Of a stretch of 45,845 nucleotides of DNA, positions 1 through 45,845 are shown in pieces; the stretch's first letter is position 1, and the number at the start of each line of letters is the position of its first letter. Source of the stretch: a virus; IMG/VR virus record IMGVR_UViG_3300045999_010396, positions 1 to 45,845 of that record. One strand, given 5' to 3'. The position numbers were made by a program, and so were the translations under genes. The notes under the pieces were generated by a model. It did not search any database and was not told the origin of the DNA. It saw only the letters and a program-made list of their open reading frames with translations.

Positions 1-42
1 TTCTAAGTTAGATTGACCGCGATTCATTTACTATATTTAATA

Positions 43-50
43 TATAAATA
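43..50 (+). promoter_or_regulatory. TATAAATA box, possible late promoter
   Basis: TATAAATA lies seven bases before the first start codon, inside an AT-rich leader. It matches the T4 late promoter -10 consensus. It is the only upstream site here that reads TATAAATA on the coding strand; the other gene heads carry ATATTTAT. At this spacing it could drive a nearly leaderless transcript. AT-richness makes chance occurrence possible. Confidence 0.35.
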
Positions 51-56
51 AAGGTT

Positions 57-539
57 ATGAGAATAATTGAAATAGAAGCAAATATTGTACCACGTAAAGC
101 GTACATAGTAGATGAACATGAACAAGAATATCTAGATTTTAAACAAGATATTGAAGTATTACCTGCTATGTATTATGATACTGATCCTGGTACTAAGTTT
201 TTCTTTAGAAAACGTCATGAAGATGGTGAACCAGGATGGAAAGGTGGTGGATATGAGTGTGTAGAAGAAAATGGTGCTAAACGAGCGTTTCATTTAGATT
301 CATTAATTGTACATCCACGTTATTTTAAACGTAAAGAAAAAGCTGAAAAAATACGTACAAGTACTGGTACTGGTAAACGTGGCCGTCCTAAAATAGATCC
401 ATCACTTAAAAAAACACCTACAGTTTATGTCAAAACTGGTGGTAAACGTGGCCGTCCAAAAATGGATCCAACATTGAAGAAATCAACAGTGTATGTTAAG
501 ACTGGAGGAAAACGTGGTCGCCCAAGAAAGGACAGTTAA
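57..539 (+). CDS. Triple AT-hook DNA-binding protein
   Basis: This 160-residue protein has an N-terminal domain of about 100 residues that I do not recognise, followed by a basic tail with three copies of the AT-hook core RGRP. The cores sit at about residues 108-111, 131-134 and 153-156. Each is preceded by G-K and followed by a basic residue, and the spacing is 22-23 residues. The linkers are also alike (DPSLKK, DPTLKK, TVYVKTGG), so the tail looks like a tandem duplication. AT-hooks bind the minor groove of AT-rich DNA, so a role in organising phage or host DNA is plausible (inference). The ATG at 57 is the first possible start and no Shine-Dalgarno sequence is present. The start MRIIEIEA loosely resembles the Glu-terminated leaders of the following genes but does not fit I/L-x-E well. 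Confidence 0.75.
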   Translation: MRIIEIEANIVPRKAYIVDEHEQEYLDFKQDIEVLPAMYYDTDPGTKFFFRKRHEDGEPGWKGGGYECVEENGAKRAFHLDSLIVHPRYFKRKEKAEKIRTSTGTGKRGRPKIDPSLKKTPTVYVKTGGKRGRPKMDPTLKKSTVYVKTGGKRGRPRKDS

Positions 540-546
540 TATTTAT
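539..546 (+). promoter_or_regulatory. ATATTTAT motif upstream of the kinase gene
   Basis: This copy of the recurrent octamer starts in the stop codon of the previous gene and ends four bases before the ATG at 551. If it is a -10 element, the transcript would be essentially leaderless. Confidence 0.35.
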
Positions 547-550
547 TGAT

Positions 551-1312
551 ATGAGGATTAAAATCAAAGAGGCACAACAAACGCCACAGGCGATATTCAT
601 GGCAGGCCCAGCAGGTGCAGGCAAGTCATTTATCGCCAAATCTTTGCCTCTTTCTAAATTCCAAGTTATAAATGTTGATGACACTTATGAAGAGTTACTT
701 AAGGCTTCTGGTTTAGGAATGAAACTTAAAGATTTTGGTTCTGATGAATTATCACAAGCTGCTAAGTTAATGGGTCAAGCTCAAAAAGTAACTAAGGAAA
801 AACTCAAAAAATCACTTGAAAATTTAAATGATATTATCATTGATGGTACAGGTGCGGCTTCTCGTCCTTTATTTAAGAAAAAGGCAGAATTAGAGGCTTT
901 AGGTTATGAAACTATGATGGTGATGATATATGTTTCACCTATAACTTCACTTGAACGTAATCTAGACAGGGGTGAAAATAATGGTCGTTCATTAATGCCA
1001 GGCACTGTTTTACAAACATGGGAAAAAGTGAATAGTAATATACCTATATATCAAGAAGAATTTGGTGATAATTTTATTTTAATAAATAATGATCCAAAAG
1101 ATGCTAATAAAAGTTTTGATCCACAAGAAATAAAACGTAGATTCTTTGACACTTCTAAAGCTAAAGGTAAACCAAAAACACCTGAAGAAATAGCCAAAAG
1201 AAGAGCTGAAGTAGATGCTATGAATAAGAGTATTGAACAACTAGTTAAACAACAACCAAAATTCACTTCACCAGCTGAGGCTGTTAATAAAATAAAGGCA
1301 TTTATTAAATGA
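551..1312 (+). CDS. P-loop kinase-like NTPase with putative capsid-targeting leader
   Basis: The 253-residue protein has a Walker A motif, GPAGAGKS, at residues 19-26. A phosphotransferase-like core follows, with the element IIIDGTGAASR near residues 95-105, as in AAA_33/zeta-toxin or polynucleotide-kinase-like P-loop proteins. The substrate cannot be told from sequence. The first seven residues, MRIKIKE, precede an Ala and the enzyme core starts only a few residues later. I5-K6-E7/A8 is therefore an ideal site for a T4 gp21-type prohead protease, and the leader may be a capsid-targeting peptide (inference). The C-terminal 50 residues are Lys-rich and helical. The gene overlaps the next by four bases (ATGA), which suggests translational coupling. 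Kinase identity is fairly secure; packaging is hypothetical. Confidence 0.82.
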   Translation: MRIKIKEAQQTPQAIFMAGPAGAGKSFIAKSLPLSKFQVINVDDTYEELLKASGLGMKLKDFGSDELSQAAKLMGQAQKVTKEKLKKSLENLNDIIIDGTGAASRPLFKKKAELEALGYETMMVMIYVSPITSLERNLDRGENNGRSLMPGTVLQTWEKVNSNIPIYQEEFGDNFILINNDPKDANKSFDPQEIKRRFFDTSKAKGKPKTPEEIAKRRAEVDAMNKSIEQLVKQQPKFTSPAEAVNKIKAFIK

Positions 1313-3114
1313 TAGACTTAAATACAATATTAAACGAACTAAACGAAGAGGATACTCAACAAACACCTCCAGCCATTTGTTACTATCCAGGTGGGTTTAA
1401 ACCACCACATGAAGGACATTTTGAAGTACTTAAAGATTTAGCCTCACGTCCTTATGTCACTAAAGTAATAGTATTGATTGGACATAAAACTCGTGATGGT
1501 ATAACTAAAGAACAGAGTAAACGTATTTGGGATTTATATTTAGCTACTTCTCCTATGGCTAAAGCAGTTGTAAGAATAAGTACAGATCCGTCTCCAATCA
1601 AAGATATTTTCACAGCATTTAATGATGATTTAGAGTTAAAAGCATATGTAGCCGGTGCTAAAAATGAAGTAGAAGAACAAGATTATTTCACTCCATTACA
1701 AAAAGCATTTGGTACTAGAGTAATGCCTTTACCTATTGAAGAAAAAGTAGTAACAAATAATAAACGCTTATCAGGAACTCAAGTACGTGGTTTAGTAACT
1801 AAACTTAAAGAATCAGTACTAGCTTTACGTTCAGTACCTGATAAATCATCAATTGAATATTCTAAAGCTAAAAATGAATATTTAAATAACTATAAAGAAT
1901 TAGAAGGATGTTTCCCAGAAGTTATAATACAGAAAGGTGGATTTGAAGATATACTTAAAATATTAGGAATACCAGTATTAAATGTGGACCAACTTCAAGA
2001 AAATCAAGAAGATGGTAATTTAATTATACGTGTACCTTATCGTTTAACAACTAAATTAGAGAACTATCTTAACACAATGTTGATTCCATTTGAATACTCT
2101 CAACAAGCATTTGGTGGACATGAGCGTCGTATGTTAATACCTAATTTAGGAGATAATAATGAACAGCGTGAACAAGTACTCAAATATCTATCTAAACATA
2201 ATATACCTGTTAATGTAGAAGAAGATTTATTCACTGTCAATTGGTGGAAATCAACATTAGAAGAAACACTATCAGAACCAAAAGATAAAACAGATAATAT
2301 TATAGCTGATTTTATTGATTTTACTGCTCAAGCTCTTGATTTACAAAAAGTACCTAAAATTACTTTTAGTGATGATGAGAGTTTAGCTCAAAAAATGCAC
2401 TCTTTAGGTGCTTATCAACCTAAAAATGATGAATTATTAGTTATTAAAGGATCAAGATTACCCGCTGATATTTTACGAACATTAGCTCATGAGTTAGTAC
2501 ATCGTAAACAAGCTGAAATGAGACCTTTAAAACCAGAAGATGGTAAAACAGGTTCAGAAGTAGAAAATGAGGCTAATGCTGCTGCTGGAGTATTATTAAG
2601 ACAATTTGGTAAATACAGACCAGAAATATTTTCTGAAGCAGATGCTTTAAAAGGTGATTATAAGATATATTGTGATATGGATGGTGTGTTAGTTGACTTT
2701 GATAAAGGATATAGAGAATTAACAGGCACAGAAGCTAGTTTTGATACACCAAAAGAAGAATTTTGGGAACCAATCACTAAAGCAGGAGCAGCATTTTGGA
2801 TTAAATTAAAATGGATGCCTGATGGAAAACAATTATGGGACTATATTAAACCATATAACCCAGATTTATTATCTGCTCCATCACGTGAGGAATCATCTAA
2901 AATAGGTAAACGCGTTTGGGTAAAAAGAGAATTACCAGGTACTAAACTTATTTTACGTCAAGCTGAACGTAAGCAAGAATTTTCAACACCAAACTCTATT
3001 TTAATTGATGATAGAGCTGATAATATACAACGTTGGAAAGACGCTGGTGGTGTAGGTATTTTACATACATCAGCAGCTGATACAATACAACAATTGAAAG
3101 ATTTAGGTTTATGA
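1309..3114 (+). CDS. Three-domain fusion: nucleotidyltransferase / HExxH / HAD phosphatase-like
   Basis: The 601-residue protein joins three recognisable modules. Residues 23-165 form a cytidylyltransferase-like domain with the (H)xGH signature (H34-E-G-H37) and the C-terminal SGTQVR motif (155-160), as in NMN/pantetheine-phosphate adenylyltransferases. Residues 340-425 carry HELVH (394-398), followed by the acidic stretch E417-V-E-N-E-A-N, which resembles a zincin with a downstream Glu ligand. Residues 449-601 form a HAD-like domain with D456-M-D-G and a late D567-D568, as in 5'(3')-deoxyribonucleotidases. The region between the first two modules is unassigned. NAD or nucleotide-cofactor metabolism is possible, but the fusion may act otherwise. 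The leader MIDLNTILNE fits L-x-E processing. The gene overlaps both neighbours by four bases. Confidence 0.8.
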   Translation: MIDLNTILNELNEEDTQQTPPAICYYPGGFKPPHEGHFEVLKDLASRPYVTKVIVLIGHKTRDGITKEQSKRIWDLYLATSPMAKAVVRISTDPSPIKDIFTAFNDDLELKAYVAGAKNEVEEQDYFTPLQKAFGTRVMPLPIEEKVVTNNKRLSGTQVRGLVTKLKESVLALRSVPDKSSIEYSKAKNEYLNNYKELEGCFPEVIIQKGGFEDILKILGIPVLNVDQLQENQEDGNLIIRVPYRLTTKLENYLNTMLIPFEYSQQAFGGHERRMLIPNLGDNNEQREQVLKYLSKHNIPVNVEEDLFTVNWWKSTLEETLSEPKDKTDNIIADFIDFTAQALDLQKVPKITFSDDESLAQKMHSLGAYQPKNDELLVIKGSRLPADILRTLAHELVHRKQAEMRPLKPEDGKTGSEVENEANAAAGVLLRQFGKYRPEIFSEADALKGDYKIYCDMDGVLVDFDKGYRELTGTEASFDTPKEEFWEPITKAGAAFWIKLKWMPDGKQLWDYIKPYNPDLLSAPSREESSKIGKRVWVKRELPGTKLILRQAERKQEFSTPNSILIDDRADNIQRWKDAGGVGILHTSAADTIQQLKDLGL

Positions 3115-3521
3115 TTAAATTAATTAATCTTTTAAAAGAAAATTATTCTTTTTCTCTTCCTGAAATTGAAAGAGATGAGGAAAGTAATATTTTAACTGTG
3201 ACATATAACTTTAAAACTGATAAAAATAATTATAAAGTTATTTTTAATTCATTTGAAAAGCCTAGAATTTTTGAAGTAGAGTTTGGTATAGATAAAGGAG
3301 AATTTAACGCTTTAGACACATTACAAATGACTGGTGAAGGAAATGCTTTAAAAATATTAAGTACTATAGCTGATATAATTAATAGTTTTTTACAAACTTT
3401 TCCTAATGATTATGATGAAGTATTAATAACAGGTACAACTGATAAAAGACGTGATGTATATAGAAAATTTTTTCCTAGTAAAATAAATTCAAAATATTCA
3501 GATAAAGTAATAATAAAATAA
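3111..3521 (+). CDS. Unknown protein with L-x-E leader
   Basis: I do not recognise this 136-residue protein. It begins MIKLINLLKEN, with L8-K9-E10 fitting a T4 gp21-type processing site, like several neighbours. The body has alternating beta-like strands (LTVTYNFKTD, YKVIFNSFE) and then a helix. The C-terminal part, 'DEVLITGTTDKRRDVYRKFF', resembles the end of small phage proteins in which a hydrophobic strand is followed by a YRKFF helix. The start overlaps the end of the fusion-enzyme gene (ATGA), so translation is probably coupled. Packaging in the head is inferred only from the leader. Confidence 0.65.
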   Translation: MIKLINLLKENYSFSLPEIERDEESNILTVTYNFKTDKNNYKVIFNSFEKPRIFEVEFGIDKGEFNALDTLQMTGEGNALKILSTIADIINSFLQTFPNDYDEVLITGTTDKRRDVYRKFFPSKINSKYSDKVIIK

Positions 3522-3524
3522 GTT

Positions 3525-4100
3525 ATGAGTGAACATAATTTAAAGAAAGAGTTTTCGAAACGTGATGTACAAAGAATGAGAAATATCATCACAGGTAACG
3601 CTGGTGGTTCTACAGGTATTCAAGTAGGTTATACTAAACAATCTCAAGATTATCAAGAAGGAGATATATGGGAAGAGAATGGTAAAAAATGGACTATTAA
3701 AAATGGTATTAAACAAACTATCACTAAACATGATAAGTTAAGACAATTAGTTACTATGCCTTTATCTTGTCCTAGTTGTGATAAACCAATGAAAAATAAT
3801 GTTTATAATAAAAAAATGTTTAGTCTTCATAACATGTGTTTTGATTGTGTTATTGATATGGAGGCTAAAATTAAACATAGTGGAAAATGGGATGAATATG
3901 AGAAAGGTATATTAAATGCTAATAAAAATGATAATGTTGATGATTTTGAAAAAGCTGTTGAAGAATATATACATATTCAACATGGATCATATTTTAGTGA
4001 AAATGGTGATATAGAATCATGGAGTGGTGGTAAAATTAATGAAGAAGAAATAAAAAATGTTAAAGAATATATCAAAAAGTTGCGTGAGACACAAATATAA
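3525..4100 (+). CDS. Conserved phage protein with two CxxC pairs
   Basis: This 191-residue protein has a central segment, EGDIWEENGKKWTIKNGIKQ, followed by a four-Cys cluster: C82-P-S-C85 and C105-F-D-C108. The cluster could bind zinc as a small ribbon or knuckle. The C-terminal half is helical and charged. I recall closely similar small proteins from other T4-like phages, but none has an established function. The N-terminus (MSEHNLKKEFSKRDVQRMRN) lacks the I/L-x-E leader seen next door, although VQRMRN slightly recalls the RMQ motif elsewhere in this window. The gene starts three bases after the previous stop. Confidence 0.68.
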   Translation: MSEHNLKKEFSKRDVQRMRNIITGNAGGSTGIQVGYTKQSQDYQEGDIWEENGKKWTIKNGIKQTITKHDKLRQLVTMPLSCPSCDKPMKNNVYNKKMFSLHNMCFDCVIDMEAKIKHSGKWDEYEKGILNANKNDNVDDFEKAVEEYIHIQHGSYFSENGDIESWSGGKINEEEIKNVKEYIKKLRETQI

Positions 4101-4102
4101 AG

Positions 4103-4110
4103 ATATTTAT
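4103..4110 (+). promoter_or_regulatory. ATATTTAT motif
   Basis: A copy of the recurrent octamer lies in the short gap after the stop at 4100, 26 bases before the ATG at 4137. That is a reasonable promoter-to-start distance. Confidence 0.4.
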
Positions 4111-4136
4111 GTGTAACCTTTAATGATTTGATAATA

Positions 4137-4430
4137 ATGGATAATAGCATTTGGACCGTTTTAATAACAGCTGTTACTGTATTAGGTAGCACCCAAGCTT
4201 TTCGATACTATGAGCGTAGAGCTTTACATAAAGAACGTGATGAAGATTTTATTCGCCATGATTGCAAAGATCGTATAGCTAAATTAGAGGCACTACTTGA
4301 AGACTCTAAAGAAGAAAAAGAAGAAATGCGTAATTTAATTTTAAAATTAACTTCTGAAGTAGCTGAATTACGTACTAAAGTTGAGTTTTTAACAACAGAA
4401 AATAATAAGTTAATTAAATCTATTAAATAA
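4137..4430 (+). CDS. Membrane-anchored coiled-coil protein
   Basis: The 97-residue product has one N-terminal hydrophobic segment (about residues 5-20, IWTVLITAVTVLG), then a basic stretch (FRYYERRALHK). A long charged coiled coil with heptad-like leucines fills residues 40-97. I chose the ATG at 4137; an in-frame TTG lies three codons upstream. The layout fits an inner-membrane protein with a soluble coiled coil and is compatible with a spanin-like or membrane-tethering role. No lysis gene is recognisable beside it, so the function stays open. Confidence 0.6.
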   Translation: MDNSIWTVLITAVTVLGSTQAFRYYERRALHKERDEDFIRHDCKDRIAKLEALLEDSKEEKEEMRNLILKLTSEVAELRTKVEFLTTENNKLIKSIK

Positions 4431-4455
4431 AATATAATTTACTTAATAGATAAAT

Positions 4456-4463
4456 ATATTTAT
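4456..4463 (+). promoter_or_regulatory. ATATTTAT motif upstream of the Dps-like gene
   Basis: A copy of the recurrent octamer lies in the 54-base gap after the stop at 4430, 21 bases before the ATG at 4485. Confidence 0.4.
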
Positions 4464-4484
4464 GTAGGATAAAACCTATATAAG

Positions 4485-5060
4485 ATGCCTTATACTCGTA
4501 AAGGAAATTGCGTATATAAAGAAACTGGTAAGAAAATGGGCTGTTCTAAAGACACAACAGCCGCTGAGAAATATATGAAAGCGTTATATGCTGCTGAAGA
4601 TGGAAATCTTAAAGAAGGATTTGAACCAGAAACAATCAATCCAGACCAACCAGAATTAGCTGTGACTATTGAGTTACCTAATCCAACACAAACAATGGCT
4701 AATTTTGTATCAACATTTTTTGCTTCCCGTACACAAGCTCATATATTCCATTTACAAGTAACAGGACCAGGCTCATATGCTAAGCATAAAGCCTTAAATA
4801 AATACTATGAAGATATTATAGATTTAATTGACGCTTTAGTTGAATCATTTCAAGGTCGTTATGGTATTATTACAGGTTATACTTGTGAAAAACAATGGAT
4901 TGAAAATCCAAATGATACTATAAAATATTTTGAGGCTTTATGCATGTATGTAGAAAAAAATCGTCATTCATTACCTCAAGATTCATATATTCAAAATCAA
5001 ATTGATGCTTTTATTGAGTTAATTGAATCAACTAAATATAAATTAGTAAATCTACAATAA
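4485..5060 (+). CDS. Dps/ferritin-like protein with N-terminal Cys element
   Basis: The 191-residue protein has a helical domain (about residues 65-190) that aligns by eye with Dps. H89-L-Q-V-T-G-P and A-K-H101-K line up with the H51 and H63 regions of E. coli Dps, and D116 and E120 with D78 and E82, at the same spacings. The Dps D67 position is Asn here. These residues form the intersubunit ferroxidase site in Dps, so iron binding and oxidation is plausible. The first 40 residues (MPYTRKGNCVYKETGKKMGC) are a separate small element with two Cys. A linker, NLKEG (L42-K-E44), could be cut by a gp21-type protease. DNA binding or protection inside the head or host is inference. I recall related ferritin-like phage proteins filed under DUF numbers, but could not check. 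Confidence 0.72.
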   Translation: MPYTRKGNCVYKETGKKMGCSKDTTAAEKYMKALYAAEDGNLKEGFEPETINPDQPELAVTIELPNPTQTMANFVSTFFASRTQAHIFHLQVTGPGSYAKHKALNKYYEDIIDLIDALVESFQGRYGIITGYTCEKQWIENPNDTIKYFEALCMYVEKNRHSLPQDSYIQNQIDAFIELIESTKYKLVNLQ

Positions 5061-5434
5061 TGCGTATTCGTATAGTTAAAGAAGAAGATTTTACACCTAT
5101 TGCTAATCCAAAGGAACCAAAACCTGAGGCTAAGCAATTTCAAATATTAGCATCAATGATCACTAACACTAAAGTTAATGATCAAACTAATATTCTATCT
5201 GCTATGCGTGCATTACCAGGGGTCACTATTGTTAACTCACAAGCAGCTGTTCCTGGATCAAATTCAGAAGGACAACTACGCTATAAAACAAATGTTGATA
5301 TTAAAATTGACACTTCAGCTTTAGAAGGTGATGTAAAAGCAGGTATTAAGAAAATAGTTGAAGATATTAAAAAAATTGAAGGTGTAGTTGAATTTAAAAT
5401 ATTACCAAAAGCAAAAGAAACAACTCCATATTAA
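5060..5434 (+). CDS. Unknown protein with V-x-E leader
   Basis: This 124-residue protein has no recognised family. It begins MRIRIVKEEDF, with V6-K7-E8, nearly the same leader as the ParB-like protein at 25004 (MRIRIIKEDEN). A Pro/Lys-rich linker follows. Residues 30-120 then resemble a compact alpha/beta ferredoxin-like fold (ILASMITNTK, LPGVTIVNSQ, YKTNVDIKID, IEGVVEFKIL). The start overlaps the previous stop by one base (TAATG). The leader suggests an internal head protein; the function is unknown. Confidence 0.65.
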   Translation: MRIRIVKEEDFTPIANPKEPKPEAKQFQILASMITNTKVNDQTNILSAMRALPGVTIVNSQAAVPGSNSEGQLRYKTNVDIKIDTSALEGDVKAGIKKIVEDIKKIEGVVEFKILPKAKETTPY

Positions 5435-5435
5435 T

Positions 5436-5918
5436 ATGAAACTAATAGACATTTTAAAAGAAAATTTAAGTGAAGTTAAATTTAAAGATATTCTAAAACC
5501 TTTACAAACGGCTTTAGAAAGCATGGGATATGATTATTATGAAGGAGATTATGGAGATCAATATTTTTCAAAAGATATTAATGCTGATACTAACACTCCA
5601 AGTAGAATATATATAAATATTTCTCCTTCTGTAGAAGAAAGAAGATCAAAAGATCAAGGCGAAAATCCACTAGGGCTTGGTCAATATACAACAGTTGATT
5701 TACTTATGTCATTTTATACTTGGTCAATAAATCGTAAATTCTTTGGTTTATATAAAAAAAAGGAATTAACAAAAGATCAAAATTTAGCTGGAGCTGAAGG
5801 TTTAAATATTGATTTAGGATCTGGTATGTTTGATATTCCTGTTGAAGAAGCTGTACAAAGAATTGTAAGTTTAGTTAAAAAAGGTGAGGCTAAAATTGCT
5901 AGTGAAATTAATCAATAA
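5436..5918 (+). CDS. Unknown protein with L-x-E leader
   Basis: The product is 160 residues from the ATG at 5436, one base after the previous stop; a longer in-frame ORF reaches back into the preceding gene. The start MKLIDILKENLSE gives L7-K8-E9 at the expected cleavage point. The body includes a Tyr-rich segment (GYDYYEGDYGDQYF) and a beta-rich middle (PSRIYINISPSVEE), then an amphipathic helix (VEEAVQRIVSLVKKGE). I do not recognise the fold. Confidence 0.65.
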   Translation: MKLIDILKENLSEVKFKDILKPLQTALESMGYDYYEGDYGDQYFSKDINADTNTPSRIYINISPSVEERRSKDQGENPLGLGQYTTVDLLMSFYTWSINRKFFGLYKKKELTKDQNLAGAEGLNIDLGSGMFDIPVEEAVQRIVSLVKKGEAKIASEINQ

Positions 5919-5922
5919 ATTA

Positions 5923-6786
5923 ATGAACAAGATACAATTAAAAGAACATATTGAAAAAATTATTAACTATGTAGGCCAAGAATATAATCATGGTCCTAAA
6001 TTAGTTATGAATGAATCTAAAGAACCTGTCTTCATTTCTGAAGGTATGTTTTACCATATTGAAAATAATTTACCACTTAATGAATCAATATACCGTCCTC
6101 AATCATCAATGTTTTTAAAACTATTTGTTGAGGCAAGAAATTTATATGATTCTAAGCGTTTAACATTATGTGAGGCTGATCAATACTATTTTGATAATAC
6201 TGATATTGGTAAATTTGGTGAGTACAATGGTATTAAAGTACCACTAGACTTACCCTTGACCGAGGAATTTTTAACAGAAGCATTAGGTGAAGGAACATTT
6301 AACTCACAAAAACACATAGCTACATTCTCAGGACCTGATGGTGTTGCTGATGTGTATAAGATGTCTGATGGTACTTATTATGCTCAAGTAGAAGGTGATC
6401 CTGATTATGACATGGTAGCTAAGGACGTCGCTGAAATGGCCGCTAAATTAAAAAGAGATGGTTTAATAACACGTGTCGCTGGTGAATTAAATGAATCATT
6501 AAGTGAAGAAAAAAAAGATCCACCAATTGGTAAACCAAAACGTGGTGGTTCTAAAAAATTCTATGTGTATGTTAGAGATAAAGGTAAAGTAAAAAAAGTA
6601 TCATTTGGTATGGCAGGTGGAGGCTTAAGAGCCAAACTAAACAATCCAAAAGCACGAGCGGCGTTTTCTAAACGTCATAACTGTCCACAGAAAAAAGACA
6701 GAACTAAAGCATCATATTGGAGTTGTCGTTTACCTCGCTATGCTAAATTATTAGGATTTAAAACAACATTTAGTGGATATTGGTAA
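5923..6786 (+). CDS. Phage protein with conserved Cys/Arg-rich C-terminal domain
   Basis: The product is 287 residues from the ATG at 5923, chosen because it follows the previous stop by four bases; an in-frame start 39 bases upstream would overlap. MNKIQLKEHIEK places L6-K7-E8 as a possible processing site. The last 75 residues form a distinct basic domain: strands (KFYVYVRDKG, KVKKVSFGMA), then RHNCPQKKDR, YWSCRLPRYAK and a terminal FSGYW. I recall this C-terminal module on many T4-like phage proteins with different N-termini, always of unknown role. Its RHNC...WSC pair could bind metal. The N-terminal part is acidic and mostly helical. Confidence 0.7.
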   Translation: MNKIQLKEHIEKIINYVGQEYNHGPKLVMNESKEPVFISEGMFYHIENNLPLNESIYRPQSSMFLKLFVEARNLYDSKRLTLCEADQYYFDNTDIGKFGEYNGIKVPLDLPLTEEFLTEALGEGTFNSQKHIATFSGPDGVADVYKMSDGTYYAQVEGDPDYDMVAKDVAEMAAKLKRDGLITRVAGELNESLSEEKKDPPIGKPKRGGSKKFYVYVRDKGKVKKVSFGMAGGGLRAKLNNPKARAAFSKRHNCPQKKDRTKASYWSCRLPRYAKLLGFKTTFSGYW

Positions 6787-7013
6787 TGATTAGTTTAATT
6801 AAAATATTAAAAGAAGGAAAAATTGAATACCCAGCTGATCATCAGCCAGGTATGCGTGTCACTAAAGGTGGTTCAATGTGTACTAATTGTGAATATTGGA
6901 TAGCTGAGGGTAACAAATGTAATAATGAATATTGGCTTCAATGGAATGATGGTGATGAACAAGTTCCATATCCTGCTGATGAGTATTGTTGTAATTGGTG
7001 GCATGCTAAATAA
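6786..7013 (+). CDS. Small Cys-rich protein, possibly metal or Fe-S binding
   Basis: The product is 75 residues from the ATG at 6786, which shares one base with the previous stop (TAATG). The leader MISLIKILKEGK contains L8-K9-E10. Five Cys follow: C32-x2-C35-x9-C45-x22-C68-C69, with many aromatic residues (EYW, EYWLQW, CCNWW). Cys spacing with nearby Trp resembles high-potential iron-sulfur proteins but is not an exact match, so zinc or iron-sulfur binding is only a suggestion. If the leader is removed, the mature protein would be about 65 residues. Confidence 0.68.
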   Translation: MISLIKILKEGKIEYPADHQPGMRVTKGGSMCTNCEYWIAEGNKCNNEYWLQWNDGDEQVPYPADEYCCNWWHAK

Positions 7014-7019
7014 ATTAAT

Positions 7020-7283
7020 ATGAGTCAACCATATACAGATCTGTTAGTGACAGATGAATATATAATTAGGGAATTTGATGAAAACATTGACCCTATAGAA
7101 TTAATGTGGCATCGAGATGATGAAAATAGGTTGGTTGAAGCTATAGAACATACAGATTGGTTAGTACAACTTGATAATCAACTACCAGTATCTATGACCC
7201 AACCAATATTTATACCACGTCATATGTGGCATAGAACTATAAAAGGTACAGGCAAATTAAAGATAAAAATATACAAATCGTGA
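7020..7283 (+). CDS. Small cupin-like conserved phage protein
   Basis: The 87-residue protein contains the pattern EYIIREFDE...PIELMWHRDDENR...WLVQLDNQLP...IFIPRHMWHR, ending in a Lys/Ile strand. His residues in WHRD and MWHR, separated by beta-like strands, suggest a single-domain cupin barrel (inference). I recall similar small proteins from diverse large phages. There is no I/L-x-E leader. The last ten codons lie in the first copy of a 32-base direct repeat, so this gene's end doubles as the start region of the next gene. It overlaps that GTG start by four bases. Confidence 0.65.
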   Translation: MSQPYTDLLVTDEYIIREFDENIDPIELMWHRDDENRLVEAIEHTDWLVQLDNQLPVSMTQPIFIPRHMWHRTIKGTGKLKIKIYKS

Positions 7284-7285
7284 AA
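7254..7285 (+). repeat. Direct repeat copy 1 (32 bp)
   Basis: This segment matches 7540-7571 over 32 bases with two differences. It ends in the start region of the gene at 7280, where the start codon is GTG; in the second copy it is ATG. The two copies bracket the whole 7280-7537 gene. Confidence 0.85.
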
Positions 7286-7537
7286 CAAAACATTAACGAA
7301 ATTAAGAAAATGCAGCGTTTAGCTGGTATTAAAATAAACGAAGCTGATGATATATTTAATAACCAACATTCAGTTAGTGATGAAAATTATAAGAAAATGG
7401 ATGGCTTAGTTAATAGAGACGATTATAATAATTTTATTAACTCAGCTACTAATATAATGCGTGATCTAACTAATGAAGGAATTGAAGTAAAAGATATATT
7501 TTATTATCTTTACACTAGATTAACAGCTGAAGTATAA
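7280..7537 (+). CDS. Small protein with RMQ-LAGI-like motif and INE/A site
   Basis: The 85-residue product starts at a GTG (7280). The N-terminus MKQNINEIKKMQRLAGI matches the C-terminal end of the scaffold protein (IRRMQQLAGI) and of the ParB-like protein (INRLKKLAGL). It is followed at once by K-I19-N-E21/A22, a good gp21-type cleavage site. The rest is helical with no known domain. Direct repeats flank the gene, so it looks like an insertion or one product of a tandem duplication. The shared motif suggests an interaction partner in the prohead core (inference). Confidence 0.65.
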   Translation: MKQNINEIKKMQRLAGIKINEADDIFNNQHSVSDENYKKMDGLVNRDDYNNFINSATNIMRDLTNEGIEVKDIFYYLYTRLTAEV

Positions 7538-7539
7538 AA

Positions 7540-7571
7540 AAATTAAAGATAAAAATATATAAATCATGAAA
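7540..7571 (+). repeat. Direct repeat copy 2 (32 bp)
   Basis: This is the second copy of the repeat at 7254-7285. Here it is intergenic until it supplies the ATG at 7566. The base changes relative to copy 1 are one C/T and one G/A, the latter converting GTG to ATG. Confidence 0.85.
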
Positions 7572-8000
7572 AAATCTGAATTAAAACAATTAATCAGAGA
7601 GGCAATTGAAGAAATTAAACCAGTAGAAGAAGCTAAGGAAGACTTCGCTCCTGAGACTGACGAAATTGGCTCATTTTGGGTAGTAGAAAAACCATCTACT
7701 AGCGCTACTCTAGACGATATTTGTTTTGAATGTGAAAATATCGCTTACTTGATTAACCAAGTTCGTGGTGGTTTAAGCGAAAAAGATATCAAAGGTGTAT
7801 TCTTTAAAGAAGCTAAAGCTAAAAAATTAGCAGAAAAATTATTAGCTGATCGTGATAAGAAAAAAGATGAAGTAAAACAAGCTGCTGAGGCTTATAAGAA
7901 AATGAAAGAAGAAACTTTAGCTAAGGTACAAGAGTACATGAAAAACAAGAAAGCTACTAAAGATGTAGTTGATGAGCTAAAAGATTTAACTGATAAATAA
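7566..8000 (+). CDS. Helical internal-protein candidate
   Basis: The 144-residue protein begins MKKSELKQLIREAIEE, with I10-R11-E12/A13 as an ideal I-x-E/A processing site. It shares the MK-K/R-SELK start with the next gene. A short acidic linker (VEEAKEDFAPETDE) leads to a middle segment (SATLDDICFECENIAYLINQVRGG) and a Lys/Glu-rich coiled coil at about residues 80-144. Small, charged and helical is the typical make-up of T4 internal head proteins. No enzyme motif is visible. Confidence 0.65.
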   Translation: MKKSELKQLIREAIEEIKPVEEAKEDFAPETDEIGSFWVVEKPSTSATLDDICFECENIAYLINQVRGGLSEKDIKGVFFKEAKAKKLAEKLLADRDKKKDEVKQAAEAYKKMKEETLAKVQEYMKNKKATKDVVDELKDLTDK

Positions 8001-8287
8001 TGAAACGCTCTGAATTAAAAAATATAGTTAAGGAAATTATTGAAGCTGAGATAGGTCAAGCTGAAATTGATCCTGCAACTGGCGTAAAAACTACCCTATC
8101 ACGTGTTGATCCTGAGACAGGACGTCGTGAATGGGATGTAGAATATCCTGTTGATCCTGAATTTTTATATAATAAACTAGAAGATCTAGTTAAATATATG
8201 TCTAAAGTTGAAAAAGGATCAGAATTAGGCCAAATTAGAGATATCATTAAAACTTTAAAAAATAAAACAGCTAGACTAATTAAATGA
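8000..8287 (+). CDS. Small internal-protein candidate, sister of the preceding gene
   Basis: The 95-residue protein begins MKRSELKNIVKEIIEAE, closely like the preceding MKKSELKQLIREAIEE, with V10-K11-E12 at the same position. A segment rich in DPATG/DPETG turns follows, then a C-terminal helix (LEDLVKYMSKVEKGSEL, IRDIIKTLKNKTARLIK). The shared leader with unrelated bodies suggests leader swapping or partial gene duplication. The start overlaps the previous stop by one base. Confidence 0.62.
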   Translation: MKRSELKNIVKEIIEAEIGQAEIDPATGVKTTLSRVDPETGRREWDVEYPVDPEFLYNKLEDLVKYMSKVEKGSELGQIRDIIKTLKNKTARLIK

Positions 8288-8652
8288 TTCGTTTAACTGA
8301 TATACTAATTGAGTCACTTCTTGAAAAGAAAAAAGATCGTTGCCATCGTATAGCTGATAGACGTTATGATAAACCATCTGCTTATAAATCAGGGGCTATT
8401 GTACGTTGTCGTCAAGGTAAAATTTGGAAAGGTCTTAAAGAAGATGAATCATTACATAAATGGTTTAAACGTTCTGGTCCTAAAGGTAAAGAAACTGGTT
8501 GGGTAGATTGTAATGCTCCTGATGGAAAAGGTGGATATAAAGCTTGTGGTAGAAAAGAAGGTGAAAAAAGATCAAAATATCCTGCTTGTAGACCAACACC
8601 AGCTGGATGCAAGAAAAAAGGTAAAGGAAAAACTTGGGGTAAAACTAAATAA
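8284..8652 (+). CDS. Small basic Cys-containing phage protein (DUF5872-like)
   Basis: The 122-residue protein begins MIRLTDILIESLLEKK, with L8-I9-E10. The body is strongly basic and contains SLHKWFKRSGPKGKETGW, then VDCNAP, KACGRKEGEKR, KYPACRPTPAGC. These Cys could bind zinc. The pattern is one I associate with the small phage family DUF5872, recalled and not checked. The N-terminal half (RCHRIADRRYD, PSAYKSGAIVRCRQGKIWKG) is a second conserved basic element. A DNA- or RNA-binding role would fit the charge (inference). It overlaps the previous gene by four bases. Confidence 0.7.
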   Translation: MIRLTDILIESLLEKKKDRCHRIADRRYDKPSAYKSGAIVRCRQGKIWKGLKEDESLHKWFKRSGPKGKETGWVDCNAPDGKGGYKACGRKEGEKRSKYPACRPTPAGCKKKGKGKTWGKTK

Positions 8653-8653
8653 T

Positions 8654-9328
8654 ATGAAAGACAATTTTAATATACATAACTGGCGTTTAAAAATATCCAT
8701 AAATGAGTTAGAAGAAAAACAATGCCCAGATTGTGGATGTAAAATGGAAGATACAATGTGTAATGAGTGTGGTTACATGGAAGAAGGTGCTACATTCACT
8801 AGCAAACACGATGATAATCCTAAATTAAAGGGTGGTCAAAAAGATTTACCTGATGAAGTACAAGATAAAATTGTAGCTAAAGAAGATAATCAAAATAATT
8901 TAACTCCACTTCAACAATACATTTATGATTACGAAGTAGAGATTAGTGGTGATAATTTCGCTAATAAAGAACTTGAAAATATTAAAAAACTTAACAACAT
9001 TGATGATGTTAAGAAATATTATGGTGGATATAGAGGATGGGCTGTTGATAAAGATCTTAAATATGAATTTTATAATCTAATCAAAGCATTAAAGTCACAA
9101 AATTTAAAAGAAGAAGAAAGTGGAGATCATGAAGTGTTTATGGCTAAAAGAAGTCTTCAAGCTATTATGGGCGCTTGTTCTAAATTAATGTTGGCTTTAG
9201 GAGAAGAAGAACGTAATATACCTGGATGGATTCAAGATCATATTGTTAACGCTGAAAACTATATTGAACAAGCAGCTCAAGGATTCCATGAATTAGATAA
9301 TGATGACTCAGAATATGAAGAAGATTAA
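8654..9328 (+). CDS. Zinc-ribbon-containing protein
   Basis: The product is 224 residues from the ATG at 8654, placed just after the previous stop; an in-frame ORF extends back inside that gene and is not credible. After ISINELEEK come paired knuckles CPDCGC and CNECGY, a compact zinc ribbon at about residues 24-41. A linker (TFTSKHDDNPKLKGGQKDLP) leads to helical segments of unknown fold. The site I16-N-E18 or L19-E-E21 lies just before the ribbon. The end is very acidic (DNDDSEYEED). The gene overlaps the next one by 14 bases. Confidence 0.68.
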   Translation: MKDNFNIHNWRLKISINELEEKQCPDCGCKMEDTMCNECGYMEEGATFTSKHDDNPKLKGGQKDLPDEVQDKIVAKEDNQNNLTPLQQYIYDYEVEISGDNFANKELENIKKLNNIDDVKKYYGGYRGWAVDKDLKYEFYNLIKALKSQNLKEEESGDHEVFMAKRSLQAIMGACSKLMLALGEEERNIPGWIQDHIVNAENYIEQAAQGFHELDNDDSEYEED

Positions 9329-10952
9329 AATCATAAGATCAAGACCATTAAAAGAAGAGGAAGAAGTAATTGATCAACAGTCTCAAGATATAGCTCCTGA
9401 GACTCCTGAAATTACTTATGAATCTAATCCTTTAGAGTTTATGTTAATGAAGTATCCAACATTAACTAAAACTTTAACTGATTTATTAACAGAAAATTTT
9501 AGAGATTATATCACTGGTGTTTATATAATGGCACCAAAACCAACTATATTTAAAATTGTTTTGCATAATAATCGCTCATTTCATTTAATATTCATGGGTG
9601 ATGACAAATATGAAGCTAAAGTTAGTGGTAAAAAATATTGGTTAGCTAGTGTTAGTGATTTTGAAAATGCTGTTATGTCTATAGCTGATCTATTAATGTT
9701 AGGTACTCCACCAACAACTCAAGGACCTGAGACTGAAATGGCTTCTACTTCTGAAGAAACACCTGAAGAAACACCTGAAGAAACACCAGCTGAAACTCCA
9801 GAAGAACCTGAAGAATTAGCTGAATCTAAAAAAAAATATAGTTTACTTTTATTAGAATTGAAAAAATTATCATACGATGTTTTATCTCCTGATGCTAAAA
9901 AAATAGCTCAAGATTTGATAAAAAAATTAAAAATATCTAAAGACCAAATCCAACCAGCATCAGCTAATAATATTGTTATATATGATGATGATAGAAAAAA
10001 ATTAATAAATCAAACAGCTGAGCTTGGAATTTATGGTGACATAACTCAACCAAACTCTGGTGATTTTAAAGTTGGTAAAGTTACTATAACTTTTAAACCA
10101 TTAAAAACAAGTGGTGAGTTTTATGAGTTGAAACCTCAATCTTTAGGTGTTACTACAGACAAATATATTTCTATAAACCAGTTAAAAAAAGAATTAACAA
10201 ATGGAATTCAAAACCATAAAAATTTAACTGATGAACAAAAGAAATTTATTTTAGCTCTTATAACTGGTAAAAATACTTTAACACCTGATGAAAAACAAAC
10301 AGTGTTATCTGATAATTATTTTATAAAAGAAGTATTAAAAAATTTAGGTGAATTATTAGGCGCTATATTATATGCTAAAGAAAATAATGGTGTAGCTGTA
10401 TTTTTCCCTGCAGCTGGTAATTATCCTTTAGTTGATTACTTTGTTAAAAAAGATGATGGAAGTGTAGTTGACATTAGTGCTAAAACTTCTAAAGGTAAAG
10501 GAAATATTATCAAAGTACCAGACATTAATAAAAAAATTAAAGATGCTAATGGTAAAATAAATCCAGAAGTTCAAAAAATGTTTGATATAGTTTCTAGTAA
10601 TGGTGGTAAGGAAGGTTCATTAAAACTTATACCTGAATTTGGAAACAATGTTTTAAAAGCTAGTTATAAAAAGTTTTTAAAATCTAATCCTAATTTTCCT
10701 AAAAAATATAACACAACAGATAGAATTAATTTAGAAAAAGCTATTATCAAACAACTAAACGAGAGATTCAAGTCAGAGTTTGTTGATATATTTAAAAAAT
10801 ATGTTGATACACAATATGTTAAATATAATTTTGATCCTAATTCTTTAAAATCTGATATAAAAGTTATTAAAGGTGAAGATTTTGATGTTTATTTGGCAAC
10901 CAAAAATAGTGTGAATCATGATGGTGAACGAATAGGTTTCCAATTAGCTTAA
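9315..10952 (+). CDS. Large protein with possible PD-(D/E)xK-like core
   Basis: The product is 545 residues from the ATG at 9315, preferred over one five codons upstream because it begins MKKIKIIRSRPLKEEEE like the neighbouring leaders (L12-K13-E14). Residues 45-135 form a compact domain. A Thr/Pro/Glu repeat linker (EETPEETPEETPAETPEEP) and a Lys-rich C-terminal half follow. The C-terminal half contains FFPAAGNYPLVDYFVKKDDG, then VVDISAKTSKGKG. A D...(I)SAK pattern recalls the PD-(D/E)xK nuclease core, but this is weak. The gene closes the first cluster, with a terminator about 60 bases downstream. Confidence 0.62.
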   Translation: MKKIKIIRSRPLKEEEEVIDQQSQDIAPETPEITYESNPLEFMLMKYPTLTKTLTDLLTENFRDYITGVYIMAPKPTIFKIVLHNNRSFHLIFMGDDKYEAKVSGKKYWLASVSDFENAVMSIADLLMLGTPPTTQGPETEMASTSEETPEETPEETPAETPEEPEELAESKKKYSLLLLELKKLSYDVLSPDAKKIAQDLIKKLKISKDQIQPASANNIVIYDDDRKKLINQTAELGIYGDITQPNSGDFKVGKVTITFKPLKTSGEFYELKPQSLGVTTDKYISINQLKKELTNGIQNHKNLTDEQKKFILALITGKNTLTPDEKQTVLSDNYFIKEVLKNLGELLGAILYAKENNGVAVFFPAAGNYPLVDYFVKKDDGSVVDISAKTSKGKGNIIKVPDINKKIKDANGKINPEVQKMFDIVSSNGGKEGSLKLIPEFGNNVLKASYKKFLKSNPNFPKKYNTTDRINLEKAIIKQLNERFKSEFVDIFKKYVDTQYVKYNFDPNSLKSDIKVIKGEDFDVYLATKNSVNHDGERIGFQLA

Positions 10953-10958
10953 CATACA

Positions 10959-10979
10959 GAACAGATTCATTGCCTGTTC
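10959..10979 (+). other. Small inverted repeat after the first gene cluster
   Basis: GAACAG and CTGTTC pair around a nine-base loop right after the stop at 10952. There is no T tract, so this may be an RNA-stabilising hairpin, not a terminator. Confidence 0.35.
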
Positions 10980-11010
10980 GCTCGTAAGAGATAAAATATT
11001 TGGAGTAGTG

Positions 11011-11034
11011 GCCCACCTAAAAGGTGGGCTTTTT
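11011..11034 (+). terminator. Rho-independent terminator
   Basis: A perfect seven-base stem, GCCCACC/GGTGGGC, closes a five-base AT loop and runs into TTTTT. It ends the first cluster of genes. A second small hairpin (CTTGC/GCAAG) follows at 11036-11049. Confidence 0.85.
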
Positions 11035-11073
11035 GCTTGCCTGCGCAAGATAAAGATATTATATTTAGACCTA

Positions 11074-11580
11074 ATGAATATATTTTACATACACTCTGAT
11101 CCAATTATAGCAGCTAAAGAATTAGTTGATGACCATATTCGTAAGATGCAAATTGAATCAGCTCAAATGTTATGTACAACATTTTGGCATTATGGTTTTG
11201 AAGCACCATATAAGAAAGCTCATTATAATCATCCATCAACTAAATGGGTTCGTGAATCAATTCATCATTTTGATTGGTTATTGACTCATGGATTGGTTAT
11301 TTGTGATGAATTTGCTTTACGTTATGGTAAACATCATGCTACTAAACAAGTATTATTATGGGTTAGAGAACATAAAGATATGTTATATGGTAAAATACCT
11401 ACAACATCATTTGTACCTCCACCTCAATGTATGCCTGAAGAATATAAAAAAGAAGATACAATAGAAGCATATAGAAATTTTTATATTAAAGATAAAATTG
11501 GAATTAAAAAACTAAACTATAATAAATTAAACAATATACCAAAATGGATAAGCGAATCGTTATTGTTGGAGCAGGCGTAG
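11074..11580 (+). CDS. Conserved phage protein of unknown function
   Basis: The product is 168 residues from the ATG at 11074; an in-frame GTG at 11008 lies inside the terminator and is rejected. The sequence MNIFYIHSDPIIAAKELVDD, then KMQIESAQMLCT, HPSTKWVRES, DEFALRYGKHH and CMPEEYK is a pattern I recall from many phage genomes. Several conserved His, Asp, Glu and Tyr suggest an enzyme or metal site, but I know no function. The last 37 bases overlap the start of the FAD-dehydrogenase gene in another frame. Confidence 0.75.
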   Translation: MNIFYIHSDPIIAAKELVDDHIRKMQIESAQMLCTTFWHYGFEAPYKKAHYNHPSTKWVRESIHHFDWLLTHGLVICDEFALRYGKHHATKQVLLWVREHKDMLYGKIPTTSFVPPPQCMPEEYKKEDTIEAYRNFYIKDKIGIKKLNYNKLNNIPKWISESLLLEQA

Positions 11581-12896
11581 CTGGTATCAACGCCGCTACC
11601 AAATTAGTAGATAATGGATACCCAGGAGAACTAATTACTATTATTGATAAAGGAAATGATCCACATAATCGTTTACCTGAAGAAGTAATGACAGGTATGT
11701 TAGGTGCTGGTGGTTGGTCTGATGGTAAATTAACTTATCATACAGCTATTGGAGGTCAACTAAACAAATATTGTGGTGATGAGAAAGCAATGGAATTAAT
11801 GGATCAAGTTATTTCTAACTTTAGACGCTTCCATCCAAAACCAGAAGAAATCTTTATGTCTGATCCACAGGAAGAACCTGAATTTATCAAACCATATTTT
11901 GGTTTAAGAATGTTTCCTGTATGGCACATTGGATCTAATTTTTTACATGAAATTGCTAAAACATGGTATCAATATTTGTTAGATAGGGGTGTTAAATTTT
12001 GGTGGAATACTGAAGTGACAGATATTAGTTTTAAAGATAATTATGTAGAATATTCTCAACCAACACAAGAATATGTTAAATTTATTAACTATGATACTTT
12101 AATATTCGCTGTGGGCAAATCAGGTATTGATTTTGCTCAAAAATTAGCTGATGAGTATAAATTACCTAATGAACCCAAATCAGTACAAATTGGAGTTCGA
12201 TTTGAAGCACCACAGAAATATTTTCAAAAATTAATTGATGTATCTTATGATTTTAAATTATATCAGAAATTTGACAACGTTAGTTTACGTTCATTTTGTA
12301 CTAATAATAATGCTGCCTATGTGGCTGTTGAAGAAACTTATGGTGACATTAGCTACAATGGACACGCTAAAAAAGGTAAGGAATTTGAAAATCAAATGAC
12401 TAACTTTGGTATCCTAATGGAAATTAAAGGCATAGATGATCCATTTAAATGGTCACGTGATTTAGTAAATAAATTACAAATCAAACCTAATAATACCGGA
12501 TTATATTATTCACCAAATGGATTTCGTTCACCCTCTACTACATCAGAAGGAACACTTATTAATACAGCTCAAATTGATGAAATCGGATTAAGAGATGTAG
12601 AAAAAGAATTTCAAGGATATTTTAAATATATTACTGATTTTATTGATGATATGAATAAAGTATTTGAATTTGGTGATGATTGGGGCATGTACATTCCTGA
12701 AGTAAAATATTTATCACCTGAACCATTAGTCAACTATCATGATTTATCATTAACAACATATTCAAATATACATTTTGTGGGTGATGCTTTAAGTGCTCGT
12801 GGCATCACAGTGTCAGGAGCACAAGGAATTTATGTAGCTGAAAAATTGCTTAGAAAAAAAGTACTTATTGAATTAATGAACATGGGTGCTTTTTAA
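11544..12896 (+). CDS. FAD-dependent dehydrogenase, COG2509-like
   Basis: The 450-residue protein starts with a Rossmann dinucleotide-binding motif, IVIVGAGVAGINAA (GxGxxG at 9-14). GAGGWSDGKL at 54-63 matches the G-G-A/x-SDGKL signature of COG2509 FAD-dependent dehydrogenases. Near the end, FVGDALSARGITVSGAQG (411-428) is the second FAD-contact segment. The middle is a substrate domain of unknown specificity. The start is fixed because the first beta strand begins at residue 4, so the 37-base overlap with the previous gene is real. No redox partner is visible nearby. A role in redox adjustment of the host or in modifying a nucleotide or tRNA base is speculation. Confidence 0.85.
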   Translation: MDKRIVIVGAGVAGINAATKLVDNGYPGELITIIDKGNDPHNRLPEEVMTGMLGAGGWSDGKLTYHTAIGGQLNKYCGDEKAMELMDQVISNFRRFHPKPEEIFMSDPQEEPEFIKPYFGLRMFPVWHIGSNFLHEIAKTWYQYLLDRGVKFWWNTEVTDISFKDNYVEYSQPTQEYVKFINYDTLIFAVGKSGIDFAQKLADEYKLPNEPKSVQIGVRFEAPQKYFQKLIDVSYDFKLYQKFDNVSLRSFCTNNNAAYVAVEETYGDISYNGHAKKGKEFENQMTNFGILMEIKGIDDPFKWSRDLVNKLQIKPNNTGLYYSPNGFRSPSTTSEGTLINTAQIDEIGLRDVEKEFQGYFKYITDFIDDMNKVFEFGDDWGMYIPEVKYLSPEPLVNYHDLSLTTYSNIHFVGDALSARGITVSGAQGIYVAEKLLRKKVLIELMNMGAF

Positions 12897-12912
12897 CCTG
12901 GATAAATAACTT

Positions 12913-12920
12913 ATATTTAT
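12913..12920 (+). promoter_or_regulatory. ATATTTAT motif
   Basis: A copy of the recurrent octamer lies 13 bases before the ATG at 12934, in the 37-base gap after the FAD-dehydrogenase gene. Confidence 0.4.
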
Positions 12921-12933
12921 ATAAATCAATCAC

Positions 12934-13164
12934 ATGAGTAAATTAGAACCAGTTAAACGATTAAAAACAGCTGATGGTACAATTATGTATTATCTAGATG
13001 GTAAACTTCATAATTGGGAAGAACCAGCTGTGATACATCCAAATGGTAAAAAAGAATATTGGCTATTTGGATATCAGTATACTAAAGATGAATTTATGGA
13101 TCGTAAGCGTGACACAAATGGTATACCACCAGCTAAAGATCCTAGATATGAAACACGTCTCTAA
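12934..13164 (+). CDS. Small conserved phage protein, MORN-like sequence
   Basis: The 76-residue protein contains YYLDGKLHNWEEPAVIHPNG followed by KKEYWLFG. This pattern (DGxLHxxxxPA...G..EYW..G) is common in small phage and bacterial proteins with MORN-like beta hairpins. One repeat unit is present. The C-terminus is charged. No function is known, and there is no I/L-x-E leader. Confidence 0.65.
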   Translation: MSKLEPVKRLKTADGTIMYYLDGKLHNWEEPAVIHPNGKKEYWLFGYQYTKDEFMDRKRDTNGIPPAKDPRYETRL

Positions 13165-13170
13165 TAACCA

Positions 13171-13190
13171 ATATTTATATTAATATTTAT
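13171..13190 (+). promoter_or_regulatory. Two tandem ATATTTAT motifs
   Basis: Two copies, at 13171-13178 and 13183-13190, precede the ATG at 13195 by 16 and 4 bases. It is the only site in the window with a doubled motif. Confidence 0.42.
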
Positions 13191-13194
13191 ACCC

Positions 13195-13716
13195 ATGAAA
13201 ATAGGATTATGCGGAACTATGTCAGTTGGAAAAACAACTTTAGTTAAAGAATTATCTAAACTTAAGTTATTTAAAGGATATAAATTTGCAACTGAACGTA
13301 GTAAATACTTAAAAGATTTAGGTATTCCATTAAATACTGATTCAACAGTTAATGGTCAGATGGTATTTTTAGCTGAACGAGCTAGTGAATTACTACATAA
13401 TGATGTCATAACAGATAGAACAGTATGGGATGTATCAGCTTTTACAATGTCAGCTAAGTCAATAGATAGTGGTTACAAATCCACATTAGTTAACTCAGCT
13501 ATGATGTTAAAAAACCAATATGACATTGTGTTTTATATTGATCCTATTGGTACAAATATGGAAGATAATGGTGTGAGAGAAACAGATCTTGATTATAGAA
13601 ATAAAATAAATCAAGAAATATTACGTTTGTTAACAATTTATCCGCCTAAAAAAATGGTGGTTTTAAGTGGTTCAACAGGAGATCGTATAAATATTATACT
13701 AGATAATATAATTTAA
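13195..13716 (+). CDS. AAA-type P-loop NTPase/kinase-like protein
   Basis: The 173-residue protein starts MKIGLCGTMSVGKTTL, with Walker A GTMSVGKT at 7-14. It has a TDR element at 73-75 (HNDVITDRTVWDVSAF) and a later strand, YDIVFYIDP. The layout matches AAA_28/NadR-like or thymidylate-kinase-like small NTPases that phosphorylate a nucleotide or nucleoside. The substrate is unknown. The gene has its own upstream motif pair and lacks a processing leader, unlike the kinase at 551. Confidence 0.82.
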   Translation: MKIGLCGTMSVGKTTLVKELSKLKLFKGYKFATERSKYLKDLGIPLNTDSTVNGQMVFLAERASELLHNDVITDRTVWDVSAFTMSAKSIDSGYKSTLVNSAMMLKNQYDIVFYIDPIGTNMEDNGVRETDLDYRNKINQEILRLLTIYPPKKMVVLSGSTGDRINIILDNII

Positions 13717-13717
13717 A

Positions 13718-13725
13718 ATATTTAT
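13718..13725 (+). promoter_or_regulatory. ATATTTAT motif
   Basis: A copy of the recurrent octamer lies two bases after the stop at 13716 and 19 bases before the ATG at 13745. Confidence 0.4.
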
Positions 13726-13744
13726 TAATACATAATAATTAAAC

Positions 13745-14713
13745 ATGGCAGATAATTTTGATATTAAAAAATTCATCACAGAAGCAAAACTTAAAATTAA
13801 AGTTCCTGTAAAAGAAATGGCTCGTGTCGCTAAAGAAAAATACAAACTTAATACAGGATTTCCTCAAATTAAAGATAGAATTGAAAATCCAAGTAATTAT
13901 AAATTAGATCGTAAACAACAAGTGATTAATTACTTTATTAAAAAAGCAAGTGATGAAAATGTTGATCCAATGGAAGTTGAGTTATTAAAAAGCGATATTG
14001 AAAAAAATGCTGCTCCTGGTGTCAATTGGTCTTTTACTCCTGATATTCGTAATCAACTCTTACAAGCGACTACTATTAAACCTGAAAAAGCTACTGATGA
14101 AGAACCAGGAGATGATGATCTATTCGCTGGTGATTTAGACGCTGAAGATATGCTTATTGGTAAGGCTAAACTTAAAAGTAAAAAAGCAAAACCAGAGACA
14201 GGAGATGAAGAAGAACCATCTGAAAAAGATATAGCTAAAGTTAAAGCGCCTAGAATAACAGCTACTGGTTCTAAAGCTGGTGAGTGGTTTATGGATAATG
14301 ATAGTTTAATTGATAAAATTATTAAACAATATTCTCAATCACAAATTAAAACAGGTCGATCAGTTAAAGAAGCTGAAGATGGTGGATTATCAAGCGCTGA
14401 TTTTAAAGCAGCTCAACAAGCTTCTAAAGAAAGAGCTAAAACAATGTTGCCTGATTTAATACAAAAACTTGTAAATAATCTTGAAAAATTAAAAGATGAA
14501 GATTATAATGTTTATGTTAAAGTATTAAATGATCTTGATAAGTATAAATTTAGTGTCACTAATACTAAAGGAGTTATGAGAATGATTCTTAAAGCGTTAG
14601 GTGAAGATTCAATGCCCGCTATTGGATCTAAAAGAAAAAGTGATGATGATGAGCTTAAAAAACTTGGAATTGATGATGAACCTATTAATATTGATGGTGA
14701 AGAAGAACTTTAA
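13745..14713 (+). CDS. Internal head-protein candidate with MADNFD leader
   Basis: The 322-residue protein has no recognised domain. It starts MADNFDIKKFITEAKLK. The KFITE/A segment is nearly the T4 internal-protein targeting peptide pattern EFIAE/A, so I11-T12-E13/A14 is a good predicted cleavage site. The protein at 21287 shares the leader (MADNFDMKKFLVENKLG) but not the body. Residues 100-150 are an acidic/Lys-rich low-complexity stretch and the rest is helical, with an acidic tail (DDDELKKLGIDDEPINIDG). Role inferred: prohead core or packaged protein. Confidence 0.68.
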   Translation: MADNFDIKKFITEAKLKIKVPVKEMARVAKEKYKLNTGFPQIKDRIENPSNYKLDRKQQVINYFIKKASDENVDPMEVELLKSDIEKNAAPGVNWSFTPDIRNQLLQATTIKPEKATDEEPGDDDLFAGDLDAEDMLIGKAKLKSKKAKPETGDEEEPSEKDIAKVKAPRITATGSKAGEWFMDNDSLIDKIIKQYSQSQIKTGRSVKEAEDGGLSSADFKAAQQASKERAKTMLPDLIQKLVNNLEKLKDEDYNVYVKVLNDLDKYKFSVTNTKGVMRMILKALGEDSMPAIGSKRKSDDDELKKLGIDDEPINIDGEEEL

Positions 14714-14725
14714 AATAAATATTTT

Positions 14726-15394
14726 ATGAAAAAATTTATATTACCTTTAGTTATAGTAATTTTACTAATTTGGATTTTTGTAGATAAATGTAACAATACT
14801 GTAAATGTTGATTTTAAAAATACTCAAGATAGTTTAAATCATATTGTTGACTCTTTAAAAGAAGATAATCATCAAAAGGATTTACAAATAGGAGCTTTAG
14901 AACATCTTGATTATGATTTACAAAAACAATTAGATAAAAATAAAGCTAAAGTTATTGTTATAACTAAATGGATTGACTCATCTAAAGATAAAGTTGACAC
15001 ATACTCTGAAAAAGAACTTATTACTTCATTCAATACTCGCTATCCAGAAGATACAATTACAAATCCACTTCCATTAGCACAACCAGTACTAGTAAGCGCT
15101 GCTAAAGATTTAATTGAATTAGATGGTGCTAAACAAACATTAGTGGTGAAAGATAGTATTATAGCTTTAAATGAAGAAAGAATATTTGTTAAAGATAGTA
15201 TTATAACGAAGTTTGAAGAGAAAGACTCTAATAGTAAAATTGTAATTGCTGTACGTGAAAAACAAATTAAAGATTGGCAAGAACAATATAAGCAACTTCA
15301 ATTAGAAAATAAGAAACTTAAATTAAAAAATAAATTTACTAAGTTAGGTGCTGGTGTTGTAATTGGTAGTTTAGTATTTTTATTAGTAAAATAA
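14726..15394 (+). CDS. Two-TM coiled-coil membrane protein
   Basis: The 222-residue protein has an N-terminal hydrophobic segment (FILPLVIVILLIWIFV, about 4-19) and a C-terminal one (LGAGVVIGSLVFLLV, about 206-221). Between them is a long charged coiled coil of about 185 residues (residues 30-200). This hairpin-like topology could span or brace the envelope and recalls single-gene spanins, but no lipobox or partner gene is visible. A terminator follows, and the exported nuclease lies just beyond it. A late lysis role is one option; a membrane scaffold is another. Confidence 0.65.
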   Translation: MKKFILPLVIVILLIWIFVDKCNNTVNVDFKNTQDSLNHIVDSLKEDNHQKDLQIGALEHLDYDLQKQLDKNKAKVIVITKWIDSSKDKVDTYSEKELITSFNTRYPEDTITNPLPLAQPVLVSAAKDLIELDGAKQTLVVKDSIIALNEERIFVKDSIITKFEEKDSNSKIVIAVREKQIKDWQEQYKQLQLENKKLKLKNKFTKLGAGVVIGSLVFLLVK

Positions 15395-15415
15395 ACTCTT
15401 GCATGCCCCATACAT

Positions 15416-15444
15416 AGCCTGATCATTAAGGTCAGGCTTTTTTT
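15416..15444 (+). terminator. Rho-independent terminator
   Basis: AGCCTGATC pairs with GGTCAGGCT (one T-G wobble) around an ATTAA loop and is followed by a run of six or more T. It separates the membrane-protein gene from the nuclease gene. Confidence 0.85.
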
Positions 15445-15446
15445 AT

Positions 15447-15454
15447 ATATTTAT
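15447..15454 (+). promoter_or_regulatory. ATATTTAT motif just after a terminator
   Basis: This copy lies immediately after the terminator's T tract and five bases before the ATG at 15460. Its place directly after a terminator supports a promoter role. Confidence 0.48.
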
Positions 15455-15459
15455 ATACG

Positions 15460-16095
15460 ATGAAAAAGATTATTTGTTTATTAGTATTTTTAAATATTAA
15501 CATTTTTGCTATTGGGCAAGATACTATTGTTTTAAAACATACAAATTATACTTCACATTATTCTAAATCAAAAAAACATCCTGTGTTAGTTGAATGGTGG
15601 GAAACTAAAAAAAAAGTTAACTGCAAAAATCCACTACCCAGAACAGATAAATTTAAACCAGATCCTTTATTGCCAAAAGAAACTAATTTAATTAATGATT
15701 ATGTTGGAAGTGGATTTGATAGAGGACATATGATGCCAGCTAAATCAAACCAATGTCAAACTCAATTAATTTTAGATGAGTGTTTTTATTTTTCAAATAT
15801 AGCTCCTCAAACTCATAGACTAAATGCTGGTGATTGGAAATCATTAGAAATGTTAACAAGAAATTTAGCTTCTGAGTTTGACTCTGTACATGTTTGGGCT
15901 GGTAGTTTAGGAGTATTAAAAAATATGAGTAGTGTTATAGTACCAAAAGAATATTGGAAAGCAATTCATATTAAAAAAACAAATAGTTGGTTTTTCTTTT
16001 TATTTAAAAATGATGATTCTAAACCTGATGGTATTAATAATAATCAAGTTTCAAAAGAATATATTGAAAAAATAACAGGATTAAAATTTAATTAA
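15460..16095 (+). CDS. Secreted DNA/RNA non-specific endonuclease (NUC1 family)
   Basis: The 211-residue protein has a clear signal peptide (MKKIICLLVFLNINIFAIGQ) with likely cleavage near residues 19-20. The mature part carries the DRGHMMPA motif (D87-R-G-H90) of Serratia-type nucleases, with H90 as the general base. N122 and E130 follow in LNAGDWKSLE, at the same eight-residue spacing as Serratia N119/E127. S112-N-I-A-P-Q matches the other conserved block. The enzyme should cut DNA and RNA with Mg2+ in the periplasm or outside the cell. It could degrade competing or leaked DNA, or salvage nucleotides. Its stop overlaps the terminase start by one base, so it is translated with a packaging gene, which is unusual. 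Confidence 0.92.
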   Translation: MKKIICLLVFLNINIFAIGQDTIVLKHTNYTSHYSKSKKHPVLVEWWETKKKVNCKNPLPRTDKFKPDPLLPKETNLINDYVGSGFDRGHMMPAKSNQCQTQLILDECFYFSNIAPQTHRLNAGDWKSLEMLTRNLASEFDSVHVWAGSLGVLKNMSSVIVPKEYWKAIHIKKTNSWFFFLFKNDDSKPDGINNNQVSKEYIEKITGLKFN

Positions 16096-17687
16096 TGAAT
16101 GATCAACAACAAAATATTAAAGATATAATTAAACAGGAGTATGTTAAATGTGTCACAGATCCTGTTTATTTTATGAAAAAATATTATTGGATTCAACATC
16201 CACAACGTGGTCGAATTCAATTTAATTTATATCCATTTCAAGAAGGTGTATTACATCAATTTAAAAAGAATAGATATAGTATTGTAAATAAATCAAGACA
16301 GTTAGGTATATCAACACTAGTTTCAGCTTATTCATTATGGTTAATGTTATTTAACAAAGATAAAAATGTTCTTTGTATAGCTACTAAGCAGGAAACCGCT
16401 AAAAATATGGTAACTAAAGTAAAATTTGCTTATGATAATTTACCCAGTTGGCTTAAAATAAATGCCTTAGAAAATAATAAACTGAGTCTTAAATTAGCAA
16501 ATGGTTCTCAGATTAAAGCAATTGGAGCGACTGGTGATGCAGGTAGATCTGAAGCAGTATCCTTACTGTTATTAGATGAGGCTGCTTTTATTGAAGGTAT
16601 AGATGAGATATTTGCTTCCGCTCAACAAACTCTAGCTACAGGTGGTCAATGTATAGCTATTTCAACTCCATTTGGTACAGGTAATTGGTTCCATAGAACA
16701 TTTATTGGTGGTGAAGAAGGCAAAAATGGATTTATATCTATAAAATTACCTTGGACAGTACATCCAGAACGATCTCAAAAATGGAGAGATGAACAAGATG
16801 CTATTTTAGGAGTTAGAAACGCTGCTCAAGAATGTGATTGTGACTTTACAACTTCAGGTGATACAGTTATTGAACCAGATATTTTAAATTGGTATATCCA
16901 AACATATCAAGCGGATCCTATCTCAAAAGGGGGATTTGATGGTAATTTATGGCGTTGGGAATTTCCTGATTATACAAAACAATATATGGTTGTAGCTGAC
17001 GTAGCTAGAGGAGACGGTAAAGACTATTCAGCTTGTCATGTTATTGATATAGCTGAAGCAAAACAAGTAGAAGAATATAAAGGACAAGTTGGTACTCGTG
17101 ATTATGGACATATGCTTGTTTCAATAGCTACTGAATGGAATAATGCTTTATTAGTGATTGAAAATGCTAATATAGGTTGGGATACAATTCAAACAGTTAT
17201 TGAAAGAGGTTATCAAAATTTATACTACTCATCTAAATCAGATACAGCTAATATAACAATGGATAATTTCTTAAATAGAAATAATAGCAATTTAATACCA
17301 GGATTCACTAACTCACTTAAAACTAGACCACTTGTTGTAGCTAAATTAGAGGCTTATATGAGAGATCGAGCTTGTATTATACAATCACGTCGATCATTAG
17401 AAGAATTAAGAACATTTGTTTGGAAAAATGGTAAAGCTCAAGCTAATGATGGTTATAATGATGATCTTGTGATGGCTTTTGGTATTGGAATGTTTTTACG
17501 TGATACAGCTTTAAAATTTTCTCAAACAGGTATGGACTTAACTCGAGCTTCACTTGGAGGCATAGGAAAAGTTTCATATACTTCAGGGCCAAGCGGTTTT
17601 TACTCACCTCATAGTCCACAACAAAATAATCCTTGGCAAATGGATAATGGAAGAGGCGAAGTGGAAGACATCAGTTGGTTGGTTTAG
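16095..17687 (+). CDS. gp17: Terminase large subunit (gp17-like)
   Basis: The 530-residue protein is the DNA-packaging motor. The ATPase domain has a Walker A-type SRQLGIST at 67-74 and Walker B LLLLDE at 157-162 with the catalytic Glu, and the coupling region follows (AISTPFGTGNWFH). The RNase H-like nuclease domain has acidic residues D302 (VVADVARGDGKD), E356 (LVIENANIGWD) and D456/D457 (GYNDDLVMAFG). The order and length fit the T4 gp17 family. The start is the ATG that shares a base with the previous stop (TAATG). The Gly/Pro/Ser-rich C-terminal tail is expected to contact the portal. No small terminase subunit is recognised in the window. Confidence 0.95.
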   Translation: MNDQQQNIKDIIKQEYVKCVTDPVYFMKKYYWIQHPQRGRIQFNLYPFQEGVLHQFKKNRYSIVNKSRQLGISTLVSAYSLWLMLFNKDKNVLCIATKQETAKNMVTKVKFAYDNLPSWLKINALENNKLSLKLANGSQIKAIGATGDAGRSEAVSLLLLDEAAFIEGIDEIFASAQQTLATGGQCIAISTPFGTGNWFHRTFIGGEEGKNGFISIKLPWTVHPERSQKWRDEQDAILGVRNAAQECDCDFTTSGDTVIEPDILNWYIQTYQADPISKGGFDGNLWRWEFPDYTKQYMVVADVARGDGKDYSACHVIDIAEAKQVEEYKGQVGTRDYGHMLVSIATEWNNALLVIENANIGWDTIQTVIERGYQNLYYSSKSDTANITMDNFLNRNNSNLIPGFTNSLKTRPLVVAKLEAYMRDRACIIQSRRSLEELRTFVWKNGKAQANDGYNDDLVMAFGIGMFLRDTALKFSQTGMDLTRASLGGIGKVSYTSGPSGFYSPHSPQQNNPWQMDNGRGEVEDISWLV

Positions 17688-17691
17688 ATAA

Positions 17692-17699
17692 ATATTTAT
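17692..17699 (+). promoter_or_regulatory. ATATTTAT motif upstream of the portal gene
   Basis: A copy of the recurrent octamer lies four bases after the terminase stop and 18 bases before the ATG at 17718. Confidence 0.45.
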
Positions 17700-17717
17700 A
17701 ACATATACTAAGATATT

Positions 17718-19607
17718 ATGGGATTATTTGACAATCTAAAAAGATTATTCTCCTCAGACGTTGTAATTCGTAACGTGGGTGGTGATGAGTTGAGAGTAAT
17801 AGATACAGATCGTATACAATCATTAGGTACTTTACAAACTAATGCTCTTGTAGACCGATTCACTAAAATTTATACAACATCTGGAGCTGGAATTTACAAT
17901 GTTAATAATGTTTACAATTATCAAACATTAAGAGTACAGCTTTACACTGACTATGAATCAATGGACACTGACGCTATTGTAGCTTCAGCACTTGATATCA
18001 TAGCTGATGAATGTACTTTAAAAAATGAACATGGAGAAATGCTTCATATTCGTTCAGCTGATGAAAATATTCAACGTATTTTATACAATTTATTTTATGA
18101 TGTATTAAATATTGAATTTAATTTATGGAGCTGGGCTCGTAATATGTGTAAGTATGGCGATTTTTATCTTAAATTAGAAATAGCTGAGAAATTTGGTGTA
18201 TATAATGTAATACCATTCTCAGCTTACTCAATTATTAGAGAAGAAGGTACTAATCCTAAAAATCCTACTTATGTAAGATTTAAATATGATCCAACTTCAG
18301 TGTCTGGTATAACAACTCCTCAAACACAATACGCTTTAGGTACAGCCACATCAGATATTTACTTTGAAAACTATGAAATGGCTCACTTTAGATTAATAAG
18401 TGATGTTAACTATTTACCTTATGGTAGAAGTTATTTAGAGCCAGGTCGTAAAATATTCAAACAAATGATATTAATGGAGGATGCGATGTTAATTCATCGT
18501 ATTGTTCGCGCTCCTGAAAAACGTATTTTCTATATGAATGTAGGTGCAATTCCTCCAAATGAGGTTGAAGCATTTATGCAAAAAACAGTACAAAAACTTA
18601 AAAAAGTACCTTATATAGATCCTCAAACTGGTCAATATAATTTGAAGTTCAATATGATGAACATGATGGAAGACTTTTACATACCTGTAAGAGGAAATGA
18701 CCAATCAACTCGTATTGATACAGCTAAAGGTTTAGAATATAATGGTATTGAAGACGTAGCTTACTTAAGAGATAAATTATTTGCAGCTCTTAAGATACCT
18801 AAAGCATTTATGGGCTATGAGAAAGACTTAACTGGCAAAGCTACATTAGCAGCTGAGGATATTCGTTTTGCTCGTACAATAGAACGTATCCAAAGAATAT
18901 TACTATCAGAATTAACTAAAATAGCGTTAGTACATTTATATTCTCAAGGATATGATGGTGAGCAGTTAACAAATTTTGAATTATCATTGACTACACCTTC
19001 AATCATTTATGATCAAGAGCGTGTTAATTTAATGAAAGAAAAAGTTGAGTTAGCAGCTAACATCATGGAAAATAGTTTATTACCAACTGAGTGGATTTAT
19101 GATAACTTATTCCATTTTAGTGAGGATCAATATGATGAGTATCGTGACTTAATTATTGAAGATAAAAAACGTAAATTTAGATTAACCCAAATTGAAACTG
19201 AAGGTAACGATCCAGATGAAACAGGCCAGGTATATGGTACACCACACCAATTAGCAGCGGCTTATGGTAAAGGTAGAAAAGATGGAGCTGTACCAACTGG
19301 ATATAATGAAAAAGATCCAAATGAACCTGTACATTTAGTCGGCCGCCCTGAAAAATCTGTATCAAATATTGATCGTCAAGATAATCCATTTGGTAAAGAT
19401 CGTATTGGAGTTAAAACATATAGTGCAGCTGGTGCTGATCAAGAAGATAGTTTAGCGAAAACTCAATGGAAAGGTGGATCTCCATTAGCTATGGAAACAT
19501 ATCTTAAAAATAAAGAAATGTTTAATGGTATACCTGTAAATCGCCGTACAACTTTATATGAAAGTGATTTATTGGATGAGAATAACATCCGTGATGAGAT
19601 TAAATAA
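17718..19607 (+). CDS. gp20: Portal protein (gp20-like)
   Basis: The 629-residue protein matches the T4 gp20 family in several blocks: DTDAIVASALDIIADECTLK near residues 80-100; IVRAPEKRIFYMNVGAIP from residue 262; NMMNMMEDFYIPVRGND; and GIEDVAYLRDKLFAALKIPK, in the usual order. The portal forms a dodecameric ring at one capsid vertex, nucleates prohead assembly and docks the terminase. It is longer than T4 gp20 (about 520 residues). The extra is mostly a C-terminal tail rich in Gly, Asp and Lys (GNDPDETGQVYGTPHQLAAA onward), of unknown role. Confidence 0.94.
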   Translation: MGLFDNLKRLFSSDVVIRNVGGDELRVIDTDRIQSLGTLQTNALVDRFTKIYTTSGAGIYNVNNVYNYQTLRVQLYTDYESMDTDAIVASALDIIADECTLKNEHGEMLHIRSADENIQRILYNLFYDVLNIEFNLWSWARNMCKYGDFYLKLEIAEKFGVYNVIPFSAYSIIREEGTNPKNPTYVRFKYDPTSVSGITTPQTQYALGTATSDIYFENYEMAHFRLISDVNYLPYGRSYLEPGRKIFKQMILMEDAMLIHRIVRAPEKRIFYMNVGAIPPNEVEAFMQKTVQKLKKVPYIDPQTGQYNLKFNMMNMMEDFYIPVRGNDQSTRIDTAKGLEYNGIEDVAYLRDKLFAALKIPKAFMGYEKDLTGKATLAAEDIRFARTIERIQRILLSELTKIALVHLYSQGYDGEQLTNFELSLTTPSIIYDQERVNLMKEKVELAANIMENSLLPTEWIYDNLFHFSEDQYDEYRDLIIEDKKRKFRLTQIETEGNDPDETGQVYGTPHQLAAAYGKGRKDGAVPTGYNEKDPNEPVHLVGRPEKSVSNIDRQDNPFGKDRIGVKTYSAAGADQEDSLAKTQWKGGSPLAMETYLKNKEMFNGIPVNRRTTLYESDLLDENNIRDEIK

Positions 19608-19612
19608 TCTAT

Positions 19613-19620
19613 ATATTTAT
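19613..19620 (+). promoter_or_regulatory. ATATTTAT motif
   Basis: A copy of the recurrent octamer lies five bases after the portal stop and 23 bases before the ATG at 19644. Confidence 0.42.
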
Positions 19621-19643
19621 AAGTAGTATCATTATACTAAACT

Positions 19644-20498
19644 ATGCGTATAAAACATAATAAATTTCGCAACACTGGTGTATTATTTGAGCTATTAGTG
19701 CGTCAAATCGCATCAGACACATTAGCGAACATAGACTCTAAAGCTGTAAGAATTGTAAAAAAATTCTACCATAATAGTGAGTTAGCAAAAGAACATAAAC
19801 TTTATCATACTATTTTAACAGCTCCACGTTTAAGTGAAGGTAAAGCTGAAGTATTAATTAATACAACAACTGATTTAGCTAAGAAATTAAACAAAGAACA
19901 ATTACTTAAAGAAAAATATAACTTAATCAAAGAGATTAAGAAACATTATAATCTTGAAAGTTTTTTTAAATCTAAAGTTAATAATTACAAAACATTAGCC
20001 GCCGCTTATACATTATTTGAATCAGCTATGGAAAGTAAGTTTGTTGAGCCTAAACAATTAGTGCTTAATAAACTCACCATCATGGAACATATCACTAAAA
20101 AACAATTAGTTGAGAATAAAGAGTCAGAGGTTGAGCAAATATTAGCTAAAGAAGATAAGAATGTACGTATCTTAGCTTACAGAATGTTAATTGAGAAATT
20201 TAATAGTAAATATTCAACGTTAAGTGAGCGTCAAAAATCTGTGCTTAAAGAATTTATTAACAATATTTCTAATCCTGAACATCTTAAAACTTATATTAAC
20301 GAGAACTTTAATAAAGTTAAAATTGAATTAACTGATTTAGTTAAACAAGTTAATGATAAAACAACTGAAATCAAGTTAAACGAAGTTATAAGTTTAATTA
20401 AACCAATATCTACTAAATCGTCTGTAAAAGATGAACATTTAGTATCATTACTTCAATATCAGCAATTAGCTGAAGAAATTAAAAAAGTAAATGGATAA
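19644..20498 (+). CDS. Conserved helical protein downstream of portal
   Basis: The 284-residue protein is almost entirely helical and basic. The start, MRIKHNKFRNTGVLFELLVR, is a pattern I recall from hypothetical proteins beside the portal gene in T4-like phages. In T4, the position between gene 20 and gene 21 holds the small core proteins gp67 and gp68, so a prohead-core or assembly role is the simplest guess. No catalytic motif is visible. The next gene starts eight bases before this one ends. Confidence 0.66.
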   Translation: MRIKHNKFRNTGVLFELLVRQIASDTLANIDSKAVRIVKKFYHNSELAKEHKLYHTILTAPRLSEGKAEVLINTTTDLAKKLNKEQLLKEKYNLIKEIKKHYNLESFFKSKVNNYKTLAAAYTLFESAMESKFVEPKQLVLNKLTIMEHITKKQLVENKESEVEQILAKEDKNVRILAYRMLIEKFNSKYSTLSERQKSVLKEFINNISNPEHLKTYINENFNKVKIELTDLVKQVNDKTTEIKLNEVISLIKPISTKSSVKDEHLVSLLQYQQLAEEIKKVNG

Positions 20499-21285
20499 GA
20501 AATTAAAATTAAAAACTGAGTTACTTAAAAAGCTTAAACAAGAAACAACTGGTACTGGTACTGGAGCTTCTGTAACTCCAGGTATTGGTGCGGGTGTAGC
20601 TGCTAAATATGCTTTTGGTAAAACAAACAATTCAAAACCAACTGGTTGGAAAAATGCTCCATCAATTGCTAACCGCCCATCAGATGCTATAAAATATAAA
20701 GAATTATGGGAAGGTGAATTAAAGATAGATGATATTCGTAGCTTTAACTATAATATTAGTAAAGTAAGAGAGGCTATTAGACAAATGAGAGATGAAAATA
20801 GTGAAGAGTTATACAAAGATCTTGAATCATTAAGATTTGGAACAGACTTAATGTCAGTTATAAATATTCTTGATAAGTTAAAATTAAAGATTGACAAGAA
20901 TCCAAAATTAGATAAAATAACTATGGCTGATGCTTTAAAAGCAATAGAAGATATCAGAATGGAGTATAAACCTGAGGAGCAAGATGATGATGAAGATAAA
21001 TTTGATTGGTATACTAATAAAAACTTAGAAGAATTACAAGAAGGATACGCTCAGTTTAGAAATGAAACAAAAACACGTTCTAAACCAGATCAATTCCATC
21101 AAGCAGTTAAACAAGTAAAAAAGAAAATGAACGAAATCAATCGTATATTTGAATATGTTGATCGTTTAAAGGGTGAGTTAAGTGAGGGTGAAGACTTAAA
21201 ATATAAAAAATACACTGAAAATGCTTTCGCTCAAATTAAAGAAAGTGCAAAACAATTATTTTTAAAATCTACAAAATTAAAATAA
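20491..21285 (+). CDS. Prohead-region protein with TGTGxxxTPGxG motif
   Basis: The 264-residue protein begins with a short basic helix (LKLKTELLKKLKQE), then TGTGTGASVTPGIGAGVAAK. A similar motif, QTGTGGTFTPGTGEQW, follows the predicted cleavage site of the major capsid protein. The remaining 200 residues are helical, charged and unrecognised (KVREAIRQMRDENSEEL, FEYVDRLKGELSEGE). Its position between portal and protease suggests a prohead component. The Glu before the TTGTG segment is not in a classical I/L-x-E context. Confidence 0.64.
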   Translation: MDKKLKLKTELLKKLKQETTGTGTGASVTPGIGAGVAAKYAFGKTNNSKPTGWKNAPSIANRPSDAIKYKELWEGELKIDDIRSFNYNISKVREAIRQMRDENSEELYKDLESLRFGTDLMSVINILDKLKLKIDKNPKLDKITMADALKAIEDIRMEYKPEEQDDDEDKFDWYTNKNLEELQEGYAQFRNETKTRSKPDQFHQAVKQVKKKMNEINRIFEYVDRLKGELSEGEDLKYKKYTENAFAQIKESAKQLFLKSTKLK

Positions 21286-21286
21286 A

Positions 21287-22555
21287 ATGGCAGATAATTT
21301 TGACATGAAAAAATTCCTAGTTGAAAATAAATTAGGAGCTTATTCTAAATTAAAAGAAGATGTAAATAATGAACCTGTAGAAGAAGCAAGTAAAAATGAT
21401 TATGATAGTTTAATGTCAAAGCTATTTGCTATTCAAAAGAAATACGGATATAAAAAAGCTAGACCTGATCAGGAAGAATATGAGAATGTAAGAATTACAC
21501 CATCCGTGGAAAGAGTAGGTAGTAAAATTATTAAAGATGGTGGAATTTCAGTTTCTATTGAAAGTAAAGTAAGTAAAGCTGCTTTCACTGACATTAAAAA
21601 TTTACTTCAAACAAAATTTTCTGATTGGAAAATAGATCCTCAAAGTGTTACTAAAGATGATGATTTTGATACTGATTCTAAGAATGTATTATTCTTTGAT
21701 ATAGTGAAAAATAAATCTGTTAAAGAAGATTACGCTGGAGCTGAAGAAGAAAAAATGATGGATTTCTTAGCTGAAAAACCAGTAAAAGAAGTAAAGCGTT
21801 TAAGACCAAAAGAATATTATCAAATTCTAGATAATGGAACAGGTGAATGGAATGACGGTTTTAAATATATAGGAGACATTGATGGTGGATCTACAGTAGG
21901 AGAAATAGGTGATCATATGTTCATGGCTCCTACAGGTCCTGATGCTTTTATATTTGTAAATATATCTGACGCTGATTTAGATACTATGGTTAGATATGAT
22001 ATGAATGAAAATAAAAAACCAGTAGAAGAAGCAGGTCAAGGTACTCTTATGACTGTTGATAGAATTGAAGAAATTGTTAATAATTTAGCTCGTAATATTT
22101 CAACTAACTCAAATATTTCAACACAAGAAAAACTTGGTTTAGTACAAGCTCTTAAAGAATTAAAAGACTTAGTTGAAGATTTAGGTGCTGATGTTGAAAT
22201 GGGTATGGATGAGACTAAAAAAGAAAAACTATCTAAACTAAATGAAAACTTAACACCTTTACATAAACAACTAATTAAAAATATTGTTGATAACTACTTT
22301 GATGGTGGTATTGATGCTGATCCAGCTATGGAAAGAATTGAAAGAATATTAAATGATGATTTAAGTTGGGAAGAACTTGATAGTGAAGATCTTCAAGATC
22401 TTAAAGAAGAATCTGTTCGTATGTTTAAATCAGATAATCCAGAGGGTGATAAATTAGTATTAGGTTTTCTTAAAAGAATAGCTAAAGACTTTAACTATCC
22501 AGTATCTCAAGCAGCTATGTTTGTTAAAGAAAGAATTAAAAAATTAGGATATTAA
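21287..22555 (+). CDS. Internal head/core protein candidate with MADNFD leader
   Basis: The 422-residue protein begins MADNFDMKKFLVENKLGAYS, matching the start of the gene at 13745. L11-V12-E13 fits a gp21-type site. After an acidic linker, residues 40-140 form an alpha/beta domain (LMSKLFAIQKKYGYKKARPD, SVSIESKVSKAAF). A second module near 165-240 has the GTGEWNDGFKYIGDIDGG and GDHMFMAPTGPDAFIFV stretches. The C-terminus is helical, including NIVDNYFDGGIDADPAMERI and VSQAAMFVKERIKKLGY. Several LxE sites in linkers (KPVEEA, VKED) may also be cut. It lies between the portal and protease genes, as T4 core genes do. Function unknown. Confidence 0.66.
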   Translation: MADNFDMKKFLVENKLGAYSKLKEDVNNEPVEEASKNDYDSLMSKLFAIQKKYGYKKARPDQEEYENVRITPSVERVGSKIIKDGGISVSIESKVSKAAFTDIKNLLQTKFSDWKIDPQSVTKDDDFDTDSKNVLFFDIVKNKSVKEDYAGAEEEKMMDFLAEKPVKEVKRLRPKEYYQILDNGTGEWNDGFKYIGDIDGGSTVGEIGDHMFMAPTGPDAFIFVNISDADLDTMVRYDMNENKKPVEEAGQGTLMTVDRIEEIVNNLARNISTNSNISTQEKLGLVQALKELKDLVEDLGADVEMGMDETKKEKLSKLNENLTPLHKQLIKNIVDNYFDGGIDADPAMERIERILNDDLSWEELDSEDLQDLKEESVRMFKSDNPEGDKLVLGFLKRIAKDFNYPVSQAAMFVKERIKKLGY

Positions 22556-22564
22556 AATTAAAAT

Positions 22565-22693
22565 ATGGCAAAAGCAAAAGGATCAAGTGGATCAGCTAAA
22601 GTTACATTTGGTAAAAGAAAAAAAGGAAAAGCACAAAAATCATTTAATAAACATGATCGTTCTGAAAAAAATTATCGTGGACAAGGCCGTTAA
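22565..22693 (+). CDS. 42-aa basic protein in the prohead gene block
   Basis: This short ORF encodes a protein rich in Lys, Arg, Ser and Gly: MAKAKGSSGSAKVTFGKRKK, then GKAQKSFNKHDRSEKN and YRGQGR. It begins nine bases after the previous stop, and the next gene's motif starts at its own stop codon, so it fills the gap exactly. I recall very similar mini-proteins at the same place in other T4-like phages of this kind. Its charge suits DNA or scaffold contact, analogous to the tiny T4 core proteins (inference). Confidence 0.68.
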   Translation: MAKAKGSSGSAKVTFGKRKKGKAQKSFNKHDRSEKNYRGQGR

Positions 22694-22700
22694 TATTTAT
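22693..22700 (+). promoter_or_regulatory. ATATTTAT motif
   Basis: This copy starts at the last base of the 42-aa gene's stop codon and ends four bases before the ATG at 22705. Confidence 0.35.
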
Positions 22701-22704
22701 TAGT

Positions 22705-24378
22705 ATGACAACATTAGAATTATATCGTAAACATAAGAATGGCGAAGTTAGCCGTGAAAAATTCTTATATGAAGTAAGACGTGATAATAACTTACCATTT
22801 ATCACTAATTTAACATCATATGATGACGCAGTTAAAATCCTTAAAAACAAAGGTATTGTAACTGAAGTTGATACTAAAGAAGCTAAGGCAGATGAAGCAG
22901 TTAAAGCTGAAATTAAAGCTAAAGCTCCATCAACTAAAAAACCAAAAGAACTTCATATTGATTATGCTAACCCATATGAATATCGTCATGGTTTACAATA
23001 TGAATTAGATAAATTAGATGATTATAGTGATGAGGCTTTAGAAAAAGCTAAGTCAATTGTGTTAAAAAATTTAGCTAAAGATGCTAATTTTTATTCTAGT
23101 TTATTAAACCAACAACAATCTCATTACCAATTCAAACAAACTGAAACTGACAAGCCTGGTATGCAAGCCAATGCTGATGGTTATTTAAAGAAAGAAGCTA
23201 AAAAAGATGAGAAATCTAATGTACAAGATTCATTAGGTAAAAAAGAGGCTGGTAAGAAAAAACCTAAAGGTATTAAAATAATGCCTGATAAAGGTGTAAC
23301 TGGCTCTGAAAAAACTATTAAAGAAGGTATTGATGATAAAGTAGAGGACATGATTAAATCAGGTGAAATAAAACCTGAAGAAGTAAAGGCAGCCGCTGAA
23401 AAAGCTATGAAAGGTGATTCAACATCTCTAGTAGCATTAATGGCTGGTCTTAAATTAGCTGAGGATACTATGGAAGAAGGTATTAAAGGAAATTTTGATG
23501 ATGATGATAACACATACACTTATGATCATCTTATCAATACTGATTCTCCTAGTAAAGAACAATTAAAAAATGTATTAAACATTATAAAAAAAGATAAAGA
23601 AGATTTAGAAAAGAAAGGTAAGAAAACCAAAGTAGTTAAAGGTGACACAGTACCTTATTTAGAATTAGTTGAAACTGTTAAAGAAGATACACTTACAGAA
23701 GTAATATTAAAAATATATAATTATGATGCTTCATCAGGTGATTTAGAAGATGTTGAAGTTGAATATTTTGGATCTGAAGATGAAGCTAAAAAAGCTGCTT
23801 TAGCACACCATTGGCAAATAGCTTTTGATAATGGTGATACTGAACTTAGTAAAGATGAATTTGTAGCTCAAACTAATTTTGATGATTTAGAGTCATATGA
23901 AAATTATGATTATGTAATAGCACCTGATAAAGGTGGCATTAAAGAAGATATGGAAGAAGGCTCATTTATGGGTGGTGTTGATTTAGGTTCATCATCTGAT
24001 ATGAATGCTGAAGATCAATTCGCTCAACTAATGGACAAATATGATTGGTATTATGAGATGAGTGATGATCCAAGAGCTTATGATCGTGGTGTTGTTCTAG
24101 ACAAACAATTAAAAACATTAGGTAAACAAATTGGCGCTGATAAAGCTGTAGCTATGTTTAACGCTAAAGCTCCATCTGATCGAAAAGTGACTAATACTTT
24201 CTTTATGGAAGGAGAAGATAAACATGCTAAAATTAAAGAAGCTTTAAAAAAAGCTTTAAAAGAAGCTGATCCTACAGTGACTAAATTAGAGAAAGATATA
24301 GAGAGAAAAGAATTAGAAATGGCTGACTTAATGACTAAACAAGCTACCATACTTAAAAAACCAGGAACCCAAGGATAA
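22705..24378 (+). CDS. Prohead-region multi-linker protein
   Basis: The 557-residue protein opens with a helical module (MTTLELYRKHKNGEVSREKF, then LPFITNLTSYDDAVKILKNK). I have seen similar modules on several T4-like phage core proteins. A long Lys/Glu/Ala-rich stretch follows, including AAAEKAMKGDSTSLVALMAG and an acidic segment. Near residues 330-400 is a beta-type domain (ILKIYNYDASSGDLEDVEVE, AHHWQIAFDNGD), and the end is a coiled coil. There are many I/L/V-x-E sites in linkers. The low-complexity linkers and the position just before the protease suggest a core protein degraded on maturation. No enzymatic motif is visible. The ATG overlaps the protease start by one base at the 3' end (TAATG). 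Confidence 0.66.
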   Translation: MTTLELYRKHKNGEVSREKFLYEVRRDNNLPFITNLTSYDDAVKILKNKGIVTEVDTKEAKADEAVKAEIKAKAPSTKKPKELHIDYANPYEYRHGLQYELDKLDDYSDEALEKAKSIVLKNLAKDANFYSSLLNQQQSHYQFKQTETDKPGMQANADGYLKKEAKKDEKSNVQDSLGKKEAGKKKPKGIKIMPDKGVTGSEKTIKEGIDDKVEDMIKSGEIKPEEVKAAAEKAMKGDSTSLVALMAGLKLAEDTMEEGIKGNFDDDDNTYTYDHLINTDSPSKEQLKNVLNIIKKDKEDLEKKGKKTKVVKGDTVPYLELVETVKEDTLTEVILKIYNYDASSGDLEDVEVEYFGSEDEAKKAALAHHWQIAFDNGDTELSKDEFVAQTNFDDLESYENYDYVIAPDKGGIKEDMEEGSFMGGVDLGSSSDMNAEDQFAQLMDKYDWYYEMSDDPRAYDRGVVLDKQLKTLGKQIGADKAVAMFNAKAPSDRKVTNTFFMEGEDKHAKIKEALKKALKEADPTVTKLEKDIERKELEMADLMTKQATILKKPGTQG

Positions 24379-25007
24379 TGAGTAAACAAGTATTAATAGA
24401 ATATTTTTCATTTCAACCTTCGCCTCGTGCTCTGCATGAGGCAAAGTTGTCTCCATCTAAAAACTTAATTGTTGAAGGTGTAGTACAACGAGCTGAAGCT
24501 AAAAATCAAAATGGTAGAATATACCGTAAAGAAACATTAGAGCGTGAAGTTGAAAAATATATAGCAGGCCCAGTAGCTGAAAATAGAGCATTAGGTGAAT
24601 TAGACCATCCAGACTCATCTATTATTAACTTAAAAAATGTATGTCATAATATTAAATTATTATGGTGGGATGGTGATGATTTAATGGGTAGAATAGAAAT
24701 ATTACCAACACCAAGTGGTAATATATTAAAAGAATTATTTGTTAATAATATTACTGTTGGTATCTCTTCTCGCGGTATGGGATCTGTAAAACCATTAGGT
24801 GAAGGTACAGTTGAAGTACAAGATGATTTTGAATTATTATGTTGGGATTTTGTTTCAACACCTTCAACTCAAGGTGCTTTTATGAGACCAACAGGTTTAA
24901 GTGAAGGATTTGTTCCTAATAGCCGTTCATTTGGTAAGTATACTAAAGTAAACAATTTAATTTCTGAGATTATTTGTTCACAAACTGGAATTTGTTGTAT
25001 AAAATGA
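24378..25007 (+). CDS. gp21: Prohead maturation protease (gp21-like)
   Basis: The 209-residue protein belongs to the T4 gp21/herpesvirus-like serine protease group. The early block NLIVEGVVQRAEAKNQNGRI is typical. The catalytic His is in GELDHPDSS (H77), and the nucleophile is a Ser in VGISSRGMGS (S130 or S131). In T4, gp21 cuts prohead core, internal and capsid proteins after I/L-x-E, which is the basis for the leader predictions in this window. The first residues, MSKQVLIEYF, contain L6-I-E8, a possible self-cleavage point. The stop overlaps the next ATG (ATGA). Confidence 0.9.
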   Translation: MSKQVLIEYFSFQPSPRALHEAKLSPSKNLIVEGVVQRAEAKNQNGRIYRKETLEREVEKYIAGPVAENRALGELDHPDSSIINLKNVCHNIKLLWWDGDDLMGRIEILPTPSGNILKELFVNNITVGISSRGMGSVKPLGEGTVEVQDDFELLCWDFVSTPSTQGAFMRPTGLSEGFVPNSRSFGKYTKVNNLISEIICSQTGICCIK

Positions 25008-25795
25008 GAATAAGGATTATTAAAGAAGATGAAAATCAAGAGTTAAAGGATCTCCTAAAAATGGACTATCCTTTATTTGTTAGAGAATTAGGTGACAACA
25101 TTAAAGATCCTAAATTTATAGATGCTATCAAATCTTTATCTAATGAACATCCAATCAACTTCAAAACAGTTAATCCTATAGTTGGTGATTTAAAACCAAC
25201 TCAAAATGAAATTGATGTTGATAAATCTTTAAAATTTCCTTTAACTAACGCTGACTCAGCTAGAGTATGCCTAAAAGGAGGTGTTATAGCTGTAGCTGGT
25301 AAACGTATTATCACAGCTGGAAATGGTAAGTATATTATTGATGGTCATCATAGATGGTCTCAAGTATGTGCTTTAAATCCAGAAGCTAAAATAGCAGCTA
25401 TTGATTTATCAGATGTTGGAGACCCAATGAAAGCTCTTAAATCTACTCAATTAGGTATAGCGGCTGATTTAGGTAAAGTACCAACAGCTAAAGTTGAAGG
25501 TAATAATTTACTTAAAATGGGTAAAGATGCTCTAATTAGTTATGTTGAAAAAACAATCACACCTGATGTGATAGAAGAATTTAAAACAGCAGGTAAAGGA
25601 GATAATGCTAAATCCATTGGTGAATTTATTTGGACCAATGTTGAAAAAATGCAAAAAGATAATCAACCAGTTTCAGGCGCTCCTGAGCGTGGTATTATGC
25701 CTCAAACTGATGACGCTACTAAATGGCAAGATCTAGCTCCAAATGTTGACGATATCACTGAAATAAATCGTCTAAAAAAATTAGCGGGACTCTAA
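25004..25795 (+). CDS. ParB/sulfiredoxin-like protein with capsid-type leader and LAGL tail
   Basis: The product is 263 residues from the ATG at 25004 (overlapping the protease stop); an earlier in-frame start inside the protease gene is rejected. The ParB/Srx signature is Y-I-I-D113-G-H-H-R-W118, preceded by a substrate strand (GGVIAVAGKRIITAGNGK). ParB-fold proteins bind and hydrolyse nucleotides (CTP in ParB, ATP in sulfiredoxin), and some act as nucleases. The leader MRIRIIKEDEN gives I6-K7-E8. The last residues, ITEINRLKKLAGL, match the scaffold terminus (IRRMQQLAGI). It lies between the protease and scaffold genes and so appears embedded in prohead assembly. The function is unknown. Confidence 0.75.
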   Translation: MRIRIIKEDENQELKDLLKMDYPLFVRELGDNIKDPKFIDAIKSLSNEHPINFKTVNPIVGDLKPTQNEIDVDKSLKFPLTNADSARVCLKGGVIAVAGKRIITAGNGKYIIDGHHRWSQVCALNPEAKIAAIDLSDVGDPMKALKSTQLGIAADLGKVPTAKVEGNNLLKMGKDALISYVEKTITPDVIEEFKTAGKGDNAKSIGEFIWTNVEKMQKDNQPVSGAPERGIMPQTDDATKWQDLAPNVDDITEINRLKKLAGL

Positions 25796-25823
25796 TTGTC
25801 TTGTCGCTTTGATCACTTTTCAC

Positions 25824-25831
25824 ATATTTAT
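25824..25831 (+). promoter_or_regulatory. ATATTTAT motif in the scaffold leader
   Basis: This copy lies 106 bases before the scaffold ATG, the longest such distance in the window. It would give an untranslated leader of about 100 bases holding a hairpin and a Shine-Dalgarno sequence. Confidence 0.42.
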
Positions 25832-25887
25832 GAATAACCCCATATGAGATCTCCAATATCTCATTAATTTAACGTTTTTAATCTTAT

Positions 25888-25928
25888 ATTGCTTCCCCCC
25901 TTAATTTAATAAGCAATCGTAAAAGGAG
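25888..25928 (+). promoter_or_regulatory. Scaffold-gene leader: inverted repeat plus strong RBS
   Basis: ATTGCTT (25888-25894) and AAGCAAT (25911-25917) can pair around a 16-base loop containing CCCCCC. Right after it is AAGGAG (25923-25928), nine bases before the ATG at 25938. This is the only convincing Shine-Dalgarno sequence I see in the window, and it precedes a gene expected to be very highly expressed. The hairpin may protect the mRNA or regulate access to the ribosome site. Confidence 0.5.
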
Positions 25929-25937
25929 AAAATCAAA

Positions 25938-27104
25938 ATGACTAATCAAGAATTATTTAGTCAAGCGATTGCCGACGCTAAAGCTGTTCGTGACGCTGCT
26001 GTCGCCAACGCTAAAGCCGCTCTTGAAGAGACTTTTACTCCACAAATCATGTCTATACTTTCAACTAAATTGCAAGAGTTGGAAGAAGAAGGATTAGAAG
26101 AGAAAAAAGAAGTTGAAGAAGAAGGCTACGGCAAAACAGAAGAAGGCCATGAGGCCGAAATTGGTTTTGGAGCTGCTTCACAAAAGCCACAAATTGAAGC
26201 TGACTCTTTGGAAGAAACTGACCTCGAAGAAATCTTAGCTGCACTTGAAGCCGAAGAAAAAATGAAAGAAGAAGGCGAACAAGTTGACGAAAAGAAAGAC
26301 ATGGAAGAGGCCAAGAAAGACATGGAAGAAGCTAAAAAAGAAGTTGAAGAAGGTAAAAAAGAAGTTGAGGAAGCTAAGAAAAAAGACGACGACAAGAAAA
26401 AAGTTGAAGAGTCTTTAGAAGAAGCTGACGGAGACGACGACATGACTGAATTAACTGTTGATGAGCTTAAAGACATTATCCGTGATGTGTTAAAAGATGT
26501 TATGGGTGGTGGTGAAGAAGAAGTAGGTGGAGATGAAATTGAATTGGATGGTGAAACTGGCGATGAAGAAGTTGAAGATGAAGAATCTATCAGTCTCGAT
26601 GAATTGTTAGCTGAATTAGACAAGGAAGAAGGTAAAAAGCCTGTTGATGAGAAAAAAGAAGTAGAAGAGGCTAAGAAAGAAGTTGAGGAAGGTAAAAAGA
26701 AAGAAATGGAAGAAGCTAAGAAAAAAGAAATGGAAGAAGCTAAGAAAGACAAAAAAGACTTAGAAGAAGCCATTAAAACTATCAAAGCTTTACAATCTGA
26801 ACTCAACGAAGTTAATCTTTTAAACGCTAAACTTCTCTACACAAACAAAATCTTCAAAGCTAAATCTTTGAATGAGGCCCAAAAAGTTAAAGTATTAAAA
26901 GCTTTTGATAAAGCTACTAATGTAAATGATGTTAAAACTGTTTACAATACTTTATCAGAATCATTTACTACTAAAACTAAATCTACAATTAAAGAATCAG
27001 TTGGATTTGCTTCAAAAGCAGCTGGAATTGCACCAGCCCAACCGATTGTAGAAAGCGACGCTGCTATTCGTCGTATGCAACAATTAGCAGGAATCGTAAA
27101 ATAA
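25938..27104 (+). CDS. gp22: Prohead core scaffold protein (gp22-like)
   Basis: The 388-residue protein is acidic and highly helical, with repeated KKEVEEAKK- and KKDMEEAKK-type blocks (about residues 115-160 and 235-275), as expected of a scaffold that fills the prohead and is degraded by the protease. It lies directly before the capsid gene, the gp22 place in T4, but is longer than T4 gp22 (269 residues). The C-terminal 120 residues are less repetitive and end IRRMQQLAGIVK, a motif shared with two other proteins here and possibly a capsid or core contact. The early part of the gene uses more C-ending codons (GAC, GCC, AAC) than its neighbours, typical of high expression. Confidence 0.85.
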   Translation: MTNQELFSQAIADAKAVRDAAVANAKAALEETFTPQIMSILSTKLQELEEEGLEEKKEVEEEGYGKTEEGHEAEIGFGAASQKPQIEADSLEETDLEEILAALEAEEKMKEEGEQVDEKKDMEEAKKDMEEAKKEVEEGKKEVEEAKKKDDDKKKVEESLEEADGDDDMTELTVDELKDIIRDVLKDVMGGGEEEVGGDEIELDGETGDEEVEDEESISLDELLAELDKEEGKKPVDEKKEVEEAKKEVEEGKKKEMEEAKKKEMEEAKKDKKDLEEAIKTIKALQSELNEVNLLNAKLLYTNKIFKAKSLNEAQKVKVLKAFDKATNVNDVKTVYNTLSESFTTKTKSTIKESVGFASKAAGIAPAQPIVESDAAIRRMQQLAGIVK

Positions 27105-27132
27105 AAAACAAAATTTAAAACTTTTATTCAAA

Positions 27133-28812
27133 ATGAGTACAGTTCAAACTTTAATCGAATCTGCTAACCCATGGCAGTCACAGCAAGGCGACGCTGCTCG
27201 CTTAGCTAAAAAGTGGGATAAATCAGGTTTGTTAGAAGGTCTCGCTGACTATAACAAATCTAATATGGCTGTTATGCTTGAGAATCAAGCTAAGCAGTTA
27301 GTTGTTGAACAATCACAAACTGGTACTGGTGGTACTTTTACTCCAGGTACTGGTGAGCAGTGGGCTGGTGTTGCCTTACCATTAGTTCGTAAGGTATTTG
27401 GTCAAATTGCTTCTAAAGAATTCGTTTCTGTTCAACCAATGAGTTTACCAGCTGGTTTAGTGTTCTATCTTGACTTCCAATACGGAAGCACTAAGAATCC
27501 TTTCGCTAATGGTGATTCTTTATATGGTACCCCTGATGGTGTTGAAGGATTTGGTAACCTAGCTGCTGGTGGTCTTTATGGCTCTGGCCGTTTTGGTTAT
27601 TCACTCAACCAATTCTCAGCTTCTCTTACTTTCGCTACCTCTTCTGGTGGTGCTGCTCCTTATATCTATTCTGGATCAGCAGATGCAGTTTGGGCATTAT
27701 GTGGATTTGATTCTAACATTTCTGCTTCTGTAGCTGCTCAGCAAGTTAAGATTGCTCTTATTCCAACTTCTAGTTTGTCAAACATGGATCCAAATGGTGC
27801 TCGTGGTTTCTATTTCATTTCTGCTTCTGCTGGAACTGATGTAATCACAGCTGCTGACAACTTGAATCAATTTAACCAAATTTCTGGTGCTAACGTGTTG
27901 TTATTCTTCTCAGCTTCTTCAGCTGAAGTAACAGCCGCTACTACTCAAATCGCTCCAGTTTTCTATAATAAGAAAACAGCTGATAATGCTCGTGGTGACT
28001 TTGAAGATGGTTCTTCTTATGCTTACCCTAACTCATTATCTTCTAGCGTTATTGCTATCCCAGAAATCAACGTTCAGCTTCGTTCTGAGACTATTGCTGC
28101 TAAAACTCGTAAGTTGAAAGCACAATGGACTCCAGAATTTGCTCAAGACTTGAACGCTTACCAAAACTTAGACGCTGAAGCTGAATTGACTAGCATGTTA
28201 AGTGAGTACATCTCTCTTGAGATCGACCTCGAAATCCTTGATATGTTAATTCAAAACGCTCCAATTGTTGAGTATTGGTCAGCTAAAGTTGGTGATCAAA
28301 TTAACGCTACTAACAGTGGCTTTAATAGCAACACCTCTGGTGTTTACTACACTCAAATGACTTGGTTCCAAACTTTAGGTATCAAGTTACAAAAAGTATC
28401 TAACACAATCCATCAAAGAACTTTACGTGGTGGTGCTAACTTCATGGTGGTTTCACCAGCTGTAGCTACTATCCTTGAGTCTATCCCAGGATTTGCTGCT
28501 GATACTGATGGTGCAGCTGATAACATGAAGTATGCTTTTGGTGTACAGAAAGTTGGTCAGTTGAACAGCCGTTATAAAGTTTATAAGAACCCATACATGC
28601 TCGAGAATGTTATTCTTATGGGCTTCCGTGGATCTCAGTTCTTAGAGACTGGTGCTGTTTATGCTCCATATGTACCATTGATCATGACTCCATTAGTGTA
28701 CGATCCAAATACCTTCACTCCAAGAAAAGGTATTATGACTCGTTACGCTAAGAAGATGGTTCGTCCTGAATTCTATGGTAAAGTGTTTGTTGCTAATTTG
28801 AACATTGTGTAA
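27133..28812 (+). CDS. gp23: Major capsid protein (gp23-like)
   Basis: The 559-residue protein matches T4 gp23. VSVQPMSLPAGLVFYLDFQYG corresponds to the gp23 block VQPMNSPTGQVF. The C-terminal blocks RYKVYKNPYMLENVILMGFR, YAPYVPLIMTPLVYD and TRYAKKMVRPEFYGK are family hallmarks. The first ~59 residues look like the removable propeptide. LENQAKQLVVE59/QSQTGTGG lies where T4 cuts after Glu65, and LIE9/S is a further possible site. Codons are shifted toward C-ending (AAC, TTC, ATC, GAC) relative to most neighbours, consistent with very high expression. A strong terminator follows. Confidence 0.95.
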   Translation: MSTVQTLIESANPWQSQQGDAARLAKKWDKSGLLEGLADYNKSNMAVMLENQAKQLVVEQSQTGTGGTFTPGTGEQWAGVALPLVRKVFGQIASKEFVSVQPMSLPAGLVFYLDFQYGSTKNPFANGDSLYGTPDGVEGFGNLAAGGLYGSGRFGYSLNQFSASLTFATSSGGAAPYIYSGSADAVWALCGFDSNISASVAAQQVKIALIPTSSLSNMDPNGARGFYFISASAGTDVITAADNLNQFNQISGANVLLFFSASSAEVTAATTQIAPVFYNKKTADNARGDFEDGSSYAYPNSLSSSVIAIPEINVQLRSETIAAKTRKLKAQWTPEFAQDLNAYQNLDAEAELTSMLSEYISLEIDLEILDMLIQNAPIVEYWSAKVGDQINATNSGFNSNTSGVYYTQMTWFQTLGIKLQKVSNTIHQRTLRGGANFMVVSPAVATILESIPGFAADTDGAADNMKYAFGVQKVGQLNSRYKVYKNPYMLENVILMGFRGSQFLETGAVYAPYVPLIMTPLVYDPNTFTPRKGIMTRYAKKMVRPEFYGKVFVANLNIV

Positions 28813-28840
28813 ATTAGTATAACATAATATCACAAAAATT

Positions 28841-28870
28841 GAGCCTAGCTAATTGCTAGGCTCTTTTTTT
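28841..28870 (+). terminator. Rho-independent terminator after the capsid gene
   Basis: A perfect nine-base stem, GAGCCTAGC/GCTAGGCTC, with loop TAATT is followed by seven T. It is the strongest terminator in the window. Confidence 0.92.
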
Positions 28871-28872
28871 AC

Positions 28873-28880
28873 ATATTTAT
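28873..28880 (+). promoter_or_regulatory. ATATTTAT motif just after the capsid terminator
   Basis: This copy lies two bases after the T tract and 24 bases before the ATG at 28905, a convincing context for restarting transcription. Confidence 0.5.
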
Positions 28881-28904
28881 ATCAGAATAAATTACATTAA
28901 AAAT

Positions 28905-29420
28905 ATGCAAAATCAAATTGATATAGCTAAACATCCTTATGGTTTAGGTGGAAATTCAGTGTTAACAGGATCTATGTCTGTATCTGGACAATTCTTTTGG
29001 TTTTATCCTGTATCATCATCTGTAGCTACTATTAAATTTGCCGATGGTATAACTTTAGGTGCTTTAACTTTTACAAATGGTATTGGTGTTCAAGGATTTA
29101 TTACTGAAGTAACTCAATCATCAGGAGCTTCTATAGTTTATAATGGCGCCGCTGATGCTCCAACATATAATACTTTCAATCCATTTATAAGCGCCACACC
29201 AACTACAACTCCAACAGTTACACCAACTATTAGTGTTACACCAACTATATCTATTAGTGCTACACCTAGTGTAACTCCTAGTGTGACTCCTAGTATTAGT
29301 ATTAGCAGAACTCCAAGTGTTACACCAACTATTAGTGTGACACCAAGTATTAGTGTAAGTATTAGTGTGACTCCTAGTATTAGTAGAACACCAAGTGTAA
29401 CTCCAACAGCTAGTGCTTAA
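28905..29420 (+). CDS. Virion protein candidate with Thr/Pro/Ser repeat tail
   Basis: The 171-residue protein has an N-terminal beta-rich domain of about 90 residues (KHPYGLGGNSVLTGSMSVSG, VATIKFADGITLGALTF). The C-terminal half is made only of TPSVTP, TPTISV, SISVTP and similar units. The tail has no charged residues apart from a few Arg. It probably extends as a flexible, possibly glycosylated stalk. The protein at 32802 has the same kind of repeat at its N-terminus. Its place right after the capsid gene suggests a capsid-decorating or tail-surface protein (inference). Confidence 0.65.
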   Translation: MQNQIDIAKHPYGLGGNSVLTGSMSVSGQFFWFYPVSSSVATIKFADGITLGALTFTNGIGVQGFITEVTQSSGASIVYNGAADAPTYNTFNPFISATPTTTPTVTPTISVTPTISISATPSVTPSVTPSISISRTPSVTPTISVTPSISVSISVTPSISRTPSVTPTASA

Positions 29421-29446
29421 TATATTTTAAAATATAATTATATATG

Positions 29447-29471
29447 AACCCGAGGTTAACTCGGGTTTTTT
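29447..29471 (+). terminator. Rho-independent terminator
   Basis: AACCCGAG/CTCGGGTT (eight base pairs) around a GTTAA loop, with T tract. Confidence 0.88.
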
Positions 29472-29475
29472 ATTT

Positions 29476-29483
29476 ATATTTAT
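29476..29483 (+). promoter_or_regulatory. ATATTTAT motif just after a terminator
   Basis: This copy lies four bases after the T tract and seven bases before the ATG at 29491. It is the third case of terminator followed directly by the motif. Confidence 0.48.
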
Positions 29484-29490
29484 ACACGAT

Positions 29491-29748
29491 ATGGAATCAT
29501 TTTTGCGAGAAATATCATGGTTTGAATTTAGTAGAATACCTTCTATTAATAAATTACCTTTACATGAACAGGAAAGACAATATAGAATTTATATGCTTGA
29601 TTTACATCAAGCTAGAGAGCAATGGATGATACAACAACATGAAGGTAGGGGAGGTGGTATACAAATAGTTGGAGTTTTATTACAAGAAAATTTATTTGAT
29701 ATATTACAAGAAGATGGATCTCAAATTTATATAACAGCGTTAGTTTAA
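29491..29748 (+). CDS. Small protein of unknown function
   Basis: The 85-residue protein starts MESFLREISWFEFSRIPSIN. It has a helical first part (LPLHEQERQYRIYMLDLHQA) and a Gly-rich turn (GRGGGIQIVGV), then strands (DILQEDGSQIYITALV). I do not recognise it. It is flanked by virion genes and has its own motif after a terminator, so it is probably a late or structural-accessory gene. Confidence 0.62.
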   Translation: MESFLREISWFEFSRIPSINKLPLHEQERQYRIYMLDLHQAREQWMIQQHEGRGGGIQIVGVLLQENLFDILQEDGSQIYITALV

Positions 29749-29761
29749 AATAATTTTTTAT

Positions 29762-30409
29762 ATGCCAAATTTACCAATATCAGGATTACCAGCTGCAAAT
29801 TTACCATTACAAGGTACAGAATTATTTGCTATAGTTCAAGGAGGAATAACTAAATATTCAACATTAAATTCAGTAAACTATATTCCTGGTAATAGCTATG
29901 GATTATATGCTCAAATAATAAATAGTACACCTGTAACTGCTACAACATCAGAATTATCTTTAATAAATAGTACTGACGGTGTAGGTACATTAACTGTTCC
30001 TGCTAATGGTTTTAGAGTTGGAGATAGTTTTAGAGCAGATTTTGGTGGACAACTTTCTTCTAAAAATAATGATACTATAAGAATTAGAGTTAAAGCAGGA
30101 AGTGTAATTCTAGCAGACAGTGGAACACAAACTATGTCAACAGCTGTTAATGATATTTGGCAATTTTCTATAAATTTTACAATTAGAGCATTAGGGGTAG
30201 CAGGAGTAGCAGATATTGTAGCACTTGGTGTATTTCATACTACTAAACAATCTAATGGAGCTCCACAAGGATTTGCCTTTAATACTATTAATGATACAAC
30301 ATTTGATACTACAATATCAAATACTTTAGATGTCACAGCTCAATTTAGTTCAAATAGTTCTCAAAATTCAATATACACAGATATATTTGTATTAAATAAA
30401 ATTTATTAA
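29762..30409 (+). CDS. Virion appendage protein with fibre-type N-terminus
   Basis: The 215-residue protein opens with PISGLPAANLPLQGTELFAI, then VQGGITKYSTLNSV. This is the L-PAA...L-GTEL...VQGG-TK pattern typical of phage tail-fibre or appendage N-termini that attach to the virion. The remaining 170 residues are beta-rich (FRVGDSFRADFGGQLSS, DTIRIRVKAGSVILADSG) and suggest a jelly-roll head domain, possibly for receptor or surface binding. Attachment to head or tail cannot be told. Confidence 0.68.
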   Translation: MPNLPISGLPAANLPLQGTELFAIVQGGITKYSTLNSVNYIPGNSYGLYAQIINSTPVTATTSELSLINSTDGVGTLTVPANGFRVGDSFRADFGGQLSSKNNDTIRIRVKAGSVILADSGTQTMSTAVNDIWQFSINFTIRALGVAGVADIVALGVFHTTKQSNGAPQGFAFNTINDTTFDTTISNTLDVTAQFSSNSSQNSIYTDIFVLNKIY

Positions 30410-30418
30410 TTATTTAAT

Positions 30419-30426
30419 ATATTTAT
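30419..30426 (+). promoter_or_regulatory. ATATTTAT motif upstream of phoH
   Basis: A copy of the recurrent octamer lies 15 bases before the ATG at 30442. Confidence 0.42.
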
Positions 30427-30441
30427 ATCAAATATAGTTAC

Positions 30442-31110
30442 ATGAAGGAACCTAATCGTGAGAGAAAAAATGACATTAAAGTTATTAATGCTGTTCAATT
30501 AAATGAAGAGCAAAAAGAAGCAAAAAGATTAATTGTAGAGAATCAAATAGTAGTAATTACAGGTAGAGCTGGATCAGGTAAATCATTAGTATGTGCTCAA
30601 GCCGCTTTAGATTTCCTTAAGAAAAAACAAATTAACTGTATTTACAATACAAGGGCAGCCATTGAAGTAGGTAGAAGTTTAGGTTATCTTCCAGGGGCAT
30701 TAAGTGAAAAGTTTGATCCTTACATGGAAGCACTTGTTGAAAATCTTAATAAATGTTGTACAAATAAAACTGAAGTACCTAATTTAATTGAAGAAGGTAA
30801 AATTAAAGCGATGCCTGTTCAATTTATTCGTGGTAAAACAATTGATGATATTCTAATAGTTGAAGAAGCACAAAACCTAACTAAAGGTGAAATGTTAGCT
30901 ATACTGACACGTTTAGGTAAAACAGGTAAAATTATTATTAATGGTGATAATGAGCAAACTGATATTAAATCACCAACAGGTGAAACAAACGGTTTAACTT
31001 ATGCTATCGAACTATCTAAAAAAATTGAAGAAATTAAGTGGATTAAATTAAAGGAAAATCATCGCTCCGACCTAGTAGGTAAAATACTAGAATATGAGTA
31101 TGGAAAGTAA
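30442..31110 (+). CDS. phoH: PhoH-like ATPase
   Basis: The 222-residue protein has Walker A GRAGSGKS at 41-48 and Walker B ILIVEEAQN at 137-145. Other PhoH-family blocks follow: LSEKFDPYMEALVENL, FIRGKTIDD, LTRLGKTGKIIINGD and LKENHRSD. PhoH is a P-loop ATPase carried by very many phages and seen in host phosphate-starvation or RNA-related regulons; its exact job in phages is unresolved. Here it sits among virion genes behind its own motif, as in other T4-like marine and freshwater phages. Walker B carries VEE instead of the commoner DEA. Confidence 0.94.
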   Translation: MKEPNRERKNDIKVINAVQLNEEQKEAKRLIVENQIVVITGRAGSGKSLVCAQAALDFLKKKQINCIYNTRAAIEVGRSLGYLPGALSEKFDPYMEALVENLNKCCTNKTEVPNLIEEGKIKAMPVQFIRGKTIDDILIVEEAQNLTKGEMLAILTRLGKTGKIIINGDNEQTDIKSPTGETNGLTYAIELSKKIEEIKWIKLKENHRSDLVGKILEYEYGK

Positions 31111-31122
31111 TTAAAAATATTA

Positions 31123-31130
31123 ATATTTAT
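31123..31130 (+). promoter_or_regulatory. ATATTTAT motif
   Basis: A copy of the recurrent octamer lies 21 bases before the ATG at 31152, in the 41-base gap after phoH. Confidence 0.45.
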
Positions 31131-31151
31131 ATTAGAATAATACTAATATAA

Positions 31152-32798
31152 ATGGCTCATCAATTATCATCAAATATTTTATTTGGACAAGGATATGGTG
31201 GTTTTACTAATTTATCTCCTGTAAAAGGCAACTGTCCTTTTGAATATTACACAAATGACACTGAGTTTGTTAATGACGCTAAAAATGCCGCTTCTTTTGT
31301 AGCTCAACGTTTAGGTGTAGGAGGTGTTGGTAGTGCTACAACTTATATAACTGATTTAACAGTTTACGCTGCTTTTGAAGAAGCTGTCACTACCTATGGA
31401 AATATGGTTTATCAATTTAAAATTAGAGATAACTATATTAATTTAGAAGGATCTGATACTTTACCATTTGTTAATATATCAAGTACTGTAGTTAGTTCAA
31501 CAGATGTTAACGTTAATATTTACTGGTCTGATAAACGTTTAGCTAAATGGAATGAAATTAACTATGACACTGCTTATTCTAGCTCTATAGCTGGAGGAGA
31601 AATGTGGGTTATATCAGCTTCAGTAGATGATTTTATAGCTCCTGATTTTAAATTTTTAAAGAATTTCACATTTCCTCATCAAACTCTTCCTTCATTTGGT
31701 CCAATAAATTTAAGTAGAGTTGTACATAATCAATTTAATAAATTAGCTGGTCCTACATCTGCTTCATTAGATGGATTAGGCAATACAGTTTACACAATAA
31801 CAACAGGTAGTAATTATGTTTATTTCTTTACTAATGATCCAACAATACATGGTAATAATTCAACATATTTTCCTAATGGATATATTCCAACAATATATAC
31901 TCAAGATAATTTAAATAAAAATGGCTTAAATAATAGTCTAGTTAGAGCTAATTTACAAACACAAATTAAAATAGCAGATCAGTACGCTCAAGAGGCTGAT
32001 CTAAATGGTGATATAACTGAATATACTGGTAGTCTTGTTTTAACTCCTTATAAACAAGTTTATGATTTAAACCAATGGGCTCTTGATTCAGCATCTTTAG
32101 ATCCTGGAGATGGTATAGAAGTTAGACAAATATTTTACCAAGAACCTCCAGCTATTGTAAGATATTTTGATCCATATGCTGGTACAGGTACTGGTGTTCA
32201 AGGATTATTAGAAACATTTGGATTTGGATCTTATTCACCAGGTATTAATTTTATGTTGATGCCTGTATATTGGGATATTCAAAAGATACAAGCTATTGAA
32301 TTTAATGATCAAGTGAGAAAATCAGCTTATTCATTTGATTTAGTTAATAATCAATTAAGATTATTCCCTATACCAACAGATTCTGGACATCAAAAATTAA
32401 TTTTTAAATATGTTAAATTAAGTGATAAAAATAATCCAGTCACCGACACTAGAGATAATGTTGTCACTGATGTTATGAATGTACCTTATAGAAATCCAAT
32501 TTATTCTAATATTAATCAAGTAGGTAGATCTTGGATTTTTAGATACACATTAGCATTATGTAAAGAAGTAGAAGGACAAATTAGAGCTACTTTCCAAGGC
32601 ACTAATCTTGGAGGTGTAATTGTGAATGGGGCTGAATTATTAACAGATGCTAGAACAGATAAAGCGGATTTACTAACTGAATTAAAAGAATATTTAGATC
32701 AGACAACTCGTAGATCTCAATTAGAAAGAAAGCAACAAGAAGCTGATTTCACTCGTCAGTCTATGAATCAAATTCCTTTATTAATTTATTCTTTATAA
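31152..32798 (+). CDS. Neck protein candidate (gp13-like position)
   Basis: The 548-residue protein has an N-terminal structural block (SFVAQRLGVGGVGSATTYIT, VTTYGNMVYQFKIRDNYIN). Its conserved C-terminal part holds RSWIFRYTLALCKEVEGQIR and GGVIVNGAELLTDARTDK, followed by a coiled-coil end. The C-terminal pattern is one I associate with T4-like gp13/neck proteins. The next two genes look like gp14 and gp15, so gene order supports it. T4 gp13 is much shorter (309 residues), so this would be an enlarged version with a beta-rich insertion (about residues 100-380). It would complete the head for tail joining. Confidence 0.62.
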   Translation: MAHQLSSNILFGQGYGGFTNLSPVKGNCPFEYYTNDTEFVNDAKNAASFVAQRLGVGGVGSATTYITDLTVYAAFEEAVTTYGNMVYQFKIRDNYINLEGSDTLPFVNISSTVVSSTDVNVNIYWSDKRLAKWNEINYDTAYSSSIAGGEMWVISASVDDFIAPDFKFLKNFTFPHQTLPSFGPINLSRVVHNQFNKLAGPTSASLDGLGNTVYTITTGSNYVYFFTNDPTIHGNNSTYFPNGYIPTIYTQDNLNKNGLNNSLVRANLQTQIKIADQYAQEADLNGDITEYTGSLVLTPYKQVYDLNQWALDSASLDPGDGIEVRQIFYQEPPAIVRYFDPYAGTGTGVQGLLETFGFGSYSPGINFMLMPVYWDIQKIQAIEFNDQVRKSAYSFDLVNNQLRLFPIPTDSGHQKLIFKYVKLSDKNNPVTDTRDNVVTDVMNVPYRNPIYSNINQVGRSWIFRYTLALCKEVEGQIRATFQGTNLGGVIVNGAELLTDARTDKADLLTELKEYLDQTTRRSQLERKQQEADFTRQSMNQIPLLIYSL

Positions 32799-32801
32799 TA
32801 T

Positions 32802-33497
32802 ATGCCTATAGTTTATCCAATAGGACCTATAACACCAATTCCTAGTTCCACACCAAGTGTAACTATAACACCTAGTGTGACTCCTAGTATTGGTACATCA
32901 TCAACTCCATCACCAACTCCAAGTTATAATTGGAATGTTTCACCATCATTAACACCATCAATTACTTTAACTCCAACTCCAACATTATCTATTGATTGTG
33001 GTGGGTTAAATATTTTTGATCAAATGCAAGGCGCTGCTTTAAAATTCATGCAGACATCTATTGGTTATCATAAATTAAATCTAAATGAAACTAAAAGAAA
33101 TATATACGGTGAATCTTTAGAAAAGTGGTATTATAAACCTTTTGTTCTTAGATGTTTAATAGAGAGAAATGATGATAACCTAAAAGATGAAATGTTTGGA
33201 CCAGATGTTCAAAGATCTCTTAAAGTAACTGTACCAAGATTAGCTTTTGATAATGAGACTGTGAGTAACATTAATGGTGCTAATATATTACCAGAAATAG
33301 GTGATATATTTGAGGATAGAAATACAGAAAGATATTATGAAGTACATAATGTTATTAGTAAATTTTTACCTATTATAACTAATGCTACTGATGAACAATT
33401 AATAAATTGTCCTCAAAATACTTTAATTGTTTATGATTTAGAGTGTTATCAAACACGAGTTACAAAATTAAATATTTTACCTAATAAAATAATATAA
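32802..33497 (+). CDS. Neck protein candidate (gp14-like position) with TPS-repeat N-terminus
   Basis: The 231-residue protein begins with a stretch of about 65 residues of Thr/Pro/Ser repeats (PSSTPSVTITPSVTPSI, SPTPS, SLTPSITLTPTPTLS). A globular domain follows: MQGAALKFMQTSIGYHKLNL, then NIYGESLEKWYYKPFVLRCL, GDIFEDRNTERYYEVHNVI. The NxYGE...Y...V start and GDIxEDxxxxYYEV block resemble T4-like gp14, the neck partner of gp13. Position between gp13-like and gp15-like genes supports this. The repeat would be an added flexible arm. The next gene starts at the last base of this stop (TAATG). Confidence 0.62.
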   Translation: MPIVYPIGPITPIPSSTPSVTITPSVTPSIGTSSTPSPTPSYNWNVSPSLTPSITLTPTPTLSIDCGGLNIFDQMQGAALKFMQTSIGYHKLNLNETKRNIYGESLEKWYYKPFVLRCLIERNDDNLKDEMFGPDVQRSLKVTVPRLAFDNETVSNINGANILPEIGDIFEDRNTERYYEVHNVISKFLPIITNATDEQLINCPQNTLIVYDLECYQTRVTKLNILPNKII

Positions 33498-34714
33498 TGC
33501 CTAACACTATAAAACCAAGAAAAAAAAGTGTAGCTGAGGTGCTAAATGACCAAATAGGCCCAGCATATGATGTAACTAGTGGTAAAGCACCTTTAGATAA
33601 AGATAATAGATCTAAAAATATCTCTACAAAAGGAGACAGAACTAAAGATGTATCTATTAGTTTAATAGACATTGACACAACTATTATAAAATATATAGAA
33701 GAAAAAATTCAACCTTCTATTATACAAGATGGAAACAGAATCAAAGTTCCAGTAATGTATGGTTTTCCTGAGCGTTGGAAAACAATACAAGAAAAAGGAT
33801 ATTTAAGAGAATATTCAGGTAGATTTGTAGCCCCAACCATTGTTATTAAACGTGACTCTATGGAGGCTAATAGAAGTTTAGGTACTAAAATTGATGCTAA
33901 TAAACCTCAAAATCTTTATGCTTTTGAGCAATCATATACTAAAAAAAATCAATATGACAATTTTTCAGCTTTAACAAATAGAATTCCAGTTAAAGAATTT
34001 AGATTAGTTGTCATGCCTGAATATGTCACTATAAAATATAGTGCTGTTGTATTTACAAATCATTTAGAGCAAAATAATAAAATTGTTGAAGCATTACAAT
34101 ACGCTTCTAACACATATTGGGGAGAAGAAGGTAGATTTTTATTTAGATCTAATATTAGTTCTTTTACAACATCAACAGAATATTCTTTAGGTGATGATAG
34201 AACAACTAGAACAAATTTTGAAGTTGTACTAAACGGATATATTATACCAGATACTGTTAACAGAGATATTTCTTATCCTAAAAAGTTTCTCTCTAAGTCT
34301 CAAGTAATTTTTAATTTAGAAACAGATAGTACTGAGATATTTACAGCTAGTGGAGCTCCAAAAGATACATTTAAAGCTCAAGCTGTCTCATTCCCAACAG
34401 CTCCTCAAACTGTTGAAGCTACAGTTGACCCAGCTATTTTAATTTATTTAAATACTAATATAACTAAAATAGCTAACACAGTCACTGCTCCTAATTTAGC
34501 TACATTAACTGGCGCTTCATTTTTACAACCACCAGTAGGAAGTGGTCTACCAGCTACAGATAAGAGTAGTTTCAATTATTTTATTAATGGTCAATATATA
34601 CCATTAACAGCTATAACCTCATTTGACGGTAGTAATTTAGTATTTAACACATCCGTTTTAGGTTATACTTTAGAATCAGATGATGAAGTAACAGTAACCG
34701 GTAAATTCGCTTAA
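33497..34714 (+). CDS. gp15: Tail completion/sheath stabiliser (gp15-like)
   Basis: In the 405-residue protein, residues 50-260 align by eye with T4 gp15. GNRIKVPVMYGFPERWKTI corresponds to DKFIRVPITYASKEHFMM; VTIKYSAVVFTNHLEQNNKI to MIYELSIFTRYEDDMFQI; and TRTNFEVVLNGYIIPD to RRIEWSLTFEVNGWMYPP. gp15 forms the hexameric ring that ends the tail tube and sheath and joins the tail to the head. A Lys-rich N-terminus and a beta-rich C-terminal addition of about 130 residues are not in T4. No sheath or tube gene (gp18, gp19) is in the window; these probably lie outside. Confidence 0.8.
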   Translation: MPNTIKPRKKSVAEVLNDQIGPAYDVTSGKAPLDKDNRSKNISTKGDRTKDVSISLIDIDTTIIKYIEEKIQPSIIQDGNRIKVPVMYGFPERWKTIQEKGYLREYSGRFVAPTIVIKRDSMEANRSLGTKIDANKPQNLYAFEQSYTKKNQYDNFSALTNRIPVKEFRLVVMPEYVTIKYSAVVFTNHLEQNNKIVEALQYASNTYWGEEGRFLFRSNISSFTTSTEYSLGDDRTTRTNFEVVLNGYIIPDTVNRDISYPKKFLSKSQVIFNLETDSTEIFTASGAPKDTFKAQAVSFPTAPQTVEATVDPAILIYLNTNITKIANTVTAPNLATLTGASFLQPPVGSGLPATDKSSFNYFINGQYIPLTAITSFDGSNLVFNTSVLGYTLESDDEVTVTGKFA

Positions 34715-34716
34715 TA

Positions 34717-34935
34717 ATGTCTAGATTAAAACTAAAACAAGTATTATCTAATATGAACTATAATGTCTCTGCTAACCAGTTGACAATTACAGGTAGTTCT
34801 AATCCATCTCTTATTATATCTGGCTCAGTTGAAGTAACTTCTTCAAATTTATCAACAGGATCTTTAACTATAAAAGGTGTTGATACTTTTGGTGATTCAG
34901 GTAGTTTCTTTACTATGGATTTAGGGGAATATTAA
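34717..34935 (+). CDS. Small beta-rich protein of unknown function
   Basis: The 72-residue protein starts MSRLKLKQVLSNMNYN, then strands rich in Ser, Thr and Gly (QLTITGSSNPSLIISGSVEV, STGSLTIKGVDTFGDSG). The composition resembles fibre or adhesin shafts, and the protein lies directly before the giant fibre gene. It may be a fibre attachment or chaperone-like subunit; sequence alone does not decide. It starts two bases after the gp15-like stop. Confidence 0.58.
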   Translation: MSRLKLKQVLSNMNYNVSANQLTITGSSNPSLIISGSVEVTSSNLSTGSLTIKGVDTFGDSGSFFTMDLGEY

Positions 34936-34942
34936 TATTTAT
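34935..34942 (+). promoter_or_regulatory. ATATTTAT motif in the leader of the giant fibre gene
   Basis: This copy begins at the last base of the previous stop and lies 52 bases before the ATG at 34995. Two short palindromes lie between them: AGCTATATAGCT at 34948-34959 and TATACTAGTATA at 34963-34974. Confidence 0.42.
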
Positions 34943-34994
34943 CGCGGAGCTATATAGCTTTTTATACTAGTATATACTAAACCCCTAATGGCAA

Positions 34995-37900
34995 ATGTCT
35001 AATCAGTTTCTCAAATTACGCAGAAGTGCTATACCTGGTAAAATTCCTGACACCGGTTCTCTTGAACTTGGTGAAATAGCGCTGAATACCTATGATGGTA
35101 AAGCGTTTATGAAAAAATCTGGTTCAGCCGGTGAAGAAATAGTTACTATTGGTACTGGATTTATTAGTGGATCTAATTTTTTTCTTTCTGTATTTTCCGG
35201 TTCAGAAGCTTTAGTCTCAAGTACAATTTATCAATCTGGATCTTTCACAGCTATAAACGCTACAGGATCTTTACATCCTGAAGCAGTTGAAACTTTTTTA
35301 GTAAACTCATTAACAGATTCATATAATTTAATATCAGGACATGCTGACACAAATAATTATGTTCAGTTAAATATAAAGAATTTTAATACAGGAACTAGTG
35401 CCTCCGCAGATATTGTAGCTAGTGCTGATACAGGAAATGAAGAAGTTAACTATGTTAATTTAGGTATTAATGGTTCTGGATATAATGCTAATCAATATAT
35501 TGGTAGTGCTTTAGATGCTTACTTATATTCTACAGGTGAAAATTTATTGATAGGTAACGCCTCTCAAGGTAGACAAATTATTTTCTTTAATGGAGGTTTT
35601 GATACTGTTGACAATGCTAGATTATGGATTCATGAGCAGGGTACCATTAGTATTAACACAAGTCAATATGATTCTTTCAACCCATCATCTCTTTGGGTAG
35701 AAGGGATATCTGGATCAGATACATATAATTTAATTCAAGCTAAAGGTGATGTTAATAATTACTCTCAATTAGCTATACAAAATAGATCAACAGGAAGTAA
35801 TGCTTCTTCAGATATTGTAGCTGAAAATGATAATGCTACAGAAACTACTAATTTTATTAATTTAGGTATTAATAGTAGTAATTATAATATTACTGGTGAT
35901 GTTGGATCAGCAAATGATGCTTATTTATATTCTACAGGATATCATTTACATATAGGAAACGCTTCTAACCATCCATTACAATTTTTTGTTGGTGGTATAG
36001 ATAGTGATGCTAATAGAAAATTTCAATTAGATCCAAACAATCAACATGAACTAACTGGTTCAATTAATATAAGTGGAAGTATATATAATCCATTTATTTC
36101 TCAAAATAATTCATTATCAGGTTCTATAATAGCTGTAAATACATCTAATGGTTTATTCCAATATACTAATAATGTCTCATCTGCTTCATTTGCTTTAACA
36201 GCTTCTTATGCTTTAAACGCTGGAGCAACAGGTACAAGTGGTACAAGCGGCACATCAGGTATTAATGGTACATCAGGCACAAGTGGCATAAATGGAACAT
36301 CTGGTACAAGTGGAATCTCAGGTACATCAGGCATAAGTGGTACTAATGGAACCTCAGGTACATCAGGTACTTCAGGAACATCCGGTGCAAATGGAACTTC
36401 AGGCACTAGTGGAATTGATGGTACATCAGGCATAAGTGGAACATCTGGTACAAGCGGAATTGACGGAACATCAGGGATAAATGGTACATCAGGTACAAGT
36501 GGTATAAGTGGTACTTCAGGTACAAATGGTTCTTCAGGAAGCTCTGGACTATCAGGTAGTTCAGGCTCATCAGGATCTTCAGGTATTAATGGTACTTCTG
36601 GAACATCAGGTGAAAGTGGAACTAGTGGTATATCTGGAACATCTGGCACAACAGGTACATCAGGATCTTCAGGATCAAGTGGCATAAATGGTACTTCTGG
36701 AACTTCAGGAATTGATGGAACTAGTGGTACAAGTGGAGTGAATGGCTCATCTGGTACAAGTGGGATATCAGGCACAAGTGGAATCTCTGGAACATCAGGT
36801 ACTAATGGAACTAGTGGTTTAAGTGGTACATCTGGCACAAGTGGAACTTCTGGTATTAATGGTACTTCTGGAACTTCAGGAGTTGATGGTACAAGTGGTT
36901 CATCTGGATTAAATGGTACTTCTGGAACATCAGGTTTAAGTGGTACAACAGGTACTTCAGGTACAAGTGGTATAAGTGGTACATCTGGAACAAGTGGCAC
37001 AACAGGCACTTCAGGCACATCTGGTGTTAATGGTACTAGTGGTACTTCAGGAATATCAGGTACTAGTGGCACTTCAGGTGAATCAGGTATAGATGGTACA
37101 AATGGTACATCTGGTATAAGTGGTACTTCAGGAATATCAGGCACATCAGGTACAAGTGGAATAAATGGAACTTCTGGAACAAGTGGTTTATCAGGCAGCT
37201 CAGGATCAAGTGGTGTTTCTGGAAGCTCAGGTTCTTCAGGTTCATCAGGTATCTCAGGCACAAGTGGTACATCAGGTATAGATGGAACATCAGGTACTAG
37301 TGGTTTAACAGGAACATCTGGTACTTCAGGTACAACTGGTACTTCTGGTTCAAGTGGTTCATCTGGAATATCAGGTACCAGTGGCACAACAGGCACAAGT
37401 GGTTTGTCTGGTAGTTCAGGTACTTCTGGTTCAAGTGGAACAAGTGGTTCATCTGGAAGTTCTGGAATAAGTGGTACAAGTGGTACTTCAGGTGTAAGTG
37501 GAACATCAGGTACATCAGGTATAAATGGTACTAGTGGAACTAGTGGTAGTTCAGGTTCAAGTGGATCAAGTGGTTTAACTGGATCTTCTGGAACATCAGG
37601 ATTAACAGGCACAAGTGGAACTACTGGAACAAGCGGATCATCAGGTTCATCAGGCTCATCAGGTATTAATGGTACATCTGGTACTTCAGGAACATCTGGT
37701 AGCTCAGGCACAAGTGGAATTAATGGTACATCAGGTACTTCAGGCATAAATGGAACAAGCGGTACTAGTGGTACTTCAGGATTAACAGGTACAAGCGGTA
37801 CTAGTGGTACAAGTGGAATAAATGGTACATCAGGTACTAGTGGTACAAGTGGTGCTAATGGATCAAGTGGTACATCAGGTACATCAGGCTTAAATGGAAC

Positions 37901-40900
37901 ATCAGGTTCAAGTGGCACAAGTGGTATTAATGGCTCCTCAGGTACAAGCGGAATTAATGGTACTAGTGGCACTAGTGGCTTATCAGGAGCTTCAGGTACA
38001 TCTGGTACATCTGGTATTTCAGGTACTAGTGGTACTAGTGGTTCATCTGGATCAAATGGATCATCAGGTAGTTCTGGATCTAGTGGTACATCAGGCATAA
38101 ATGGAACATCAGGTACAAGTGGTTTAAGTGGTAGCTCAGGTACATCAGGCACTTCAGGAGTATCAGGTACATCTGGTACTTCAGGTACTTCAGGAGTATC
38201 TGGATCATCAGGTACATCTGGTACTTCAGGTGTGAGTGGAACAAGTGGTACTTCTGGAACTAATGGAACTTCAGGTGTATCAGGAACATCTGGTACAAGT
38301 GGTACTTCAGGATCATCTGGATCATCTGGATCAAGTGGATCTAGTGGTTTAAGTGGAACATCAGGAACAACTGGAACCTCTGGTACTAATGGAAGTTCAG
38401 GCTCATCAGGTTTAAGTGGTACTTCAGGCACAAGTGGAACATCAGGAACAACTGGAACATCTGGAACTAGTGGTTCTTCAGGATCATCAGGTATAAGTGG
38501 AACATCAGGTACATCAGGCGTAAACGGAACAAGTGGCACTTCAGGTACATCAGGAATTAATGGAACATCAGGTACATCAGGTGCATCAGGCACTTCAGGT
38601 ACATCAGGTATAAACGGAACAAGTGGTACAAGCGGAACTAGGGGTTCATCTGGATCATCTGGTAGTTCAGGATCAAGTGGGTCAAGTGGAACTTCTGGAA
38701 CAAACGGTACTAGTGGAACTAGTGGTTCATCTGGATCAAGTGGATCTAGTGGAACAAGTGGCACATCAGGTACAACTGGAACATCTGGGACTAGTGGAGT
38801 AAGTGGAACAAGCGGTACATCAGGAACATCAGGTGCAAATGGTACATCTGGATCATCAGGTACATCTGGTACATCTGGTACTTCAGGAGCTAGTGGCACT
38901 AGTGGTACTTCACCAACCGGATTAGTAGCGTCTAACTATGTTGTTAGAGGTACTAAACAAGGCGGTGCTCAAACTATACCAAATGGTGGTGATACTGTTG
39001 TAACGTTTAGTGACGACTTTGATCCTAATGGATGGTTAACCTCTAATAAAATTCAACCAACTATTGCTGGTTATTATATAACTAATGCTCAAGTTTGGTG
39101 GGATGCTGGTTCTGTAACTAACAACCAAACCAATATCCAATTTAAGAAAAATGGAACAACCCAAGTTGCGATAAATCAAACCCAAATTCTATCTGGCTCA
39201 GGTTATGCACAAGAAATAGATGCTATAATTTATTTTAATGGTTCAACAGATTATGTAGAAGTTACTGCTTTTACAGGTAATCCTACATCTCAAAATATAA
39301 ATTCTGCTGGAAGCGGAACTTGGTTTGAAGCATCTTTAATTGTTGGTGGTGGTACTTCTGGTACAGCTGGATCTAGTGGTAGTTCAGGTAGTTCAGGTAC
39401 ATCAGGTATAAATGGTACTAGTGGAACAAGTGGAGCAAATGGTACAAGTGGTACATCTGGAGCTAATGGAACATCAGGTACTTCTGGTACTAGAGGTTCT
39501 TCAGGTAGTTCTGGCTCATCTGGATCTAGTGGTTCATCAGGTTCTAGTGGTACAAGTGGTACATCAGGAACTTCTGGAGCTAATGGAACATCAGGTACAA
39601 GTGGTATAAATGGTACAAGTGGATCTTCAGGAACATCAGGTGTAAGTGGAACATCAGGTACATCAGGCACATCAGGAACTAATGGCACATCAGGTACATC
39701 AGGTGCATCAGGCACTTCAGGTACATCAGGTATAAACGGAACAAGTGGTACATCTGGCACTAGTGGAGTAAATGGAACAAGTGGTACATCAGGCACAAGC
39801 GGTACATCAGGTACCTCAGGCACATCAGGAGCAAATGGAACCAGTGGAACATCAGGTGCTAATGGTAGTAGTGGGACAAGCGGTTCATCAGGAACAAGTG
39901 GAATTAATGGTACATCAGGTACTTCTGGAACTTCAGGAGCAAGTGGTACATCAGGTACATCAGGTATAAATGGCACAAGTGGTACTTCAGGAGCAAATGG
40001 TACAAGCGGCACAAGTGGTACTAGTGGTGTAAACGGAACAAGTGGTACAAGTGGTACTAGTGGTGTGAACGGAACAAGTGGTACAAGTGGTACTCGAGGA
40101 TCATCTGGTTCAAGTGGATCAAGTGGTAGCTCAGGCTCATCTGGCACAAGTGGTACATCAGGTACTTCTGGAACAAATGGTAGTTCTGGTTCAAGTGGAT
40201 CATCAGGTTCTAGTGGTACAAGTGGAGCTAATGGAACATCTGGTTCTTCAGGAACTAGTGGCGCTAATGGTACAGCTGGCACTTCTGGTACATCAGGTGT
40301 AAATGGAACATCAGGTACAAGTGGTACATCAGGAGCTAATGGAACACCAGGTACATCTGGAACGTCAGGAGCTAATGGTACTAGTGGAACTTCAGGCACT
40401 AGTGGTGTGAATGGAACAAGCGGAACTTCAGGTACAAGTGGTGTCAATGGTACAAGTGGTACAAGCGGTACTCGGGGATCATCTGGCTCAAGTGGATCAT
40501 CAGGTACATCAGGTGTGAATGGTACATCTGGTACATCAGGCACAAGTGGTGCTAATGGTACAAGTGGTACCAGTGGAACTAGTGGAGTAAATGGCACATC
40601 AGGCACTTCAGGAACATCAGGTATAAATGGTACAAGTGGTACTAGTGGAACAAGAGGTTCTTCAGGATCAAGTGGCTCATCCGGATCATCTGGATCATCT
40701 GGTAGTTCAGGATCAAGTGGATCAAGCGGTACATCAGGTACATCTGGTATAAATGGAACATCAGGTACATCTGGAACTAGTGGTATAAATGGTACAAGTG
40801 GTACTTCAGGTACTAGTGGCATAAATGGTACCTCTGGAACTAGTGGTACATCAGGCGCGAATGGTACAAGTGGCACAAGTGGAACTAGAGGATCATCAGG

Positions 40901-43900
40901 TTCAAGCGGTTCATCTGGATCCTCAGGTAGCTCAGGTTCAAGTGGATCAAGTGGAACTTCTGGAACAAGTGGTACTAGTGGAGCCAATGGTACAGCTGGT
41001 ACATCAGGAACAAGCGGAGCTAACGGAACCTCTGGTACATCAGGTACAAGTGGCGCTAATGGAACTTCAGGTACATCTGGAACATCAGGTGTTAATGGTA
41101 CAAGTGGTACTTCAGGTACTTCTGGCGCAAATGGAACAAGTGGTACAAGTGGTACTCGGGGATCATCTGGCTCAAGTGGCTCATCAGGTTCATCTGGTTC
41201 AAGTGGTACAAGCGGAGCTAATGGTACAGCTGGTACAAGTGGTACTTCAGGAGCAAATGGTACAAGCGGCACAAGTGGTACTAGTGGTGTAAACGGAACA
41301 AGTGGAACTTCAGGTACAAGTGGCGCTAATGGAACTTCAGGTACATCTGGAACATCAGGTGCTAATGGTACATCTGGAACATCAGGTACAAGAGGATCAT
41401 CTGGTTCAAGTGGTTCATCAGGCTCATCAGGTAGCTCAGGTTCTTCAGGTTCTTCAGGTTCTAGTGGTACATCTGGAGCTAATGGTACTAGTGGAACTTC
41501 AGGTACTAGTGGAGCCAATGGTACATCAGGTACTAGTGGTACATCAGGCATAAATGGTACCTCTGGAACTAGTGGTACATCAGGCGCGAATGGTACAAGT
41601 GGCACAAGTGGAACTAGAGGATCATCAGGTTCAAGCGGTTCATCTGGTTCAAGTGGATCATCAGGCTCAAGTGGTTCATCTGGTACATCTGGAGCCAATG
41701 GAACTTCAGGTACAAGTGGCACATCAGGTATTAATGGCACATCAGGTACATCTGGAACCAGTGGTGCTAATGGAACAAGTGGTACTAGTGGAACTAGGGG
41801 TTCTTCAGGTTCAAGTGGTTCATCTGGATCATCAGGCAGTTCAGGATCTTCTGGTTCAAGTGGTACTTCAGGTACAAGTGGTGCAAATGGTACTTCAGGT
41901 ACTTCAGGTACGTCTGGAGCCAATGGAACTTCAGGTACAAGCGGTACTAGTGGAGCTAATGGAACTTCAGGCACTTCAGGTACAAGTGGAGCTAATGGCA
42001 CAAGTGGTACAAGCGGTACTCGGGGATCATCTGGTTCAAGTGGAAGTTCTGGTTCAAGTGGATCATCAGGATCTAGTGGTTCATCTGGTACATCAGGTAT
42101 AAATGGCACATCAGGTACATCTGGTACATCTGGAATAAATGGTACTAGTGGAACCAGTGGTACATCTGGAGCTAATGGTACTTCTGGAACATCAGGTACT
42201 AGTGGAATTAATGGAACAAGTGGTACTAGCGGAACTAGAGGATCATCTGGTAGTTCAGGCTCATCTGGTTCAAGTGGATCATCAGGAGCTAATGGTTCAA
42301 GTGGTACTTCAGGTACTAGTGGAGCCAACGGTACCTCTGGTACTAGTGGTACATCAGGAGCTAATGGTACAAGTGGCACATCAGGTACTTCAGGTATAAA
42401 TGGTACCTCTGGTACTAGTGGTACTCGGGGATCATCTGGTTCAAGTGGATCATCAGGCTCAAGTGGTTCATCTGGTACATCAGGTATAAATGGCACAGCT
42501 GGTACAAGTGGTACTAGTGGAGCTAATGGCACAAGTGGTACTTCAGGTACAAGTGGAGCTAATGGAACTTCAGGCACTTCAGGTACATCTGGTGCTAATG
42601 GTACAAGCGGTACATCTGGAACTAGAGGATCTTCAGGTTCAAGTGGTAGTTCAGGCTCATCAGGATCTAGTGGAACATCTGGAACTAGTGGTACTTCTGG
42701 AGCTAATGGAACTTCAGGTACAAGTGGTACTAGTGGGGCTAATGGTACAGCTGGTACTTCAGGTACCTCTGGAGCTAATGGCACAGCAGGCACATCTGGA
42801 ACATCAGGAGTTAATGGTACAAGTGGTACTAGTGGTACTCGGGGATCATCTGGCTCAAGTGGTTCATCAGGATCTAGTGGGTCATCAGGTTCAAGTGGTA
42901 CAAGCGGAGCTAATGGTACATCTGGCACATCTGGAACTTCTGGAGCTAATGGTACAGCAGGTACAAGTGGTACTTCAGGAGCAAATGGTACAAGCGGTAC
43001 TAGTGGAACAAGAGGTTCTTCTGGATCAAGTGGTTCATCTGGATCATCAGGTAGTTCAGGCTCTTCAGGATCTAGTGGTACATCAGGAGCAAACGGTACT
43101 TCAGGTACTTCAGGAACTAGTGGAGCTACAGGAGCTGCTGGTACATCAGGTACTAGTGGAGCTGGTACAATAAGTGGTACATTAAATTATGTGGCTAAAT
43201 TCACACCTAACACTACTACTGTTGGAGATAGTCAAATATTTGATAATGGTACAAATGTTGGTATAGGTACCTCATCACCAGATGCTAAACTAAGAGTAGC
43301 TGGCCCAAGTAATTCAACACAAGCAATTTTTGGAAATGTAGATAGTAGAGGATTAGCTATTTCTACTGTTTTAGTTGCTGGTACAAATGAAGGTGGAAGT
43401 ATTTTAAATGCAAGATCAACTGTTAATAGTGCCGCTTTAATTATACAGACAGACGGAACTGAACAAGCGAGATTTGATGGTACAACTAGTAATGTTGGTA
43501 TTGGTACTACATCTCCTACAGAAAAGCTTCATGTAGTAGGAGGAAATATAAAAGTAAACAATACTTACGCTATGTACTTTGGAGATTCTGCCAATAATAA
43601 TGGAGGTAGAATATATATTCCTGTATCAAGTAATGACTTTGTTATTGATCAAGCTAATAATGCTTCATTATTGTTTGTCACAAATGGTGGCACTAGAATG
43701 ACAATACTTGGTGGTGGTAATGTTGGTATAGGAACTACATCACCAACTTCAGGTAAATTACAAACAGTCATAGGAGGAGATGGAGCGGGCATAACATTAG
43801 AAAGAACAGCTGGTGGATTTTTCACAGGACATGGATTTTCAAGTAGTAACCCATATTTCACTTATTATGCAACAAGTCAATTTGTAATTGGATATGGAAC

Positions 43901-44576
43901 TTCTACTGGAGCAGCTCCAAGTACAAACACATTAATATTAAAAAATACTGGTCAAGTACAATTACCTCAGTATACTTCAACTACATCATTCACAGGTACA
44001 GCTGCTGGTGTGCTTGCATTTGATTCATCAGGTAATGTTTTAACAATTGCAACACCAGGAGGTGGTGGATCAACAACAGGTAATATAATACTCACAGCAG
44101 CAGGTGGATGGCCTTCATTAACTAATGGTTGTCAACCTCCGCAATCAGCGCAAACAACAACTAACCAAGTCAATTTTTATTTCTTAGGATTTTTAGATGG
44201 AGCAACAACTACATATGCTAACTGGTCATTACCAATGCCATCAGATTATAATGGTGGAACTATTACTGCAAAATTTTATTGGGTTGCAGGTAACGCATCA
44301 ACAAACTCTGTAGTTTGGGGATTACAAGCGCGAGCTTACGCTGATGGTGATTTGTTAGACCAAGCTTTTGGTACAGCTCAGGAAGTAACAGATGCAAACC
44401 AAGCTAATGATGATGTAAATATATCAGCATCAACTTCAGCAATAACAATAGGTGGAACACCAGCTGCGGGAAACTTTGTTCAATTTAGAGCGTATAGAAA
44501 CCCTGCGGCAGCTGGTGATACATTAGCAGCAACAGCAGAATTACTTTCTATACATATAACTTATACAAAAGCGTAA
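34995..44576 (+). CDS. Giant collagen-like tail-fibre protein (3193 aa)
   Basis: The N-terminus [20 protein letters not shown], then [11 protein letters not shown] is the usual phage fibre attachment block. Residues 108-190 and 242-325 are two copies of one domain, about 134 residues apart (D-S/T-YNLI ... DAYLYSTG ... IGNAS). Gly-x-y triplets, mostly [12 protein letters not shown] and GVN, fill residues 412-1306 and 1453-2723. Between them, residues 1307-1452 form a globular domain ([24 protein letters not shown]) that resembles a C1q/TNF-type jelly roll. The C-terminus has three NVGIG(T)TSP elements, known from fibre tips, then a beta-rich end. It probably trimerises as a very long, flexible fibre for host binding. 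Proline is nearly absent from the triplets. Confidence 0.88.
36228..38910 (+). repeat. Gly-x-y coding repeat tract 1
   Basis: About 895 residues of Gly-x-y triplets within the fibre gene. GTS and GSS dominate, with single-triplet variants such as GIN, GID, GVN, GLS, GIS and GAN at irregular spacing. The synonymous codons for Thr and Ser vary from unit to unit. One GTRG(SSG)n block occurs near the end. Confidence 0.95.
39351..43164 (+). repeat. Gly-x-y coding repeat tract 2, with 36-bp unit
   Basis: About 1270 residues of Gly-x-y triplets. This tract is more regular than the first. A 12-residue unit (GAN/GIN/GVN then three GTS; 36 bp) alternates with about fifteen GTRG(SSG)n blocks. The blocks divide the tract into modules of roughly 40-120 residues. 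Nucleotide copies are similar but not identical. Confidence 0.95.
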
Positions 44577-44577
44577 T

Positions 44578-45845
44578 ATGGCAGCTTTATTCCGGTTTGG
44601 TTCTATTCAATGGTTAACATCTGATGCTTTAAACTCAACTAAAGTTATCTCAGGGTTAGACTTTCCTCCTCGTGCAATAAGATTTTATTGGGTAGGTATA
44701 CAATCTAACTCTCCAACCAACGCTTCATCTCAAGCAGTATCTGAGAGAAGAGGAATTGGATTTGCTTCTTCAGCAACAACTAGAAGATGTGTAGGTACAT
44801 TTAGTGCTGATAACGTTCCTGATTCTGATTGTGGATCAGTAGCAGCAAGTGACTGTGTTGTTGTAACTGTTAATGGTACAGGTACTATAGATGGTAAATT
44901 AGATATAAGTAGTTTTGATGCTGATGGATTTACTTTGATAGTAGATGATGCTACACCTGCTAACTTAACAATATTTTATGAAGTCTGGGGTGGTGATGAT
45001 ATTGCATATGTAACAATAGGAGACATAGCAGAGCCCGCAGCTACAGGTAACCAAAACTATACTGCTACAGGATTTACATCTACTAATATAGTAAATAATC
45101 AAGTAGTAATGCTAGCTGGAGTACAATCAACAGCAGCAGTAGGCACAGGACAAGCCAATGATTCTGGACTATTTGTTGGATTTACAACAGGAACAGCAAC
45201 AGCAAATAATATTGTAGTACTAGGTAATTCAGATGATGCTTCAGCAACTATGGATACAGATGGATATGCTAGAGCAGGAGATTGTTTAGCAATGATTGTA
45301 GTAGCAGGAGGTAACCCAGATGCTAGAGCAATATTACAGTCATTTGGTACAGACCAATTTACGCTAAACTGGACTAACAGAGCAACTACGAATAGACGAA
45401 GTATTTATATGGCAATAAAAGGTGGAGGTTGGCAAGCAGGTTCTTATACTATAAGACAAGATGTTGGCCGTACTGCTGCTGTTACTGGACTTCCATTTTA
45501 TTTAAGAGGTATTTGTATAATGGGAGCAAGAAAAACACAAAGTGCAGCAGGTACAGCATCAACACAAGATAGCATGGGCTTTGGTACTGCGACAGGTACA
45601 GCATCAAGACAAACAATGGCAGTATTAGATGAGGATGCCACATTAACATCAGAAATAGATGTTGCGATAGAATATAATAGCTTATTAGTCTTTCCAAGTA
45701 CAGCAGGTGGTTTTCAAGCTAGATATAATGTCAATGCTTGGGGACCAAATAACTTTACTACTGTAGTTTCAATTGATGCTGGTGGCCCTGAAAATGAATG
45801 GCAAGGATATTTATCATTTGGAGATATAAAACAACCAAGACCTGT
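44578..45845 (+). CDS. Virion protein with three tandem domains (3' end outside the window)
   Basis: The reading frame is open from the ATG at 44578 to the window edge (422 codons), so the gene is incomplete. It contains three tandem copies of a domain of about 139 residues, recognisable at G26 (GLDFPPRAIRFYWVGIQ), G165 (GFTSTNIVNNQVVMLAGVQ) and G304 (GLPFYLRGICIMGARKTQ). Each continues with a GF or GFG strand, a variable Ala/Thr-rich region and a late YVTIGDI or YLSFGDI-type strand. The fold is beta-rich with no known name. It follows the giant fibre by one base and is probably a fibre or baseplate component. Confidence 0.78.
   Translation, partial: MAALFRFGSIQWLTSDALNSTKVISGLDFPPRAIRFYWVGIQSNSPTNASSQAVSERRGIGFASSATTRRCVGTFSADNVPDSDCGSVAASDCVVVTVNGTGTIDGKLDISSFDADGFTLIVDDATPANLTIFYEVWGGDDIAYVTIGDIAEPAATGNQNYTATGFTSTNIVNNQVVMLAGVQSTAAVGTGQANDSGLFVGFTTGTATANNIVVLGNSDDASATMDTDGYARAGDCLAMIVVAGGNPDARAILQSFGTDQFTLNWTNRATTNRRSIYMAIKGGGWQAGSYTIRQDVGRTAAVTGLPFYLRGICIMGARKTQSAAGTASTQDSMGFGTATGTASRQTMAVLDEDATLTSEIDVAIEYNSLLVFPSTAGGFQARYNVNAWGPNNFTTVVSIDAGGPENEWQGYLSFGDIKQPRP

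Follow-up and report, generated by a model that had tools for sequence, protein, structure and literature searches.

Our analysis suggests that phages of a T4-like group probably pack at least a dozen different proteins, some of them enzymes, into the head for delivery into the next host cell. About one gene in 15 in this group encodes a short N-terminal leader, and targeting to the prohead followed by processing of the gp21 type is quite likely the best explanation of these leaders as read from the sequences. In phage T4, the internal proteins IPI-III and Alt carry a capsid-targeting sequence, MKTYQEFIAE, that is processed by gp21.

The window, meaning the whole stretch of DNA analysed, comprises 45,845 bases of a T4-like phage with genes for terminase (16095), portal (17718), protease (24378), putative scaffold (25938) and major capsid protein (27133). 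Judged by protease identity, Flavobacterium phage immuto (56%) is its closest named relative, followed by Microcystis phage Mel-JY01 (53%); megablast of window positions 1-25000 against phage records gave no match. Gene order in immuto is as in the window: NadR-like nucleotidyltransferase, deoxyribonucleotidase, terminase, portal, protease, the scaffold position and capsid. The relevant head genes of the window are these:

22705..24378, + strand: head-cluster protein directly upstream of the protease, without a leader in the window
24378..25007, + strand: gp21-family prohead protease (phrog_207, E 1e-53)
25938..27104, + strand: putative gp22-type scaffold, acidic, between the protease and the major capsid protein, ending in IRRMQQLAGIVK (class C core, see below)
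27133..28812, + strand: major capsid protein of the gp23 type, predicted to be cut after L-[VI]-x-E at residues 56-59

That the phage encodes a gp21-like protease, as the sequence-only reading had stated, was confirmed both by the PHROGs match and by 34% identity to T4 gp21 over 163 residues (E 3e-24), in an alignment that pairs His- and Ser-containing motifs (ELDHP with ELNHP, GISSRG with GVSSRG). The Glu of L-[VI]-x-E in the capsid protein is invariant in 35 relatives, at the site matching the T4 gp23 cut. Relatives of the 22705 protein in loci L002-L004 and L006 begin with MKKPINEVERLKLIAGLINE, a class C leader. Elsewhere in the window, a protein of 3,193 residues (34995-44576) consists mainly of SGTSGTSG-type repeats and is likely a fibre, and VTPSISVTPSVTPS repeat proteins (28905-29420 and 32802-33497) adjoin head and neck genes. 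In Mel-JY01, a ribosomal protein S21 gene (L186:22183-22410) lies between the prohead protease and the scaffold position.

Gene calling in 181 loci (the window and relatives) yielded 2,530 distinct proteins. These were clustered on their bodies, leaving out residues 1-20, which gave 633 clusters; N-termini were compared only across different clusters. Among the cluster representatives, 1,838 pairs scored at least 30 over residues 2-16; shuffled N-termini gave 42 such pairs, and residues 31-45 gave 116. The numbers at a score of at least 40 were 725, 0 and 58, respectively. The shuffles and internal controls rule out chance or composition as the cause of the common leaders, and the expectation that leaders would be commoner than chance was borne out. 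Under stricter profile thresholds, 142 of the 633 body clusters contained a leader-bearing member. The single motif originally perceived gave way to at least six separate classes: A, MKKSELKQLIKEEI; B, MIKLIDILKE; C, MKxxINEIKRMQQLAGIINE, also given as MKQQINEIKRMQQLAGIINE; D, MADNFDLKKFLVENK; E, MRIKIKE; and F, FNIHDWQAK. The class E motif was found at 40 N-termini and at 0 of 12,411 internal methionines. One protein (L102:18888) bears two leader elements, class D and then class C. The class profiles also give false positives, some terminases and one portal scoring as class A or D, so that a match by itself is no proof of packaging. The leader-bearing genes of the window, including weak candidates, are as follows (a slash marks the end of the leader):

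551..1312, + strand: P-loop kinase (Zeta toxin/PNK-like), class E leader MRIKIKE/A
1309..3114, + strand: nucleotidyltransferase motif (GFKPPHEGH), HELVH and HAD 5'-deoxyribonucleotidase, leader MIDLNTILNE of the T4-type 10-residue pattern
3111..3521, + strand: DUF6934 protein, class B leader MIKLINLLKE
5060..5434, + strand: body of no assigned family, class E leader MRIRIVKE
5436..5918, + strand: body of no assigned family, class B leader MKLIDILKE
5923..6786, + strand: phrog_7595-like protein, weak candidate, start MNKIQLKE
6786..7013, + strand: small Cys-rich protein, class B leader MISLIKILKE
7280..7537, + strand: class C member, GTG start MKQNINEIKKMQRLAGIKINEA, leader MKQNINEIKKMQRLAGIKINE/A
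7566..8000, + strand: class A member, leader MKKSELKQLIRE/A
8000..8287, + strand: class A member, leader MKRSELKNIVKE; body relatives with class B, D or F
8284..8652, + strand: DUF5872-like protein (below the Pfam cut-off), class B leader MIRLTDILIE
8654..9328, + strand: protein with a Cys-rich CPDCGCK..CNECG segment, class F leader MKDNFNIHNWRLKISINELEE
9315..10952, + strand: 545-residue protein, weak candidate, start MKKIKIIRSRPLKE
13745..14713, + strand: class D member, leader MADNFDIKKFITE/A; class A (MKKSELKEYIKDRI) on body relatives
21287..22555, + strand: class D member between portal and protease, leader MADNFDMKKFLVE
25004..25795, + strand: ParB-like (DGHHRW) protein, class E leader MRIRIIKE and C-terminal LAG tail INRLKKLAGL

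At all 15 starts named in the sequence-only reading (551, 1309, 3111, 5060, 5436, 5923, 6786, 7566, 8000, 8284, 8654, 9315, 13745, 21287 and 25004), the frames open with the leader described. Most of that list held; 5923 and 9315 are weak, resembling the starts of unrelated bodies in the general pattern only, and the class C gene with its GTG start at 7280-7537 had been overlooked. A relative of the latter (L123:12574) has an ATG start and begins MKKQLNEIKRMQQLAGVINENQ. The protein encoded at 57-539, which starts MRIIEIEANI and ends in repeated GGKRGRPK units (AT-hook-like), possibly has a further leader.

The enzymes proposed among these proteins were largely recovered. Family profiles agree on the P-loop kinase at 551 (Zeta_toxin/AAA_33; PF06414, E 2e-12; PF13671, E 2e-8), which has a Walker A motif and a PDB match to 1gvn. 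In the fusion at 1309, the HAD part was identified from PHROGs and the nucleotidyltransferase motif by eye, and HEL[VI]H is conserved in 13 of 13 aligned relatives; this HELVH (HExxH), situated between the nucleotidyltransferase-like and HAD parts, might belong to a metallopeptidase. The ParB-like label at 25004 comes from the DGHHRW motif, seen by eye; no Pfam or PDB match was found, and an AlphaFold model made without an alignment was poor (pLDDT 38). PDB searches for the 1309 family, 9315 and 25004 returned nothing useful. A cultured relative of the 3111 protein is encoded by immuto (24569-24994), with leader MIKLIDLLTE and body motifs common to both by eye. Families found among leader-bearing representatives were Zeta/AAA_33 kinases, deoxyribonucleotidase and, weakly, nucleotidyltransferase, and the protein L129:3018 matched the polyvalent-protein ADP-ribosyltransferase family (E 3e-6, just under the Pfam cut-off); the majority of leader-bearing bodies had no family match.

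The ends of the leaders resemble cleavage sites. Against a background of 2.3% per position, 71% of class A representatives have [ILVMF]xE at residue 12 (with a further peak of 38% at residue 20), 64% of class B at residue 10, 56% of class C at residue 20 and 48% of class D at residue 12 (further peak at residue 18). Conservation in class B was 3.9 bits at Glu10 but 1.3 bits at residue 11. Cleavage by gp21 follows L/I-x-E (PMC9026906), and the likeness of the leader ends to gp21 sites, already remarked upon, was upheld, as the majority finish in [IL]-x-E.

In T4 IPIII, residues 4 and 7 matter for targeting and residues 8 and 10 for processing (PMC9026906). On these residues we built the pattern M..h..hh.E, where h is hydrophobic. 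Among 104 T4 proteins it matched only gp24, ipII and ipIII, and it matched 0 of 431 internal methionines, a perfect result that is partly built in because the pattern was chosen knowing T4; the test in the relatives is independent. All three T4 proteins have a short N-terminal peptide that is removed by gp21 (PMC9958956). In the relatives, the pattern was present at 128 of 2,530 N-termini compared with 35 of 12,341 internal methionines (odds ratio 18.7, p 2e-67). Its matches in the window are 1309, 3111 and 6786. Hydrophobic residues at 4, 7 and 8 with Glu10 hold for class B; the remaining classes differ in geometry. When scored against every class profile, the leaders of T4 ipI-III, Alt and gp24 stayed within background. 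The leaders described here may therefore be said to work like T4 targeting, not to be homologous to it; homology to MKTYQEFIAE was rejected, as the class-profile scores were not significant and the position pattern alone agrees. In Synechococcus phage S-RIM2, the 108-residue hypothetical protein SWTG_00074 (L191:10850-11176) starts MKSYKQFMSESVNIS, near T4 MKTYQEFIAEA, and is a candidate internal protein of a cyanophage.

The core of class C, [RK]MQxLAGI, was found 97 times in the relatives where 0.4 were expected: 46 elements in the first 25 residues (35 clusters), 44 at the very C-terminal end (15 clusters) and 7 internal, with L124:12274 carrying the core at both ends. The C-terminal elements are mostly on the protein whose gene directly precedes the capsid gene, the tails reading IRRMQQLAGIVK in the window, SRWQKLAGIIK in immuto and ERMKKLAGIVK in Mel-JY01. 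The tail of the putative scaffold is the class C core, which, like the C-terminal core of the 25004 protein, the sequence-only reading had passed over. Neither hhalign nor hmmsearch picked up homology of the scaffold candidate to T4 gp22, so its identity is assigned from position and acidic composition. An independent IMG/VR scan for DNA encoding MQ[QK]LAGI gave at least 83 in-frame matches. Among the matches listed, at least 58 were C-terminal, at least 18 N-terminal, at least 6 internal and 1 without an assigned place; 76 of 83 were at a protein end, and 63 of 80 loci had T4-type head genes in the fetched stretch.

Leaders are also exchanged on homologous bodies, namely the kinase, dNT and ParB-like families and three further ones. 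Kinase bodies carry MRIRIKE, MIKLTDLLKE, MKLLDILKE or none (in L083 and L091, an in-frame stop precedes the leaderless kinase), the deoxyribonucleotidase body has a class B leader or none, the KCPAPTQN body class B or D, and the GYVEMMGP body class A, D or F. The ParB-like family displays MRIRIIKE in the window, MGILKQLLKE in Mel-JY01 and MAKYKLSSFLSEA in L017. Since some orthologues are without a leader, packaging would not be required in each phage. Codon identity at leader residues in common was 0.62-0.68 compared with 0.58 expected, so the codons agree barely above the codon-usage expectation, and it is the peptide, not the DNA, that is conserved. These patterns indicate that the leaders are real and selected as peptides.

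It is accordingly very hard to credit that the leaders are recombination by-products, in which 5' gene ends with the start region and ribosome site were copied and the peptide has no role. Upstream DNA is slightly more similar in class C (0.44) and class D (0.43), versus 0.34, and same-locus codon identity is slightly over expectation (0.68 versus 0.58), but the peptide is fixed while its codons are almost free to vary, the LAG element stands at C-termini too, and the [IL]xE end is common to different classes; recently copied 5' gene ends are ruled out by the codon variation. An address elsewhere, for instance through amphipathic helices for the host membrane or a replication compartment, is improbable: classes A and B do appear amphipathic by eye, whereas class C is not a simple amphipathic helix, and the prohead is indicated by the T4 pattern, by leader ends of the gp21 type and by the LAG element on the protein whose gene lies between those for protease and capsid.

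There is some, albeit small, chance that the leaders dock core or scaffold parts or assembly enzymes for assembly only, and that these proteins are then degraded or left behind without injection. In T4, gp22, gp67 and gp68 are mostly digested by gp21 (PMC9958956); here, the leader-bearing proteins at 21287 and 25004 are encoded in the head-core gene cluster, and class C is found on relatives of the 22705 protein. Nevertheless, many bodies are folded enzymes (kinase, dNT and ADP-ribosyltransferase-like among them) or small accessory proteins, with a patchy distribution and leaderless relatives, which fits cargo better.

Under strict criteria, immuto had 14 leaders among 228 genes, a 174-kb relative 15 among 231, and 100 kb of a further relative 9 among 162, or roughly 9-15 per 100-175 kb in whole genomes; at internal methionines, these criteria gave about 0.4-0.8%. 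In the 10 kb preceding the protease gene, 8-24% of genes have leaders, compared with 3 of 170 (2%) downstream of the capsid gene, and leaders distant from the head cluster occur as well (immuto 1803, 24569 and 25061). In the cultured phage immuto, the same leader classes are present at annotated starts. Examples of its leader-bearing proteins (phage immuto 2-6A, NC_055915) are those encoded at 102294, 103366, 103806, 111675, 113188, 117631 and 118632. Mel-JY01 (190 kb) had no class-profile match and five matches to the T4 pattern, four of them class B-like. Neighbouring paralogues of Mel-JY01 (L187:10276-12718), a phage recorded with a Microcystis host, start MIKLKSLLQE and MIKLMSLVTE, have an ISDRVWHLT body in common and are likely leader-bearing. 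A tblastn search of 50,697 phage records matched class C and D leaders only in the four immuto records, which rules them out as common phage sequences. Our literature search found no virion proteomics for this phage group, immuto and Mel-JY01 included.

Returning to prohead targeting, we infer from these data the scaffold assignment together with the following course of docking, cleavage, packaging and injection. During late gene expression, the leader would bring its protein into the core of the growing prohead, either by attaching to the scaffold or, in class C, through the short element that also forms the scaffold's own C-terminus. Once the shell is closed, the gp21-like protease would cut after [IL]-x-E and free the mature proteins inside the head, where they would be kept with the DNA and most probably be ejected into the next host cell; such delivery is a likely prediction. 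The capsid-targeting analogy first drawn is supported in part: its core has the gp21 homologue, the [IL]xE ends, the class B pattern, the scaffold tail and the leader exchange in its favour, and the notion of one leader falls away. We consider it somewhat more likely than not that one phage lineage has a modular packaging code of at least six interchangeable leaders, probably with separate docking sites in the core, that serves some 10-20 proteins per genome; one leader would copy the scaffold's docking tail, and a gene gaining a leader would become virion cargo.

If so, the packaged and injected proteins of a large aquatic T4-like group could be read from sequence, and many uncharacterized bodies would become candidates for counter-defence in the first minute. 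Two leads on T4 head assembly also follow, one on the recruitment of core proteins and one on a possible docking site common to scaffold and cargo. Immuto grows on Flavobacterium sp. LMO8, which makes a direct test possible; if confirmed, the leaders would be ready-made tags to load proteins into phage heads.

As in T4 internal proteins, a short N-terminal leader with an L/I-x-E end is placed on unrelated bodies in a genome with a gp21-family protease, and class B resembles the T4 targeting sequence at positions 4, 7 and 8 (hydrophobic) and 10 (Glu). Unlike T4 with its one leader, at least six classes are found here and are swapped between orthologues; the class C element recurs at the C-terminus of the putative scaffold, and predicted enzymes are among the putative cargo. 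The T4 gp24 propeptide MAKINELLRE, which is removed by gp21 (PMC9958956), has the length of 10, the hydrophobic positions and the final Glu of class B, although gp24 is a shell vertex protein, not cargo, and the profile similarity of its leader alone is not significant. The idea of a packaged set far beyond that of T4 should be tempered, as at least 10 internal proteins are reported in T-even phages (PMC12373910) and more than 50 gene products in the SPN3US capsid (PMC10052503). The three internal proteins of T4 block particular restriction enzymes of type IV (PMC12373910).

Phages phiKZ and SPN3US place many proteins in one head, as would the phages here, and have N-terminal propeptides removed after x-E (by protease gp245 in SPN3US). 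These propeptides differ in being mostly long (111-254 residues); the cut motif in SPN3US is A-x-E, and 42 of its head proteins are uncut (PMC10052503); we found no report of exchangeable short leader classes in either phage. The N-terminal 30 residues of P1 DarB send a reporter into the capsid (PMC9024508), an N-terminal signal as proposed here, but the P1 Dar proteins have no consensus among them (PMC9024508), unlike our leader classes. Polyvalent proteins, predicted to be packaged in heads and injected, combine several domains, among them ADP-ribosyltransferase, metallopeptidase and ParB-like ones (Iyer et al. 2017, PMC5512222). Both the 1309 protein and L129:3018 are reminiscent of them, and the parts of that account we drew on describe no short leader code (PMC5512222). 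Precedents for packaged proteins are therefore known from T4 internal proteins, P1 DarB and SPN3US; what is new is the existence of several interchangeable leaders, one of them common to a putative scaffold tail.

Follow-up and report, generated by a model that had tools for sequence, protein, structure and literature searches.

Why does a T4-like phage carry a gene for a protein of the ParB/sulfiredoxin (ParB/Srx) fold between its prohead protease and its scaffold, and why does this protein end like the scaffold? In T4, genes 21 and 22 have no other gene between them, and a ParB/Srx-fold cargo as proposed here has no counterpart at that place. The gene in question lies at 25004-25795 (263 aa) of the window, i.e. 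the whole 45,845-nucleotide stretch of DNA analysed (IMG/VR virus record IMGVR_UViG_3300045999_010396); this gene and its motifs, the three head genes next to it and the tag at 7307-7330 are all on the plus strand. It is preceded by the gp21-type prohead protease (S77; 24378-25007; Pfam PF03420, 1.6e-29; PHROG 207, head maturation protease, 1.4e-53) and followed by the gp22-like scaffold (25938-27104; assigned by its position before Gp23 and by tagged homologues) and the major capsid protein Gp23 (MCP; 27133-28812; Pfam PF07068, 1.9e-76). The ATG of the ParB-fold gene overlaps the protease stop codon (ATGA); a TTG at 24974 is an overlap extension, and the ATG at 25004 is backed by the relatives. 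A preliminary description of this DNA had placed the frame between protease and scaffold and had stated that T4 has no such gene; the flanking matches bear out the first point and the T4 gene order the second.

The protein starts with the leader MRIRIIKE/ (25004-25027; slashes mark predicted cuts), which ends in an I-x-E site and whose residues 1-7 have a pLDDT below 50. It ends in ITE/INRLKKLAGL, with the predicted protease site ITE at 25754-25762 and the scaffold-like tag at 25763-25792 (last stretch DDITEINRLKKLAGL). The scaffold ends in IVE/SDAAIRRMQQLAGIVK (longer stretch IVESDAAIRRMQQLAGIVK), with the predicted protease site IVE at 27045-27053 and the C-terminal tag RMQQLAGI at 27072-27095, which RLKKLAGL of the ParB-fold protein matches. 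Thus the I-x-E leader and the scaffold-like end noted earlier are both present, and the positions of the end motif go beyond chance, as set out below. The internal proteins of T4 are directed to the core by their propeptides, and L/I-x-E is the site after which gp21 cuts (PMC9026906). T4 IPI-IPIII and Alt have a short N-terminal propeptide ending in L/I-x-E, are cut by gp21 and are carried as cargo in the head (PMC9026906); the same is predicted here from the genes. The sites MRIRIIKE and ITE, together with the gp21-type protease at 24378-25007, are the features of a gp21-processed internal head protein, and by the logic of the T4 propeptides leader and scaffold-like tail would draw the protein into the prohead and both ends would be trimmed. 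In contrast, the T4 capsid targeting sequence (CTS) is N-terminal and 10-19 residues long, whereas the scaffold-tail tag is found here at either end. From gene order, leader and scaffold-like end, we regard it as fairly probable that the ParB-fold protein is packaged cargo sorted by its tags; this is the best reading, and in this form the earlier idea of a prohead protein stands.

The AlphaFold model (pLDDT 91.6) has the alpha+beta fold of the ParB/Srx type. Foldseek alone gave no match in the PDB at E <0.001; its rows to GroEL and others were set aside as unrelated. In a second-look PDB alignment the top rows were SerK (5x0b, Z 5.0), ParB (4.9), 1vk1 (4.9), SbnI (4.7) and plant AtSrx (4.4), Z values that are modest, yet these rows agree on a single superfamily. 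ParB/Sulfiredoxin entries also came first in a BFVD search, and a profile search of PDB sequences matched only the SerK group, via IVDGHHRW (E 0.28-0.5). With ParB and sulfiredoxin both among the top PDB matches, the previously proposed fold is upheld. The motif on which that proposal was based, IIDGHHRW (box II, residues 111-118; 25334-25357), is invariant in 29 aligned members and includes the active-site arginine of the superfamily (R117). Equally invariant are P65, Q67 and S75 of box I (P65-T-Q67 ... S75; 25196-25228), K109, N212 and the family-specific R229-x-x-M232-P233-Q234 (25688-25705). The close relatives are under purifying selection (dN/dS 0.17-0.28 against three of them). Pfam ParBc_2 (PF08857) scored 12.6 bits, under its gathering cut-off of 23.6, and matched 18 of 30 members at E up to 0.1 (best 2e-4). 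Neither Pfam nor PHROG assigns a function to the family; PHROG 2859 is listed as of unknown function. No Pfam match to a parS-binding HTH or C-terminal dimer domain was obtained; the model shows a helical C-terminal half.

Membership in three known groups was considered and rejected. The SerK/SbnI free serine kinases provide the best structural row and share a nearly identical octapeptide, I[IV]DGHHRW. However, Glu30 in P-H-E, the catalytic residue of SerK, corresponds in the motif alignment to the invariant Gln67 in P-T-Q, and the C-terminal region with R-x-x-MPQ is different; a PDB variant with Gln at SerK position 30 (5x0j) reads as an E30Q mutant. ParB CTPases share the fold and a P-x-Q box I, with Gln67 at the place of Gln52 of M. 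xanthus ParB, but the catalytic Glu93 of their GERRxRA motif is His115 in GHHRW, and the Pfam search returned no ParB HTH. The catalytic Cys of sulfiredoxin lies in GGCHR; the family has no Srx Cys and carries the invariant His of GHHR at this position. Because the catalytic residues of SerK, ParB CTPases and Srx are each partly kept or absent, the proteins form a separate family of the ParB/Srx superfamily, which is probably nucleotide-binding.

Relatives gathered from IMG/VR, GTDB genomes and phage records gave 89 members with unique cores. The majority are located in other parts of their genomes than the gp21-gp22 spacer: near terminase and portal, after the MCP, or far away, several being far from head genes, as in the cultured Microcystis phage Mel-JY01. 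A synteny survey of this spacer, suggested in the preliminary description, covered 114 unique protease-scaffold spacers, of which 67 were empty (<350 bp), 9 held the ParB-fold family and 38 held other genes. Many of these other genes start either with a leader, for example MENFDLKKYLAEG, or with the LAG tag, for example MSKQFITEAKRMQKLAGIIAE; some have neither, for instance the membrane-like proteins of 75 aa that recur in spacers of marine loci. The slot seems to serve as a landing site for accessory genes, of which many resemble cargo. A 123-aa protein with no obvious leader (MEELASILxHSRTQAHxFHLG...) also recurs in spacers (L084 9657-10028, L092 9652-10023, L098 6347-6718), and a similar stretch is encoded in the window at 4485-5060.

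These surveys bear on an unlikely alternative, that the protein is a core or morphogenesis protein like T4 gp67/gp68, which would aid scaffold assembly, be broken down afterwards and play no part after injection, its ParB fold only binding nucleotide or protein. Its position between protease and scaffold and its scaffold-like end fit this, as does the copurification of T4 internal proteins with gp22 (PMC9026906). However, the family is absent from 105 of the 114 spacers, its members lie elsewhere in other genomes, and the invariant active-site-like residues are more enzyme-like than expected of an assembly part.

If the protein is packaged cargo, what would it do? In the same reading frame as a ParB/DGHHRW domain we found a zeta kinase (L039 7161-8351) and a cytidylyltransferase-like region (L282 3811-6771), and these combinations point to nucleotide chemistry. 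By eye, L212 5006-9136 joins such a domain to an ADP-ribosyltransferase-like region. An NTPase or phosphotransferase activity of the mature protein is possible, although we hold this part of the reading only tentatively. Alternatively, the cargo could be a virion-delivered ParB-like DNase or nickase that cuts host or rival DNA, as proposed for the DdrB-like ParB domains of P1. There is precedent for ParB-like domains in virions in P1 DdrB (PMC5512222, PMC9024508), which was found in P1 heads by mass spectrometry (PMC9024508), and both DNase and NTPase activities have been reported for ParB/Srx domains (PMC5512222). The P1 domains resemble the present protein in the ParB/Srx domain, the late-gene context and the carriage in the phage head, which is predicted here (PMC5512222). 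Yet the P1 protein is large and has an MPTase domain, whereas here we find the DGHHRW motif and gp21-type processing sites. The DdrB-like ParB model was not among the Pfam families matched at E up to 0.1 by the 30 members, which leaves room for a distant relation, and the authors of PMC5512222 see the key function rather in the sensing or degradation of NTPs. A nuclease is therefore quite unlikely.

The scaffold-like end is not confined to this protein. Among 8,488 unique ORFs there were 128 matches to the tag in its strict form, R[MLFW]x[KQREH][LI]A[GN][IL]. Of these, 107 lay at the C-terminal end, 19 near the N-terminal end and 2 inside, compared with 0.33 matches in all in shuffled proteins. 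A looser form gave, over all loci, 190 matches at C-termini, 69 near N-termini and 11 elsewhere, several of these 11 being miscalled starts or fused genes; 40 permuted motifs gave means of 0.75, 1.4 and 2.5, respectively. Since the loci had been gathered largely through head genes, IMG/VR was independently scanned for any DNA coding of RMQKLAGI without reference to such genes. Among the matches listed there were at least 116 unique ones, of which 113 were terminal (89 C-terminal, 24 N-terminal) and 3 other. Of 114 unique homologous scaffolds, 106 have the tag at the C-terminus; the other 8 have a variant of it or a cut-off end. Cultured phages with the tag in head genes are immuto, Mel-JY01 and RM378; in Flavobacterium phage vB_FspM_immuto the scaffold ends in VSRWQKLAGIIK and the gene at 111675-112139 starts with MKKQILSEQFRRMQKLAGIITESQ. 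With the tag removed, 92 tagged non-scaffold proteins fell into about 53 blast families, and 10 of 10 N-tagged proteins scanned had no Pfam match. Gp23 was seen in only 1 of 17 tagged records, nearly all of which are fragments, so the link of the N-terminal tag to head genes is based on loci anchored by the protease and the MCP. In the window, the small ORF 7280-7537 has the N-terminal tag KMQRLAGI (7307-7330) between INE sites, MKQNINEIKKMQRLAGIKINE, and is a second tagged cargo candidate. A partial literature search, in which the peptide is not searchable as such, found no published description of the tag.

On scaffolds the tag is C-terminal; on cargo candidates it stands at either end, beside [LIV]xE sites. 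Such a site follows 36 of 41 N-terminal tags (background 0.43) and precedes 34 of 41 (background 0.34), and it precedes 98 of 119 C-terminal tags (background 0.42). The p-values of these counts are too small, the sequences being related; despite this we take as telling that for 22 of the 41 N-terminal tags the site follows at one fixed offset. A lone [LIV]xE site is weak evidence, since 26 of 42 window genes have one in their first 28 aa when about 16 are expected by chance. I/L-x-E leaders are also seen on the products of 551-1312 (zeta-toxin-like kinase, Pfam 1.8e-12) and 1309-3114 (nucleotidyltransferase-like by eye, GGFKPPHEGHF), which are further candidates for packaged enzymes.

The fixed offset would also suit the view that the terminal LAG motif serves the protease only, for recognition or autocleavage, and is not a sorting signal. 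We consider this very unlikely: the scaffold tag is the extreme C-terminus, past the last I-x-E site in most cases, and cutting by T4 gp21 requires only L/I-x-E.

Within the ParB-fold family the tag moves. On a tree of the core domain (72 rows) it is C-terminal in 17, N-terminal in 9 and absent in 46, and it changes end or is lost at least 11 times. The clade of the window protein is C-tagged, the nearby pair L217/L218 is N-tagged, and other close relatives have leaders only; the 46 without a tag may use the leader alone. The models of the window protein and of L270, an N-tagged relative, both place the tag outside the confident core, in an end of low confidence: the C-terminal helix 248-260 of the former sits in a stretch with a mean pLDDT of 61-66, and the tag helix of L270 is likewise outside. 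In L217 3012-4019, L006 7929-9503, L036 7785-9065 and L268 5671-7407 the ParB-fold protein is fused in frame to a second protein, and a further leader or tag lies inside the fusion, which would be expected if the two proteins were separated by the protease.

Several findings count against packaged cargo: the 46 of 72 relatives without a tag; the several relatives that lie far from head genes; the commonness of [LIV]xE by chance; the catalytic residues of known enzymes, which are only partly kept; and the 24 of 45 records with the family that had no S77 match, several of them >100 kb. The other 21 records do have an S77 protease, which counts in favour, and many of the 45 are fragments. In the literature we found no virion proteomics or cleavage data for any relative, and no virion proteomics for Immutovirus or Mel-JY01. 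That the protein is a cytoplasmic accessory protein whose end motifs are chance or inherited remnants would suit the many relatives that lack the LAG tag and lie away from head genes, but is highly improbable given the position statistics and the swapping of the tag.

As packaged cargo, the protein would be one of the accessory proteins inside the head of a far-T4 phage, made as a precursor with a capsid-targeting-type leader and a C-terminal scaffold-mimicking tag, which would let it join the prohead core. The tag would probably bind the partner of the scaffold tail, i.e. the inner shell or core. The gp21-type protease would then cut at I-x-E and remove both tags, and the mature ParB/Srx-fold domain (about residues 9-253) would stay in the head and be ejected with the DNA. 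Most likely it would bind nucleotide in the P-x-Q/DGHHRW pocket, and its action in the newly infected cell could be that of an NTPase or phosphotransferase, which we favour over a DNase.

Two other window genes may be mentioned. The frame at 34995-44576 encodes a 3193-aa collagen-like protein, mostly of GTSGTSG-type repeats and a probable tail fibre. A DNA/RNA non-specific endonuclease (15460-16095; Pfam 4.4e-37) with a signal-peptide-like N-terminus directly precedes the terminase gene.

Taken alone, the ParB-fold protein adds a further member to a known theme. What is new, and our main result, is the apparently removable scaffold-mimicking tag that moves between ends and families; the preliminary description had the scaffold-like end, which now emerges as a widespread tag on unrelated proteins that swaps ends within the ParB-fold family. 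Its occurrence at the ends of dozens of phage proteins that are not related to each other points to a general signal for loading, and its part in sorting we infer from this distribution. We think it likely that far-T4 phages sort proteins into the prohead by a second code in addition to the N-terminal CTS. This code would be a removable octapeptide with the pattern R-[MLFW]-x-x-[LI]-A-[GN]-[IL], a copy of the C-terminal tail of the scaffold that functions at both the N- and the C-terminus of cargo and is cut off by the gp21-type protease; it would have moved between unrelated protein families, more than 50 in number and the ParB-fold family included. In engineered P22 particles cargo is loaded via a scaffold-derived end, by fusion to the scaffold; unlike this, the tag described here is natural, short, apparently removable and found at either end.

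If this is true, the proteins that uncultured T4-like phages inject, most of them without annotation, could be predicted by a short sequence search. It would also allow a ready test of the way in which scaffold tails recruit cargo, and would provide a removable tag for loading engineered phage capsids and a virion-borne ParB/Srx family with measurable nucleotide chemistry.
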